Positions 1 to 46,891 of a DNA stretch of 46,891 nucleotides are shown in pieces. Under the pieces are notes generated by a model. That model saw nothing but the letters and a program-made list of their open reading frames with translations, searched no databases and had not been told where the DNA came from. The position numbers were made by a program, and so were the translations under genes. Position 1 is the stretch's first letter; every line of letters starts with the position of its first letter. Origin of the DNA: Acidobacteriota bacterium (GTDB taxonomy: Bacteria; Acidobacteriota; UBA6911); the NCBI GenBank assembly GCA_016934295.1, contig JAFGTD010000252.1, positions 1 to 46,891 on the forward strand, in the 5' to 3' direction.

Positions 1-1127
1 AAGAATCCATGACGCACGGGGCTGTATTCGACCGGTCCCATGGCGTATGAGAGCGGTGTAAAAAGCAGAATGCCTGTTCTACGTTCCGCATCGAACGCAT
101 TCCGGGCGCATCCTCGATACCACGATCCGTAATCGGTCAGGGCACGATAATTGCGGCGCGGCGCGAATTGGAACAGGCAATGTTTATCGCTTGCCAATTG
201 TTCGCGCAGGCAATAAGCCACGAAGCTCATTGGCTGCCTGGCATTGATATCGATGAGCGCACATTTTTCCCGTCCGGTTTCATCCTCCGTATATACAATC
301 CAATCCAGCCCTACGGGACCGAAATATCCGGTATCGTGCAATTCCCGGGCAACAATCGCCGCACCGGCATCCAGTGAATCCCTCCATTTCGCAATCAGCG
401 GATCGTCCGGTATCAGCAGGTTTCCGTAATAGACTCCGGCCCGGTTATTCAAGGTTCGATGATGCGATATGGAACGGACGCCACCCTTGCTGGTCAACTG
501 GAACAGGGAGGAGAAGTCCGCCACCCGGATTACCCATGGTTGGATAACCGCCGCTGTGTCCGGTTGAGAGAACAGCGCATCTATCGTGTCGTCAGCCGCC
601 TGATCCGTCGACGGCACATGAATAAAGCCGATGCCCGAATTCCCGTGTTCGGGCTTGATGACCAGTGGAAAAGAACGACATGTACGGAACAATGCGCGTG
701 CTTCTTCCGCCGATTTGCAGATCCGGGAGCCTGCGATATCCAGACCATGTTGCTGTGTTGTCCGATGACAAAAACTACGACCATTGACGGTTTTGATGAT
801 GTTCAGCGGAGGGTGATGCACCTTCGCGCCGAAATTGAGGAACCGGTTGATGGCCGATGTACTCCATCCCCATGGGAAGGCGATAGAATCAGAAAGGATG
901 TCGCTGTTCGAACACCGTCGCGGCACCGGAATTCCCTGATCGGATAAATAGGATTGATATTTCTCATGGGGATCGGCATCAAGAAATATTCTGTCCTCAT
1001 CGCCGCCGCACAACAGGTAATAGAACTGAGCCTCAAAGCATGACTGCTGCTGCCGGGGGGAACGAACGGAAGCCAGGTCGGTGTCAAAATCAACATTGCA
1101 GAAGAGCAGCTTTTTTTCTGAAATCAC
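1..1127 (-). CDS. ATP-grasp family carboxylate-amine/thiol ligase-like protein, 3' end cut by window edge
   Basis: The minus strand is open from a stop at 1152-1154 to the window edge, about 375 codons. The best in-frame start is GTG at 1127, with no clear ribosome site. The frame shows an ATP-grasp architecture. A glycine loop with the lysine, FPLVIKPEHGNSGIGFIHV (about residues 155-173), matches the ATP-binding hairpin. A later block, YFGPVGLDWIVY followed by ALIDINARQPMSF, matches the metal-binding Asp/Asn-x-Arg end of the fold. Enzymes of this fold activate a carboxylate as acyl phosphate and join it to an amine or thiol. The substrate cannot be told. The upstream neighbour on the same strand is a truncated isoprenoid synthase, so both may derive from one biosynthetic cluster. 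Fold is confident; start and function are uncertain. Confidence 0.75.
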   Translation of the reverse strand, partial: MISEKKLLFCNVDFDTDLASVRSPRQQQSCFEAQFYYLLCGGDEDRIFLDADPHEKYQSYLSDQGIPVPRRCSNSDILSDSIAFPWGWSTSAINRFLNFGAKVHHPPLNIIKTVNGRSFCHRTTQQHGLDIAGSRICKSAEEARALFRTCRSFPLVIKPEHGNSGIGFIHVPSTDQAADDTIDALFSQPDTAAVIQPWVIRVADFSSLFQLTSKGGVRSISHHRTLNNRAGVYYGNLLIPDDPLIAKWRDSLDAGAAIVARELHDTGYFGPVGLDWIVYTEDETGREKCALIDINARQPMSFVAYCLREQLASDKHCLFQFAPRRNYRALTDYGSWYRGCARNAFDAERRTGILLFTPLSYAMGPVEYSPVRHGF

Positions 1128-1248
1128 AGTCGGTCCGGGAAGATTTACAGATCACAATTTACAGAAAATAATAATACATTATTTGCCTTGCGGGAACAGT
1201 CAGGCATTTATCGATTATCCCCTGGCTCTATTTTTAAAAATGTTTTTG

Positions 1249-1770
1249 CTAAATGAGGTCGAAGATGGACCGAAGTTTTCTCCGCCGCGCCAGACCATGC
1301 CAGATTTTCTCAAAACGAGCCCGGATCTCTTTGCCGTTATTTCTCATAAAAGAAAAACTCAGCGGAGAAAATCGTTCCATGTGGCGCAAATATTCCCCGG
1401 AATACAGGTCGGCGTATTCCGCCATGGAATTCAGGATCATCGCCCTGCCGCTGCGACAGATCAGGTCCCTCAATTCAAGCCCCCTTGCACTATCGAAGCA
1501 ATTCAACGGGCGCATCACACAGTGAATCAAAGCCCAAAGTCGATTTGTGATGCAGTCCATCGGTTCTGTCGCCGCCTTAAGAGTAAAAAGCGTCCGGTGC
1601 CCGACGGCACGATCCTCGTTCAAGTCTTGAAGATCATCCAACAACTGAAGCATCACTCCATAACCGAAACAGAAATCAGCTTCCTGCTTTTTCAGTTTTC
1701 CTTCTATCAGCAAGCCGTCGGCCAGTACCGAGGAGCCTCCTTTAACGCTGATTTGCAGCAGGCGTACGGG
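1249..1770 (-). pseudogene. Truncated polyprenyl synthase-like (trans-prenyltransferase) remnant
   Basis: The frame is open after a TAG at 1771-1773 and has no good start; TTG at 1713 is the first usual one. The fragment aligns to the C-terminal half of class I isoprenoid synthases. It has a Lys-Gly-Gly-Ser segment, then a fully preserved second Asp-rich motif in GYGVMLQLLDDLQDLNED (Mg-diphosphate binding), and then an all-helical tail. The N-terminal half with the first DDxxD motif, about 150-180 residues in complete enzymes, is absent. The DNA upstream belongs to the leader of the next gene. It is therefore most simply a 5'-truncated gene. A stand-alone half-domain with a helper function is possible but less likely. 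Confidence 0.6.
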
Positions 1771-1873
1771 CTAAATCCCTATTGAAGAGGGTAAACGATT
1801 ATTGTATCAATAACTATGAGGACCGGCGCCATTTCGCCGTTCAATACGCATAAAATGAAAAAGGAGAATGAAT

Positions 1874-2059
1874 ATGAAGAAACCCGAGATGCCGCATCCC
1901 ATGCATGATGAACATCTGTGCTACCTGGTAAATATGGGTTACCTCGAGAGTAATTTCAGCGATTATAAAGAGCGGGTGAAGGAAGCAACCTTCGTATGTA
2001 AGAACTGCGGACGGACGGCAGATTCCGACGAATTCCTTTGTCAGCCGGAAAAACTCTAG
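1874..2059 (+). CDS. Small zinc-ribbon-like protein
   Basis: This encodes 61 residues from ATG 1874. An earlier in-frame ATG at 1868 lies only one base after the AAGGAG ribosome site at 1861-1866, whereas 1874 has an ideal 7-base spacing, so 1874 is preferred. The sequence has His/Met-rich PHPMHDEHLCYL near the start and a CKNCG knuckle at about residues 42-46, followed by a lone Cys in EFLCQPEKL. That gives four cysteines (about 16, 42, 45 and 56) plus histidines, consistent with one structural metal site. No function is recognised. Similar small Cys-containing proteins are widespread in anaerobes as stand-alone genes. Confidence 0.7.
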   Translation: MKKPEMPHPMHDEHLCYLVNMGYLESNFSDYKERVKEATFVCKNCGRTADSDEFLCQPEKL

Positions 2060-2124
2060 TTAAGGCCGCCTTCCTTTACCGCAAGGCCCGGCCTCGATCA
2101 TAAAAGCGGGGTAGCTGCAAATCT

Positions 2125-2502
2125 TCAGGATTTTTGTTCCAGTATTCGCCTGAAGATACCGGAACGTATCACCCTGGCGCCAAGTACGTGGATCTGGCGG
2201 GTAAGCGCCCGGTCCGACGTCACTACCAATAACTCTGAATGCCGGTTATGGCGATAGACCAGCTCTAAAATGAGTTCATCCGCACTCGAGCCTGTCCGGG
2301 CAGATCTAATTGTCAGCAACGGCCGGCTCCGCTTATCGGGCACCGCGGATTTGGGCGCCGCATCAAAGACCAGTATATGCGGTTCGTTTCTCGCCCGGGC
2401 TATGCGCTCGACTTCGTCAATCAGTTGCAGCTGAGCAGCGGATTTATCGCGGTGCCAGCCGATCCGCTGTCCCATCACGTTATTCCCGTCTACGATCACC
2501 AT
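2125..2502 (-). CDS. NYN domain (YacP-like) ribonuclease-like protein
   Basis: A 125-residue protein that fits a complete NYN/PIN-like fold. It opens with MVIVDGNNVMG, the first acidic motif of the family. It continues with a conserved Asp in the second strand (VFDAAP), an acidic SSADELILELV helix and the VVTSDRALTRQ motif that closes the Mg-binding pocket. YacP-like members are small RNases or RNA-binding proteins of the translation and decay machinery. The residues needed for metal binding are all visible. The gene lies 24 bp downstream of the 2527-2898 gene on the same strand, so the two are probably cotranscribed. Confidence 0.8.
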   Translation of the reverse strand: MVIVDGNNVMGQRIGWHRDKSAAQLQLIDEVERIARARNEPHILVFDAAPKSAVPDKRSRPLLTIRSARTGSSADELILELVYRHNRHSELLVVTSDRALTRQIHVLGARVIRSGIFRRILEQKS

Positions 2503-2526
2503 TCTTTCATTATATCAATGGATTGA

Positions 2527-2898
2527 TTATTGAACGGATACTTCGCGGAAACGGATGACTTGAAACTGCAGGATTCGGCTGGTCACAACACTGTTTTCAA
2601 ATTCCAGATGCAGGCCGCAGGCCGCCAGAATGTCTTCCTTGATTGCATGCCCACCCCAGGTACAGCCGTTAATGGCCACTTTTGTCGGCGACAGACCGTG
2701 CCGGTCGAACCACCCTCCGGAGACGGCATAAAGGCCTTCCCGGACGGCATGGATGGAGTATGTCGAGTTCCTGGTGGTGACGATTAACCGGTCTCCAAAT
2801 TCAAGGTCCTTTTTGTATATCGCTTCCAGCCGATCGGTATGGTCGACAATAGCGCTCAGCGTACGGTATCTTGAAATTGTTTGTTCTGTATCCGGCAT
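2527..2898 (-). CDS. Conserved hypothetical protein (about 123 aa)
   Basis: A ribosome site GGGGAGA precedes the ATG at 2898 with good spacing. The protein is soluble, without signal or membrane segment. A core of short beta strands carries the phrases GDRLIVTTRNSTYSI, VSGGWFDRHG, INGCTWGG and DILAACGLHLEF. This pattern is a recurring conserved hypothetical family of anaerobic and soil bacteria with no known role. A single conserved-looking Cys lies in NGCTWGG and another in AACGLHL. It is followed closely by the NYN-domain gene on the same strand. Confidence 0.7.
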   Translation of the reverse strand: MPDTEQTISRYRTLSAIVDHTDRLEAIYKKDLEFGDRLIVTTRNSTYSIHAVREGLYAVSGGWFDRHGLSPTKVAINGCTWGGHAIKEDILAACGLHLEFENSVVTSRILQFQVIRFREVSVQ

Positions 2899-3324
2899 GC
2901 AATGTTCTCCCCAAAGTCATCTTTAAGATTAACATTTATTGATGATCGCCGACAACTCATCGTTAAAGCACCCTTTAAAATTGGAATCAATTCCTTGGCA
3001 CCTTAAAAAACGGCTTTCCATAGCCATTACCGGAAACCGGGCAGGGCGGGCTGTGTTTCTGTGCGCGCTCCTGACATTTTCTTCCCGCCTGTAGTAGAAT
3101 TGCCGTCGAAAGACGTCTTGAAGCGTTTGCCTCCGGAGCAAAAAGCGCCTTGTCCCGACCGGATCATCCGGTGGTAATTAAACTGTGAACATCGACGTTA
3201 TCCCTTATAATAAGTCTGCGCAACGCAAAGAATTTCCGGCCGGTTTATTGGTTACGAAAACATCCGGTTCAACCTGCGGTTATTACTGAATCATGAATCG
3301 ATTATTTTTACAGGAGGAGTTGTA
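2899..3324. other. Intergenic region, divergent promoters expected
   Basis: About 430 bp between a minus-strand operon and the plus-strand flavin-binding gene. It must hold both promoters. No strong -35/-10 pair, RNA gene or repeat was recognised. The 70-codon open frame on the minus strand (2929-3141) has no family features and no ribosome site. Confidence 0.5.
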
Positions 3325-3741
3325 ATGGCAATGCTCAACGAAGGAATGAAGGAGATTTTCAGCAAACAGAACATCTTGGTCCTGGGCACGGCAGACTTGA
3401 AGGGAGTCCCGAATGTGGTTCCGGTCGGGGCGGTGAAGATCCTGGATGACGAAACTATCCTGATATCGGATCAGTTCTTCCTGAAGACTCTGAACAACCT
3501 CAAAGAGAATCCAAAGGTAGCGATTTCATTCTGGGAGGCGGAAAAAGGGGAAGGGTATCAGATTAAAGGAGAGGCTTCGATCCAAACCGAGGGAAAGATT
3601 TACGAAGATACGGTCGTATGGATTCGTGAGTTAAGCGAGAAGATGGGCCATCCCCTCAAATCCAAAGGCGCGATCGTCATCAGGATCACGGAGATCTACT
3701 CGGTCTCGCCCGGTCCGGATGCCGGACGGAGGATCGCCTGA
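3325..3741 (+). CDS. Pyridoxamine 5'-phosphate oxidase family FMN-binding split-barrel protein
   Basis: A 138-residue protein with a strong AGGAGG ribosome site at 3312-3317. The N-terminal half is the typical split-barrel pattern: short helix, the strand ILVLGTADLKGVPNVVPVG, the strand TILISDQFFLKT, a helix with NNLKENPKVAISFW, then GYQIKGEASI and a C-terminal strand AIVIRITEIYSVSPG. Small members like this bind FMN or F420 and act as flavin reductases or oxidoreductases of unknown substrate. True PdxH proteins are longer and have a C-terminal PLP motif that is absent here. It is a stand-alone gene. Confidence 0.85.
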   Translation: MAMLNEGMKEIFSKQNILVLGTADLKGVPNVVPVGAVKILDDETILISDQFFLKTLNNLKENPKVAISFWEAEKGEGYQIKGEASIQTEGKIYEDTVVWIRELSEKMGHPLKSKGAIVIRITEIYSVSPGPDAGRRIA

Positions 3742-3965
3742 AAAGAACGGGCGCCGATAAAAAAAACTGGAAACAGGATGCACCATGTTGAAATGGTTCG
3801 AAATCCGTACGGTAGCTGCTTAGAGGGAGCATCAGGCTATGGACCGGGAATCCTTCAGGGACGTAGCCTGCTGCGTCTCCCTTGTCGCTTCGCTTACATG
3901 AATCCCCCGCGAAAAGTATGGGCTATCGCCGGATTCCGTCCAAAGCCGAATTAGAAGGTGTATAA

Positions 3966-4433
3966 ATGAAACCGACATACAGCGACATAATCGATTGGAT
4001 GATGGACTACTTTGCGGCATACAATACATACGCCCAGAATCCCGAAACTGTCGCCAGAATGAGCGATTACTTCACGCCGGATGTGCGGTTCGTGCCGTAC
4101 ATATCCGCCTTTGGAGGGCCGTCAAACGCGGTAACCGACCGGGACGAATTCTTTCGCATGTTCACGGGGCATCCGACCGTTTACGAAAAATTCGAAGTTG
4201 AAGATATCGCTGTCGATGAGAGGCGGATGGTTGCCGTTGCCCTGCTCAAAGTGGCTCTCTTTGACTCAACAACGCATGAAGTGCTCGTGAGAAAGCACTA
4301 TATGCCCAGGTATCAGCTGGTGCTGGATGAAAAAGGCACTCTTAAAATCAGCACGATCCTCTTCTTCTGGGAAGCCACGCCGCCCGAGGTTGACGAGGCG
4401 TACGCTATCGAGAAACGTGGAAAGAGCATCTGA
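3966..4433 (+). CDS. SnoaL-like / NTF2-fold protein
   Basis: A 155-residue protein preceded by AGAAGG at spacing 8. The helix-rich start (YSDIIDWMMDYFAAYNTYAQN, split as helix plus loop) is followed by DYFTPDVRFVPY, a polar-loop helix DRDEFFRMFTG, and a curved sheet made of VAVALLKVALF, YMPRYQLVLD and LKISTILFFWE. This is the cone-shaped alpha+beta barrel of the SnoaL/NTF2 superfamily, whose members are small-molecule isomerases, hydrolases or ligand carriers. No catalytic Asp/His pair can be assigned, so the substrate is unknown. It is monocistronic by its spacing. Confidence 0.7.
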   Translation: MKPTYSDIIDWMMDYFAAYNTYAQNPETVARMSDYFTPDVRFVPYISAFGGPSNAVTDRDEFFRMFTGHPTVYEKFEVEDIAVDERRMVAVALLKVALFDSTTHEVLVRKHYMPRYQLVLDEKGTLKISTILFFWEATPPEVDEAYAIEKRGKSI

Positions 4434-4812
4434 CGATGCGGGCAATAATTCCGCGCAAGCTACAAAATAGCATTTAGCGTCCGTTTTCGCTTGATTCGAT
4501 CATGCAATCGGGTTTAATTTTATTGCATACTCATTCATTTCCCGTTTTAGGTGGGGAGTAAGTGCTTAAATCCGGCAGCTCTTCATTTTCATGCGTTTAT
4601 CCATGAAAGCCGCCGGGGATACGCCTGTTGATTCAAGCGGTGTTTCATAATCAGGCATCGATCGTGCAATGACACCGCGGGATATTCATAAAGTATCCAT
4701 GAGCCGGCTTACCTATTCTTTTCGCATTTATTTTTAAGGCAAGAATTGTCAGGCAAGTATAAATGGGATTCAGCCCTGAAGGATTAATTATCCCGGGAAA
4801 GGAAGGATTCCA
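4434..4812 (+). other. Intergenic region without recognisable gene
   Basis: About 380 bp. No protein-like frame, tRNA or repeat was seen. The last 20 bases hold the AAAGGAAGG ribosome site of the following gene. Confidence 0.5.
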
Positions 4813-6120
4813 ATGAGGAGACAAAGACGTTTCATGGCTATCGCGGTACTTGTTTATTTGCCGGGATTACTCCTGTCGGCCAAAGCCCGGGGATTCCCTG
4901 AGTCCGGCGGCGATATTGAAAACTTCAGGGGATCCGGCCTGGCCTTTATATACGCGAGCCAGGAAAATGATACGCAAAGATCGGGCTCCGGTGTGAAAGC
5001 TGAAATACAATGGGGCCAGCCTGAAGGTGAGACGAATGGCGGCGCATCTCTCGCTCCAGAGGCATATGCCAGACTGGCGCTTGCATCGGTGCGAAAGAGT
5101 TACATTTCCCAGGGGGAAAATACCGAAGAGTTCCGCTTTGAATTGTTCGGAGATCCGGTTGTCAGGCCCGATCGCTCAGAACTTCGCACAGATGCATTAA
5201 GCCGCGATCAACGCCTGGAAGCGGCCGTGCCCATGCCGGAGGCATTCGTGCATATAAATGTCTACAGGGAAAATGCCTTTAAGGAACGAGCTACGGTCAC
5301 ATTTATGAACCGTAAGCCGGATGTTCGTTTTTCCGGGCGGAAATCTCCAGGGGATGTTTTTTCTAAAGGCATCATGGATGAGGCGGAGTTCAAGGATGTT
5401 GTCGAGAAACTGGATCCATTTTTTTCGGTTGCCGTGGATGTCAGTCGGGACAGCGAACGGTTCCATTCTTTTTTTCCATATAATATCCGCTCGCTGTTGA
5501 AGCATCCGGATCGCAAGTTTCGACTGAACATGCCTCCTGCAGCCGTGGATCCATCCTGGAGGGAAAGGCTCCTGAAAGAAGCCGGTCCCCGGAATACCGG
5601 GCCGGGTTCACTCGGTGGTATGGATAATTGGAAGAAGAGGCTGTCGGACAAGGATCTGCGCCGATTCGTTGCTCTGACGCTGGATTTAGCCGTTCAACAG
5701 AATTGGCTGGCATTCGAAGGATTGGAGCCGGATCCCGATACGCGCCTACAGATTCAATTATTGGTTTCGAATCCAAAGGAATACATAAAGCTTCTGGAAA
5801 AAACGGTCTCACAAAACAGGCGGCTGCTGGAAAAGGCGGGTGTTTTGGCCCCCAGTCATTTTCGACTGACTTGCGGCTATATTAAGCAGTTGATAGGCCA
5901 AAGCATTATTGTCAAGGAGGTGCCCAAACCGGAACCATGCCCCTGCTTTCTGCTGCCGTTCTTAGGGGAGAAGTATGTTTCCAGCCGGGCATCCGAGTTG
6001 GAGGTTATGAATAACGTGCCGGAGGATGCGAGTTTGTATCTGTTCGGCATGGCAGGCATGCGCCTGCACTTCAGTAATGTGGATGCAATCCCAAGGATAG
6101 TCTGTATTGCGCTGGACTGA
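4813..6120 (+). CDS. Secreted protein of unknown function
   Basis: A 435-residue protein with a basic start (MRRQRRF) and a hydrophobic stretch to about residue 23, ending near LLSAKA: a probable Sec signal peptide. A good ribosome site (GGAAAGGAAGG) precedes it. The mature part is hydrophilic, with a beta-rich central region, a helical region around residues 255-330 with DKDLRRFVALTLDLAVQQ, and a Pro-Cys patch PKPEPCPCF near residue 375. No catalytic motif or known domain is recognised. The two vicinal cysteines could form a disulfide in the periplasm. It stands alone between two long intergenic stretches. Confidence 0.7.
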   Translation: MRRQRRFMAIAVLVYLPGLLLSAKARGFPESGGDIENFRGSGLAFIYASQENDTQRSGSGVKAEIQWGQPEGETNGGASLAPEAYARLALASVRKSYISQGENTEEFRFELFGDPVVRPDRSELRTDALSRDQRLEAAVPMPEAFVHINVYRENAFKERATVTFMNRKPDVRFSGRKSPGDVFSKGIMDEAEFKDVVEKLDPFFSVAVDVSRDSERFHSFFPYNIRSLLKHPDRKFRLNMPPAAVDPSWRERLLKEAGPRNTGPGSLGGMDNWKKRLSDKDLRRFVALTLDLAVQQNWLAFEGLEPDPDTRLQIQLLVSNPKEYIKLLEKTVSQNRRLLEKAGVLAPSHFRLTCGYIKQLIGQSIIVKEVPKPEPCPCFLLPFLGEKYVSSRASELEVMNNVPEDASLYLFGMAGMRLHFSNVDAIPRIVCIALD

Positions 6121-6541
6121 ATACCAGTCTTCCTAACTCAGTATATCTGCAGTCAAGTTAGAATATACGGCTTCATGCTGTGAGCCGGTTTTCACTCTGG
6201 ATTTCCCTTCCGCCACATACAATATCCCTTTATAATTGGCCTCACCGAACACAACAGGGTGTTTTTCAGGCAACCTCGTTTCGGGAGTTGCATGTCGATG
6301 ATGGGTAAAACCCCGGGCCACTATGCCATTGGGACCTTATGGGGCAGGGAGGCATGGGTGCAGCCCACTTAGTTGACGGCTTTAATCTGAATCTCAAGGT
6401 TTCACTCAAAGGCGATAACGAAAAAATGGTCCCTTTCGAATGACAGGCCAAACTCCCTGCGTTGTCCAAACAGCCTGGTTGTGTATTCTTTAACCGTAGC
6501 GATTGTTAACGATGATTGATGATTCGGAGGTTCTCAAAAAC
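6121..6541. other. Intergenic region; possible small minus-strand gene remnant
   Basis: About 420 bp. A minus-strand frame at 6133-6321 (GTG start) could encode about 62 residues with protein-like composition, but it lacks a ribosome site and any known family. It may be the tail of a decayed gene. The rest shows nothing recognisable until the GGAGG at 6526-6530, which sets the start of the next gene. Confidence 0.35.
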
Positions 6542-7813
6542 ATGACCAAGGCGACATCCATAAACGGAACTGCGAAGGAATATGCCGAAAGAGATAACCG
6601 GGTAAACGAAGCCATCGCAATGAAGGTGCCGGACCGGGTGCCGTTCCAACTCTGGGTCGGCTATTTTGCGGCCAGGTATTGCGGCATTCCCTGCTCGGCA
6701 GCCTATTACGAACCCGAAAAATGGAGAGCGGCCAATTACAAAACAATAACAGAGCTTGAGCCGGATGTTTACTGGGCCCAGACCGCCGGGTTTTCCGGGA
6801 AGGCGATGGAGATCCTCGGCCCGCGTCAAATGAGGTGGCCTGGTTTTGGTGTGTCTCCGGACCACAGTCACCAGATGATCGAGCTGGAGCCGATGAAAGC
6901 GGAAGATTATGATGCCTTTCTCAGCGACCCGTCGGACTTTATCGTGCGCAGCTTTCTGCCCCGGGTTCTGGAGTCTGCGGCGCCCATGGCCAAGCTGCCT
7001 CCCTTCAGGTCCCTGCTGTTCAGTATGGGGATGGCCCCCTACCTGGCGCGTTTCACCCTGCCGGATATGGTGGAAATGCTTGAAAAATTCCGCAAAGCGG
7101 CGGAATTGCAGGCAGAGTGGCAAACCCGGGATGTCAACTTCAGTGAAGAGATGGCGGGGCTCGGTTTCCCCGACTACACGACTCCCCTGATGATGGCCGG
7201 GGCGCCCTTCGACATGATTTCCGATTTCCTCCGCGGTATGCGCGGTTCCATGCTGGATATGTATCGGCTGCCGGACAAGCTTCTGGATGCCTGCGATATG
7301 CTTTGCAAACAGAACTTGACCATGATCAAGTCATTGCCCGCTCCTGAAGAAGGAAGTGTTAAAAGGGTTTTCCTGGCTCTTCACAGGGGGTCGGACGGAT
7401 TCATGAATCTGCCGCAATTTGAAAAATTCTACTGGCCGACTCTGAAGGAAGTCCTTTTGGCCTTAATCGACGCCGGATGGACGCCGTGTCCGTTCTTCGA
7501 AGGCACATGGGACCAACGCCTTGAATACCTGCTTGAATTGCCCAAAGGGAAAGTCCTTTGTCATTTCGCGAAGACCGATCCGGAAAAGGCGAAGGCCATC
7601 CTGGGCGGACATCTTTGCTTCATGATAGATGTTCCCGGCTTCCTCCTGCAAACCGGTACTGTCTCGGAGGTCGAAGACTATTGCAGGAACCTCATTAAAG
7701 TGTGCGGTAAAGACGGCGGTTTTATCATGACGGCGACGGCTCTGGATGAGGCCCGGCCGGAAAACGTGAAAGCTATGATAGACACTACCAGGAGATACGG
7801 CAGATATGCCTAA
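6542..7813 (+). CDS. Uroporphyrinogen decarboxylase-like (URO-D/MtaA/CmuA superfamily) protein
   Basis: The start is set at ATG 6542, eleven bases after GGAGG (6526-6530). The frame is open further upstream to a TTG at 6503 but without a ribosome site. The 423-residue product has the URO-D TIM-barrel layout: N-terminal helix with RVNEAIAMKVPDRVPFQLW, central LDACDMLCKQN helix, LALHRGSDGFMNLPQFEKFYWP, the strand PCPFFEGTWDQRLEYL, and the late CHFAKTDPEKAKAILG and CFMIDVPG blocks. True HemE carries an N-terminal Arg/Asp set and binds tetrapyrrole. This longer type is the orphan group related to corrinoid methyltransferases. No corrinoid protein gene lies beside it, so substrate and partner are unknown. 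It converges on pta. Confidence 0.8.
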   Translation: MTKATSINGTAKEYAERDNRVNEAIAMKVPDRVPFQLWVGYFAARYCGIPCSAAYYEPEKWRAANYKTITELEPDVYWAQTAGFSGKAMEILGPRQMRWPGFGVSPDHSHQMIELEPMKAEDYDAFLSDPSDFIVRSFLPRVLESAAPMAKLPPFRSLLFSMGMAPYLARFTLPDMVEMLEKFRKAAELQAEWQTRDVNFSEEMAGLGFPDYTTPLMMAGAPFDMISDFLRGMRGSMLDMYRLPDKLLDACDMLCKQNLTMIKSLPAPEEGSVKRVFLALHRGSDGFMNLPQFEKFYWPTLKEVLLALIDAGWTPCPFFEGTWDQRLEYLLELPKGKVLCHFAKTDPEKAKAILGGHLCFMIDVPGFLLQTGTVSEVEDYCRNLIKVCGKDGGFIMTATALDEARPENVKAMIDTTRRYGRYA

Positions 7814-7869
7814 GAAATCGCTGATCCTCTCATTCAGGGAAGAAAAAATGAGGCTTAGGGTGCCGCCTT

Positions 7870-9978
7870 CTATTTCCGGACGACGGTCTGCGCCTGTATC
7901 GCCGTAATCGCCACTGTATTGACGATATCCGGTACCGTGCAGCCGCGGCTCAGATCGTTGACCGGTTTGCGCAAGCCCTGCAGCACCGGCCCCACCGCGA
8001 TCGCGCCGGAGGACCTCTGCACCGCTTTGTAGGTATTGTTGCCCGTGTTCAGGTCGGGAAAGATAAACACTGTGGCGCGGCCCGCTACGCTGCTTTCGGG
8101 CATTTTTGTTCGGGCGACGGATACGTCGATGGCCGCGTCATACTGCATCGGCCCTTCGATAGGCAGGTCGGGACGCATCTTCCGGGCAATTTTCGTGGCT
8201 TCCTTTACCATGTCGACGTCGGCGCCTTTGCCGGATTTGCCCGTTGCATAGGAAAGCATCGCTACGCGAGGTTCTATCCCGAAGGAATTGGCCGTATTTG
8301 CGCTGGTAACGGCGATATGGGCCAGTTCCTCCGCCGTCGGATTCGGATTGACCGCGCAGTCTCCGTACACCAGCACCCTGTCCGCCAGGCACATGAAGAA
8401 AACGCTCGACACGATTTTGACACCTTCTCCGGTCTTGATGAATTCAAATGCCGGTCGAATCGTATGGGCCGTCGTGTTGATCGATCCGGACACCATCCCG
8501 TCCGCATCCTGTTTGTATACCATCATCGTCCCGTAATAGGATGGTTCCTGCATCGTCTCCCTGGCAATGTCGGGGGTGACGCCCCTGTGCTCTCGCAGCT
8601 TCATGTATTCGGCCGCGTAGTCGTCGAGGCGGGGAGAGTTTGACGGGTCGATGATTTCCACACCCTCCAGATCCACCATGAGCTGTTCCGCCCGGTTTTG
8701 TATTTGGTCTTCCCGGCCAAGGAGAGTGAGGTTCACGATCTTACGGCGCAGGAGAATCTGTACCGCCCGCAGGATTCTGTCTTCCGCTCCTTCCGGCAGA
8801 ACGATGTGTTTTCTGTCCGAACGCGCCTGCTCCTGAAGGTTGAACAGAAACATATTCGGCGTTACTCTCTTTTCGCGCTTGGCCATGACGCCTTTGAGGA
8901 TCACATTCAGATCCGCGTGCTCGTCGAAAAGCATTTGGGCCGTCTCGATCTTCCTGTAGCTCCGGGGCATGATGGACGCGGTAACGCGGCTGACGTTGAT
9001 GGAAGTTTCGTAGGTTCCGGTTTCGACCGCGAGCACGGGCAGCTGAATTCTTTCCATCCCCTTGATAAGCCGGTCGATGGTTTCGTTGGGTCGAAGTCCG
9101 CTGCTGAGCAGGACACCCGCCAGCTTCGGCATCCTGTTGGACATCTGGGACGCGATCGCCCCCAGCAGGATATCCGCCCTGTCCCCGGCGGCGATAATGA
9201 GGGAGCCCGGACCGATCCTCTCCAGAAGCGTCGGCATCTGCATCGATGCGATCCGGAAGTTGTCCACCAGGTTGTCCAGGTATTTCGCGCCGTAGATAAC
9301 ATCGGCGCCGAGGGCGGCCGCAATCTCGTCCATACGCGGTTTGGCAAGAATCACGTCCTCGGGTATCGCGCCGGCGAAGGGAACCCCCCGCTCCGGAAGC
9401 CTTTTTGCAAGAAATTTCGATGTCTCTTCGAGGTGCTCCCTTTCTACCCGGTTGACGATGACCCCCAGCAGGTCGCAGCCCTGGTCTTCAAACTCCTCTT
9501 TGCTCATACATGCGTTTTCGTAAATCTCCGATGCGTTGTGCCCCCTGCCGCTAACCACAAGGAGTACGGGAGCGCCGAGATTGCGGGCCACTTCCGCGTT
9601 GATCTCAAACTCGAAAGCGGTGCTGGATCCCTGGTAATTCGTGCCTTCCACCAGCACAAAATCCCAGTTTTTCTCGAAAGCCTTGTATGCGGCGAGGATT
9701 TCTTCCATCATCTCGGCCTGGCGTCCCTTTGTGATCATTTCCATGGCCTGCTGGGACTGGATGCCGACGACCGACTTGGGATCACAGTCCAGACCGAAAA
9801 CGGAACATATGAGATACGCGTTGGGATCGGGATATTCCGCCCGTTGATCGCTCCGTCCAATGGGGCGAAAGTAGCCCACTCGCCTAAATTCCCGAAGCAG
9901 CCCGGACATCAACCCAAGGGCAATGGCGCTTTTGCCTGCAACCGGTCCGGTGGTGGTTAGATATAGATTCTTTGGCAT
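7870..9978 (-). CDS. pta: Phosphate acetyltransferase, long form
   Basis: Interconverts acetyl-CoA and acetyl phosphate. The 702-residue product has the three-part long-form layout. First comes a BioD/P-loop-like N-terminal domain starting MPKNLYLTTTGPVAGKS. Next is a DRTGG-type regulatory domain (about 215-330, MQMPTLLERIGPGSLIIAAGDR). Last is the catalytic PTA_PTB domain from about residue 385, with HIVLPEGAEDRILRA, DGMVSGSINTTAHTIRPA and the C-terminal FPDLNTGNNTYKAVQR motif. The frame reaches ATG 10035, overlapping the selenoprotein end by 14 bases. The start at 9978 fits the family N-terminus better. No ackA is adjacent. The close link suggests translational coupling to the upstream selenoprotein gene. 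Confidence 0.93.
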   Translation of the reverse strand: MPKNLYLTTTGPVAGKSAIALGLMSGLLREFRRVGYFRPIGRSDQRAEYPDPNAYLICSVFGLDCDPKSVVGIQSQQAMEMITKGRQAEMMEEILAAYKAFEKNWDFVLVEGTNYQGSSTAFEFEINAEVARNLGAPVLLVVSGRGHNASEIYENACMSKEEFEDQGCDLLGVIVNRVEREHLEETSKFLAKRLPERGVPFAGAIPEDVILAKPRMDEIAAALGADVIYGAKYLDNLVDNFRIASMQMPTLLERIGPGSLIIAAGDRADILLGAIASQMSNRMPKLAGVLLSSGLRPNETIDRLIKGMERIQLPVLAVETGTYETSINVSRVTASIMPRSYRKIETAQMLFDEHADLNVILKGVMAKREKRVTPNMFLFNLQEQARSDRKHIVLPEGAEDRILRAVQILLRRKIVNLTLLGREDQIQNRAEQLMVDLEGVEIIDPSNSPRLDDYAAEYMKLREHRGVTPDIARETMQEPSYYGTMMVYKQDADGMVSGSINTTAHTIRPAFEFIKTGEGVKIVSSVFFMCLADRVLVYGDCAVNPNPTAEELAHIAVTSANTANSFGIEPRVAMLSYATGKSGKGADVDMVKEATKIARKMRPDLPIEGPMQYDAAIDVSVARTKMPESSVAGRATVFIFPDLNTGNNTYKAVQRSSGAIAVGPVLQGLRKPVNDLSRGCTVPDIVNTVAITAIQAQTVVRK

Positions 9979-10021
9979 GTCGTTGATGGCTTTCCGTGAA
10001 TGATTCCTGTCTTGTTTTTGA

Positions 10022-11776
10022 TTATCTCCAGGCATCGATCGAGACGCCCCTGCCGGCCATAAAGTCGGTTATGAACCAGACACTGGCTGTCTCTCCTCCC
10101 ACTACGATCGTCCGAATATTGTTCGGGTTCGGCAGATGCTTGATCAATGTGTCGCTTGGGACTTTTCTCCAGGTGGCATAGGGCTCGAGACCCTGGTCGC
10201 CAAGGGGACCCATCATGCCGGAAGCGATGGAGTTCGCCCAGTAGGTTCCCGCGGTCGTGACCGCGTTCTCGGAGAGCCATTCGGCAAGAGCTCCCTTTGT
10301 TTTGAATCCCTGGGAGTTTCTGAGCAGATCCGCTACTGACGGATCCATAATGAGTGTCGCCGATCCCATTGCCGCCAGCACCCGCGTAAAGTCCCTCATT
10401 AAAAGCTGGGGAGCGTAATGCTCGACGACCGATCCCGAACAGTTCACGAAGTTCCAGCCCATGAGTATCGTGAGAACGCTGTCTTCCGGTTTGTGACCGT
10501 TCAGCACATGGAAAGGCTCCCATCCGTCAGGCAGGGCTTCCTCGTTTTCCGCTATGGTCACGTAGTTGTAGAGCAGCGGATTGCTGAGGGAGGAGAAACC
10601 GGACACGCCCTCCCGGTATCCCTGAATTATTTTATGTATCAGGACCATGGAGCGGCCGATGACAGAATTGGCCTCGGCATTCGGTCCCAAGGCCCCTATA
10701 CCCGAATTCATTCCGATCTCGTTGCGAACGGGGCCGTTCACCAGCACCATGCTCGCGCTGGAGGTAGTGGAATCCATATACGGGACCTGGCTGGAGAGCG
10801 CCAGGATCGTGGGCAGGTATTCGGGTTTGGCGCCCGCCATGACGGCAATGATGGCGACCTTTTCCACCGTGAACGGACGGGTGGTATTAAAGGTGCCGGA
10901 TTCTTTCTTCACCAGTTCATCCGGTGCGTGGCTGGTGCCTTCAAGCATTGCGGCGACTTTCTCTTCTGTCGGGAGTATGACTGGATTGTAGTCGGTCCAG
11001 TGTTTGTCCTTAAACAGGCGCTGCAGATTATCCGCGGTGTCCGGGGGCAGCAATCTCGGTTCGGGTTCCGCCTCTGCCGGGATCCCGGACATCTTTTCCT
11101 TATCCGTCAAGGGGGTTGTCAGGCTGTCGACGATCGCCTGCATCACTGGTTTGCCGCTGACGTTATCTTTGCCTTCGAGATAGGTTTTCAGCATTTCTTC
11201 GTTAAGGCCCGTAAAGGGATAGGGCATTCCGACGTAACGCAGGGGCATGCCGGTACTGTATTTGAAATGGGCGTTAATTCCGAAGGACACAACGTTTTCA
11301 TTCGCAAGCGACACTGTGGGGATGCCGTACTGTGTTTCCAGAAGTCCGTTGAAGCGGCTCACGGCCGAGATGCAGCCCCATCAGCCGGCTACGCCCATGA
11401 TGACGCCATCCCCTCCTTTTTCGGCTATCTCCTTCCATAATGCGGGATCATCCGAAATGTAGCTGCCGCTCTTGAGCTTGAGTACGGTCTTGACTCCGGG
11501 CATGTTGCGCGCAAACCACCGCTGCATTTCCCCCATCACGGGAGTGCCCAGGATCCCTTCATAGTTCATGTCCACCAGGTAGATGGTTTTGCCTTCCAGG
11601 GTGTCCAGCCGGGGCGCCAGCGGCACTCGCTCCGCAAGTTTCTCCATAACAGCCGGATTCAGAACGGTAATCATTGCTTCGGGGGATTTACACGCGGACG
11701 AAATAGTAACGACGCACGACAGGATCAGGGCTGTAAACGCCGGCAGGCAGCTTGACAATAACGGTTTTCTTTTCAT
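10022..11776 (-). CDS. Exported UGSC-type selenoprotein, in-frame TGA (Sec) at 11381-11383
   Basis: Two open frames, 11776-11384 and 11380-10022, are in the same phase and separated only by a TGA. Read through, they give 584 residues with selenocysteine at position 132. The flanks match the UGSC (seleno)protein family on both sides: before it, a Rossmann-like block with LAPRLDTLEGKTIYLVD and DGVIMGVAG; after it, the motif U-W-G-C, then a helix and YGIPTVSLANENV. The C-terminal 400 residues form the long domain often linked to this family (EKVAIIAVMAGAKPEYLP, LVNGPVRNEIGMNSG, GALGPNAEANSVIGRS). The N-terminus MKRKPLLSSC plus a hydrophobic segment ending SSAC looks like a signal peptide or weak lipobox, so the protein is probably periplasmic. 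GAGG precedes the start. A plain nonsense mutation is possible, but conservation past the TGA argues against it. Confidence 0.85.
11355..11383 (-). promoter_or_regulatory. Candidate bacterial SECIS element
   Basis: Immediately after the UGA (11383-11381) the transcript can form a short stem, CGGC (11367-11364) with GCCG (11358-11355), closing a 5-base loop C-G-U-G-A. The loop lies about 18-22 bases after the UGA and contains a GU pair. This is the spacing and loop content that SelB recognises in bacterial SECIS hairpins. An alternative longer pairing of GGCU with AGCC exists. The stem is short, so this rests on position and loop composition. Confidence 0.5.
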
Positions 11777-11788
11777 TTCAACCTCGTT

Positions 11789-12898
11789 CTATTTGAGGAA
11801 ATAGTGTCCCCAAACGGGGAACTCCATCACCGGTTCTTTCGAATCGTTACCCTCGGGCGGTTTGGGTTTCAGATATTCCGGCGGCCGGACAATTTCGTAA
11901 GTTAACGCGTTCGGTTCACAGGTGATGATGCAGAGACCGCAGCCCTTGCACTTTTCAGGGTCTATGGAGGATATCCGATCCCCGGAGGCTGCATCCTGTT
12001 TCATTTCAATCGCGTCAAATTTGCACCGGTCGACGCAATCCTCGCAGCCGATGCATTTCTCCTCATCCACTACCGCCAGAAACCGGTTGGGTGTCATGAG
12101 GTCAAAGCGCTTGTCGCGAGTCACCGGAAAGAGGTTTTCGCAGCAGCAGTCACAACAGTAACAATCCCCCCAGTGAACCAGCCCGGCTTCTTCACACTCC
12201 CGCACAATAGCCAGGGATTCCTCTAAAGATACTTCCTTCAGCAGCCGGCCCGGCTGATTGAGATAGTACTCGCCTCTCGGCCTGTCAAAACAGGCGAAAC
12301 AGGTCATCATCGGCAGTTCGCATTTGTGCCCCCAGGAGATTCGGCACCCGCACGGCGCGAGGATCCTGCTTTTGGCGTTTTCGATTTTCAGCTTCCAGTT
12401 CTCTTCGGGAAGGATATCCTCCGGCTTGATATTGGGGCTCCGTTCAAGCGCTCCGATGGCCGGCGAGATAGGAAGGCTGCGGCCGGTCATTTTGATGAAC
12501 TCTTCGGTATGTTTTATGAAGTGATACGACCACTCGTTATAGAAAAAGTCGGCCCAGAGCTCTTTAACCTCCCGGGCGACTGCATACGGGCCTGTGTGGG
12601 GGGCGGTGTCGGCGACACATTCATGGTGAAACGCCAGCAGGGTTGTGTGAAAGGCATACTGGGTCAATCCCCGGGTCAGCATGCCTTTGTCTACCAGGAC
12701 ATCCAGTTTTTGTGAGAGTTCCTTCTCGGCAATGTCCAACCTGCCGGCCAGTTCCCGGCAGGTTGCGGGTTCAAACAACTCCAGGCAGATCCGGGCTTCA
12801 ACCGGGGTCAACATTGCGTTCAGAATTTTCAGGAAACGTTCCGATTCCCAGACGCCCAACTTGTCCGACAACTCCTTGTAGACGCTGCTGCCCGCCAT
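11789..12898 (-). CDS. Winged-helix/ferredoxin hybrid, two [4Fe-4S] clusters plus extra cysteine clusters
   Basis: A 369-residue protein with AGGAGAG upstream of the ATG. Residues 30-78 form a wHTH-like segment (TPVEARICLELF, CRELAGRLDIAEKELSQ, DVLVDKGMLTRG). The middle has two unusual cysteine groups: C183, C185, C193, C200, C203, and CYCCDCCCEN at about 246-253. The C-terminus has a classical 2[4Fe-4S] ferredoxin, C282-x2-C-x2-C-x3-C and C317-x2-C-x2-C-x3-C, each followed by Lys-Phe or Glu-Pro. It sits 27 bp after hypB and 12 bp before the selenoprotein. It is plausibly an electron carrier or redox-sensing regulator for the operon. The wHTH may instead be a protein-interaction fold. Confidence 0.8.
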   Translation of the reverse strand: MAGSSVYKELSDKLGVWESERFLKILNAMLTPVEARICLELFEPATCRELAGRLDIAEKELSQKLDVLVDKGMLTRGLTQYAFHTTLLAFHHECVADTAPHTGPYAVAREVKELWADFFYNEWSYHFIKHTEEFIKMTGRSLPISPAIGALERSPNIKPEDILPEENWKLKIENAKSRILAPCGCRISWGHKCELPMMTCFACFDRPRGEYYLNQPGRLLKEVSLEESLAIVRECEEAGLVHWGDCYCCDCCCENLFPVTRDKRFDLMTPNRFLAVVDEEKCIGCEDCVDRCKFDAIEMKQDAASGDRISSIDPEKCKGCGLCIITCEPNALTYEIVRPPEYLKPKPPEGNDSKEPVMEFPVWGHYFLK

Positions 12899-12925
12899 AA
12901 ACTCTCCTCATCAATGCCAATCCGT

Positions 12926-13579
12926 TTACATTAACATCTCTTCGATCCATGAAAACCAGGAATCCAGTCCTTCCCCGGTCTTGGCGGAAACCGGGAAAAC
13001 TTTAGCGGAAGGATTCAGGCCTCTTATTATCCCGGGGAAGTCGTCCAAATTGAAATCAAAATGTGGCAGAACGTCCGTTTTATTTACAACAACCGCATCC
13101 GCCTCGATAAAGATTACCGGGTATTTATAGGGTTTGTCGTCCCCTTCGGGAATGCTCAGGATGACGACGTTTTTATGCGCACCGAGGTCAAAATCGGCAG
13201 TGCAGACAAGATTCCCGACATTTTCAATGAAGATCAGGTCGATTTGGCCGAGATCCATTGTGTCCAGCGAATTCCTTATCATCCGGGCGTCCAGGTGGCA
13301 GCCGCCGCCGGTATTTATCTGAATTGCCGGGATGTTCTGACGTGTTATTTTGTCCGTGTCAATGGAAGAGGCGATATCCCCTTCAATAACCGCGATCCGG
13401 TATTTATGCCGAAAGCGGTTGACCGTTTGCAGAATCAGGCTGGTCTTGCCCGATCCCGGGGACGACATGACATTGACCATCAGGACGTTGCGACTGCTCA
13501 GTAATTTCCGGCTCTGTTCCGCCTTTTCCGTATTCGCCGCCAGGATATTTTCTTTTACGGATACTGTTTTGGCGCTCAT
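12926..13579 (-). CDS. hypB: Hydrogenase nickel incorporation GTPase HypB
   Basis: A 217-residue SIMIBI-class GTPase that loads nickel into metalloenzymes together with HypA. Visible motifs are the P-loop SSPGSGKTS (about 39-47), the switch GDIASSIDTDK, the inter-subunit metal-site Cys-His in GGGCHLDARM (C94, H95), ENVGNLVCTADFDLGAHKNV and the guanine motif NKTD. The high-affinity N-terminal CxxCGC motif and the His-rich tail found in some HypB are absent, so this is the minimal form. The start codon follows the hypA stop directly (TAA then ATG). No hydrogenase, urease or CODH structural genes are in the window, so the nickel client is unknown. Confidence 0.95.
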   Translation of the reverse strand: MSAKTVSVKENILAANTEKAEQSRKLLSSRNVLMVNVMSSPGSGKTSLILQTVNRFRHKYRIAVIEGDIASSIDTDKITRQNIPAIQINTGGGCHLDARMIRNSLDTMDLGQIDLIFIENVGNLVCTADFDLGAHKNVVILSIPEGDDKPYKYPVIFIEADAVVVNKTDVLPHFDFNLDDFPGIIRGLNPSAKVFPVSAKTGEGLDSWFSWIEEMLM

Positions 13580-13921
13580 TTACTCCACCTTCATATTCTC
13601 GATATAAAGTTCCCGTCCGCCGACAATCTCCACGCGTCCCCCTGCGCATTCCGGGCAGCGGTAATCGCGTTTCTGCAATGGGAAAAGGATATCACAGTCC
13701 CGGCAGCGCAGCTGTGCGGGCACGTGCGTGTAATGAATCCTGGCGCCGGCGGCGATGGTGTCTTTGCTGAGGAAACCGAAATAAAAGTTTACGGCGTCTT
13801 CCTCTACCCCGGTGTAATCGCCGACAACCAGGTGGATGCTGATGATTTTTCGGGCGTCGCCCTTGCGGGCGTTATCGAGCGCAAGTCTTAATAGAGATTC
13901 AACAATGCTCTGTTCGTGCAT
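13580..13921 (-). CDS. hypA: Hydrogenase maturation nickel metallochaperone HypA
   Basis: A 113-residue protein. It starts with the obligatory MHE (His2 and Glu3 help form the nickel site), and zinc is held by two CxxC pairs, C73/C76 and C89/C92. The helix SIVESLLRLALDNA and the strand KIISIHLVVGDYTGV are typical. It forms the hypA-hypB unit without the rest of the hyp set. The 270 bp upstream contain an inverted repeat and must hold the promoter unless reading continues from the molybdopterin subunit gene. No clear ribosome site is seen before the ATG. Confidence 0.95.
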   Translation of the reverse strand: MHEQSIVESLLRLALDNARKGDARKIISIHLVVGDYTGVEEDAVNFYFGFLSKDTIAAGARIHYTHVPAQLRCRDCDILFPLQKRDYRCPECAGGRVEIVGGRELYIENMKVE

Positions 13922-14021
13922 GGAACAATAACGGGTATGTTAATTCCAACCAAATCCAAGGCATTCAGCCGTGCGACCCCGGGAGGCTAGGCCGTTCCGG
14001 AGAACGTTGATGGCGGGAGCA

Positions 14022-14124
14022 CATCGGGGTCGGAGTCGCTATCGGCATCGGGGATCTGTTTATACGTTTGAAAAAACAGATTCTTTACTTTGCAATCGAT
14101 TCCGAACCCGATACCGACCCCGAG
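14022..14124. repeat. Imperfect inverted repeat of CGG/TCG-rich units
   Basis: The left arm at 14023-14053 (ATCGGGGTCGGAGTCG and on) is repeated in inverse orientation at 14097-14124 (CCCGATACCGACCCCGAG), about 45 bases apart. Each arm is itself built of short ATCGG/TCGG units. The arrangement resembles intergenic palindromic repeats scattered in some Desulfobacterota genomes. It lies between the molybdopterin subunit gene and hypA, so it could act as a transcript-stabilising or attenuating hairpin. Copy number elsewhere cannot be judged here. Confidence 0.5.
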
Positions 14125-14192
14125 CCCCGCTCCACCGGGCAAGCCGAAGCTGCGTCTTCCAGAATTACTCCCCACCGGTGTAAAAAACGTAT

Positions 14193-16484
14193 CTAAACCT
14201 TTCCCAGGGCTTTCAGAATCTTGTCCGGCGTGGCGGGCGGTGCGATCCAATGCCCTATCGCGTTGGCCACCGCGCAGACGGGAAGCAGCGGAGCCGCCAT
14301 GCAGTGGCTGATGCCCGAAGCGCCGTAACAGGCGTTCCCCGATCGAGTTTCAACAGCGTAGGTATCGATCGGACCCAGATCCGCGATGGTGGGCTTCTTA
14401 TACTCGAACATGTTCGTGCTGAGCTTTACGCCCGTCTTCTTGTCGTAGATAAACTCCTCGGACAATCCCCCGCCCTGGCTGAAGTACATCGCCTGGTGCA
14501 GCTGCCCTTCGAACGAAGTCATCCTGAGTACCTTGCCCGGGTCGCAGACGACCACGAATCTGGTTACCTCCACTCCGCCGGTATCGGGATCCACGGCCAC
14601 TTCGCAGTAGCTTGTATTCATGACGTCGAGGATATGTCCGCCTTTAGCCCACGTTGTTTCCGGAGGCCTCCCGAAATACGTTGCCGTGATATCCAGATCG
14701 TGATCGCCGAATCCTTCATCCGCGATGAACTTTCCGAAGGGGAAGGCTTTGTTCGGATCCGACTTCAGGTAGACCATGGTGTCTTTCGTGTCGAGATCCT
14801 CCGGGCTGGTATTGAACACCCTGGATTTGGCGGCCAGGTCCAGGAGCAGTTTTCTGCATTTTACGGCCGCTTCCTTCATGACCCAGGCGGATGCGGTGGA
14901 ACCGTCGCTTCCGCCTCCACACGGAGTGAATATAGCTTTTTCATCATAGCGCAGGATCACGTCCTCGACTTTTGCGCCCATCTCTTCAGCGACAACCAGG
15001 GCTACGGCATCCGCGGAGTAAATACCGGCCCAGGGTCCCTTGAGCGGTATGTAAACCTTGTTGTCCGCCTGAATGGTTACTGTCGCGGTGTACGGTTGCT
15101 GGGCGTGCCGGGGTGACAGGGCGTACCGGAAGCTGAGTCCGTGCAACCGACCGTCCGGGAGTTTTCGAGTGCCGGCCGGATGCCATTTCCAATCCATGGC
15201 CTTTTTCCCCTTTTCCACGCACATCAGCAGACCGGGGGGGATGCCGGGATCCTGCTGGGATGAAGGCCCGTGGACGTTCCTGAGCGCGATATCGATCACG
15301 TCCGTGCCGAGTTTTTCCGCCACAATCTGCTCCGCTATTGTCATGACGTCCCAGTTGAACGGGGAAGTCTGGCTGAGAGTATTGCGGCCTGAATTGGTGT
15401 AGACTTCCTGGAAACGGCTCTTTTGATGGACACATCGGGTTGTATTGAAAGGGCTGAATCTTGCTTCGAATGCTCCCCATGCGGAGGCTGTTTCTTCCGG
15501 GGCTCCCTGATCCCCGATGGTGCTTTCCTCAACGGCCGTAATCGTTCCGTCCTTTTTGAATCCGATCTTTACGTGACAATATCGCTGTGGATTCGCCACA
15601 TAGTAATCGTTCCGCCTTTCGTTAACGCAGCGGACGGGCCGCCCCGTTCTGCGGGCCAGCAGAGGCGTAATGAGCTGGGAGCGGCGGATGATCCAGTCGC
15701 AGTACTTGCCGCCCTGAAACAGGGTCAGGCGATGGAGCTTGTCGAAGTCGATATTGTACAGGGGGCGAAGCTGAAATGCTCCCCACGTAGGAGATACGCC
15801 TTCGATATACAGGGTAGGGCCTTCGGATCCCCATGGGTCCTGAGCCCACCATGCGAGGCTCCCGTTCGGATTCGGTATGTGCGATGCCGTGCGGGAGTGC
15901 CCCCAGTCGAATTCGAGAATATGATCCGCCTCTTTGAATCCGGATTCGATATCCCCGGCAGCATAGTTCGACAGCAGCTTCTTTGGATCGTGCTTGATAA
16001 CCGGCGCGCCCGGTTTCAGTCCATCCCGGGCATCCACAATGCTTGGCAGAATTTCCCATTCCACCTCAATCAGTCTCAGGGCCTCGTCACAGATTTCCGG
16101 GGTTACGGCGACAACAACCGCACCTATCTCCTCGTCTTCCGTCTCCGCTTCACCCGGGATCAGGGGGCCGTGGATCCCGGCCATTGTATTGACGGGCGGA
16201 TGGGTCAGACCCGGATTTATGGACAGGACCTCCGGATCGTCCCAGGTGACGATATCCACAACGCCCTCCAGTTCCTTTGCCTTGCTGATATCCAGACTCT
16301 TTACCTTAGCCCGGCCATGGGGGCTTCGAAGAAATTTGGCGTGGAGCATGTCGGACATGACCGCATCGGCGCCGTATTTGGCCCGGCCGGTGGCTATGGT
16401 ATACGACAGCCTGCCGGGGACGTTTGCCCGACCGACAGCCTTGAATTCCGTTCTCTGTCCATTGCTGCCTGCAATGTCTGCCAT
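14193..16484 (-). CDS. Xanthine dehydrogenase family molybdopterin-binding subunit, divergent and lone
   Basis: A 763-residue large subunit of the molybdenum hydroxylase family; GAGG is 7 bases before the ATG. The N-terminal a/b-hammerhead is visible (VPGRLSYTIATGRAKYGAD, LHAKFLRSPHGRAKV), followed by the Moco-binding halves (GRPVRCVNERRNDYY, TPCGGGSDGSTASAWV and a late CAVANAIG). In canonical members a Gly-Glu near the C-terminus supplies the catalytic glutamate. The corresponding stretch here, YGASGISHCM (residues 720-729), has no Glu. The FAD and [2Fe-2S] subunits are not adjacent. Substrate and even hydroxylase activity are therefore open. It precedes hypA on the same strand after 270 bp. 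Confidence 0.85.
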   Translation of the reverse strand: MADIAGSNGQRTEFKAVGRANVPGRLSYTIATGRAKYGADAVMSDMLHAKFLRSPHGRAKVKSLDISKAKELEGVVDIVTWDDPEVLSINPGLTHPPVNTMAGIHGPLIPGEAETEDEEIGAVVVAVTPEICDEALRLIEVEWEILPSIVDARDGLKPGAPVIKHDPKKLLSNYAAGDIESGFKEADHILEFDWGHSRTASHIPNPNGSLAWWAQDPWGSEGPTLYIEGVSPTWGAFQLRPLYNIDFDKLHRLTLFQGGKYCDWIIRRSQLITPLLARRTGRPVRCVNERRNDYYVANPQRYCHVKIGFKKDGTITAVEESTIGDQGAPEETASAWGAFEARFSPFNTTRCVHQKSRFQEVYTNSGRNTLSQTSPFNWDVMTIAEQIVAEKLGTDVIDIALRNVHGPSSQQDPGIPPGLLMCVEKGKKAMDWKWHPAGTRKLPDGRLHGLSFRYALSPRHAQQPYTATVTIQADNKVYIPLKGPWAGIYSADAVALVVAEEMGAKVEDVILRYDEKAIFTPCGGGSDGSTASAWVMKEAAVKCRKLLLDLAAKSRVFNTSPEDLDTKDTMVYLKSDPNKAFPFGKFIADEGFGDHDLDITATYFGRPPETTWAKGGHILDVMNTSYCEVAVDPDTGGVEVTRFVVVCDPGKVLRMTSFEGQLHQAMYFSQGGGLSEEFIYDKKTGVKLSTNMFEYKKPTIADLGPIDTYAVETRSGNACYGASGISHCMAAPLLPVCAVANAIGHWIAPPATPDKILKALGKV

Positions 16485-16566
16485 GGTATCGCCTCGCGAT
16501 CAGAATGGTTGCTGAATATATAACGTCAAGTTTACTACCAAAGATGCCTGGCCGGATAGCTGATAA

Positions 16567-17058
16567 TTAATAGATACCCAGCGCCAATCCCGCGGCGATA
16601 GTGGCGCCGATTTCCCGGCATCGTTCGAGATCGGCAGCCCCGATCGTTTTAGGCGCCAGGGCCCTTTCCGGCGTCTGGGCATGCGTACAGATGATGAGCG
16701 GCTCAGCGATCGGTTTCAGCCGCCACCCGGTCGCTATCCGCGCGATTTGCCGCGCGGCGTTTTCGCCGTCGCTGCCGGCGCAAATCAATATCGCGTAAGG
16801 CCGACCCCTGATCCGTTCCAGGGCCGGGTAATAGGTCCGGTCGAAGAAGTCTTTCATCAGACCCGACATTGCGGCCAGATTCTCGGGCGTGGCGAAGATA
16901 TAGCCGTCCGATTCGAGCAGTTCGTTTGCGCCCGCTTTCGACGCGCGGATCAGGTTAACCCGAACCGCCTGATCCGAGGACGCGCCGTCGGCCGCGGCCC
17001 GTGCCATCTGTTCGGTACCGCCGGTCATGGTGTTGTATACAACCAGAAGCTTCTTCAT
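16567..17058 (-). CDS. Flavodoxin-like FMN-binding protein
   Basis: The start is placed at ATG 17058 (MKKLLVVYNTMTGGTEQMA), since this begins the first strand and phosphate loop of the flavodoxin fold. The frame extends to ATG 17085 and neither has a good ribosome site. The 163-residue product has the FMN phosphate loop TMTGGTEQMA, the second loop ATPENLAAMSGLMKDFFDR (flavin ring) and the AILICAGSDGENAARQ strand-loop. This matches NAD(P)H:quinone-reductase-like or FMN-reductase members rather than short electron-carrier flavodoxins. It lies 80 bp upstream of the molybdopterin subunit and could supply electrons to it. Confidence 0.85.
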   Translation of the reverse strand: MKKLLVVYNTMTGGTEQMARAAADGASSDQAVRVNLIRASKAGANELLESDGYIFATPENLAAMSGLMKDFFDRTYYPALERIRGRPYAILICAGSDGENAARQIARIATGWRLKPIAEPLIICTHAQTPERALAPKTIGAADLERCREIGATIAAGLALGIY

Positions 17059-17515
17059 GGGAACATACTTTAAGGTCTTCCGCATTCAGTGTGAAGACAT
17101 ATTCAAAGTACCGTAACCTTTCTTTTCCGGAAGAATCGCCTGGAAAACCTGAGATTTCTCTTCCGGCATCAGCGTCATTCCGTATAATGACTCCACGCTT
17201 TGCAAAGTATTCCAGGACAGTATGCAAATCGGGTTCTCCGGAGGGATGTTTGGCCGGTATATACAGGAATTGCCCGCCATGCATACACAAAGCGTTGATT
17301 CTTTTCAGGAATATTGGCCGGAACGACATCCGCTGAGTCTTGTAAGTCACGAAAGATCAATTGTTTGTATCTTTAAGTCCGGTTGGCGCTTCTTTTGCGT
17401 CCAATCTGTTTAATGCATTAATTTAAAGTGGCAAGTTTTGCGTATCAGCTCCGTTATGAAAATAAAGCATAAGGTCACTTTTTGAGCTGGATAGAACCTG
17501 CCGTGGAGGCCCGAT
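17059..17515. other. Intergenic region; possible small minus-strand coding remnant at about 17087-17350
   Basis: A minus-strand frame starting around 17350 gives about 88 protein-like residues (for example HPSGEPDLHTVLEYFAKRG, then KERLRYFEYVFTLNAEDL) before it runs into the flavodoxin gene. A second frame over the same DNA also looks protein-like, so a frameshifted relic is possible. On the plus strand the GGAGG at 17505-17509 serves the next gene. Confidence 0.3.
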
Positions 17516-18859
17516 ATGAGTGCAGATAACCCAACAGGCATACTGGCCCGGATCGGACTGCGGACCAAAATCCAGCGCGCGTGGGCCATGTACGATTGGG
17601 CCAACTCGGCCATGGTGACTATTGTTATTTCCACGATCTACCAGTTCTTTTTCCTGTCATACGCGGCATCGGACCTGACCTCGGATGTCGCGGCAGTACG
17701 ATTCGGTCTGGCAACATCCATCGGGCTCGCGATTATTGCAATCCTGGCACCGATACTGGGTGCGATGGCGGATCAGGCTGCGGTGAAGAAACGGATGCTG
17801 GGCACCTTCATGGGCATAGGCGCGGCGTCCGTTGCGTTGATGTTTTTTATCCAGCAGGGAGCCTGGTTTTTCGCGCTCGTTCTGTTTGTACTCGCCAATA
17901 TCGGCGCCAACGGCAGTTTCGTGTTTTACGATTCGCTGCTGCCTCACGTAGCTCCAAGCAAGGAAATGGACAAGGTTTCGACGGCCGGGTATGCCTTGGG
18001 CTACATAGGCGGAGGATTGATTCTGGCGATCTGTGGGGCAGTGTATAAAAATCCCGGTTGGATAGGAATCCCCGGAGGAAATGATGTTTTGCCGTCGGTT
18101 GCTTCTTTGCCTTTTCGACTTTCATTCGTAGCCGTAGCAGTATGGTGGGTGCTGTTTGCGATCCCTCTGTTTCGCCACGTGCCGGAACCCGCGATTCGTC
18201 CGTTGCGCGATGAAGGATTTTCCGGTGGAGTTGTCCGGCTGGCATTTAAACGGCTCATGCGGACACTGCATGAACTGCGCAAATATCGCAACGCCTTTTT
18301 GCTGCTTCTGGCGTTTTTGATTTATAACGACGGAATCGGAACCATTATCCGCATGAGCGCCCTCTATGGCGAGAGTATCGGGATTGACCGGGGCGCGATG
18401 ATTCTCGCATATACTCTGGTCCAGTTCATCGGCATCCCCTTCGCGTTTCTTTTCGGCGGCCTTGCCGGGCGTATCGGCACCAAACGGGCTATTTACCTGG
18501 GACTGGTCGTGTACGCATTTATCTCGATCTTTGCCTATTTTATAACCACAACCGCGCATTTTTTCATACTCGCCATTCTGACGGCGATGGTCCAGGGCGG
18601 CACCCAGGCTCTGAGCCGTTCGCTTTTCGGGAGCATGATCCCGCCCAAAAAATCGGGGGAATTTTTCGGCCTCTTTGCCGTCTTTGAAAAATTTGCCGGG
18701 ATTCTGGGCCCATCCTTAATTACTTTGATGACGGCTACGACGGGATCCCTGCGGAACGCAATTCCCTCGGTCTTCCTGTTTTTCCTGGTGGGGGGAGTTC
18801 TTCTGGTCTTTGTAAATGTGGAAGAGGGACAGCGGAAGATACGAGAATCGGAAGAATGA
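17516..18859 (+). CDS. MFS transporter of the UMF1/Atg22-like family
   Basis: A 447-residue membrane protein with about 12 helices. The N-terminal signature AWAMYDWANSAMVTIV identifies the UMF1/Atg22-like branch of the major facilitator superfamily; vacuolar Atg22 of yeast exports amino acids. Further marks are a GAMADQAAVKK loop between helices 2 and 3, YALGYIGGG in helix 5 and TQALSRSLFGSMIPP in the second half. The bacterial substrate is unknown. GGAGG lies 6 bases before the ATG. It is monocistronic and converges on the ribbon-helix-helix gene. Confidence 0.9.
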   Translation: MSADNPTGILARIGLRTKIQRAWAMYDWANSAMVTIVISTIYQFFFLSYAASDLTSDVAAVRFGLATSIGLAIIAILAPILGAMADQAAVKKRMLGTFMGIGAASVALMFFIQQGAWFFALVLFVLANIGANGSFVFYDSLLPHVAPSKEMDKVSTAGYALGYIGGGLILAICGAVYKNPGWIGIPGGNDVLPSVASLPFRLSFVAVAVWWVLFAIPLFRHVPEPAIRPLRDEGFSGGVVRLAFKRLMRTLHELRKYRNAFLLLLAFLIYNDGIGTIIRMSALYGESIGIDRGAMILAYTLVQFIGIPFAFLFGGLAGRIGTKRAIYLGLVVYAFISIFAYFITTTAHFFILAILTAMVQGGTQALSRSLFGSMIPPKKSGEFFGLFAVFEKFAGILGPSLITLMTATTGSLRNAIPSVFLFFLVGGVLLVFVNVEEGQRKIRESEE

Positions 18860-18911
18860 GGGTATCTGTTTGAAATCAATAGCCGGGCGCTTGTTTCAGC
18901 ATAAAGGTTTG

Positions 18912-19217
18912 CTATTTAAGCTTTTTGCGAAGGGCGTCGATCTCGGCGATTTTTCCCTGGAGCACCTTATCCATGACCTGCACGAAGTGCGGCTCAATAT
19001 CCCTGTCGTGCCCCCCGAAGTTGCTGATTAGATTGTCATAGATCTGTTTGGTTTTCGGAGTGACGGAAAGGGTGATTTTGGATTCGCTGAAGTGATCGTC
19101 CAGCAGATCGCGCAGCAAACCGGACAAATTCAGCCCCGCATCCATGACCTTCTTATGCTGGTCCTCCCTCAACATAATGTTTATGCGCTTCAGGTTCTCG
19201 TCTTTTTGATACGGCAT
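18912..19217 (-). CDS. Ribbon-helix-helix-like DNA-binding protein
   Basis: A 101-residue protein. Residues 8-45 fit an RHH fold: the strand LKRINIMLREDQHKKV, the helix VMDAGLNLSGLLRDLLDDHF with the conserved Gly/Asn-Leu-Ser turn. The remainder is a charged helical tail (FVQVMDKVLQGKIAEIDALRKKLK) that may oligomerise. RHH proteins are repressors or antitoxins. No toxin gene is adjacent, so a stand-alone regulator is likelier. Its promoter lies back to back with the damaged SPFH gene. Confidence 0.65.
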   Translation of the reverse strand: MPYQKDENLKRINIMLREDQHKKVMDAGLNLSGLLRDLLDDHFSESKITLSVTPKTKQIYDNLISNFGGHDRDIEPHFVQVMDKVLQGKIAEIDALRKKLK

Positions 19218-19339
19218 GGGAGAAGTGTGCCTGATTTTCCTATTAATGTCAATTAATATGTATATATATCCAAATTATGTTGACGCATGTGTATTAGTAT
19301 GTATCGTCGCTCATAAAGAGCGGAAATGGAGAAGAGAAA

Positions 19340-19961
19340 ATGAATAGCGGAATAGTCTGGTTGATCCTGGGTGCTGTCGTCGTATTGGTGCTGTTCTTTA
19401 ACGCTGTCTTTATCGTCAAGCAAAAGACAGCGGCCATTATTGAGCGCTTTGGGCGATATCACTCGGTGCGTTTCGCGGGGCTCTGCTTCAAGCTGCCTTT
19501 CATTGACCGGATTGTCAAGGTTTCCAATCTCAGGATCCAGCAGCTCGATGTGGATGTGGAAACCAAAACGCAGGACAATGTTTTCATTAACACCAAGGTT
19601 TCCATTCAGTACGAGGAATGAGGCGGAAGCCGAGAAGATCAAGCTGGTGAAGAAGGCGGAAGCCGAGGCGGAAAGCAAGCGACTGCAGGGGCAGGGACTG
19701 GCCAATCAGCGCCAGGAGATTGCCCGCGGCATTCGTGAGTCTATAGAAACCATCAAGGAAACCGGCGTCAGTGAAGAGGAAGTCATGACGCTCCTGCTCG
19801 TGACCCAGCACTACGATGCGGTTCAGGATGTAGCCCGCAACTCGAGTTCAAACACCGTCATGATGAACTACTCTCCCGCCGGTATCGGCGATGTGGCCAC
19901 GCAGATACGGGAAGCGATGCTGTCTGTAAGTCCCTCTGCCGGAGAAAGACGAAGCGGATAA
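19340..19961 (+). pseudogene. SPFH/stomatin-like protein gene with internal deletion and frameshift
   Basis: The frame from ATG 19340 encodes a normal stomatin/HIR-type start: a single membrane anchor (VWLILGAVVVLVLFF), VKQKTAAIIERFGRY, then VKVSNLRIQQLDVDVETKT and NTKVSIQY. It stops at TGA 19619-19621. From about 19613 another frame continues with the distal part of the same family: NEAEAEKIKLVKKAEAEAES, RLQGQGLANQRQEIARG, then LLVTQHYDAVQDVARN and the usual tail. Comparison with the family layout shows about 90-110 residues missing between the halves, at the junction GAGG/AATGAGG. An internal deletion out of frame is the simplest reading. An assembly error is possible. Confidence 0.8.
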
Positions 19962-19996
19962 AGCTGTATCCTCTCGTTGCGTACCCGTACCAACTC

Positions 19997-20033
19997 CCTC
20001 AGTGCCCGAATAGCGAGGCACTGAGGTTTTTTT
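19997..20033 (+). terminator. Rho-independent terminator
   Basis: A perfect 10-bp stem CCTCAGTGCC (19997-20006) with GGCACTGAGG (20017-20026), a 10-base loop and seven T (20027-20033). It lies 36 bp after the damaged SPFH gene and oriented to stop its transcription, so it is the original terminator of that gene. Confidence 0.92.
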
Positions 20034-20239
20034 ATGTTTACGGTTACATCAACCTAGTTGTCGCGTTGATCTTTATTGCTGCTAGAAAAATCAGTTTTCT
20101 CTGAAAAGCAGATACGGTTCCGGTTTCTTTCCATAAAATCCTTTCCCTACCTGCGAAATAAAAATCATTTTGAATAGCAGCGTTTCGGATATATGGTAAT
20201 GCTTCGAAAAACAACAACCCCCTGAAACAGGAGATACAG

Positions 20240-21829
20240 ATGTCCCAAGAGGATGCGCAGTCGGAGGAATACCGGTTTTCCAGAAAACAGATTGTGTGGG
20301 GATTAGTCGCGATATTTGCCGCCTATGGTACGGTGGCATATTCCGTGCAGACATTGACAATCGCCCGACCGAAGATTGCGGCCGATCTGGACGGACTGTC
20401 CCTTTATGCCTGGTCGGTGTCCATCCCCTCGCTGGTTATGGCCCTTGTCACCGTTATTTTCGGGAAGTTTTCCGATATGTACGGCCGGCGCATTATGCTT
20501 ATGATATCGCTGATCGCCTCCCTGGTGGGAACGGTCCTGAGCGCACTCAGCCCTAATTTTATATTCCTGATCGTGGCCTCGGCGATTGCGGCCCTGGGGG
20601 CCGGGGCGATGATGCCGCTGGTATTCGCCGTAGTCGGCGACCTGTTTCCTCCGGCCAAGCGCAGCAAATGGGTCGGCCTGCTGAATATACCCCTCGGCGT
20701 ATTTACCCTGACCGGTCCGGCGCTGGGCGGTTTCGTTGTGGATACGCTTAACTGGCGCTACCTGTTCTGGCTGGCAATTCCACTGCTGGTTTTTTGCCTG
20801 ATTACGGTACCTGTCGGCGTTCCCTCACTGATGAACCGGGATTCAACGCGTAAAATCGATGTTAAAGGCTGCATATGGGTGGCCCTTGCGGCTTCGACTT
20901 CCATCATCGCTTTTTCTTATGCGGATAAGCATCCCTGGATATCATTCCAAGTACTCGGCCTTCTGCTTATTTCGCTGGTCGGCTGGATCATATTTTTTCG
21001 GGTGGAGTCCGGCGCTAAAGAACCTGTACTGGATCCGGCCGTTCTCCGCAACCGCTCCTTCAGCACCATCGCCCTTGCCACATTCTTTTCTTCCTTCGGA
21101 ACGATGGGAATGATGATGTACTTTCCCATGTTCCTGCAGGGCGTTCAGGACATCTCCACGTTTCACAGCGGATTCATCACAACACCCTACGGCGTGTTGA
21201 CGGCATTTATGGGTGTGCCCGCCGGATACATCATTGCCCGGTCCGGTCGCTTCAAATGGATGTATGTTGCCGGGTATGGAATCCTTGCCCTGAGCATGTT
21301 CGTTCTGATCCTTTTCCATGCCGGCACTCCCATTGCCGGAAGTGTTGCAGTCGCATTACTGGCCGGGCTGGGATATGGCGTCATCCCGACGATCAATACC
21401 GTCGTTGTTCAGAATGCGGTCCCTAAAAGACTGATGGGTGTGGCGATGGGAGCCATCTTTTTCTTTTTGATGATGGGATCGGCAATATCCCCCGCAATCC
21501 TGGGTTCCACAATGAATGTGAGTTACAACAAAGCCCTCTCGAAATCTCTGCCGGACGGATTGGAGGATATTGCGGATCAAAAGACTATAGAAGCTCTGGA
21601 CGACCCCCAGATTCTTCTTTCGGGATCTGCCATGGATGATCTCGAGAAAACCCTCCAGGAGAAAACCGGCAACGATTCGCAATTATTCCGGCAGACCAGG
21701 GAGGCTGTCCGATATTCGCTGGAAACCGGGATACGGAATATATTCTGGATCAGTGCGGTTTTCATGCTGCTTGCATTCCTGATAATCTGCACGGTTCCCA
21801 GGAATTATGACAGTGGCGAGGAGTCATAG
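20240..21829 (+). CDS. MFS transporter, 14-helix DHA2/EmrB type
   Basis: A 529-residue integral membrane protein preceded by AGGAGA. The first half has the MFS signatures GKFSDMYGRRIMLM (loop 2-3), GALAG-like GAGAMMPLVFAVVGDLFPPAKR and motif C in GVFTLTGPALGGFV, as in drug:H+ antiporters of the DHA2 family. A hydrophilic stretch of about 70 residues (NVSYNKALSKSLPDG to TGNDSQLFRQ) precedes the last helix, as in other DHA2 members. The expected job is drug or metabolite efflux. The substrate is not inferable. Confidence 0.9.
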   Translation: MSQEDAQSEEYRFSRKQIVWGLVAIFAAYGTVAYSVQTLTIARPKIAADLDGLSLYAWSVSIPSLVMALVTVIFGKFSDMYGRRIMLMISLIASLVGTVLSALSPNFIFLIVASAIAALGAGAMMPLVFAVVGDLFPPAKRSKWVGLLNIPLGVFTLTGPALGGFVVDTLNWRYLFWLAIPLLVFCLITVPVGVPSLMNRDSTRKIDVKGCIWVALAASTSIIAFSYADKHPWISFQVLGLLLISLVGWIIFFRVESGAKEPVLDPAVLRNRSFSTIALATFFSSFGTMGMMMYFPMFLQGVQDISTFHSGFITTPYGVLTAFMGVPAGYIIARSGRFKWMYVAGYGILALSMFVLILFHAGTPIAGSVAVALLAGLGYGVIPTINTVVVQNAVPKRLMGVAMGAIFFFLMMGSAISPAILGSTMNVSYNKALSKSLPDGLEDIADQKTIEALDDPQILLSGSAMDDLEKTLQEKTGNDSQLFRQTREAVRYSLETGIRNIFWISAVFMLLAFLIICTVPRNYDSGEES

Positions 21830-21900
21830 CGGCGTGTATCGTCAGTAGATGCAGACAATAATTCCCGTCGAATCTGTATGATTCGGGAAAGGAAGGATTT

Positions 21901-22002
21901 ATGCAAAAGGCGGGCGGCGGAAAATTATATTCCACTGTTATTCCTGCCGCCCTGGCCGCATGCATGTTTCTAACGGCGTTTCTGCTTGGGATTGCCGGTT
22001 AA
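21901..22002 (+). CDS. Small single-span membrane peptide, 33 aa
   Basis: ATG 21901 follows AAAGGAAGG at good spacing and opens a 33-codon frame ending TAA at 22002. The peptide has a short basic head (MQKAGGGKLYS) and one hydrophobic segment (VIPAALAACMFLTAFLLGI). It ends four bases from the convergent gene. Small single-span proteins of this size are often regulators or subunits of larger membrane complexes. The role is unknown. The ribosome site and clean composition support it being real. Confidence 0.5.
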   Translation: MQKAGGGKLYSTVIPAALAACMFLTAFLLGIAG

Positions 22003-22006
22003 TTAG

Positions 22007-22432
22007 TTAATTCACTCTCTTCAGAACCAGTTCCGGCATGGGAGGCATTCCGCCACCGCCGCCGGGTCCGCCGCCGCCACCGGGAGGGGCACCCATACCG
22101 CTCATATCAAACTCCATGGTCAGCTTCATTTCGTCGCCTGAATATGTGCCCTTATAGTTAATGGTCATTTCCATTTGTCCAGTCGTCTTGATGGAAAAAG
22201 ATATTTTGTCGCCATCAATCTTACCGTCGGAAATAGGATTCTCGTTTCCCTGTGGCCCCATGCTTGTACCGGTGAATGTGTTGCCATCGGCCTTGAAGGT
22301 AAAGCTGAGTTCCATGGATTGGCCCATCATGTCCATAGAGCCCTTCCATGTTCCGGTGATATCGGCGCTCCATGCCGTCGCCAGCATAACGCCCAAAACC
22401 AAAACAGTTATTGCCAGTATTTTAATCCTCAT
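22007..22432 (-). CDS. Secreted small beta-rich protein with Gly/Pro-rich tail
   Basis: A 141-residue protein. A clear Sec signal peptide (MRIKILAITVLVLGVMLATAWSA) is followed by ITGTWKGSMDMMGQSME and alternating strands (LSFTFKADGNTFTGT, KISFSIKTTGQMEM, YKGTYSGDEMKLTMEF), a lipocalin-like small barrel seen in secreted proteins of Acidobacteriota and relatives. The C-terminal third is low complexity with Gly and Pro runs and ends PMPELVLKRVN. Function unknown. It converges with the 33-aa peptide gene. Confidence 0.75.
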   Translation of the reverse strand: MRIKILAITVLVLGVMLATAWSADITGTWKGSMDMMGQSMELSFTFKADGNTFTGTSMGPQGNENPISDGKIDGDKISFSIKTTGQMEMTINYKGTYSGDEMKLTMEFDMSGMGAPPGGGGGPGGGGGMPPMPELVLKRVN

Positions 22433-22956
22433 AGGATTTACACTCCTCCATAATGCTGCAAGATGGTTGTCTGATTTTACATCGTATCATCGTAATTGTC
22501 CTACGATCCTACTTCAATAATGTTTCTTATGCAATCCGTTCCGCCTGTCTCACAAGCCCAAAGTATCCCCAAGTTCCTCGGTGATATTTTTAGCCGGTTT
22601 CATACAACGGCGGCGTATCTGTTTCCCCAAAAAGCTCTTCTTGTTGTATTTGCTCAATCCGCCGCTGTGACGACGCATTAAAGTAAGACTCGATGCTCCC
22701 GAAAACTTCCCAAATTGTACGTGTATGCGTGAGAAGTGTATTATGCTCCTAAAAAGTGATACGGTCCATGCCATTCGATTCTAAGAAGAGTCTGCATATA
22801 AACTGAACAGCCTGGCTATAGATTGGTATGGAATTTCGGCCGGCCGTTTCCGAAAACGTTTTACGCGCTGCCTGTATTTATACATTACAACATAAAGTAC
22901 TTGACATAATAATTTACCCTGTGCCATGATCACCACACTTCGGAGGTAAATGCCCA
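22433..22956. other. Intergenic region with the promoter of the uppS operon
   Basis: About 520 bp between divergent genes. It contains the strong -35/-10 pair at 22901-22930 described separately. No RNA gene was recognised. The minus-strand frame 22550-22774 has no family features. Confidence 0.5.
22901..22930 (+). promoter_or_regulatory. Sigma-70-type promoter upstream of the membrane protein/regulator/uppS operon
   Basis: A perfect -35 TTGACA (22901-22906), an 18-bp spacer and CATGAT (22925-22930) as -10 with four of six consensus bases. The expected start site falls about 20 bases before the GGAGG at 22942-22946 and the ATG at 22957. Confidence 0.55.
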
Positions 22957-23562
22957 ATGATAGAACAGCCCGGCATTCAAAAAGCGCAGGAAAACCTGCT
23001 CTATATTCGACAGACGCTGGAAGCCGCCAGTCAACTGACTGCGGTTCCGGGAAAGGCCTTGATGGCGACGGGCTTCCTTGCTCTGGTCTGCGCCGCTGTC
23101 AATGGTTTTGTAATAGGAGCGCCGTGGAATACTCCCGCCGATCCACGACTGTCTCTTTCGACCTGGGGCATTGTCCTCGGTCTTTCTTTAACAATCGTCC
23201 TTTTCGGGATATATCGTAAAAGCCGTCAAATGCGTATTCCGATCCATCCTCCTTTGGTACGCAAACTGCTGTGGAGTCTATGTCCGGCCCTTTTCGTCGG
23301 TGCCCTGATGACCGGTCTTGCCGTTCAAACCGATAACCTGAACTGGCTGCCTGTAATATGGCTTGGATGTTACGGCGCGGCCGTTACGAACGGCGGGCAG
23401 GTTTCCGTTCCTCCTGTCCGGTACATGGGATTATGTTTTTTGCTGGCCGCGGCAGGTTCGGCCCTGTCTTCTCCTGAAACGGGACTGGCTTGGATCGCAC
23501 TTGGATTCGGTTGGCTGCATATTGTTTTCGGCGCCTATATCGCCAGGAGGCATAATGACTAA
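22957..23562 (+). CDS. Integral membrane protein of unknown function
   Basis: A 201-residue protein. After a helical amphipathic head (EQPGIQKAQENLLYIRQTLEAA, in two parts), six hydrophobic segments follow, among them ALMATGFLALVCAAVNGFVIG, WGIVLGLSLTIVLFGIY, LFVGALMTGLAV, YMGLCFLLAAAGSAL and GFGWLHIVFGAYIA. GGAGG precedes the ATG by 10 bases. Its last bases overlap the start of the winged-helix regulator by 8 bp, implying translational coupling. Similar membrane protein plus winged-helix pairs occur in many bacteria, and the regulator may respond through this protein. Function unknown. Confidence 0.75.
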   Translation: MIEQPGIQKAQENLLYIRQTLEAASQLTAVPGKALMATGFLALVCAAVNGFVIGAPWNTPADPRLSLSTWGIVLGLSLTIVLFGIYRKSRQMRIPIHPPLVRKLLWSLCPALFVGALMTGLAVQTDNLNWLPVIWLGCYGAAVTNGGQVSVPPVRYMGLCFLLAAAGSALSSPETGLAWIALGFGWLHIVFGAYIARRHND

Positions 23563-23938
23563 AAAACGAAAAGAAAACCGTCCGTCTCCCAACGAACTCG
23601 ATCCTCTTATCCATGAACGCCTGCGCCTTGGAATTCTGTCTGCACTGGTGGTGCAGGAGTCCCTCTCTTTTACCGAACTGCGCGATCTTCTTAAGACCAC
23701 CGACGGTAACCTGAGCGTTCAGGCAAGACGTCTGGAATCGGCCGGATATGTAATCTGCAGCAAGAAGTTTGAGGGCAGAAAACCCAAAAGCACATACTGC
23801 TTGAGCAAGGCGGGTCGTATCGCACTGGAAAGCTACCTTGAGAAGCTTTCCAGTTTGATTCCGGATCCCGCCCAGGTACGCAAGGCAGGCAGGTCATCGA
23901 TAAGCGCTGAAATAAATCCTCTTCCTTCCCATAGTTAA
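23555..23938 (+). CDS. Winged-helix transcriptional regulator
   Basis: The start is fixed at ATG 23555 by AGGAGG at 23545-23550; the frame itself is open about 190 bases further up inside the previous gene. The 127-residue product has the compact MarR/ArsR-like wHTH layout of the HTH_34 type: HERLRLGILSALVVQE, SFTELRDLLKTTDGNLSVQA (recognition helix), RRLESAGYVICSKKFEGRKP (wing) and a closing helix TYCLSKAGRIALESYLEKL. No effector domain is present. It lies between the membrane protein and uppS and may autoregulate the operon. Confidence 0.85.
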   Translation: MTKKRKENRPSPNELDPLIHERLRLGILSALVVQESLSFTELRDLLKTTDGNLSVQARRLESAGYVICSKKFEGRKPKSTYCLSKAGRIALESYLEKLSSLIPDPAQVRKAGRSSISAEINPLPSHS

Positions 23939-23970
23939 TTCAGCCGGTTAAACGGAACTTGGAGGCTTAT

Positions 23971-24765
23971 ATGCAGATACTTTATGACAACAAGGACTTT
24001 ATAAAAGATTCAAAAAAGTTTGTGAAACACCTGGCCGTTATTATGGACGGGAACGGACGTTGGGCCGAGCAGAGGGGGCTTCCGCGCTGGAAAGGTCACG
24101 AGATGGGAGTCCATGCGGTGCGGCGCCTCATAGAAGCGGCCGGCCACTTCCGTATTCCGGTTGTGTCCGTTTTCGCTTTTTCCAGCGAGAACTGGAAACG
24201 TCCGGAAAGGGAAGTGCGCCTTCTCTTCAGCCTTTTTCGCCGTTATTTCCTGTCGGAACGGAAGAATCTGCTGCGTAACGGCATCCGCATCTCGGTTTTC
24301 GGTCGTCGGGACCGCATACCTGAATTTGTGCGGGAAGCCGTCACGACTCTCGAGAACGAAACCCGCAAGTGCAGTCGACTCCACCTGAGAATCGCACTGG
24401 ATTACGGATCCCGCCATGAAATCGTCGAGGCGGTCCATTCTCTGGTGCGCGATGTTGTCAGCCGGAAAATTATGCCGGAACAAATTACCGAAGAGCTGTT
24501 TTCCGAAAGTCTTTCCACTGCCGACATTGCGGATCCCGACCTGATTATACGGACCGCGGGCGAACACCGGCTGTCCAACTTTCTTCTGTGGCAGGCAGCC
24601 TACTCGGAACTGTATTTCTGCCCGAAATTCTGGCCTGACTTCAGTGAGTTCGATCTGGAGAAGGCTCTTGCCGACTTCCAATCCCGAACCCGCAGGTTCG
24701 GGGCCCTGGTTGCATCCAACATTTATCAAAGCGATAATCGCGACGCTTCCAGCGAAGCGGTGTAG
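23971..24765 (+). CDS. uppS: Isoprenyl transferase (undecaprenyl diphosphate synthase)
   Basis: A cis-prenyltransferase that builds the C55 lipid carrier of cell-wall synthesis from FPP and IPP. The start ATG 23971 is set by GGAGG at 23961-23965; an upstream TTG at 23959 overlaps that site. The 264 residues contain the catalytic HLAVIMDGNGRWA (D26), the SSENWKRP flexible-loop motif, and the C-terminal DLIIRTAGEHRLSNFLLWQ and FWPDF motifs that bind diphosphate and metal. Length matches the family. There is no cdsA or dxr next to it, unlike the usual context. Instead it follows a membrane protein and a regulator, which suggests a second, specialised copy may exist elsewhere. Confidence 0.93.
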   Translation: MQILYDNKDFIKDSKKFVKHLAVIMDGNGRWAEQRGLPRWKGHEMGVHAVRRLIEAAGHFRIPVVSVFAFSSENWKRPEREVRLLFSLFRRYFLSERKNLLRNGIRISVFGRRDRIPEFVREAVTTLENETRKCSRLHLRIALDYGSRHEIVEAVHSLVRDVVSRKIMPEQITEELFSESLSTADIADPDLIIRTAGEHRLSNFLLWQAAYSELYFCPKFWPDFSEFDLEKALADFQSRTRRFGALVASNIYQSDNRDASSEAV

Positions 24766-24891
24766 ACTATATGGGATCTGCCGCTGCGGTTCCGATGGTC
24801 GGCAGAGACGTATGCTGCTACGCTTCTCCCGGCAGGGCTTCAGGCTGACGGTGCGGACATGACGGTGCTGTATTTCACATGAGATATCGTA

Positions 24892-26307
24892 ATGAAAGTA
24901 AAAATGATCCTGCCTGCGCTGACTGAAGCGAAAAGTCCTTTCTGGCGACCGATCAAATACAGTCTTTTCCCGCCCCTGGGATTGGCTACACTGGCTTCAT
25001 ACCTGGATCCCGATGATGATATCTCCATTTGTGATGAGCATGTGGAGAACATCCGCATGAACGATCGGCCCGACCTGGTTGTCATCCAGGCGTATGTGAC
25101 CTCCGCATATCGCGCCTATAAAATCGCCGATTTTTACCGCCGACAGGGCAGCTACGTCTGTCTGGGCGGACTGCACGTGACTTCCATGCCGGAGGAAGCG
25201 GCCAAACACGCCGACACGGTTTTTCTGGGCCCCGGTGAGGACACATGGCCGGAATTTTTAAAAGACTACGGGACCGGTCATCCCAGGAAGATTTACACCT
25301 CTACAAAAAGAAGTCTGCACCGGTTGCCTTTTCCGCGCAGAGACCTCCTCCGACGCAGGCTTTACCTTGTACCCAACTCGATCGTCGTTTCGCGAGGCTG
25401 CCCGTATCAGTGCGACTTTTGTTACCAGACTTCCTTTTTCAGAAACGGCCGTTCTTTTTATACTCTGGCCGTCGACCGGGCTTTATCCGAAATTGACAGT
25501 CTCCCGGGGAAACACCTCTATTTTCTGGACGATAACTTCTTTGGAGATCCCGCTTTTACTCTCCGGCTGCTGGACGGACTGCACGGCATGGGGCGTCTAT
25601 GGCAGGCGGCGGGTACGGTTGCCTCCTGCCTGTCGCCGGGCCTGATCGAAAAAGCGGCCCGCTGCGGATTAAGAAGCCTGTTCATAGGCTTTGAAACGCT
25701 GGACACGGACAACCTGAGAACGCAGCACAAATTTCATAATATAGACCGGGATTATCGCCTTGCCGTGCGACGGTTGCACGACGCCGGCGTAATGGTCAAC
25801 GCGAGCTTTGTTTTCGGTCTTGACGGGGACGGGCCCGATGTTTTTGACAGGACCGTTGAATGGGCCGTGGAACAGGGAATCGAAACCGCTACCTTCCATA
25901 TTCTAACGCCGTATCCCGACACGCCCCTTTTTGGCTTCCTGCAGCGGGAAAAAAGACTGACCAGCCTCGACTGGGACAGATACGATACCCGTCATGCTGT
26001 TTTCAGCCCTGCAAAAATGTCCGCCGTGCAACTGGAGGCAGGCTACCGTCGGGCTTATCGGGAGTTCTATTCCTGGGCGAATATTTTCAGAACGACCGTT
26101 CAACAGAAAACTCTGCCTTATATATTGCGGCACTTTGCCTTCAAAGCCGCCTGGAAAAAATTCGAACCTTTCTGGGATCTTGTTGTTCGTCTGAAATCCG
26201 TTTCGGCGTTTACCCCGATGGTGGAGACAGTATTGTCCGGATCTACAGGGTCTGATTTTGATGAAAAGAGACCGTCCGTTGTGGAAACCGTACCTCAGGA
26301 GGAGTGA
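24892..26307 (+). CDS. B12-binding-domain radical SAM protein
   Basis: A 471-residue protein. Residues 1-130 form a Rossmann-like cobalamin-binding domain (PPLGLATLASYLDPDDD, DLVVIQAYVTSAYRAY, CLGGLHVTSMPEEA, FLGPGEDTWPEFL). The radical SAM barrel begins at SRGCPYQCDFCY with the cluster cysteines C170, C174 and C177. LFIGFETLD and NASFVFGLDGDGPDVF follow. The C-terminal part (HILTPYPDTPLF, GYRRAYREFYSW) matches the DUF4070-type tail. Family members are methyltransferases or catalyse unusual C-C chemistry on lipids and cofactors. With uppS just upstream, a lipid or isoprenoid substrate is a reasonable guess only. The ribosome site is weak. Confidence 0.88.
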   Translation: MKVKMILPALTEAKSPFWRPIKYSLFPPLGLATLASYLDPDDDISICDEHVENIRMNDRPDLVVIQAYVTSAYRAYKIADFYRRQGSYVCLGGLHVTSMPEEAAKHADTVFLGPGEDTWPEFLKDYGTGHPRKIYTSTKRSLHRLPFPRRDLLRRRLYLVPNSIVVSRGCPYQCDFCYQTSFFRNGRSFYTLAVDRALSEIDSLPGKHLYFLDDNFFGDPAFTLRLLDGLHGMGRLWQAAGTVASCLSPGLIEKAARCGLRSLFIGFETLDTDNLRTQHKFHNIDRDYRLAVRRLHDAGVMVNASFVFGLDGDGPDVFDRTVEWAVEQGIETATFHILTPYPDTPLFGFLQREKRLTSLDWDRYDTRHAVFSPAKMSAVQLEAGYRRAYREFYSWANIFRTTVQQKTLPYILRHFAFKAAWKKFEPFWDLVVRLKSVSAFTPMVETVLSGSTGSDFDEKRPSVVETVPQEE

Positions 26308-26313
26308 TCTTCG

Positions 26314-26348
26314 CCCGGGAGAGGGGATCAGTCTTCCTCTCTGCCGGG
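26314..26348 (+). terminator. Hairpin after the radical SAM gene, possible terminator
   Basis: CCCGGGAGAGG (26314-26324) pairs with CCTCTC-TG-CCGGG (26336-26348), a stem of 11 pairs with a two-base bulge. It begins six bases after the stop. It is followed by CTTATTTGAGAC rather than a T run, so it may stabilise mRNA ends between convergent genes rather than terminate strongly. Confidence 0.5.
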
Positions 26349-26349
26349 C

Positions 26350-26466
26350 TTATTTGAGACTTTTGACGTACTCCGCAATCGCTTTGGCGCCTGCTTTGTC
26401 GATATTCACGATCGGCGTGTTACGCACCCGGTAGCCACCTTTTCGTATCCGCGCAATTGTTGTTTT
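26350..26466 (-). pseudogene. 38-codon in-frame continuation after the stop of the Tat-exported protein, probable gene relic
   Basis: Directly after the TGA at 26467-26469 the same frame stays open for 38 codons to a TAA at 26350-26352. It has protein-like content: IARIRKGGYRVRNTPIVNID then an amphipathic helix AGAKAIAEYVKSLK. This resembles the C-terminal end of a real protein. It could be the tail left from a gene deleted upstream, or a readthrough extension. There is no start codon with a ribosome site. Confidence 0.35.
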
Positions 26467-27978
26467 TCAAGCTTCCGGCGGTGTCATATCCGGAGGAGCT
26501 ATAACATTTACATTCATTCGAGCCGTTGCTTCGTAGAGGGCCTTCGTATAGCTTCCTGCAACCATAACCTGGTGGATGCCGGCAATGCTTTGCAGAAATC
26601 GGTCCGCGTATCTTATCTTCACTTCAGCCCTGTTTGAGCAGAACCTGCGCATATTTTTCATCGTTGCCGAAGCGTCTTCAGGAACGTTTTCGAAAGAGTG
26701 TGTTTCCATATCATGTATTCCCGGTTGGATTCTTCCAGGCCATACCAGAAAATCCTTCAGGTCTTTGCTGAATCCACCCATCGTCACTTCCAGTCCTACC
26801 GGGAATTCCACTTCCGGTACGATGTCTCTCCCGAAACCATGATAGTCGCGCAGATTAAACGGCAGCGGCTCCGCATCAGCTCCCAGCAGTTTAGTCGGTG
26901 CAACGCAATGACGAAGAATTGCCGCGGACTTTTGGGTGTCTACCTCGGATACATTGTGGAAAAAGCAGGGTTTCCGGCTTATTTCCTGCATCAGCAGGGA
27001 AGAGAGCAGCATACAAACATCCGCTTCGCACGGGGTTGCGATTCCTTCATTCCACAACCGGCTGTATGCAAGGCACGGCAATGGTACTAATGGATTTGCA
27101 GAGAAAGAGAAACTAAGGCAGTCGATTGAAATTGCAGAGAGTCTTTCTTTGTCTATTATAGAACGCAGTAGGACATACATTCTGCTGGCCTTGAGAATCG
27201 CGTCATCCGAAGGTTCGACAATTTTCACCGCTTCTTTTTTCCATCTCTCCATTTCTTCTCTGGCTTTTGCTTCGTCAACAGTTTCCAGGAGCGGTTTTAA
27301 ATCCGAAATTGGACGGTAATCGAGTCGGACGCCCGTATGTTTATAGATGTAATCCGGGTCAAGGTGGGCTGCCGGGACGCTGGAGGAGTCAAACGGCCTG
27401 CCGAAAATGAGGGCTTTTTTACCTTCCAGAATCCTGGGCGCCGCTAAGATCTTTACCAGTTCCAAAACTTTGGATTCCGAATTGGCCATCATGGAATTGA
27501 TGCCTTTTCTTCGGAGCCTTGCCACGACATCCGCTTCCAGCATAATCAACTCAAGAATTGTAGGGAGAAGTATTACGGGAATGTCCAGGTTGTCGATATA
27601 ATCGGCGATTCTTGCTGAAGCTATGCCCACGCCGGGTAGATTGATAACAAGAATATCTGCGTTATGGTCCCGAATGGCAGCGACGGATTCCTCCAGTTTT
27701 TGATAGTCGATCTTGATCGTGGTTACGTGGAAATCGTATTCCTTCATGGATTGGATCGATTCTATCAATTTCGCGAATTTTTGGGGATTGTCGCTGGAAA
27801 AAAGCAGATTTCTTTTTTTCCCGGCAGGGCTCGGTTTTGATCCAATCAGATTGTTTTGTCCTGCAGAACTTGTTGCCATAAGACTTGTTGCCGGAAGAGT
27901 TGCCGCCATACTTGCAAAAGTGGTGGCTTTTATAAAATCGCGTCTTCCAACGTGGATACTTTTCTGATCATTCCCCAT
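26467..27978 (-). CDS. Tat-exported sugar-isomerase-like (FucI/AraA fold) protein
   Basis: A 503-residue protein. The N-terminus has a twin-arginine motif GRRDFIKATTF followed by a hydrophobic Ala-rich region, so folded export to the periplasm is expected. The mature part has two Rossmann-like halves (VTTIKIDYQKL, NADILVINLPGVGIASAR, IPVILLPTILELIM, KALIFGRPFD) and a C-terminal beta domain (VGLEVTMGGFSKDL, HQVMVAGSYTKALYEATARM). That order matches the L-fucose/L-arabinose isomerase superfamily and its many non-sugar relatives. Metal ligands cannot be assigned with certainty. Periplasmic location is unusual for an isomerase, so the true role may be binding or an unrelated reaction. Confidence 0.65.
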   Translation of the reverse strand: MGNDQKSIHVGRRDFIKATTFASMAATLPATSLMATSSAGQNNLIGSKPSPAGKKRNLLFSSDNPQKFAKLIESIQSMKEYDFHVTTIKIDYQKLEESVAAIRDHNADILVINLPGVGIASARIADYIDNLDIPVILLPTILELIMLEADVVARLRRKGINSMMANSESKVLELVKILAAPRILEGKKALIFGRPFDSSSVPAAHLDPDYIYKHTGVRLDYRPISDLKPLLETVDEAKAREEMERWKKEAVKIVEPSDDAILKASRMYVLLRSIIDKERLSAISIDCLSFSFSANPLVPLPCLAYSRLWNEGIATPCEADVCMLLSSLLMQEISRKPCFFHNVSEVDTQKSAAILRHCVAPTKLLGADAEPLPFNLRDYHGFGRDIVPEVEFPVGLEVTMGGFSKDLKDFLVWPGRIQPGIHDMETHSFENVPEDASATMKNMRRFCSNRAEVKIRYADRFLQSIAGIHQVMVAGSYTKALYEATARMNVNVIAPPDMTPPEA

Positions 27979-28434
27979 CTTTGATTGCTCCCTTTAAAAG
28001 ACTCAGCTTTTACGGCATTGTCGTCAATCTGTATACATTGTACTTGTTCATAGGCTGTCCCTATCGTTTGGCGCGTTTGCCGACCGTGAAGGTTCCATTT
28101 ATGGTCGGTAATTGTACCGTAATCGACAACCTCTGAATGAAAAGCGATTATAGACGATCGAACCGGCATGGGACAGTTGAATCTTCCATTCAATGAGGGC
28201 GGCTACTATCATGTTCGAAATTAAATGTAGTCTGACGTCCCAAACGGGAATAAAATCGGGCTTCTGGAGGTTGCCATGACTGGACCCGTCAAAGTATCTG
28301 TGCTTGCAGCACTGTCAATTCTGCGGTATTGAAGCATCGTTGTATTCCATCATTCCTTCACTGCGGAAAGATGGAGTTTTTTTCATCGGGGCATCCTGTC
28401 CCGATGCCATTCTGTATTATGCCAAGAGGAAACA
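27979..28434. other. Intergenic region between divergent genes, with a possible 18-codon frame at 28276-28332
   Basis: About 455 bp. A GGAGG at 28266-28270 followed by ATG 28276 opens an 18-codon frame (MTGPVKVSVLAALSILRY) ending at 28332. The ribosome site is excellent but the peptide is too short to judge; it could be a leader peptide or the head of a deleted gene. Nothing else was recognised. Confidence 0.35.
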
Positions 28435-30495
28435 TTGAGCACGGAAAGAGGAAATGGAACTCCGTTTTCAGGAGATGCCCCAATCACAACGGACGAAATA
28501 AAGACCGATCGGATCATGGGCCTGGGTATTGACGCCGGCGGGACTTTTACGGACGCGGTTATTTACGACCTGTCCGGTAAAAACCTTCTTGTCAAAAATA
28601 AAACCCTCACAACGAAGTGGGACTACTCCGAAGGCATATATGCGGCCCTCACCGGACTGGATCCCTCCCTGCTCGCATCCGTGAACCTGATTGCGCTTTC
28701 TACAACCCTGGCGACCAACGCGATCGTCGAGGATAAGGGCCAGAAGGTCGGCCTGCTGTTCATGCCGCCCTACGGGCTGTTCGAGCCGGGGGACATTCCG
28801 CATGAACCGAAAGCCCTCGTCTCCGGCCGTATGGAAATAACCGGAGAGCCTATAGCGCCTGTGGATGAGGCGGAGGTCGTTCGAGTCGCACGAACAATGG
28901 TCCGCAGGCATAAGGTTAAAGCTTTTGCCGTTTCCGGTTACGCGGGCGTTATCAATCCGGATCACGAACTTGCGGTCAAACGGATTCTTAAAAAAGAAAC
29001 CGGTCTGGATGTCTCCTGCGGGCACGAACTTTCCGATATTCTGAATTTTCGAACCCGGGCGTACACGGCCATAACGAATGCGAGAATCATTCCTCTTCTC
29101 ACGCGCCTGTTGTCGGACACGCAGAAGGTATTGCAGAGTTTTAAAATACGGGCGCCTGTCGTGGTGGTTCGGGGGGGCGGAACCCTGATGCGAAGCGAAA
29201 TTGCCCTGGAAAGGCCGGTGGAGACTATTCTCTCCGGACCGGCTGCCAGCGTTGCCGGGGCGCAGCATCTGACCGGAAAACGCGACGCCGTCGTCGTGGA
29301 TATGGGCGGCACGACGACCGACACCGCGATGTTGCGGGACGGCCGGGTGGAAACCGACGAGAACGGTTCCTATGTCGGGGAACATAAAACCCATGTCCGG
29401 GCATTGCGGATTCGAACTCTGGGACTCGGCGGAGACAGTTTTATCGCCTGGAACAGAGGAAGGTTTGCCATAGGACCGCAACGGGTGGTTCCCCTGGCGT
29501 GGCTCGGAGCGTATGTGCCGGGAAGCGGCCGGGCTCTGGATTATGTCCTGGAGCATGCGGATGGATTCAGCAACGATACCAGACGGTTACAGCTGTTGGT
29601 TCACCAGGGCGGGCAGGACAAACTGCGGCTGACGGACCAGGAAAAAGAAATTCTCGGCCTTCTCGAAGAACGCGCATACAGCTTCCACGAACTTGCCGAA
29701 CGGATCGGCATGTCGTACTGGAATCCGCAGATTATCCGGCGCCTCGAGGCGCACCACAGGGTCCAGCGATGCGGCATCACTCCGACGGATGTATTTAACT
29801 GCAGCGGCGATCTCTCACTGTGGGATACGGGCGCCTCGACAAGAATGTGTGAAATACTGGGCAGAGTGATCCATAAAAGCCCCGCTCAAATGGTTGATGA
29901 ACTGAAGCGGGATATGATCCGGCGGTTTGCCCTGGTTGTATTCAAACGCCTGCTCGATGAATCCATAAATCCTGAAGGATTGGAGGACTGTGAGGTTTGT
30001 CAGGAACTTGTCGGGAATATGTTCGGCGAGAAACAGCAGGGATATCACCTGCGCCTGCGGATGCGGAAACCTATCGTCGGTATCGGCGCGCCGGTTCATT
30101 TATTCCTGGCCGATGCGGCGTCTCTGCTCGGCGCCGAATTTATCCTGCCCGAACATGCGGATGTGGCCAACGCCGTCGGCGCCGTGACAAGCAAGGTCGT
30201 GGTCCGCCGGAAAGCGGAGATTCGGGCGTACAGGGGAGTGTTTCGAATCGAAGGACTTCCGGGCGCGAGGCAGTTCAATGATTTCGAACAGGCAAAAAAC
30301 TGGGCTGAATCCAATCTGGCGCGCCTGGTTCGTGAAACCGCCCGCGCCTCGGGCACCGCGGAAACCGATGTCGCCGTTGCCGCCGAGAACAGGGTGCATA
30401 CAATGTCCAACGGCAAATCCCTCTTTATGGGATGCAGCCTTTCAGCAGAGCTGAAAGGAATACCGGTTTTCCGCGGCATTGAGCGGGATTCATAA
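28435..30495 (+). CDS. Hydantoinase/oxoprolinase family protein (HyuA type), stand-alone
   Basis: The start is TTG 28435 with AAGAGGA at 28424-28430. ATG 28516 begins the first conserved strand but lacks a ribosome site. The 686-residue product belongs to the ASKHA (actin-like ATPase) HyuA group: phosphate loop LGIDAGGTFTDAVIY, ALSTTLATNAIVE, GRMEITGEP, VVVRGGGTLMRSE, ILSGPAASVAGAQ and VVDMGGTTTDTAML. Such subunits hydrolyse ATP to open hydantoins, oxoproline or carboxylate ketones, normally with a HyuB partner. No HyuB is adjacent. A wHTH-like insertion near residues 398-445 (LTDQEKEILGLLEERAYSFH, then a basic helix) is atypical for hydantoinases and suggests a distinct subfamily. Confidence 0.85.
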   Translation: MSTERGNGTPFSGDAPITTDEIKTDRIMGLGIDAGGTFTDAVIYDLSGKNLLVKNKTLTTKWDYSEGIYAALTGLDPSLLASVNLIALSTTLATNAIVEDKGQKVGLLFMPPYGLFEPGDIPHEPKALVSGRMEITGEPIAPVDEAEVVRVARTMVRRHKVKAFAVSGYAGVINPDHELAVKRILKKETGLDVSCGHELSDILNFRTRAYTAITNARIIPLLTRLLSDTQKVLQSFKIRAPVVVVRGGGTLMRSEIALERPVETILSGPAASVAGAQHLTGKRDAVVVDMGGTTTDTAMLRDGRVETDENGSYVGEHKTHVRALRIRTLGLGGDSFIAWNRGRFAIGPQRVVPLAWLGAYVPGSGRALDYVLEHADGFSNDTRRLQLLVHQGGQDKLRLTDQEKEILGLLEERAYSFHELAERIGMSYWNPQIIRRLEAHHRVQRCGITPTDVFNCSGDLSLWDTGASTRMCEILGRVIHKSPAQMVDELKRDMIRRFALVVFKRLLDESINPEGLEDCEVCQELVGNMFGEKQQGYHLRLRMRKPIVGIGAPVHLFLADAASLLGAEFILPEHADVANAVGAVTSKVVVRRKAEIRAYRGVFRIEGLPGARQFNDFEQAKNWAESNLARLVRETARASGTAETDVAVAAENRVHTMSNGKSLFMGCSLSAELKGIPVFRGIERDS

Positions 30496-30522
30496 TCGAT
30501 AAAACGGACCGGTATATTTTTC

Positions 30523-32109
30523 TCACGGAGTCTCTGGAGCGTTTGCGTTATTGCTGTCGGCCGGAATCTGTTTTTGTTTTGAAGCAGCAGCTCCAATAGC
30601 CGATATTAGTCTGTCTATTACCTGGACATTGAAGCTGTTCTGTATCGATAATTTCCCATTATACATTCCGATCAGCATAGTCATATTGCCAAGATTTTCC
30701 GGAATTGCTGCCGTGTTTTGTTTCGCGGGCATCAATGACTGGATTCCCTTGAGATAGGATCCCAAATCAAATTCAACTCGGCCTAGAGGACCGCCGGCAG
30801 GCATAGAAACAAGGTCCCGGGTTCCGTTGATCAGCTTTTCTATCCCGGCATCGTTAGAAGCTATAAACATCAGGTCATCAACGGCAGCTATACGCGTATT
30901 ATAAGCAATGTTGTTAATTTTCGGCCCGTCCGGTGGTGCCGGTAAGACGATATTTGTTCTAACTCCCATTACCTTGATCCCGGAGACAGTGCTGTCCGCC
31001 GTACGCTCATACATCGGGATTGGTTGGTCCGTTTGTTGGGAAGTCAACTCCGGTAACATCTTGCTGTATTGTTCCATCCAGGGGAGATAGGTGTCCCGGA
31101 TGAATGCCTCCCCATCGGTTCCCGGCTTAAGAACGGCAATCGTTTCCATGACCAGTCCGTCCTGAGTGATGCTTATGCCACCGGCCATTTCGCCTGTGAA
31201 TGTTGCAGACATTTCCGCCATTTCATTAAAGTCAATTCCTAATTGACCATACAGACCGGCAAAGGCGGATTCCATCAGATCCGTCACTCCCTGTACATTG
31301 TAAGCCCGGGAATAGAACTTTATGGGCAGGCTGATCGGGTAATGCGTCAACCGGCTGTCACTGTCGGAATCGATCAGAATCTCTGCCAGTTTTGTTCCGG
31401 GCAGAGTATTGAAATCTACACCCACTGTGAAAATGTCGCCGTTGAGACTAAGGCCGATTTGAACAACATCCACCTGCTTGGAGATATTGATAATTTCCCG
31501 GAGCATGTTTTGAATGTCCTGGGGCGAGAATGCGGACGGAGTGGTTTGGGCGGGTTGTGCCGTTTCGATTTCATTTATAGCGGCGGTGATAGGGACTTCA
31601 AACATGGAAATTAATCCATTGGCGGGTATTTCTATAGCCAGGTCGCCTGCCGCTGGGATAATGGAGGCGTCGATCAGTTCGCTCTCAATGGAAGGACTTA
31701 CCGTTAGGTTCGGCTTGGGCGGTACGGAGGCCAGGTAGTAGTCTTCTCCCATGACGGCATTAAGGCTTTTCTGAAAATCATTATTAGCGGTTTGGAAAGG
31801 GACAAGCAGAATAAATTCAGGCTGCTTGCCTCCCGGAAGCATCGCAGCTACGATCGAACGCCCCGGATCAATCCAGTCGGTTCCGAAGAGCATCATGCGA
31901 ATCATGTTTAATTGTTGCGTCGCCTTCGATTGCGGATTCGGGGGCATGAAAGTCTCGACGTCGCTCAGCAGTTTTTCAATGTCGGGAATCTTGAGAATCA
32001 GATACGGCCCCGGATCGGCTTCTTCCTGGGCGGCCGCCGACTGCGGCATGATGGGGATGAATCCGGCCAATAGACAAAATACCAAAAAATTCAAGAACGC
32101 TTTTTTCAT
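30523..32109 (-). CDS. Large secreted protein of unknown function
   Basis: The start is ATG 32109 with AGGAGA at 32119-32124; a longer frame to 32151 lacks support. The 528-residue product has a Sec signal peptide (MKKAFLNFLVFCLLAGF, cleavage near SAAAQ). The mature region starts with PGPYLILKIPDIEKLLSDV and alternates beta strands with short helices, without cysteines in obvious pairs. Two repeats of a strand-turn pattern (SRAYNVQGVTDLMESAFAGL; RIAAVDDLMFIASNDAGIEK) recall DUF3352-like periplasmic proteins. It ends with an Asn/Pro-rich tail. Function unknown. Confidence 0.75.
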   Translation of the reverse strand: MKKAFLNFLVFCLLAGFIPIMPQSAAAQEEADPGPYLILKIPDIEKLLSDVETFMPPNPQSKATQQLNMIRMMLFGTDWIDPGRSIVAAMLPGGKQPEFILLVPFQTANNDFQKSLNAVMGEDYYLASVPPKPNLTVSPSIESELIDASIIPAAGDLAIEIPANGLISMFEVPITAAINEIETAQPAQTTPSAFSPQDIQNMLREIINISKQVDVVQIGLSLNGDIFTVGVDFNTLPGTKLAEILIDSDSDSRLTHYPISLPIKFYSRAYNVQGVTDLMESAFAGLYGQLGIDFNEMAEMSATFTGEMAGGISITQDGLVMETIAVLKPGTDGEAFIRDTYLPWMEQYSKMLPELTSQQTDQPIPMYERTADSTVSGIKVMGVRTNIVLPAPPDGPKINNIAYNTRIAAVDDLMFIASNDAGIEKLINGTRDLVSMPAGGPLGRVEFDLGSYLKGIQSLMPAKQNTAAIPENLGNMTMLIGMYNGKLSIQNSFNVQVIDRLISAIGAAASKQKQIPADSNNANAPETP

Positions 32110-32452
32110 AAATATATTTCTCCTGAAAACGGTACACTGCGTGCCCCGCATAATTTTTTTCAGTCCGAACTTATTTGTGATTTTTTCTATCTAATTTTTT
32201 ATATCACATTTTATGAATAAGATTAACGGATAAATAAGGCGTGATCGTTAATATTTTTGATTTTTCCCGGCCTCTGGTTATTCAAAGCAGTGGAAAACCC
32301 GCGAGAGATGATGGACGGGAATACCTGGATCGCCGTATTAAAAAATTGAGCCGGATCGAATAAATGTAAATGGAAATTGAAGTATGTTATACAATATAGG
32401 GAAATCCCAGCAGTTATCCGAATGTAGCGGCCGGTAACGCAGAGGAGGTTTC
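32110..32452. other. Intergenic region between divergent secreted-protein and aldo/keto reductase genes
   Basis: About 340 bp, AT-rich near 32150-32230. It must contain both promoters. No convincing -35/-10 pair, RNA gene or repeat was identified. A GAGGAGG at 32441-32447 belongs to the next gene. Confidence 0.5.
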
Positions 32453-33598
32453 GTGAAGCATAAATCATCGCGCAGAAAATTCCTGCAGGCCGGTCTGGCG
32501 CTGCCGGCAGCGGGACTTGTTTCCTGTAATAGCCTGAATACGCAATCGCCCAAAATGTCTCAAGCCGGTTTGTCCTATCGAACATTGGGGAAAACCGGTT
32601 TGAAGGTTACGAGCGTCGGCTGTGCCGCCGGATCCTACCCCGATCAGGAAATTCTTGCCCGCGCACTCGACCTGGGAATCAACTACTACGACACCGCCAG
32701 AATCTACGGGCAGGGCAAAAGCGAACAGGAATTGGGGCGGGCTATCAAGGGGAAACGGGACAGAATTGTTCTGGCCAGCAAAACATATTCGAACACCAAG
32801 GAAACAATACTGAATGATCTGGAGACCAGTCTCAAGACGCTCGGCACGGACTATCTCGATGTTTATCACCAGCACAGCCGCCATAAGCCCGAGGAAATCA
32901 CCGACGAGATGATCGAGACCATGGAACTGGTCAAGCAGCAGGGGAAGGCCCGTTTTATCGGCGTCAGCACGCACGATCCGAATGCCATGGTGGATTTTAT
33001 ACTGGATGTCGGCAAATTCGATGTTGTTCAAACTACCTATAGTTTTGCGATCGGGGCTCCTTTCAGAGACGCCGCCATCAAGAAATTGCACGATGCCGGT
33101 ATCGGCGTAGTGGCGATGAAGGTCATCATTGCTACAGCCGAGCCCGGGCCGATTCCGGAAGAGAACACCCTGACCAATGAAGCCGGTCTGGCTGCCCTGA
33201 AGTGGGTTCTGAGGAATCCCGCAATATCCACAACGGTTCCGTTTCAGGAAGAAATCAGCGAGGTCGAGATCAACTTCCGGGCTATGGCTGAAGAGTTCAC
33301 CCCGCAGGATGAGAAGATTCTGTTCGTGCGCAACGAACAGATCCGCGAGTTGTATTGCCGGATGTGCTTCCAGTGCGAGGGAAAGTGCCCGAAGGGCGTA
33401 CCCGTTGCGGATGAATTGCGCATGCTGGCCTATAACGATTTTGCCGGCGATTTCAACAGGGCGCGTGAAAATTTCTGGCAACTTCCGAGAGACATACGAA
33501 ACATACGGTGCAGCGATTGTGCCACCTGCGCGATTCAGTGCCCGAACGGCGTCAAGGTTCACGAACGCCTGATCCGGGCACAGGAACTGCTGGCCTGA
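32453..33598 (+). CDS. Tat-exported aldo/keto reductase with C-terminal [4Fe-4S] ferredoxin-like domain
   Basis: A GTG start with GAGGAGG 5 bases before it. The N-terminus has SRRKFLQAGLALPAAG then LVSC, a Tat signal joined to a lipobox, so a periplasmic lipoprotein is likely. The aldo/keto reductase barrel follows (YRTLGKTGLKVTSVG, YYDTARIYGQGKSEQELG, ASKTY and YHQHS as the Asp-Tyr-Lys-His set, GVSTHDP). The last 80 residues carry two cysteine groups, CRMCFQCEGKCPKG and CSDCATCAIQCPNG, able to hold one or two [4Fe-4S] clusters. Cytoplasmic relatives with such tails exist. Periplasmic reductases lack free NAD(P)H, so electrons probably come through the Fe-S tail or from a tightly bound cofactor. 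Confidence 0.88.
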   Translation: MKHKSSRRKFLQAGLALPAAGLVSCNSLNTQSPKMSQAGLSYRTLGKTGLKVTSVGCAAGSYPDQEILARALDLGINYYDTARIYGQGKSEQELGRAIKGKRDRIVLASKTYSNTKETILNDLETSLKTLGTDYLDVYHQHSRHKPEEITDEMIETMELVKQQGKARFIGVSTHDPNAMVDFILDVGKFDVVQTTYSFAIGAPFRDAAIKKLHDAGIGVVAMKVIIATAEPGPIPEENTLTNEAGLAALKWVLRNPAISTTVPFQEEISEVEINFRAMAEEFTPQDEKILFVRNEQIRELYCRMCFQCEGKCPKGVPVADELRMLAYNDFAGDFNRARENFWQLPRDIRNIRCSDCATCAIQCPNGVKVHERLIRAQELLA

Positions 33599-33671
33599 CG
33601 CGCCTTTTTAAGAATTGGGTGTGTCGTGCGAACCCACCCGATATAGATGTGTTTCCATGCGTTTCCGGCGC

Positions 33672-33721
33672 ACTCCCCCCTTATGTATTCCCGCCCGGAT
33701 TCGCGTTAACGGGGGAGTTTT
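33672..33721 (+). terminator. Probable terminator after the aldo/keto reductase gene
   Basis: ACTCCCCC (33672-33679) pairs with GGGGGAGT (33711-33718), and TTTTC follows. The stem is 8 pairs, but the loop of 31 bases is long, which lowers confidence. Confidence 0.45.
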
Positions 33722-33868
33722 CTGAATAATTTATACATTCCCGCCATATCGGCGCCCCTTCGTGCCCATTAACTTATCCTTGAATGTTCTTTATAATGAA
33801 TGTAAGGCAATTTCGAAATTTTTCTGCTGATCTCGGACGGAATTTGAACCGACTTTGAGGGCCAGGGT

Positions 33869-36193
33869 ATGAACAGGATTTCCACATGCGCAGCAATTTT
33901 AACGCTCCTGTATTGCATAGGCGGTTTTACTGCATGGAGCGATGATCCGCAGACGGCGTCGCAGGAAAGCCCTGAAGTTCAAAGCCTCAGGGTTGAAACC
34001 GAACTCATGGAAGTGTATGTCGTTGTCACGGACCGGGAGGGAAGGATTGTTGAGAATCTTAAAAAGGAGGATTTTGAGCTTCTCGAAAACGATCGACCCC
34101 AGGAGATCAGTTTCTTCAATGTTTCCCGGGTGGATTCCGACCGGAAGCTGAGAGACGACGCATCGACAGGGAAAGAATCCGCGCGGGACAAATCGGCGGA
34201 GGCGTTTCGACTCGAGGACCGGTTGCGGGCCGCTCCAGCAAGAACGACCCTGTTGTTCGTCGATAATCTGCATCTTTCCTTTTCAAACCTGAATTGGGTC
34301 AAGCAGGCATTGCATCGTTTCATCAAGGAACAGATGACCGAACAGGATGTCGTGGCACTGGCGACCAGCCATACGCTGGGATTTTCGCAGCAGTTCAGCC
34401 GGGACCGGCGGCTGTTGAACTATGCCGTGGAGCAGATTAAATTCGGTTCTTATGCCGATTATAAATACTTCACGCCGAATCTGGCTGCAGGGGTTTATGA
34501 TGGGGATCTCGACGCAACCAGACTGGCTGTCGAGATTATTCGCCAGGAAGAAAAAATTCCATGCGGGTGTTCCTACCTGCTTTCTCTGGTTCACAGCAAG
34601 GCCATTCAGATTCTGCAGCGAACGTCCTATACCCGTAGAAATACTCTTTCAATTCTCGAGAATTACGCTGCCATGATGGCGAATCTGCCGGGTAAGCACA
34701 TGATCGTGTTATTTTCCGACGGATTTACCATGCGTGAAAGTGACGGCGGCTTTGACAATATCGCCCTGCGAGATGTCGTGAATCGTGCGGCACATTCGGG
34801 CGTTACCATCTACTCGATTGATGCTGCGGGAGTAAAGCTTCCGCCGACGTTCGCTGCCAGTGGAAACTGGTCCGATATCGACGATCCTCAGAAGCGACTG
34901 TTTATAGATTGTTTAGAAAGATGCAGAGCCCTAATTCCTCCCGGGATGGAGAGGGCCCAATGCAATGCCGATTGTCTGCTCCAATATCCGCAAGAATGCC
35001 GCGAAATACCTGTCCCGAGCTGTTATCCTCCCCATTCAGGACTTATCACGGCCTATACGGGTGAATACGAACAGGAGGAATTGAACGGCATGCATTTCCT
35101 GGCTGAAGAAACCGGCGGAAAAATGTACTGGGGTACCAATAATCTCGACGAATCTCTGGAACAGGCTTTTGATGCCAACCGGTTTTCTTATGTTATTTCC
35201 TACCACGTCCCGGAGAGTGCGAACAAAAACCGCTTCCGGAAACTCGAGGTGCGTCTCCCGAATCATCCCGATTACAGGGTTCGGGCGCCAAGCGGCTATT
35301 CTCTCTCCGATTTGGAACATGAAAGAGAAGGGATTGAAGAACAAACTCCGCAGCAGCGGCTTATTGCGCAAATGAGATCCCTGTTGCCGGTAACGGATCT
35401 GGGTGTTTCCGTTCAGGCCGATTATGTGGAAACAGAAGAAGACAACAAGCAGGTAACCCTTACGGTCTATTTCGAAGGAGACAGGCTCGATTATCAAGAG
35501 CAGGAGCAGGATCAGCGCAGTGTAGTGAAGCTGGAAATTCTGTCGATTATTGAAGATACTTACGGAAAGCAGGTGGACGGAATTTCAGCCAGGGTGGAAG
35601 GGAATCTGACCGAGGCGGGTGTAGAACGGGCCCGGTCCAAAGGCTACCGTTTTTCCCGGCGGCTGCCTCTCGAACCGGGTATCTATCATGCGCGTATCGG
35701 TGTGCGTGAGGAAGGTTCGGACCGTATCGGGACAGCCTCTACCTGGGTGGAAGTGCCGGGAATCGTTGAAGACAAGCTGGAAATGAGCAGCCTGTTGCTC
35801 GAGGATCCACTCGTTGAGGATTCTTTATTCGAAGAGGAGAGTGTTCGGGTGAGTGATCTGGAGCAAGTCCGGATGGTCCAGGGAATTCCCGTGTATGAAA
35901 CCGGCGATATATTCTACTATACCTTCCGCGTGCATCCGGGAGCGGAGACTTTGAGTGGATCGGATCTGCTTGTAAAGTGGGAAGTTATGCAGGGCGGCAA
36001 TGCCGTCGCAACGGATGCGTGGACGCCTGTGCCGGCCGAAAGACGGAACATGGACGGCAAGGGATGGTTCGACCTCGATAACGAGGTGGATATAGAAGGA
36101 TTCGATTCAGGAGTTTACGAACTGCAGGTCAGCATAAAAAAAGCCGGTTCGAATAAGATTGTTCAGCGCACTGTAGCATTCGGTGTAGAATAG
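33869..36193 (+). CDS. Secreted VWFA-related domain protein (Acidobacteriota type)
   Basis: A 774-residue protein with signal peptide (MNRISTCAAILTLLYCIGGFTAW). Residues 40-90 contain the conserved lead VETELMEVYVVVTDREGR, LKKEDFELLENDRPQEISFF. The VWA-like domain follows (TTLLFVDNLHLSF, FIKEQMTEQDVVALAT, KHMIVLFSDGFTM, GVTIYSIDAAG). The first MIDAS motif is DNLHLS rather than DxSxS, as usual in this group. An insert of about 45 residues (CLERCRALIPPG to VPSCYPPHSG) adds six cysteines, probably disulfides. The C-terminal half is beta-rich and may form Ig-like domains. Proteins of this type are abundant in Acidobacteriota; their role is unknown. Confidence 0.85.
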   Translation: MNRISTCAAILTLLYCIGGFTAWSDDPQTASQESPEVQSLRVETELMEVYVVVTDREGRIVENLKKEDFELLENDRPQEISFFNVSRVDSDRKLRDDASTGKESARDKSAEAFRLEDRLRAAPARTTLLFVDNLHLSFSNLNWVKQALHRFIKEQMTEQDVVALATSHTLGFSQQFSRDRRLLNYAVEQIKFGSYADYKYFTPNLAAGVYDGDLDATRLAVEIIRQEEKIPCGCSYLLSLVHSKAIQILQRTSYTRRNTLSILENYAAMMANLPGKHMIVLFSDGFTMRESDGGFDNIALRDVVNRAAHSGVTIYSIDAAGVKLPPTFAASGNWSDIDDPQKRLFIDCLERCRALIPPGMERAQCNADCLLQYPQECREIPVPSCYPPHSGLITAYTGEYEQEELNGMHFLAEETGGKMYWGTNNLDESLEQAFDANRFSYVISYHVPESANKNRFRKLEVRLPNHPDYRVRAPSGYSLSDLEHEREGIEEQTPQQRLIAQMRSLLPVTDLGVSVQADYVETEEDNKQVTLTVYFEGDRLDYQEQEQDQRSVVKLEILSIIEDTYGKQVDGISARVEGNLTEAGVERARSKGYRFSRRLPLEPGIYHARIGVREEGSDRIGTASTWVEVPGIVEDKLEMSSLLLEDPLVEDSLFEEESVRVSDLEQVRMVQGIPVYETGDIFYYTFRVHPGAETLSGSDLLVKWEVMQGGNAVATDAWTPVPAERRNMDGKGWFDLDNEVDIEGFDSGVYELQVSIKKAGSNKIVQRTVAFGVE

Positions 36194-36259
36194 GGCTAAC
36201 GCAGCAGATGCCCCTGCGGGCGCTCCCAACGCGGCCCATTGCATTTTTACCACGGGCTG

Positions 36260-36868
36260 CTAGGCAGTCGACTCCATATTATTCAAAGACAAACCTCTGG
36301 ATTTCAGCAAAACGAGCCGTACGGCTTTTGTTGCCCGGTGCAGGGAAGTTTTAACCGTTGCCAGTTTACAGTTTTCTATCTCAGCTATTTCCACAAGCTT
36401 TCGCTCGTGGAAATAGCGATGGGTGAAGGCGTTTTTCTGCAGTTCCGGAAGTTTCCCCACGCAACGCCGGACAAAGTCAATCTCCTCCCTGTTTTTCACG
36501 TCGGTGTAGGGCGATTGCGCATAATATCCCTGAGAGTATACGGGCGAATTTCTATAGGCGCTGTTTTCAGGTAGTTGGGATTCCGCACGCCTGTGGCGCA
36601 CGCGGAGGCAGTCGATGGAATGATTCCATGCAAGCCGGTGGATCCATGTGGACAACTTCGACTTTTGAGCGCTCCATAAACCAAGGGATCGGTATAGCTT
36701 GGTAAAAATTTCCTGTGCGGCGTCCTGGGTTTCCTCGTGATTTCGAATGAGGCGAAAGGCTGTCAAATACACGGATCGCCGGTAGCGATCATACAGCAGG
36801 GTGAAAGCATTATCATCGCCGTCGAGAATGTTTTTGACCAGAATTTCATCCGACAGGTAGGCGTTCAT
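36260..36868 (-). CDS. RNA polymerase ECF-type sigma factor
   Basis: A 202-residue protein with region 2 (DDNAFTLLYDRYRRSVYLTA, HEETQDAAQEIFTKLYRSL with the conserved DxxQEIF) and region 4 (LPELQKNAFTHRYFHERKLV, EIENCKLATVKTSLHRAT). The linker between them is longer than usual (RAESQLPENSAYRNSPVYSQ onward, about 30 residues). No zinc-finger anti-sigma gene is adjacent. The AGGAACC site precedes the ATG. Targets are unknown; the neighbouring secreted VWFA protein is convergent and so not in the same operon. Confidence 0.92.
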   Translation of the reverse strand: MNAYLSDEILVKNILDGDDNAFTLLYDRYRRSVYLTAFRLIRNHEETQDAAQEIFTKLYRSLGLWSAQKSKLSTWIHRLAWNHSIDCLRVRHRRAESQLPENSAYRNSPVYSQGYYAQSPYTDVKNREEIDFVRRCVGKLPELQKNAFTHRYFHERKLVEIAEIENCKLATVKTSLHRATKAVRLVLLKSRGLSLNNMESTA

Positions 36869-37137
36869 TTTCCAGGTTCCTGTAAAATATTATTATTCCT
36901 TTAAAATGCATCTCGGACCGTTACAAAATCAGATGCACTGCAGAGATCCATTTCTCATTTTAAAAGCTGTCAGGCTGTTTTTATAAGCAATCGCAATGCC
37001 AACGGATAAGGCTCAATGAAACCATCATCCATAAGGGTTTATAGGGTTATGTGAGAAATGAGCGCTGGGCAGGTGTCCATTTTCGAACAGCTGTTTTGCA
37101 ATATCGGACAAATAGGGGATGCTGTCTGTTCTTCCGA

Positions 37138-37350
37138 TTAAACGCTTTCGCCGGAACGGTTCCGGTGCATCTCCGCTATGACCTCATCGCAGAGGTCGGA
37201 TAACCCCACCAGTCCCACCGGCCGGCCGTTTTCCGTGACCAGGATGGATAATGTCTGCCATTCCACCATGCGGTGAATGACTTCGCGAATCGGTGTTTCG
37301 ATATCAATATGCTCTTTAAGGAATGAAATTCTACGGGGAGTGTCGATCAC
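37138..37350 (-). CDS. Single CBS-domain protein
   Basis: A 70-residue protein with GTG start overlapping the stop of the upstream receiver gene (GTGA), so translation is coupled. It shows one CBS unit: IETPIREVIHRMVEWQTLSI, LVTENGRPVGLVGLSDLCDE. CBS domains bind adenine nucleotides as pairs, so a homodimer is expected here. Coming last in a kinase/receiver operon, it may report energy state to the signalling system or to the nearby transporters. The missing first strand suggests a minimal or partial unit. Confidence 0.8.
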   Translation of the reverse strand: MIDTPRRISFLKEHIDIETPIREVIHRMVEWQTLSILVTENGRPVGLVGLSDLCDEVIAEMHRNRSGESV

Positions 37351-37781
37351 CAGCCTTTCTTTTTCAGGACATCCTCGATTGCGTGAGCGGAACGCTCCTC
37401 GATCAGCGTCAGCCGTTGAACAGCGGCTTTTCCGATTACTTCCGACAGTGTCTGTATATCGATAGGCTTTTCAAAAAATTCCGTGGCGCCGACTTTGAGA
37501 GCCTCGACGCTCTTGGAAATCGTTCCATGTCCCGTAAGGACAATGACCTGTTGGTCGGCATCGTCGGCCAGAAGCTTCTTTAATGTTTCTATGCCGTCCA
37601 TGCCGGGCATTTGCAAATCGAGGATTACGGCGTCGAAACGGTGTTGTCCTGCAAGATCGATGGCCTCACGACCCGAGGATGCGGTAAAAACCTCCAGATC
37701 GCGCAACCGGAGACGTTCCGATAATGTTTCCGTGAATTCCTTCTCGTCATCGACTAGGAGTACTTTTGCACTGCTCATCAT
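37347..37781 (-). CDS. Single-domain response regulator (receiver)
   Basis: A 144-residue receiver without output domain: acidic pair KVLLVDDEKEF, phospho-acceptor D55 in AVILDLQMPGMDG, switch Thr in VLTGHG and Lys105 in FFEKPID. The C-terminal 25 residues form a charged helix (RLTLIEERSAHAIEDVLKKKG). AAGGAA precedes the ATG. Such receivers act as phosphate sinks or relays, here probably for the dCache kinase encoded in the same operon. Confidence 0.93.
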   Translation of the reverse strand: MMSSAKVLLVDDEKEFTETLSERLRLRDLEVFTASSGREAIDLAGQHRFDAVILDLQMPGMDGIETLKKLLADDADQQVIVLTGHGTISKSVEALKVGATEFFEKPIDIQTLSEVIGKAAVQRLTLIEERSAHAIEDVLKKKGW

Positions 37782-37797
37782 GCGTTCCTTTTTTAAT

Positions 37798-38472
37798 TCA
37801 ATCCCGGTTCGAAGAGAGAATCAATCGAATCAGGATTTGAGTTTCGTTCTTTTCATACAATAATTGGCCGTTAATCGCCTGGGCCTGTTCTTTCAACGCA
37901 TTGAGTTTATCCAGGAAATCGGGCGGGATGGTTTCGACTTGTCCGGAAACCTGAAGCTCCGAATTTTCTCCGTTTTCCGGCCGTTTTATGACGACGGAGA
38001 CTTCGTGTGAGGATGCATCCAGAAACTGGTCCAGACATGCGAAAAGAATGCGTCGCAGCTCAAAGGGATCGGTGCTGAGAGAAATCCCTTCAGACGGATT
38101 GGAAACGGTCAGATCCGTTTGACGGTTTTTGAAAAGCCTGTCCGTCAAAACCTGCATGTTTTCCACCACCTGGTCGAGATCGACCTCCTCCCGCGCGTTG
38201 TCCGCGCTGTGCGAGAAATGATTCATGTGTGAAACAAGGTGTTTGCCCCGCGCAACCTGTTTTGAGATGTTGTCCGACAGGGATTCAATCTTGTCGTTAG
38301 GGATCGGGCGCCCCTTGCGAGCCAACAGGGACAGGTCTTTTAGAAGCCCTGCCAGCTCGCTGATCACCGTGATGATATTATTGAATTCATGGGATACGTT
38401 GGCCATGATGCGGCCGAAAAATACGATATTTTCTCTGGAGCCGCCGCGGTGATCGGATAAATTTTCTTTCAT
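37798..38472 (-). CDS. Degenerate histidine kinase (DHp domain with non-canonical ATPase domain)
   Basis: A 224-residue soluble protein. The DHp helix is intact: FGRIMANVSHEFNNIITVIS with the phosphorylatable H28. The second part has the position of an N-box (LRRILFACLDQFLDAS) but lacks the conserved Asn. No G1 (DxGxG) or G2 motif can be found, and the domain ends early at LIRLILSSNRD. It therefore probably cannot bind ATP by itself. It may be a histidine phosphotransfer scaffold or a phosphatase between the receivers on either side of it. There is no sensor domain and no membrane segment. Confidence 0.8.
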   Translation of the reverse strand: MKENLSDHRGGSRENIVFFGRIMANVSHEFNNIITVISELAGLLKDLSLLARKGRPIPNDKIESLSDNISKQVARGKHLVSHMNHFSHSADNAREEVDLDQVVENMQVLTDRLFKNRQTDLTVSNPSEGISLSTDPFELRRILFACLDQFLDASSHEVSVVIKRPENGENSELQVSGQVETIPPDFLDKLNALKEQAQAINGQLLYEKNETQILIRLILSSNRD

Positions 38473-38476
38473 GACT

Positions 38477-38854
38477 TTATGAATATAGTGCTACGGCTTC
38501 CCGCAGCTTGACGATCAAATCCTCGATATCTATGGGTTTGATGACGTAGTCGATAGCCCCTGCCTTGAGCCCTTCTTCATTTGCCTCCTTGGACATATGA
38601 CCGGTTAGAAGAATGACGGGCAGGTTCTTTTTGACCTGTTTGATCTGTTTCATTACGTCGACGCCGTCTTCGCCCTTTAGTTTGATGTCCAACACGACGA
38701 CATTGAATATATTATTTCGTATCTGATCCAGCGCCTGCGCTCCCGTCTCTACGGCGACTGCGTCGAAACCTCGGATTTCCAGACGCTCCACGAGAGTTGC
38801 GGACAAGTCCACCTCGTCATCCACTATCAGGACTTTCATCGATTGCTCCATCAT
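38477..38854 (-). CDS. Single-domain response regulator (receiver)
   Basis: A 125-residue receiver. The acidic pair is in KVLIVDDEVDL, the phospho-acceptor Asp in NVVVLDIKLKGEDG, the switch Thr in LLTGH and the Lys in YVIKPIDIEDL. The start may be ATG 38854 or the internal ATG 38839, which has a GGAG six bases before it and begins the first strand. It lies 11 bp after the dCache kinase, so the two form the natural kinase-receiver pair. Confidence 0.93.
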   Translation of the reverse strand: MMEQSMKVLIVDDEVDLSATLVERLEIRGFDAVAVETGAQALDQIRNNIFNVVVLDIKLKGEDGVDVMKQIKQVKKNLPVILLTGHMSKEANEEGLKAGAIDYVIKPIDIEDLIVKLREAVALYS

Positions 38855-38865
38855 CCCCCCAGAGT

Positions 38866-40584
38866 TTATACCGGTCGTTCCACAGGCAGGGTAACTGTGA
38901 AAGTTGTCCCTTCCCCCAGTTCGCTCTCAACGTAAATGGTGCCGCGGAGCTTTTTCACAATGCCGTAAGATATGGAGAGCCCAAGCCCGGTTCCTTTTGA
39001 TTTCTTGGTGCTGAAAAAAGGTTCGAAGATGTGTTCGATATCTTTCCGGGCGATTCCAATCCCGTCGTCCTTTATTTTCACTATCACATGATTGGGCGCT
39101 TTATCGCCCACCGAGATTTCCAGCCTTCCCCCCTTTTTCATGGCATCGAACGCATTATTGATCAAATTAAGAAAAAGCTGTTGGAGCTGGCCGCGGTCGC
39201 TGTGGACCGTAGGGAGGGCGTCGGCCACCTGCATGTCTATGTGGATGTCGCGATAGTCGGCTTCCTTTTCCAGAAAGCCGAGGACGTCGCGGATGAGGGC
39301 GTCGATGGCTACCGGCTCTATTTTTATGTCTATATGACGGGCAAATCCAAGCAATCTATGGGTGATCTCGCTGCAGCGGGTAACCGACTGGATGATGGCA
39401 TTGGTCTGTTTGAGCAGTCGTTCTCTATCGGGCGGATTTTCTTTGGGCATGCCCAGTAGATCCTTAATCAGCCCGGCTTTTTCGTTAATGATCGCGAGGG
39501 GATTATTGATTTCATGCGCGACGCCAGCGGCCAGCCGGCCGATGGACGCCATGCGGTTGGTGTGTTCGATGTTGTGCAGACTGGCTTCCCGGCGCAGGTC
39601 GGCCTGTCTGATTCTTTCCACCCAACCGGAGGTGATCCCCATAATAATGACCAGGATCGCGATAATGCTCAGGGCCAGAAAGGCAAACATTTCCTTTTTG
39701 TAAGTCTGCCAGCCTGCCAGAATGTCTTCCCGATTCGCAATAATCGCGAAAAGAAAAGGCGATTCCTTTATGAAGGAATAGCCCATGATATAGGACCTGT
39801 CCCCGATTTTCATGTCTTCAATGAGTTGGGATCCTTCCGCGTATTGGGGAATCCTGCCGGGAAATTTCTGGAATGCTTCTCCAAACATGCTGGACGGCGT
39901 CTGCAGAATCCCTTCCCGGTTGAGCAGAAAAACATCGCTGGCCTGGATATGGCCCGCGATCTGGATTTTTTGAACCAGCCCTTCCGTGTCTATGGTGGCC
40001 CTGAAAATGATGGGCTCGCCCCGTTCGCTTTCCCGGTTTACGGCGATGACGAAATGGGGCAGGTTCCTGTGCCCGAGGAAAATGTCCGAAACGTATACGT
40101 CGCGGACCAGGACTTTCCCGAACCAGTCCTGGTCGCGGTAATCCTTCCCGGTCAGTTCGTAGGGTCCCTCATAGGTTCTCATAATGCCGCTGGAATCGAT
40201 GACGCCGATATCTACAATGCCGCCGAAAGAGTGCTTCATCCGGGCAAAGATGCGAGTGAGGTTGTCCTTGTTGAAGAGATCTTCGGGTTGCTCTCTTGAA
40301 GAGACGTATTTAGCCGCGGCGATTCTTTCTTCAATAAAGGATTCCAGTGAGAGTTTGGTTACGGACGCGATGCTTTGGAAGGGCTGCAGGAGTTCCTTCT
40401 GTGTGGATCTCCTGTACAAAAAATAGTTGACGCTTGTGATGCTTACCAGAGGAATAAGGGAAACGGCCGCCACGGCAAGGACCGTTCTTTGCCACATTTG
40501 GCGGTATCGGGACGGCTTTCCGTCTTCGGTGCGAGAGCCGTCGATGAATATGATTTTTTTGACTTGCCCGACAAACCAGTTCAT
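38866..40584 (-). CDS. Membrane sensor histidine kinase with periplasmic dCache domain
   Basis: A 572-residue kinase. It has transmembrane helices at about 33-56 and 298-320. Between them lies a double-Cache ligand-binding domain (for example GGIVDIGVIDSSGIM, YRDQDWFGKVL, YVSDIFLG, FVIAVNRES, VFLLNREGILQTP). The cytoplasmic core has H357 in AAGVAHEINNPLAII, the N-box LFLNLINNAFDAM, G1 KDDGIG and G2 GTGLGLS: an active NtrB-like HisKA kinase. The DQDWF motif is typical of Cache domains that bind small organic acids or amines. It heads a set with two receivers and a degenerate kinase and probably controls the adjacent anion transporters. Confidence 0.93.
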   Translation of the reverse strand: MNWFVGQVKKIIFIDGSRTEDGKPSRYRQMWQRTVLAVAAVSLIPLVSITSVNYFLYRRSTQKELLQPFQSIASVTKLSLESFIEERIAAAKYVSSREQPEDLFNKDNLTRIFARMKHSFGGIVDIGVIDSSGIMRTYEGPYELTGKDYRDQDWFGKVLVRDVYVSDIFLGHRNLPHFVIAVNRESERGEPIIFRATIDTEGLVQKIQIAGHIQASDVFLLNREGILQTPSSMFGEAFQKFPGRIPQYAEGSQLIEDMKIGDRSYIMGYSFIKESPFLFAIIANREDILAGWQTYKKEMFAFLALSIIAILVIIMGITSGWVERIRQADLRREASLHNIEHTNRMASIGRLAAGVAHEINNPLAIINEKAGLIKDLLGMPKENPPDRERLLKQTNAIIQSVTRCSEITHRLLGFARHIDIKIEPVAIDALIRDVLGFLEKEADYRDIHIDMQVADALPTVHSDRGQLQQLFLNLINNAFDAMKKGGRLEISVGDKAPNHVIVKIKDDGIGIARKDIEHIFEPFFSTKKSKGTGLGLSISYGIVKKLRGTIYVESELGEGTTFTVTLPVERPV

Positions 40585-40624
40585 ATTTCCTCGGCCTCAT
40601 GCTTGCAGGTAGCGTACGGCCTTT

Positions 40625-41836
40625 TTATTTGTGCGGCTGGGATTTGATTAATTCCTTTGCCCGTTTCATCGTGTCGGAAAGTTCGTCGATGTCGACCGGC
40701 TTTTCCAGGTAAGCGAAGGCGCCCAAGGACATGCAGAGTTCCCTGTCTTTTTCAGTGCCGTGTCCCGTAAGAATGATAACGGCTACACTGGGATATTCCT
40801 TTTTGACCTTCTTCAGGACTTCTATGCCGTCAATGCCGGGCATTCTTAAATCCAGGACCATGACTTCCGGAGTCTCTTCTTCCAGCAGGTTTAATGCTTC
40901 TTCGCCGCTGTAAACGACGGCGGGTTCGACATCTCTCATTTCCAGTCGCTCTGAAAGGGTTGTAACAAAGTCCTTTTCGTCGTCTACAAGAAGCACTTTT
41001 TCCGGTAAATCCAGTTCTATGTTTGCGAAGACGGAGGGTGGACGGTAATTGGGGCCCGGTTTTACGACAATTTCCCTTATGCCTTTTATGGGGCCGAGGA
41101 TTTTTTTGATTTCGGTTTCCAGTCGCTCCATCAACATCACATACTCATTTATGGTCACCGTGACGATTCCCTCGCGGCAGGAAACCGCATGGTAATGCCC
41201 TTCTTCAATCAGCGCCATTTCGGACCGGGATGCAATCCGAAAATCCTCCAGGAAACGAAGGGAGGATTCGGAGTAGAGGAGCGCCGGTTTGAAGATATTC
41301 TCTTCGATCAGACACACCGCTCCGTCAATCCCGGTATCGTTCACCATAATGACCAGGTCGTATAGGGACTTGTCCCAGGGCTTTGCCTTGCGGATTAACT
41401 GGGTCCATTGGGCGCTTATCAGATCGTCTTCGCGCAGGCGATGGAGTGCATTGCTGCTTTCATCCCCCTCGGCTTTCCTCAGGTTTTCAGTGCGCCACGC
41501 GGAATCGGCCAGCAGGCAGATCCGCAGCACGTGTCCGATTTCCGCCGGGATCAGGTGGGCTGCATACCCGTAAAGGATCTGTTTGTCGGACAACATCTCG
41601 GCAAGCTTTATTTTGAGTTGGGCAACGGTTTTTTCGCGCCGATGGGTGAATTTGTTGAAAACGAAGGGAGGGCCTTCCATTGCACGAGTCAAGTGTTTGG
41701 GCGTACTGCCGAATTGTTCTGCGGCAGCGGCAATCAGGTCTCCGTCGATTCGTTTCCAGTCCAGCTTTTTCGACAAAATATTCGCTATTTCTTCACCCCG
41801 GCAGAAAGACGCGCTGAAAATGGATAGAATTGCCAT
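40625..41836 (-). CDS. Cytidylate-kinase-like domain fused to a response-regulator receiver
   Basis: A 403-residue protein. Residues 1-190 match the cytidylate-kinase-like family (LSIFSASFCRGEEIANIL, WKRIDGDLIAAAA, KQILYGYAAHLIP, LRICLLADSAWRTENL, YDLVIMVND). The nucleotide loop SASFCRGEE lacks the GxGK(S/T) of true kinases, so phosphotransfer is doubtful. Residues 195-262 are a BON-like small domain. Residues 280-395 are a complete receiver: KVLLVDDEKDF, D329 in VMVLDLRMPG, TGHG and K379 in YLEKPVD. It is the first gene of the kinase operon and diverges from the SulP fusion gene across 130 bp. It may be a nucleotide-responsive regulator. Confidence 0.85.
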   Translation of the reverse strand: MAILSIFSASFCRGEEIANILSKKLDWKRIDGDLIAAAAEQFGSTPKHLTRAMEGPPFVFNKFTHRREKTVAQLKIKLAEMLSDKQILYGYAAHLIPAEIGHVLRICLLADSAWRTENLRKAEGDESSNALHRLREDDLISAQWTQLIRKAKPWDKSLYDLVIMVNDTGIDGAVCLIEENIFKPALLYSESSLRFLEDFRIASRSEMALIEEGHYHAVSCREGIVTVTINEYVMLMERLETEIKKILGPIKGIREIVVKPGPNYRPPSVFANIELDLPEKVLLVDDEKDFVTTLSERLEMRDVEPAVVYSGEEALNLLEEETPEVMVLDLRMPGIDGIEVLKKVKKEYPSVAVIILTGHGTEKDRELCMSLGAFAYLEKPVDIDELSDTMKRAKELIKSQPHK

Positions 41837-41883
41837 CGGATTCGCCTTGTGTCCTCTTTATAATATTTTAACCTTCAATGCCA

Positions 41884-41896
41884 TGGTATAGTACCA
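41884..41896. promoter_or_regulatory. Short palindrome in the divergent control region
   Basis: TGGTA-TAG-TACCA, a perfect inverted repeat of 5-bp arms, in the 130 bp between the divergent cytidylate-kinase-like and SulP genes. It could be an operator shared by both operons. Its short length makes chance possible. None of the local regulators has a DNA-binding domain. Confidence 0.25.
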
Positions 41897-41966
41897 CGCG
41901 GTTTTCATAATAGGTTCAAGTTTTGTGAGTTAAAAATATATATCGGGATTACGGGTACTTTGAATA

Positions 41967-44555
41967 ATGCTTCGAAAAATTTTCCCCTTTATTGACTGGT
42001 TCAGAGACTACAGCATTGGGGCCTTCAAGTCGGATTTCGTTTCCGGAGTGACCGTAGCGCTGGTGCTTATACCGCAGTCCATGGCCTACGCTCAGCTCGC
42101 CGGACTCCCGGCATACTACGGCCTGTATGCGGCTTTCCTGCCTCCGATGGTTGCAGCCCTTTTCGGCTCGAGCCGCCAGCTGGCGACCGGTCCTGTAGCG
42201 GTCGTTTCATTGATGACCGCAGCGACTTTGGAACCTTTGGCAACCGCCGGGGGGGAAGCCTATATCGCGTATGCAATCCTGCTGGCTCTTCTGGTGGGCC
42301 TGTTCCAGCTTTCCCTGGGCGTGTTGCGGTTAGGCGTTGTTGTAAATTTTCTCTCGCATCCTGTGGTGATCGGATTTACCAATGCGGCTGCTATTATTAT
42401 CGCCACAAGCCAGTTATCCAAATTATTCGGTGTGTCGGTGGACAGCGCGGCGCACCATTACGAGACAATATGGCGGGTTGTACTGGCAGCATGGAACTTT
42501 ACGCACTGGCCGACATTTTTTCTCGGGGTGTTGGCTTTCGGCATCATGTTCAGCCTGAAGAAACTGAATCCCAAAATTCCATATGTCCTGGCGGCTGTTG
42601 CCGTGACGACTCTAATTTCCTGGGGGATCGGTTTCCAGAAGGATCGCGTCGTTAGCCTGGATCAGATAGATTCCCGGGAGGTTCGCGATCACATCCTGGA
42701 ATTCAATAGAGATGTTCATGATATCGAACTGGTATCGGAAGCCCGTTCCATTCTTAACTCTCAGGTGGGAGAGATTGGAGAAATTGAGGACGTTCATAAT
42801 CCCCTGTGCCTGAAGTGTCATACCCATCACGAGCTTAATCTGCAGTCCCTGCGTGGAGCGGGCCCTGCCGTCAACAAGAATGTGCTGCCCAAGACCATTC
42901 TCCAGCTTCACGCCATGGCCGGATTGATGGACCTGCAGATAGATCAGGTCAAAGAAAGAGCGTCCGAACTTCGAAAAACTTTGCGTGCTCTCGAGTTCCA
43001 CCTTGTCGAATCCGAAGGCTCGGCGCGTTTCGTTCCCGCTGAAGACAACGAAGAGGAGCCGAAGGTTTGGCGGATGCGCGTTGGAAACAATCAGCTCGAT
43101 CCCGATAAAATAACCTTCATGGGAGGCGGTGCGGTAGTAGCGACCATTCCCGGCGGACTGCCGAAAATGTCGATTCCCGAATGGGACGGATCGGTTTTCG
43201 GGCAGCTTTTTATTGCCGCCATTATCATCTCCATCCTCGGCTTTATGGAAGCCATTTCCATTGCCAAAGCCATGGCGGCCCGCACGGGACAACGCCTGGA
43301 TCCCAACCAGGAACTCATAGGGCAGGGCCTGGCGAATATTTTCGGGTCTGTCGGGCAGAGCTATGCGGTGTCCGGGTCTTTTTCGCGCTCCGCCGTCAAT
43401 ATACAATCCGGGGCTGTCTCCGGCCTGTCCAGCGTAATAACGAGCGCCGTTGTTGTCGTCGTTTTGATGTTTTTCACGCCTCTCCTGTATCATCTGCCCC
43501 AGTCGGTGCTGGCGTCCGTCATCATGATGGCCGTCATCGGGCTGGTGAATTTCAAGGGGGTCGTTCACGCGTACAAAGTCAAGCAGTCCGACGGCATTAT
43601 AAGCATCGTTTCTTTCGTGGCGACCTTGATTTTCGCCCCTCATCTGGACAGGGGAATCCTCATCGGTGTCGCGCTGTCCATCGGCATATTCCTCTACGGT
43701 AAAATGAAACCCCAGGTGGCCGAGCTGTCGCTCTGGTCCGACGGTCACTTTCATTCCGCCCAGCGCCGCCGTCTCAAACAATGCAAGCACCTTGCGGTCA
43801 TCCGCTTTGACGGCCCTCTTTTCTTCGCCAATACGAGCTACCTGGAAGACGAGGTTCTGGATCGCGTCCGGAAGATGCCCGGGCTGAAAGCCATTCTGTT
43901 CAAGTCTGACGGTATAAACGAAATAGACGCTACCGGCGAGGATATGCTGTCGCTTCTCATCGACCGGCTCCGGTCCGGCGGGTATGACGTTTATTTCAGC
44001 GGCTTCAACGAAGATGTCGTGGACACGCTGCGGCGGTCCCACCTCTACGAAAAGATCGGGAAGGACCATATATTTATTACCCTGGTCGATGCCGTCGATA
44101 AGATCTGGCCGTTCATCCATGAGAAAACGGATGAAGATACCTGCCCACTGGTACAGGTTGTTCCCCTGGAGGCGGAGATACAGAAACCGCTGGTCCGGGT
44201 ACTGCTCGTCGACGACGAAAAGGATTTTGTTGCGGCGCTGGCAAAGCGGTTGGACCGGCGTGGAATGAAAGCGGACTTCTGCCATAACGGCACCGATACT
44301 CTCAACCTGCTTATAGAAAACGAATATGACGCGGTTGTTCTGGACCTGAGGCTCGAGAAGGAAAAAGGGGAAAACGTGTTGCGAAGCATTTTGGATATGC
44401 GACCCAAACAACCCGTAATCCTGCTTACAGGCCACGGAGCGATCGATTCCGCTGTCGAGTGTATGCGGTATGGAGCATTCGATTACATGCTGAAGCCCTG
44501 CGATATCGATGAACTGGTCAAGAAGATCCATGCGGCTCAAAAGGCTTCATCCTGA
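41967..44555 (+). CDS. SulP anion permease with inserted CXXCH (heme c-type) domain, STAS domain and C-terminal receiver
   Basis: An 862-residue fusion. Residues 1-222 and 386-580 form the SulP core (SGVTVALVLIPQSMAYAQLAG, split here; IPGGLPKMSIP; GFMEAISIAKAMA; DPNQELIGQGLANIFGS). Residues 606-715 are a STAS domain (HLAVIRFDGPLFFANTSYL, LKAILFKSDG, NEIDATGEDML). Residues 743-860 are a receiver with D793 (AVVLDLRLE), T821 and K843. Between helices 7 and 8, where SulP proteins have a short loop, about 160 extra residues are inserted (223-385). These hold CLKCH (281-285) plus HH, and a long charged helix. By the 7+7 SulP topology this loop is periplasmic, where heme c can be attached. Substrate unknown (sulfate, bicarbonate or carboxylate). 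Confidence 0.9.
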   Translation: MLRKIFPFIDWFRDYSIGAFKSDFVSGVTVALVLIPQSMAYAQLAGLPAYYGLYAAFLPPMVAALFGSSRQLATGPVAVVSLMTAATLEPLATAGGEAYIAYAILLALLVGLFQLSLGVLRLGVVVNFLSHPVVIGFTNAAAIIIATSQLSKLFGVSVDSAAHHYETIWRVVLAAWNFTHWPTFFLGVLAFGIMFSLKKLNPKIPYVLAAVAVTTLISWGIGFQKDRVVSLDQIDSREVRDHILEFNRDVHDIELVSEARSILNSQVGEIGEIEDVHNPLCLKCHTHHELNLQSLRGAGPAVNKNVLPKTILQLHAMAGLMDLQIDQVKERASELRKTLRALEFHLVESEGSARFVPAEDNEEEPKVWRMRVGNNQLDPDKITFMGGGAVVATIPGGLPKMSIPEWDGSVFGQLFIAAIIISILGFMEAISIAKAMAARTGQRLDPNQELIGQGLANIFGSVGQSYAVSGSFSRSAVNIQSGAVSGLSSVITSAVVVVVLMFFTPLLYHLPQSVLASVIMMAVIGLVNFKGVVHAYKVKQSDGIISIVSFVATLIFAPHLDRGILIGVALSIGIFLYGKMKPQVAELSLWSDGHFHSAQRRRLKQCKHLAVIRFDGPLFFANTSYLEDEVLDRVRKMPGLKAILFKSDGINEIDATGEDMLSLLIDRLRSGGYDVYFSGFNEDVVDTLRRSHLYEKIGKDHIFITLVDAVDKIWPFIHEKTDEDTCPLVQVVPLEAEIQKPLVRVLLVDDEKDFVAALAKRLDRRGMKADFCHNGTDTLNLLIENEYDAVVLDLRLEKEKGENVLRSILDMRPKQPVILLTGHGAIDSAVECMRYGAFDYMLKPCDIDELVKKIHAAQKASS

Positions 44556-44903
44556 TTCGAGCAAATATTGTCGAAGAACCGGCCGTTGTTGCGGCGCCAC
44601 CCGGCGCTCCGGACCATGCCGGTTGATATGCGGGTGAAGCGCGCCCCCTCTCAAAAAACCCGGCTTCATAGGCAGGCAACCGTGCATGACGGTCATTATA
44701 AACAGGCGGTAAATTGGCGGAGGCTGTTTTCCCGGTTTTTATCCAATGCTTGAGCATTTGCCGGCCTCCCTGAAATTGCCGGTTCTTATTGACGATTCCG
44801 GAACAATTATGCAGACTTTACCGGATATGTGGACTTGATGTTCCGTATAACAGGAGCTGCTAAGGTCCGTTATATTGGTAATGGACGATAAGGATCTGCA
44901 ACG
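44556..44903. other. Intergenic region without recognised gene
   Basis: About 350 bp between the SulP fusion and SLC13 genes. No clear terminator or protein-like frame was seen. AAGGATC lies shortly before the ATG of the next gene. The separation suggests an own promoter for the symporter. Confidence 0.5.
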
Positions 44904-46394
44904 ATGGCAAAAACCGATAGGGCAATCGAAATGGAAGCTTCTGCAACTTCTATTGACTGGAAGAAAGTCCTTTTCCTGCTTTTGGGGATAACTCTCTTTT
45001 TAGTGGTCTATTTTTGTCCCATGTGGCCGGACGCCGTGGATCCGCAGGGCGAGCATTTCCTTTTGACCAAGGAAGGGAAGGGCGCGATTGCCGTATTTCT
45101 GCTCGCGGCCACCTGGTGGGTGTTTGAGGTGGTGCCCATCGGCGTTACGAGCCTTGCGATCGGGCTGCTCCAGGCACTGTTTCTCATACGTTCTCCGAAA
45201 GAAGCCTTCAACGACTTCATGGATCCCTCCGTCCTTTTCATTTTTGGATCCATCGTCATCGGTACGGTCTTTACCAAAACGGGGCTGACCCGGAGGATCG
45301 CCTATAAAATGCTGTCCATCGTCGGTGAAAAGACCAGCATGATCTATCTCGGCTGTTTCGTGCTTACGGCGGCCCTGACCCATATCATGGCCCATACCGC
45401 GGTGGCGGCCACCATGTTTCCGCTGCTGATGGCAATATACGCGCTCTACACCGACGAAAAAGCCCCGACTAAATTCGGGAAAGGCCTTTTCATAGGCATG
45501 GCTTATGTCGCCGGGGCCGGCAGCGTCATCACCCTGCTCGGAGCGGCCCGCGGCGCCGTTGCCATCAGTTTTTTCAAAGATATCGCGAATACGGAAATCA
45601 GCTTCTTCGAGCTGAGTTATTATATGTTCCCGATCGGTTGGGGCATGACCATTCTGCTTTGGGTATTCTTCATGGTTTTCTGCAAGCCGGAGAAGGCCGT
45701 TATCCCGGGCCTGAAAGACAGGGCAAAAAGGATGTACCGGGAACTCGGGGCATGGAGCACGAAAGAGATTCTGGCCGCGCTTATAGTGGCGGGCACCATT
45801 CTGATAATTTCCCTCAAACAATTTGTCCCGGCTTTTTCGCAGCTGGACAAGACCGGTATTATACTCGGGGGCACGGTTCTTTTCTTTATTGTCAACATCC
45901 TTGACATCAACGACCTCGAGGAGATTCCCTGGAACATTATCCTGCTTTTCGCCGGGGCGATGTCGATCGGCTTCTGTCTCTGGGAAACCGGGGCGGCCGA
46001 ATGGATGGCCGTCAACTGGCTGACTCTCTTTCAGAATGCGCCGGCGATTTTCTTTATCCTAGGCATGGCATTTCTGGTAATGGTAATGACCAACTTCATC
46101 ATGAACGTGGCTGCCATATCCATAGCCCTGCCGGTGGCTCTCGTCATAGCGCCTTATCTCGGCATCGGAGGGGAAGTCATCCTGTTTTCCTCCCTGGTCG
46201 TTGCCGGAATGCCGTTTATGCTGCTGGTGGGTGCGGCTCCCAATGCCATCGCCTACAATTCCAGGCAGTTCACAACCGGCGAATTTTTCATGTACGGCAT
46301 TCCGGCCAGCATCCTTCTCATGGCGGCGACCTATATTGCCGTGCAGTTTATATGGCCTTTGATGGGAATGCAGGTTTACCTGCCCGGATCTTAG
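44904..46394 (+). CDS. SLC13/DASS-family anion:sodium symporter
   Basis: A 496-residue protein with 12-13 hydrophobic segments. Typical motifs are WWVFEVVPIGVTSLAIGL near helix 2, FMDPSVLFIFGSIVIGTVF, the first tip motif region ALTHIMAHTAVAATMFPLL, and the family signature GAAPNAIAYNSRQFTTGEF near the C-terminus. The Ser-Asn-Thr tip motifs of carboxylate carriers are replaced by AHTAVAAT and TNFIMNVAA, so the ion specificity may be sulfate, dicarboxylate or a related anion. Its position after the SulP-receiver fusion and the dCache kinase operon points to a shared anion-uptake programme. Confidence 0.9.
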   Translation: MAKTDRAIEMEASATSIDWKKVLFLLLGITLFLVVYFCPMWPDAVDPQGEHFLLTKEGKGAIAVFLLAATWWVFEVVPIGVTSLAIGLLQALFLIRSPKEAFNDFMDPSVLFIFGSIVIGTVFTKTGLTRRIAYKMLSIVGEKTSMIYLGCFVLTAALTHIMAHTAVAATMFPLLMAIYALYTDEKAPTKFGKGLFIGMAYVAGAGSVITLLGAARGAVAISFFKDIANTEISFFELSYYMFPIGWGMTILLWVFFMVFCKPEKAVIPGLKDRAKRMYRELGAWSTKEILAALIVAGTILIISLKQFVPAFSQLDKTGIILGGTVLFFIVNILDINDLEEIPWNIILLFAGAMSIGFCLWETGAAEWMAVNWLTLFQNAPAIFFILGMAFLVMVMTNFIMNVAAISIALPVALVIAPYLGIGGEVILFSSLVVAGMPFMLLVGAAPNAIAYNSRQFTTGEFFMYGIPASILLMAATYIAVQFIWPLMGMQVYLPGS

Positions 46395-46772
46395 CCGCCC
46401 GCAGAAAAAGAAAAATCGAATTTTCAAGAGAAGCGCCTTATCCGACAATCCGTTCGCCGCGCGGTTGAAGGATACCTTATTTGCCTTGAGGGATACGCCT
46501 ACAGGCAGCGGCGCCCGAACGTGCCGATGAACGTTCGGTGCGTCGCGGGCGCATCGCCATGGTGCAGGCAGCCCCATAATTCCCGCCGTTTTCGGGAGCA
46601 TGGACGGGCGATCCCGGTGCCGCTTTTACGAAGAGAAATGCTTTCGCGCAAAAAACGGGAGCCCGGTTTCTGCCGGTGCGCATGCTTATCCTGCCGATAA
46701 AATATGAAATATTCCTGCCGGTTAAAAAACGGCTGAGGGATATGTATAATGGATCGCTATATGGAGGATGGA
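46395..46772. other. Intergenic region with nested hairpin and promoter
   Basis: About 380 bp. It contains a nested inverted repeat: outer arms GCGCCCG (46511-46517) and CGGGCGC (46546-46552), inner arms CGAACGT (46516-46522) and ACGTTCG (46531-46537). It also contains the promoter at 46722-46750. No gene-like frame was seen. Confidence 0.45.
46722..46750 (+). promoter_or_regulatory. Sigma-70-type promoter
   Basis: A perfect -10 TATAAT (46745-46750) lies 17 bp after TTAAAA (46722-46727). A start near 46757 would give a short leader carrying the GGAGG at 46763-46767. The ATG at 46749 lies inside the -10, which argues for the start at 46773. Confidence 0.5.
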
Positions 46773-46891
46773 ATGGTCTATACGTATTCGGAAACTGAAA
46801 ACGATACCCGCCCGCTCAATGCAGCTATGGTGGGTGGAGGCAAAGGCTGCGTATCCATTATGCAGATGGTGGAGGAAGGAACGCTGCAGGA
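46773..46891 (+). CDS. N-terminus of a Rossmann-type nucleotide-binding signalling protein, cut by window edge
   Basis: Only about 39 codons are present. ATG 46773 is chosen because GGAGG (46763-46767) is 5 bases upstream; in-frame ATGs at 46749 and 46761 lie in the promoter or overlap the ribosome site. After a short polar head the sequence NAAMVGGGKGCVSIMQMVEEG appears (split as AAMVGGGKGC, VSIMQMVEEG). It is a dinucleotide-binding GGGxGC turn followed by a helix. Similar N-termini occur in histidine kinases and PAS proteins of Desulfobacterota, where a Rossmann domain precedes the sensor parts. The rest lies outside the window. Confidence 0.55.
   Translation, partial: MVYTYSETENDTRPLNAAMVGGGKGCVSIMQMVEEGTLQ

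Follow-up and report, generated by a model that had tools for sequence, protein, structure and literature searches.

The gene P0001, which lies in a 46,891-nucleotide stretch of Acidobacteriota DNA (hereafter the window, meaning the whole of the sequence analysed), encodes a SulP/SLC26 anion transporter in which the loop between transmembrane helices (TM) 7 and 8 is enlarged, carries a CXXCH motif and is followed by STAS and receiver domains. The architecture of this locus, the conservation of the motif and the linkage of neighbouring genes are apparent from the sequences compared. The occurrence of a conserved CXXCH hairpin beside phosphorylation-signalling genes suggests that the transporter may act in its own right as a sensor of redox state or of a gas, and the explanation towards which we lean, with moderate confidence, is a c-type heme sensor hairpin on an anion transporter (likely of sulfate) that is tied to a co-encoded phosphorelay. 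Features of the locus are given in Table 1.

Profile matches identify P0001 as a SulP/SLC26 transporter. Its core matches Sulfate_transp (PF00916) in two stretches (E 4.5e-103, 345 bits), this match and that of PF01740 are both above the curated cut-offs, and the score against TIGR00815 is 444 bits (cut-off 380). The first piece of Sulfate_transp stops, and the second restarts, at profile position 219 of 380; residues 223-385 (42633-43121) fall between the two. Forty residues past the insert, E428 aligns with residue 347 of AtSULTR4;1 (by count on the pairwise alignment), which is described as a glutamate on TM8 (PMC8298490), and hence the naming of the flanking helices as TM7 and TM8 is correct. 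Both E428 and the basic R474 of TM10, positions reported to lie near the SulP substrate site (PMC8298490), are kept in all nine insert-bearing proteins. In an alignment with three further receivers encoded in the window, the receiver of P0001 has the acid pocket D749 and D750, the phospho-acceptor D793, T821 and K843. A preliminary description of this DNA had outlined a SulP core split between helices 7 and 8, then STAS, then a receiver at the C-terminal end; the Pfam pieces, the TM8 glutamate, the PF00072 match and the intact active-site residues agree with that outline.

Table 1. Features of the SulP locus in the window (aa, amino acids).
Feature	Position	Strand	Basis
SulP-(hairpin insert)-STAS-REC gene P0001	41967..44555	+	single open frame, 862 aa
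SulP core half 1, TM1-7, residues 1-222	41967..42632	+	PF00916 first stretch
TM7-TM8 insert, residues 223-388, 166 aa	42633..43130	+	loop length vs 25 other SulPs
Predicted first long helix of hairpin, residues 237-269	42675..42773	+	AlphaFold2 insert model
CLKCH (C281, C284, H285), predicted heme attachment site	42807..42821	+	C, C, H invariant in 6/9 insert homologues
Predicted second long helix of hairpin, residues 308-341	42888..42989	+	AlphaFold2 insert model
H315, candidate second heme ligand	42909..42911	+	invariant in six CXXCH proteins; K/R/W in other three
Strand region closing insert, residues 343-386; conserved W368; GGG 386-388 at its end	42993..43124	+	alignment and AlphaFold2
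SulP core half 2, TM8-14, residues 389-580	43131..43706	+	PF00916 second stretch; E428, R474
STAS domain, residues 607-709	43785..44093	+	PF01740 E 7.4e-12, 45 bits
Receiver domain, residues 745-854, phospho-acceptor D793	44199..44528	+	PF00072 E 1e-23, 84 bits
DASS-type anion symporter downstream of SulP gene	44904..46394	+	PF00939 E 2.1e-39; TIGR00785 182 bits, cut-off 198.6
Cytidylate kinase-like protein, C-terminal receiver, divergent from SulP gene	40625..41836	-	PF13189 E 1.1e-18; PF00072 E 3.3e-28
dCache sensor histidine kinase	38866..40584	-	PF02743, PF00512, PF02518
Stand-alone receiver	38477..38854	-	PF00072 E 8.3e-27
HisKA-only protein, no recognised HATPase, possible phosphotransfer protein	37798..38472	-	PF00512 E 3.9e-5, below curated cut-off
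Stand-alone receiver	37347..37781	-	PF00072 E 3.4e-29

The TM7-TM8 loop measures 166 residues in P0001, compared with 3-12 residues in 25 further SulPs from the same phylum. Structure prediction had been proposed in the preliminary description as a way to see whether the insert forms a separate periplasmic domain; modelled alone from two input sequences with AlphaFold2, the insert is predicted to be an antiparallel helical hairpin (mean pLDDT 64, with two of five models below 40 and the tip below 50), and the full-length model, with a mean pLDDT of 31, was left unused. Two long helices make up the hairpin, the CXXCH is placed in the low-confidence tip, and H315 sits eight residues into the second helix. 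The insert was rejected as a known domain, since searches of Pfam, the PDB and Foldseek returned no significant match. When four of the nine inserts were compared with Pfam, allowing E up to 10, no family passed its cut-off, the HMMER filters discarding most weak matches, and sCache_heme/DUF3365 was likewise not matched by any of these four; the best sub-threshold rows were CysG_dimeriser (E 0.0024, G379 insert) and cytochrome c' (E 0.018, G471 insert). The PDB sequence search had a best E of 0.52, and none of 195 Foldseek matches to the insert model reached E <= 0.001. The weak cytochrome c' row, and another to an octaheme reductase (E 3.4), were not taken as evidence.

We also rejected the possibility that the insert holds an additional TM helix, which has been described for the group Ci SulPs: the maximum hydropathy of a 19-residue window is 0.14-1.28 in the nine inserts, below the segment means of TM7 and TM8 (1.38-2.43), although this exclusion is weaker for the heme-less G467, whose insert has the top value of 1.28 and nearly meets the hydropathy of TM7 in the Legionella protein. 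As E428 is on TM8 and the STAS domain is cytosolic, there are seven helices between the cytosol and the insert. It is through homology to solved 7+7 structures that we infer the insert probably to lie on the periplasmic side, where the preliminary description had placed it.

The insert contains CLKCHTHH, as previously noted. From the cysteine and histidine content of P0001 itself, chance would give about 0.0003 CXXCH motifs per 166 residues; the motif recurs in five homologues having 85, 57, 56, 55 and 53% whole-protein identity to P0001, and is thus found in six of nine insert-bearing homologues, with varying intervening residues (LK, LK, QR, QR, QR and IG). Its recurrence in separate assemblies rules out a chance origin, and a chimera of a single assembly is ruled out by a protein of another assembly (JAFGAO010000276.1) that is 85% identical to P0001 and has this insert too. 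C281, C284, H285, H315, G319, D322 and K329 are invariant among the six CXXCH inserts and occur in none of the other three, all of which have glutamate at the position of D322, and the six have no cysteine besides the two of the motif. Were the CXXCH neutral sequence in a variable loop, binding no cofactor, it might be expected that conservation between P0001 and its 85% relative in G009 is lowest in the insert (74% identity, against 85-90% elsewhere) and that three of nine homologues lack the motif; yet the chance expectation, and the invariance of both the motif and H315 in six proteins while the surrounding loop varies, make this explanation very improbable.

The CXXCH-less proteins belong to G299, G467 and a plasmid of Legionella adelaidensis, and in each of them the CXXCH segment and the equivalent of H315 are absent together. 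On account of this joint absence, the motif seems to have been added, within one group, to a hairpin of earlier origin, and since three of nine homologues carry the insert but not the motif, the basic role of the hairpin is a different one. The preliminary description's view of the insert as a heme module is not sustained by these three proteins; its long charged helix is present in the predicted structure, as helices that belong to the older hairpin and not to the heme addition. Inserts without CXXCH, which it had named beforehand as an observation that would tell against its heme proposal, do occur, yet in a patterned way, with CXXCH and H315 absent together. The heme motif itself emerges strengthened, travelling with a second invariant histidine and a conserved set of signalling genes, and a covalent heme on the CXXCH is predicted.

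The Rad50 zinc hook is a helical hairpin with a CXXC at its tip, and the SulP tip could similarly bind no heme, either because the hairpins of a dimer are joined through their tip cysteines as in Rad50, or because each tip holds a C2H2 zinc, in a structural or thiol-redox role. The modelled hairpin with its tip CXXC resembles the zinc-hook layout, Rad50 coiled coils (1l8d, E 3.5; 6zff, E 2.9) are among the non-significant rows from Foldseek, two cysteines and two histidines are able to form a C2H2 site, and SLC26 proteins are described as dimeric (PMC8298490). The hairpin has two further invariant histidines besides the CXXC, H285 and H315, and the former, directly after the second cysteine in all six proteins, is needed by heme c and not by a zinc hook. 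Cytochrome-c assembly proteins (PF01578) are over cut-off in all eight insert genomes; they are found too in nine of 14 control genomes, so that their presence shows only heme attachment to be possible. In a cell with such proteins an exported CXXCH normally has heme attached, and that of the insert would be expected to receive it; a zinc or disulfide tip is therefore, in our judgement, unlikely.

The insert homologues reached comprise nine proteins from two classes of one phylum and one Legionella plasmid, and genome match counts are lower bounds, candidates having been scored in part. Two of the loci L007-L033 (L030 and L031) had receiver matches without a SulP frame and were excluded from the tree, leaving 25, and of the eight matches in the phylum with E up to 0.01, four (L040-L043) are not SulP proteins and were set aside. 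In a tree of 17 rows, the CXXCH proteins lie to one side of a branch with support of 75/87 and 74% of bootstraps, and in a larger tree, which carries a long-branch warning, the values are 83/76 and 84%; the nine-row insert clade is supported at 94/95 and 100/98 respectively. This placement favours, with moderate support, a single origin of the CXXCH group without proving it, and loss of CXXCH in G299 and G467 is possible. A scan of assembly contigs with patterns based on the insert's first helix matched the 85% relative only, and viral contigs gave no match. Searching plasmids with the window protein returned one record with at least 80% of the query in one place, that of L. adelaidensis, and with the window insert alone returned none; the Legionella protein as query gave six records passing 80%, of which its own was inspected. 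We count the Legionella insert, itself without a significant match, among the homologues on the strength of its position, its placement in the tree and the end that it has in common with the others.

The kinase-like receiver protein and dCache kinase adjoin all six CXXCH SulPs and are beside neither of two heme-less Acidobacteriota insert SulPs; next to six SulPs without the insert, the full set does not adjoin at E 1e-8 and only receiver parts match. The full kinase-like receiver protein occurs in at least seven of 186 genomes (two classes), six of those seven being the CXXCH-SulP genomes. In G470 it and the dCache kinase lie beside ABC-2 type genes on a 6.3-kb contig with no SulP, which indicates that the signalling set is not tied to SulP alone. 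The DASS-type symporter downstream was matched in G009 only among the compared loci. Fusion of the receiver to SulP is confined to two of six CXXCH proteins, P0001 and its relative in G009, and the other four have receivers encoded separately in the same cluster; the union of all parts in one chain, as first described, stands for these two proteins and not for the group. Signalling might run from the transporter, with SulP and its heme hairpin reporting to the dCache kinase on redox conditions and the supply of anions, and with the receivers and kinase-like receiver protein as output. Linkage of SulP and kinase genes in all six cases, the unfused receivers of four, and the precedent described for DauA with DctA/DcuS (PMC5703999) are consistent with this; the SulPs of the window and G009 nonetheless carry fused receivers with intact key residues, implying that the transporter accepts phosphate and hence is the target, and we regard the transporter as input as a doubtful, if real, possibility.

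Terminal oxidases occur in insert genomes, and dsrA is over cut-off in seven of the eight; the exception, G471 (83% complete), has a CXXCH protein and no dsrA match. The association of dsrA with the insert is confounded by family, because the six insert genomes of one class all belong to f50, in which seven genomes have dsrA and no insert-SulP match (matches being a lower bound). The same motif evidence, along with the oxidases and dsrA, would also fit a heme for electron transfer, the hairpin serving as a redox dock from periplasmic cytochromes to the membrane with no sensing for transport. This we find quite improbable, given a single heme at the hairpin tip, no sign of another cofactor among the Pfam matches of the chain, and conserved neighbours that are signalling genes and not oxidoreductases. 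More tentatively than the sensor hairpin in general, we suggest that, in dsr- and oxidase-bearing Acidobacteriota, a SulP sulfate importer with a hairpin already in place gained a heme tip that was wired to the phosphorelay, such that redox, O2 or NO would switch uptake at the gate itself.

In the sensor mechanism that we favour, the TM7-TM8 loop would have expanded into an antiparallel helical hairpin in the periplasm, the tip of which would hold one c-type heme bound via C281 and C284 and, we infer, ligated by H285 and probably H315. This heme would sense either the redox state of the periplasm or a small gas, NO or O2; the state of the heme would be relayed along the hairpin to TM7 and TM8, altering transport or signalling by SulP. 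The cytoplasmic side would be coupled to a phosphorelay of dCache kinase, HisKA protein, receivers and kinase-like receiver protein, one receiver being fused to the transporter in the lineage of the window. The signal and direction of signalling are proposals, as is the substrate, most likely sulfate.

Sulfate reduction begins with the uptake of sulfate, and a 2018 survey of the transporters of sulfate reducers stated that no study had identified the responsible proteins (PMC5840216). Among the literature matches listed, none describes a SulP that has a heme motif or one that is fused to a receiver. If our proposal is true, transport, redox or gas sensing and phosphorylation would be united through a covalent heme in an outer loop and a receiver domain or receiver genes inside, and a short CXXCH segment would, for another time after sCache_heme, have been joined to an existing periplasmic element, here in a transporter. 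The heme-less sister proteins provide natural controls.

P0001 has a two-piece Pfam core, STAS domain, TM8 glutamate and TM10 arginine in common with SulP/SLC26 transporters such as AtSULTR4;1, BicA and DauA, to which it adds the CXXCH-bearing insert and the C-terminal receiver. Group Ci SulPs of sulfate reducers are described as about 710 aa long owing to an insertion of ~90 aa, most having Ala or Ser in place of the Pro of PXYGLY (Marietou et al. 2018, PMC5840216). Compared by that published description, P0001 is similar in its lengthening insertion and in Ala for Pro (LPAYYGLY in the window), whereas the group Ci insertion reportedly contributes a further TM helix (PMC5840216) and none is seen in P0001-type inserts; the available part of that text mentions neither heme nor response regulator. 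DauA-DctA-DcuS of Escherichia coli likewise places a SulP in two-component signalling, by a contact shown by experiment, and neither receiver fusion nor heme is named in the available account (PMC5703999). P0001 and its kinase, by contrast, are known from gene linkage alone. The chemoreceptor DcrA couples a periplasmic c-type heme to a signalling protein. One such heme is likewise reported for the chemoreceptor sensors GSU0582 and GSU0935 (PMC3460858). All of these are chemoreceptors with PAS/Cache-type folds, whereas P0001 is a transporter. The Rad50 zinc hook shares with the SulP insert a hairpin with a CXXC at its tip, and differs from it in that the insert has an invariant histidine after the CXXC and another invariant histidine. 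In sCache_heme/DUF3365, an older domain is said to have acquired a periplasmic CXXCH heme element by insertion and, where fused to signalling modules, to serve in NO sensing (PMC12889525). The SulP insert resembles it as a predicted periplasmic CXXCH element added to an older one, and differs in being another domain, with no Pfam match, placed in the loop of a transporter.

The SulP core of the window protein is split by Pfam into two pieces, parted by residues 223-388 at position 219 of 380 of the profile, and is followed by a STAS domain (607-709) and a receiver (745-854); on all sequence features tested the protein is a SulP. An interruption of some 160 residues between helices 7 and 8, as described preliminarily, is borne out both by this split and by loop length, the TM7-TM8 loop spanning 137-166 residues in nine insert-bearing proteins against 3-12 in 25 other SulPs of the same phylum. 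No clear membrane-like segment was seen within the insert. E428 anchors TM8, aligning with position 347 of AtSULTR4;1 (position counted by hand on the alignment), for which Glu347 on TM8, related halves TM1-7 and TM8-14 and a cytosolic STAS are described (PMC8298490); a 7+7 inverted repeat is likewise described for Slc26a9 (PMC6656431). Because seven helices part it from the cytosolic STAS, the insert should, by homology, be periplasmic. An AlphaFold2 model built for the insert from two sequences (mean pLDDT 64) has long helices at residues 237-269 and 308-341, with the CXXCH in a low-confidence tip (269-309) and H315 eight residues into the second helix.

Besides the window, inserts were found in G009, whose SulP is 85% identical to the window protein, in six genomes of one family in another class of the phylum (G379, G464, G469, G471, G299 and G467), and in a SulP on a Legionella adelaidensis plasmid. 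The CXXCH motif, from which a heme within the SulP had been proposed, is kept in six of these nine proteins with varying XX (window, G009, G379, G464, G469 and G471), and to that extent the proposal stood; it failed for the remaining three (G299, G467 and Legionella), which possess the insert with a gap in place of the motif. Seven insert positions (C281, C284, H285, H315, G319, D322 and K329) are invariant in the CXXCH proteins and occur in none of the heme-less three, all of which have Glu at the D322 position. A318 is common to the six and G467 only, while L339, F344, W368, G387, G388 and I394 are common to all nine. A His that follows one alignment position past H315 in G299 and G467 was not counted as equivalent. 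The CXXCH inserts contain no Cys besides the two of the motif. The simplest reading is a single c-type heme, presumably covalent, with His/His ligands near the membrane-distal tip of the hairpin, and we consider the predicted heme likely. Cytochrome-c assembly proteins (PF01578) were present in all eight genomes tested and in 9 of 14 controls as well, and therefore indicate only that heme attachment is possible. On the cytoplasmic side, C606 at the start of STAS (43782-43784) and C726 in a CPL motif after it (44142-44144) are Cys in all nine insert-bearing SulPs.

Insert matches occur in 2 of 38 genomes of the window's class and at least 6 of 148 of the class of G379; a phylum sample of 396 genomes yielded at least four SulP cases, another four of its eight matches being dropped as not SulP. 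Four genomes of the window's own genus (G004, G006, G007 and G008) have SulPs without it. The Legionella adelaidensis plasmid (NZ_LR134433.1) encodes a SulP with a 137-residue TM7-TM8 insert lacking CXXCH, and because this organism belongs to another phylum, the insert family reaches beyond that of the window. Trees were built from SulP cores only, leaving out insert and receiver, with 34 proteins and again with 17. All nine insert proteins fall into a single clade (100/98 and 94/95, respectively) and the six CXXCH proteins group together (83/76 and 75/87); in the larger tree G299 and G467 stand next to the CXXCH group and Legionella is outermost. With moderate support, these trees favour a history in which the hairpin came first and the heme tip was added later.

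The receiver fusion is limited to the window and G009 among the nine. It retains D749, D750, D793, T821 and K843, and on this account should accept phosphate. In the CXXCH SulP of G471, a second C-terminal STAS-like stretch occupies the place of the receiver.

Five signalling genes lie on the opposite strand of the window according to Pfam: one for a protein that pairs a cytidylate kinase-like domain with a receiver, one for a dCache histidine kinase, and then one for a HisKA-only protein flanked by two separate receiver genes. By tblastn, the kinase-like receiver protein and dCache kinase adjoin all six CXXCH SulPs, the window included, and the subsequent three genes are present in five, the G009 contig stopping within the kinase gene. 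These genes directly follow SulP on its own strand in G379, G464 and G469, and are divergent from it in the window, G009 and G471. The dCache_1 matches of the G379 and G464 kinases fall under the cut-off, and only the kinase half was matched in G471 (tblastn, part masked). The full-length kinase-like receiver protein is rare in the phylum, with at least 3 carriers (window, G009 and G379) in the sample of 396 genomes. The window's class has 2 carriers among 38 genomes and that of G379 at least 5 among 148; six of these seven are CXXCH-SulP genomes (Fisher p 1.3e-10, pooled and not corrected for relatedness). In the seventh, G470, a contig of 6284 bases carries this protein and the dCache kinase beside ABC-2 transporter-like frames, judged by eye, and no SulP; the signalling set may work with more than one kind of transporter. 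Near the heme-less SulPs of G299 and G467, the set was not found by tblastn; another histidine kinase and receiver lie nearby, with a CBS-domain protein intervening in G467, and a link to two-component systems may be common to the whole insert family. Around six SulPs without insert, weak receiver matches alone were found. The kinase-like protein of the window shows no clear P-loop by eye at its start (FSASFCRGEEI), and for this reason may be a kinase-like regulator; the HisKA protein may be the phosphotransfer protein of a phosphorelay.

SulP gene and associated signalling genes in the window
Feature	Position	Strand	Remarks
SulP-STAS-receiver gene	41967-44555	+	single frame, 862 residues
Cytidylate kinase-like domain fused to receiver	40625-41836	-	also at loci L050, L051, L052, L053 and L062
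HisKA protein between two receivers	37798-38472	-	no recognised HATPase domain; candidate phosphotransfer protein

Sulfate is the most likely candidate for the transported anion. A dsrA match exceeds the cut-off in seven of eight insert genomes (the exception being G471), and two same-genus genomes lacking the insert have none. Of the 148 genomes in the class of G379, 19 have dsrA, five among the six with the insert and 14 among the remaining 142 (Fisher p 1.2e-4), an association in which all six insert genomes belong to a single family; seven genomes of this family have dsrA and no insert-SulP match. The dsrA of the window genome (G000:C177:7409-8566) contains one TAG within the matched stretch. 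A review describes Acidobacteriota with dsr genes that alternate between reducing sulfate and respiring oxygen (PMC10591310). COX1 matches strongly in every CXXCH genome, more weakly in G467 and not in G299, and because it is also strong in both same-genus genomes without insert, it alone is no marker of the CXXCH group. A DASS symporter lies downstream of SulP in the window and G009. Elsewhere in the window, hypA, a hypB-like gene and a molybdopterin xanthine dehydrogenase-type subunit occur together (12926-16484 and 7870-10035, both on the minus strand), with a phosphate acetyltransferase nearby.

Architecture, conservation and gene linkage are observed; the periplasmic hairpin, covalent heme and His/His ligands are predicted. 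A sensing role is plausible. In the proposed mechanism, heme state would shift the hairpin and thereby TM7 and TM8, the latter reported to line the substrate site (PMC8298490), and phosphorylation of fused or adjoining receivers would work via STAS. The transporter could be the target of this information or an input to the kinase, for which DauA with DctA/DcuS provides a precedent (PMC5703999).

The window protein is a real, conserved and unusual SulP variant. Group Ci SulPs of sulfate reducers, as described by Marietou et al. (PMC5840216), reach about 710 residues through an insertion and mostly have Ala or Ser in PXYGLY; the window protein, with Ala in LPAYYGLY, may belong to this group. Its mode of action would resemble that of c-heme sensor domains, among which the insert is no member of sCache_heme, a periplasmic family, as far as Pfam shows. 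The origin of sCache_heme has been proposed, in a preprint, as a short CXXCH fragment put into an older domain (PMC12889525), and a comparable history, with a CXXCH fragment entering an older element, would apply to the SulP hairpin.
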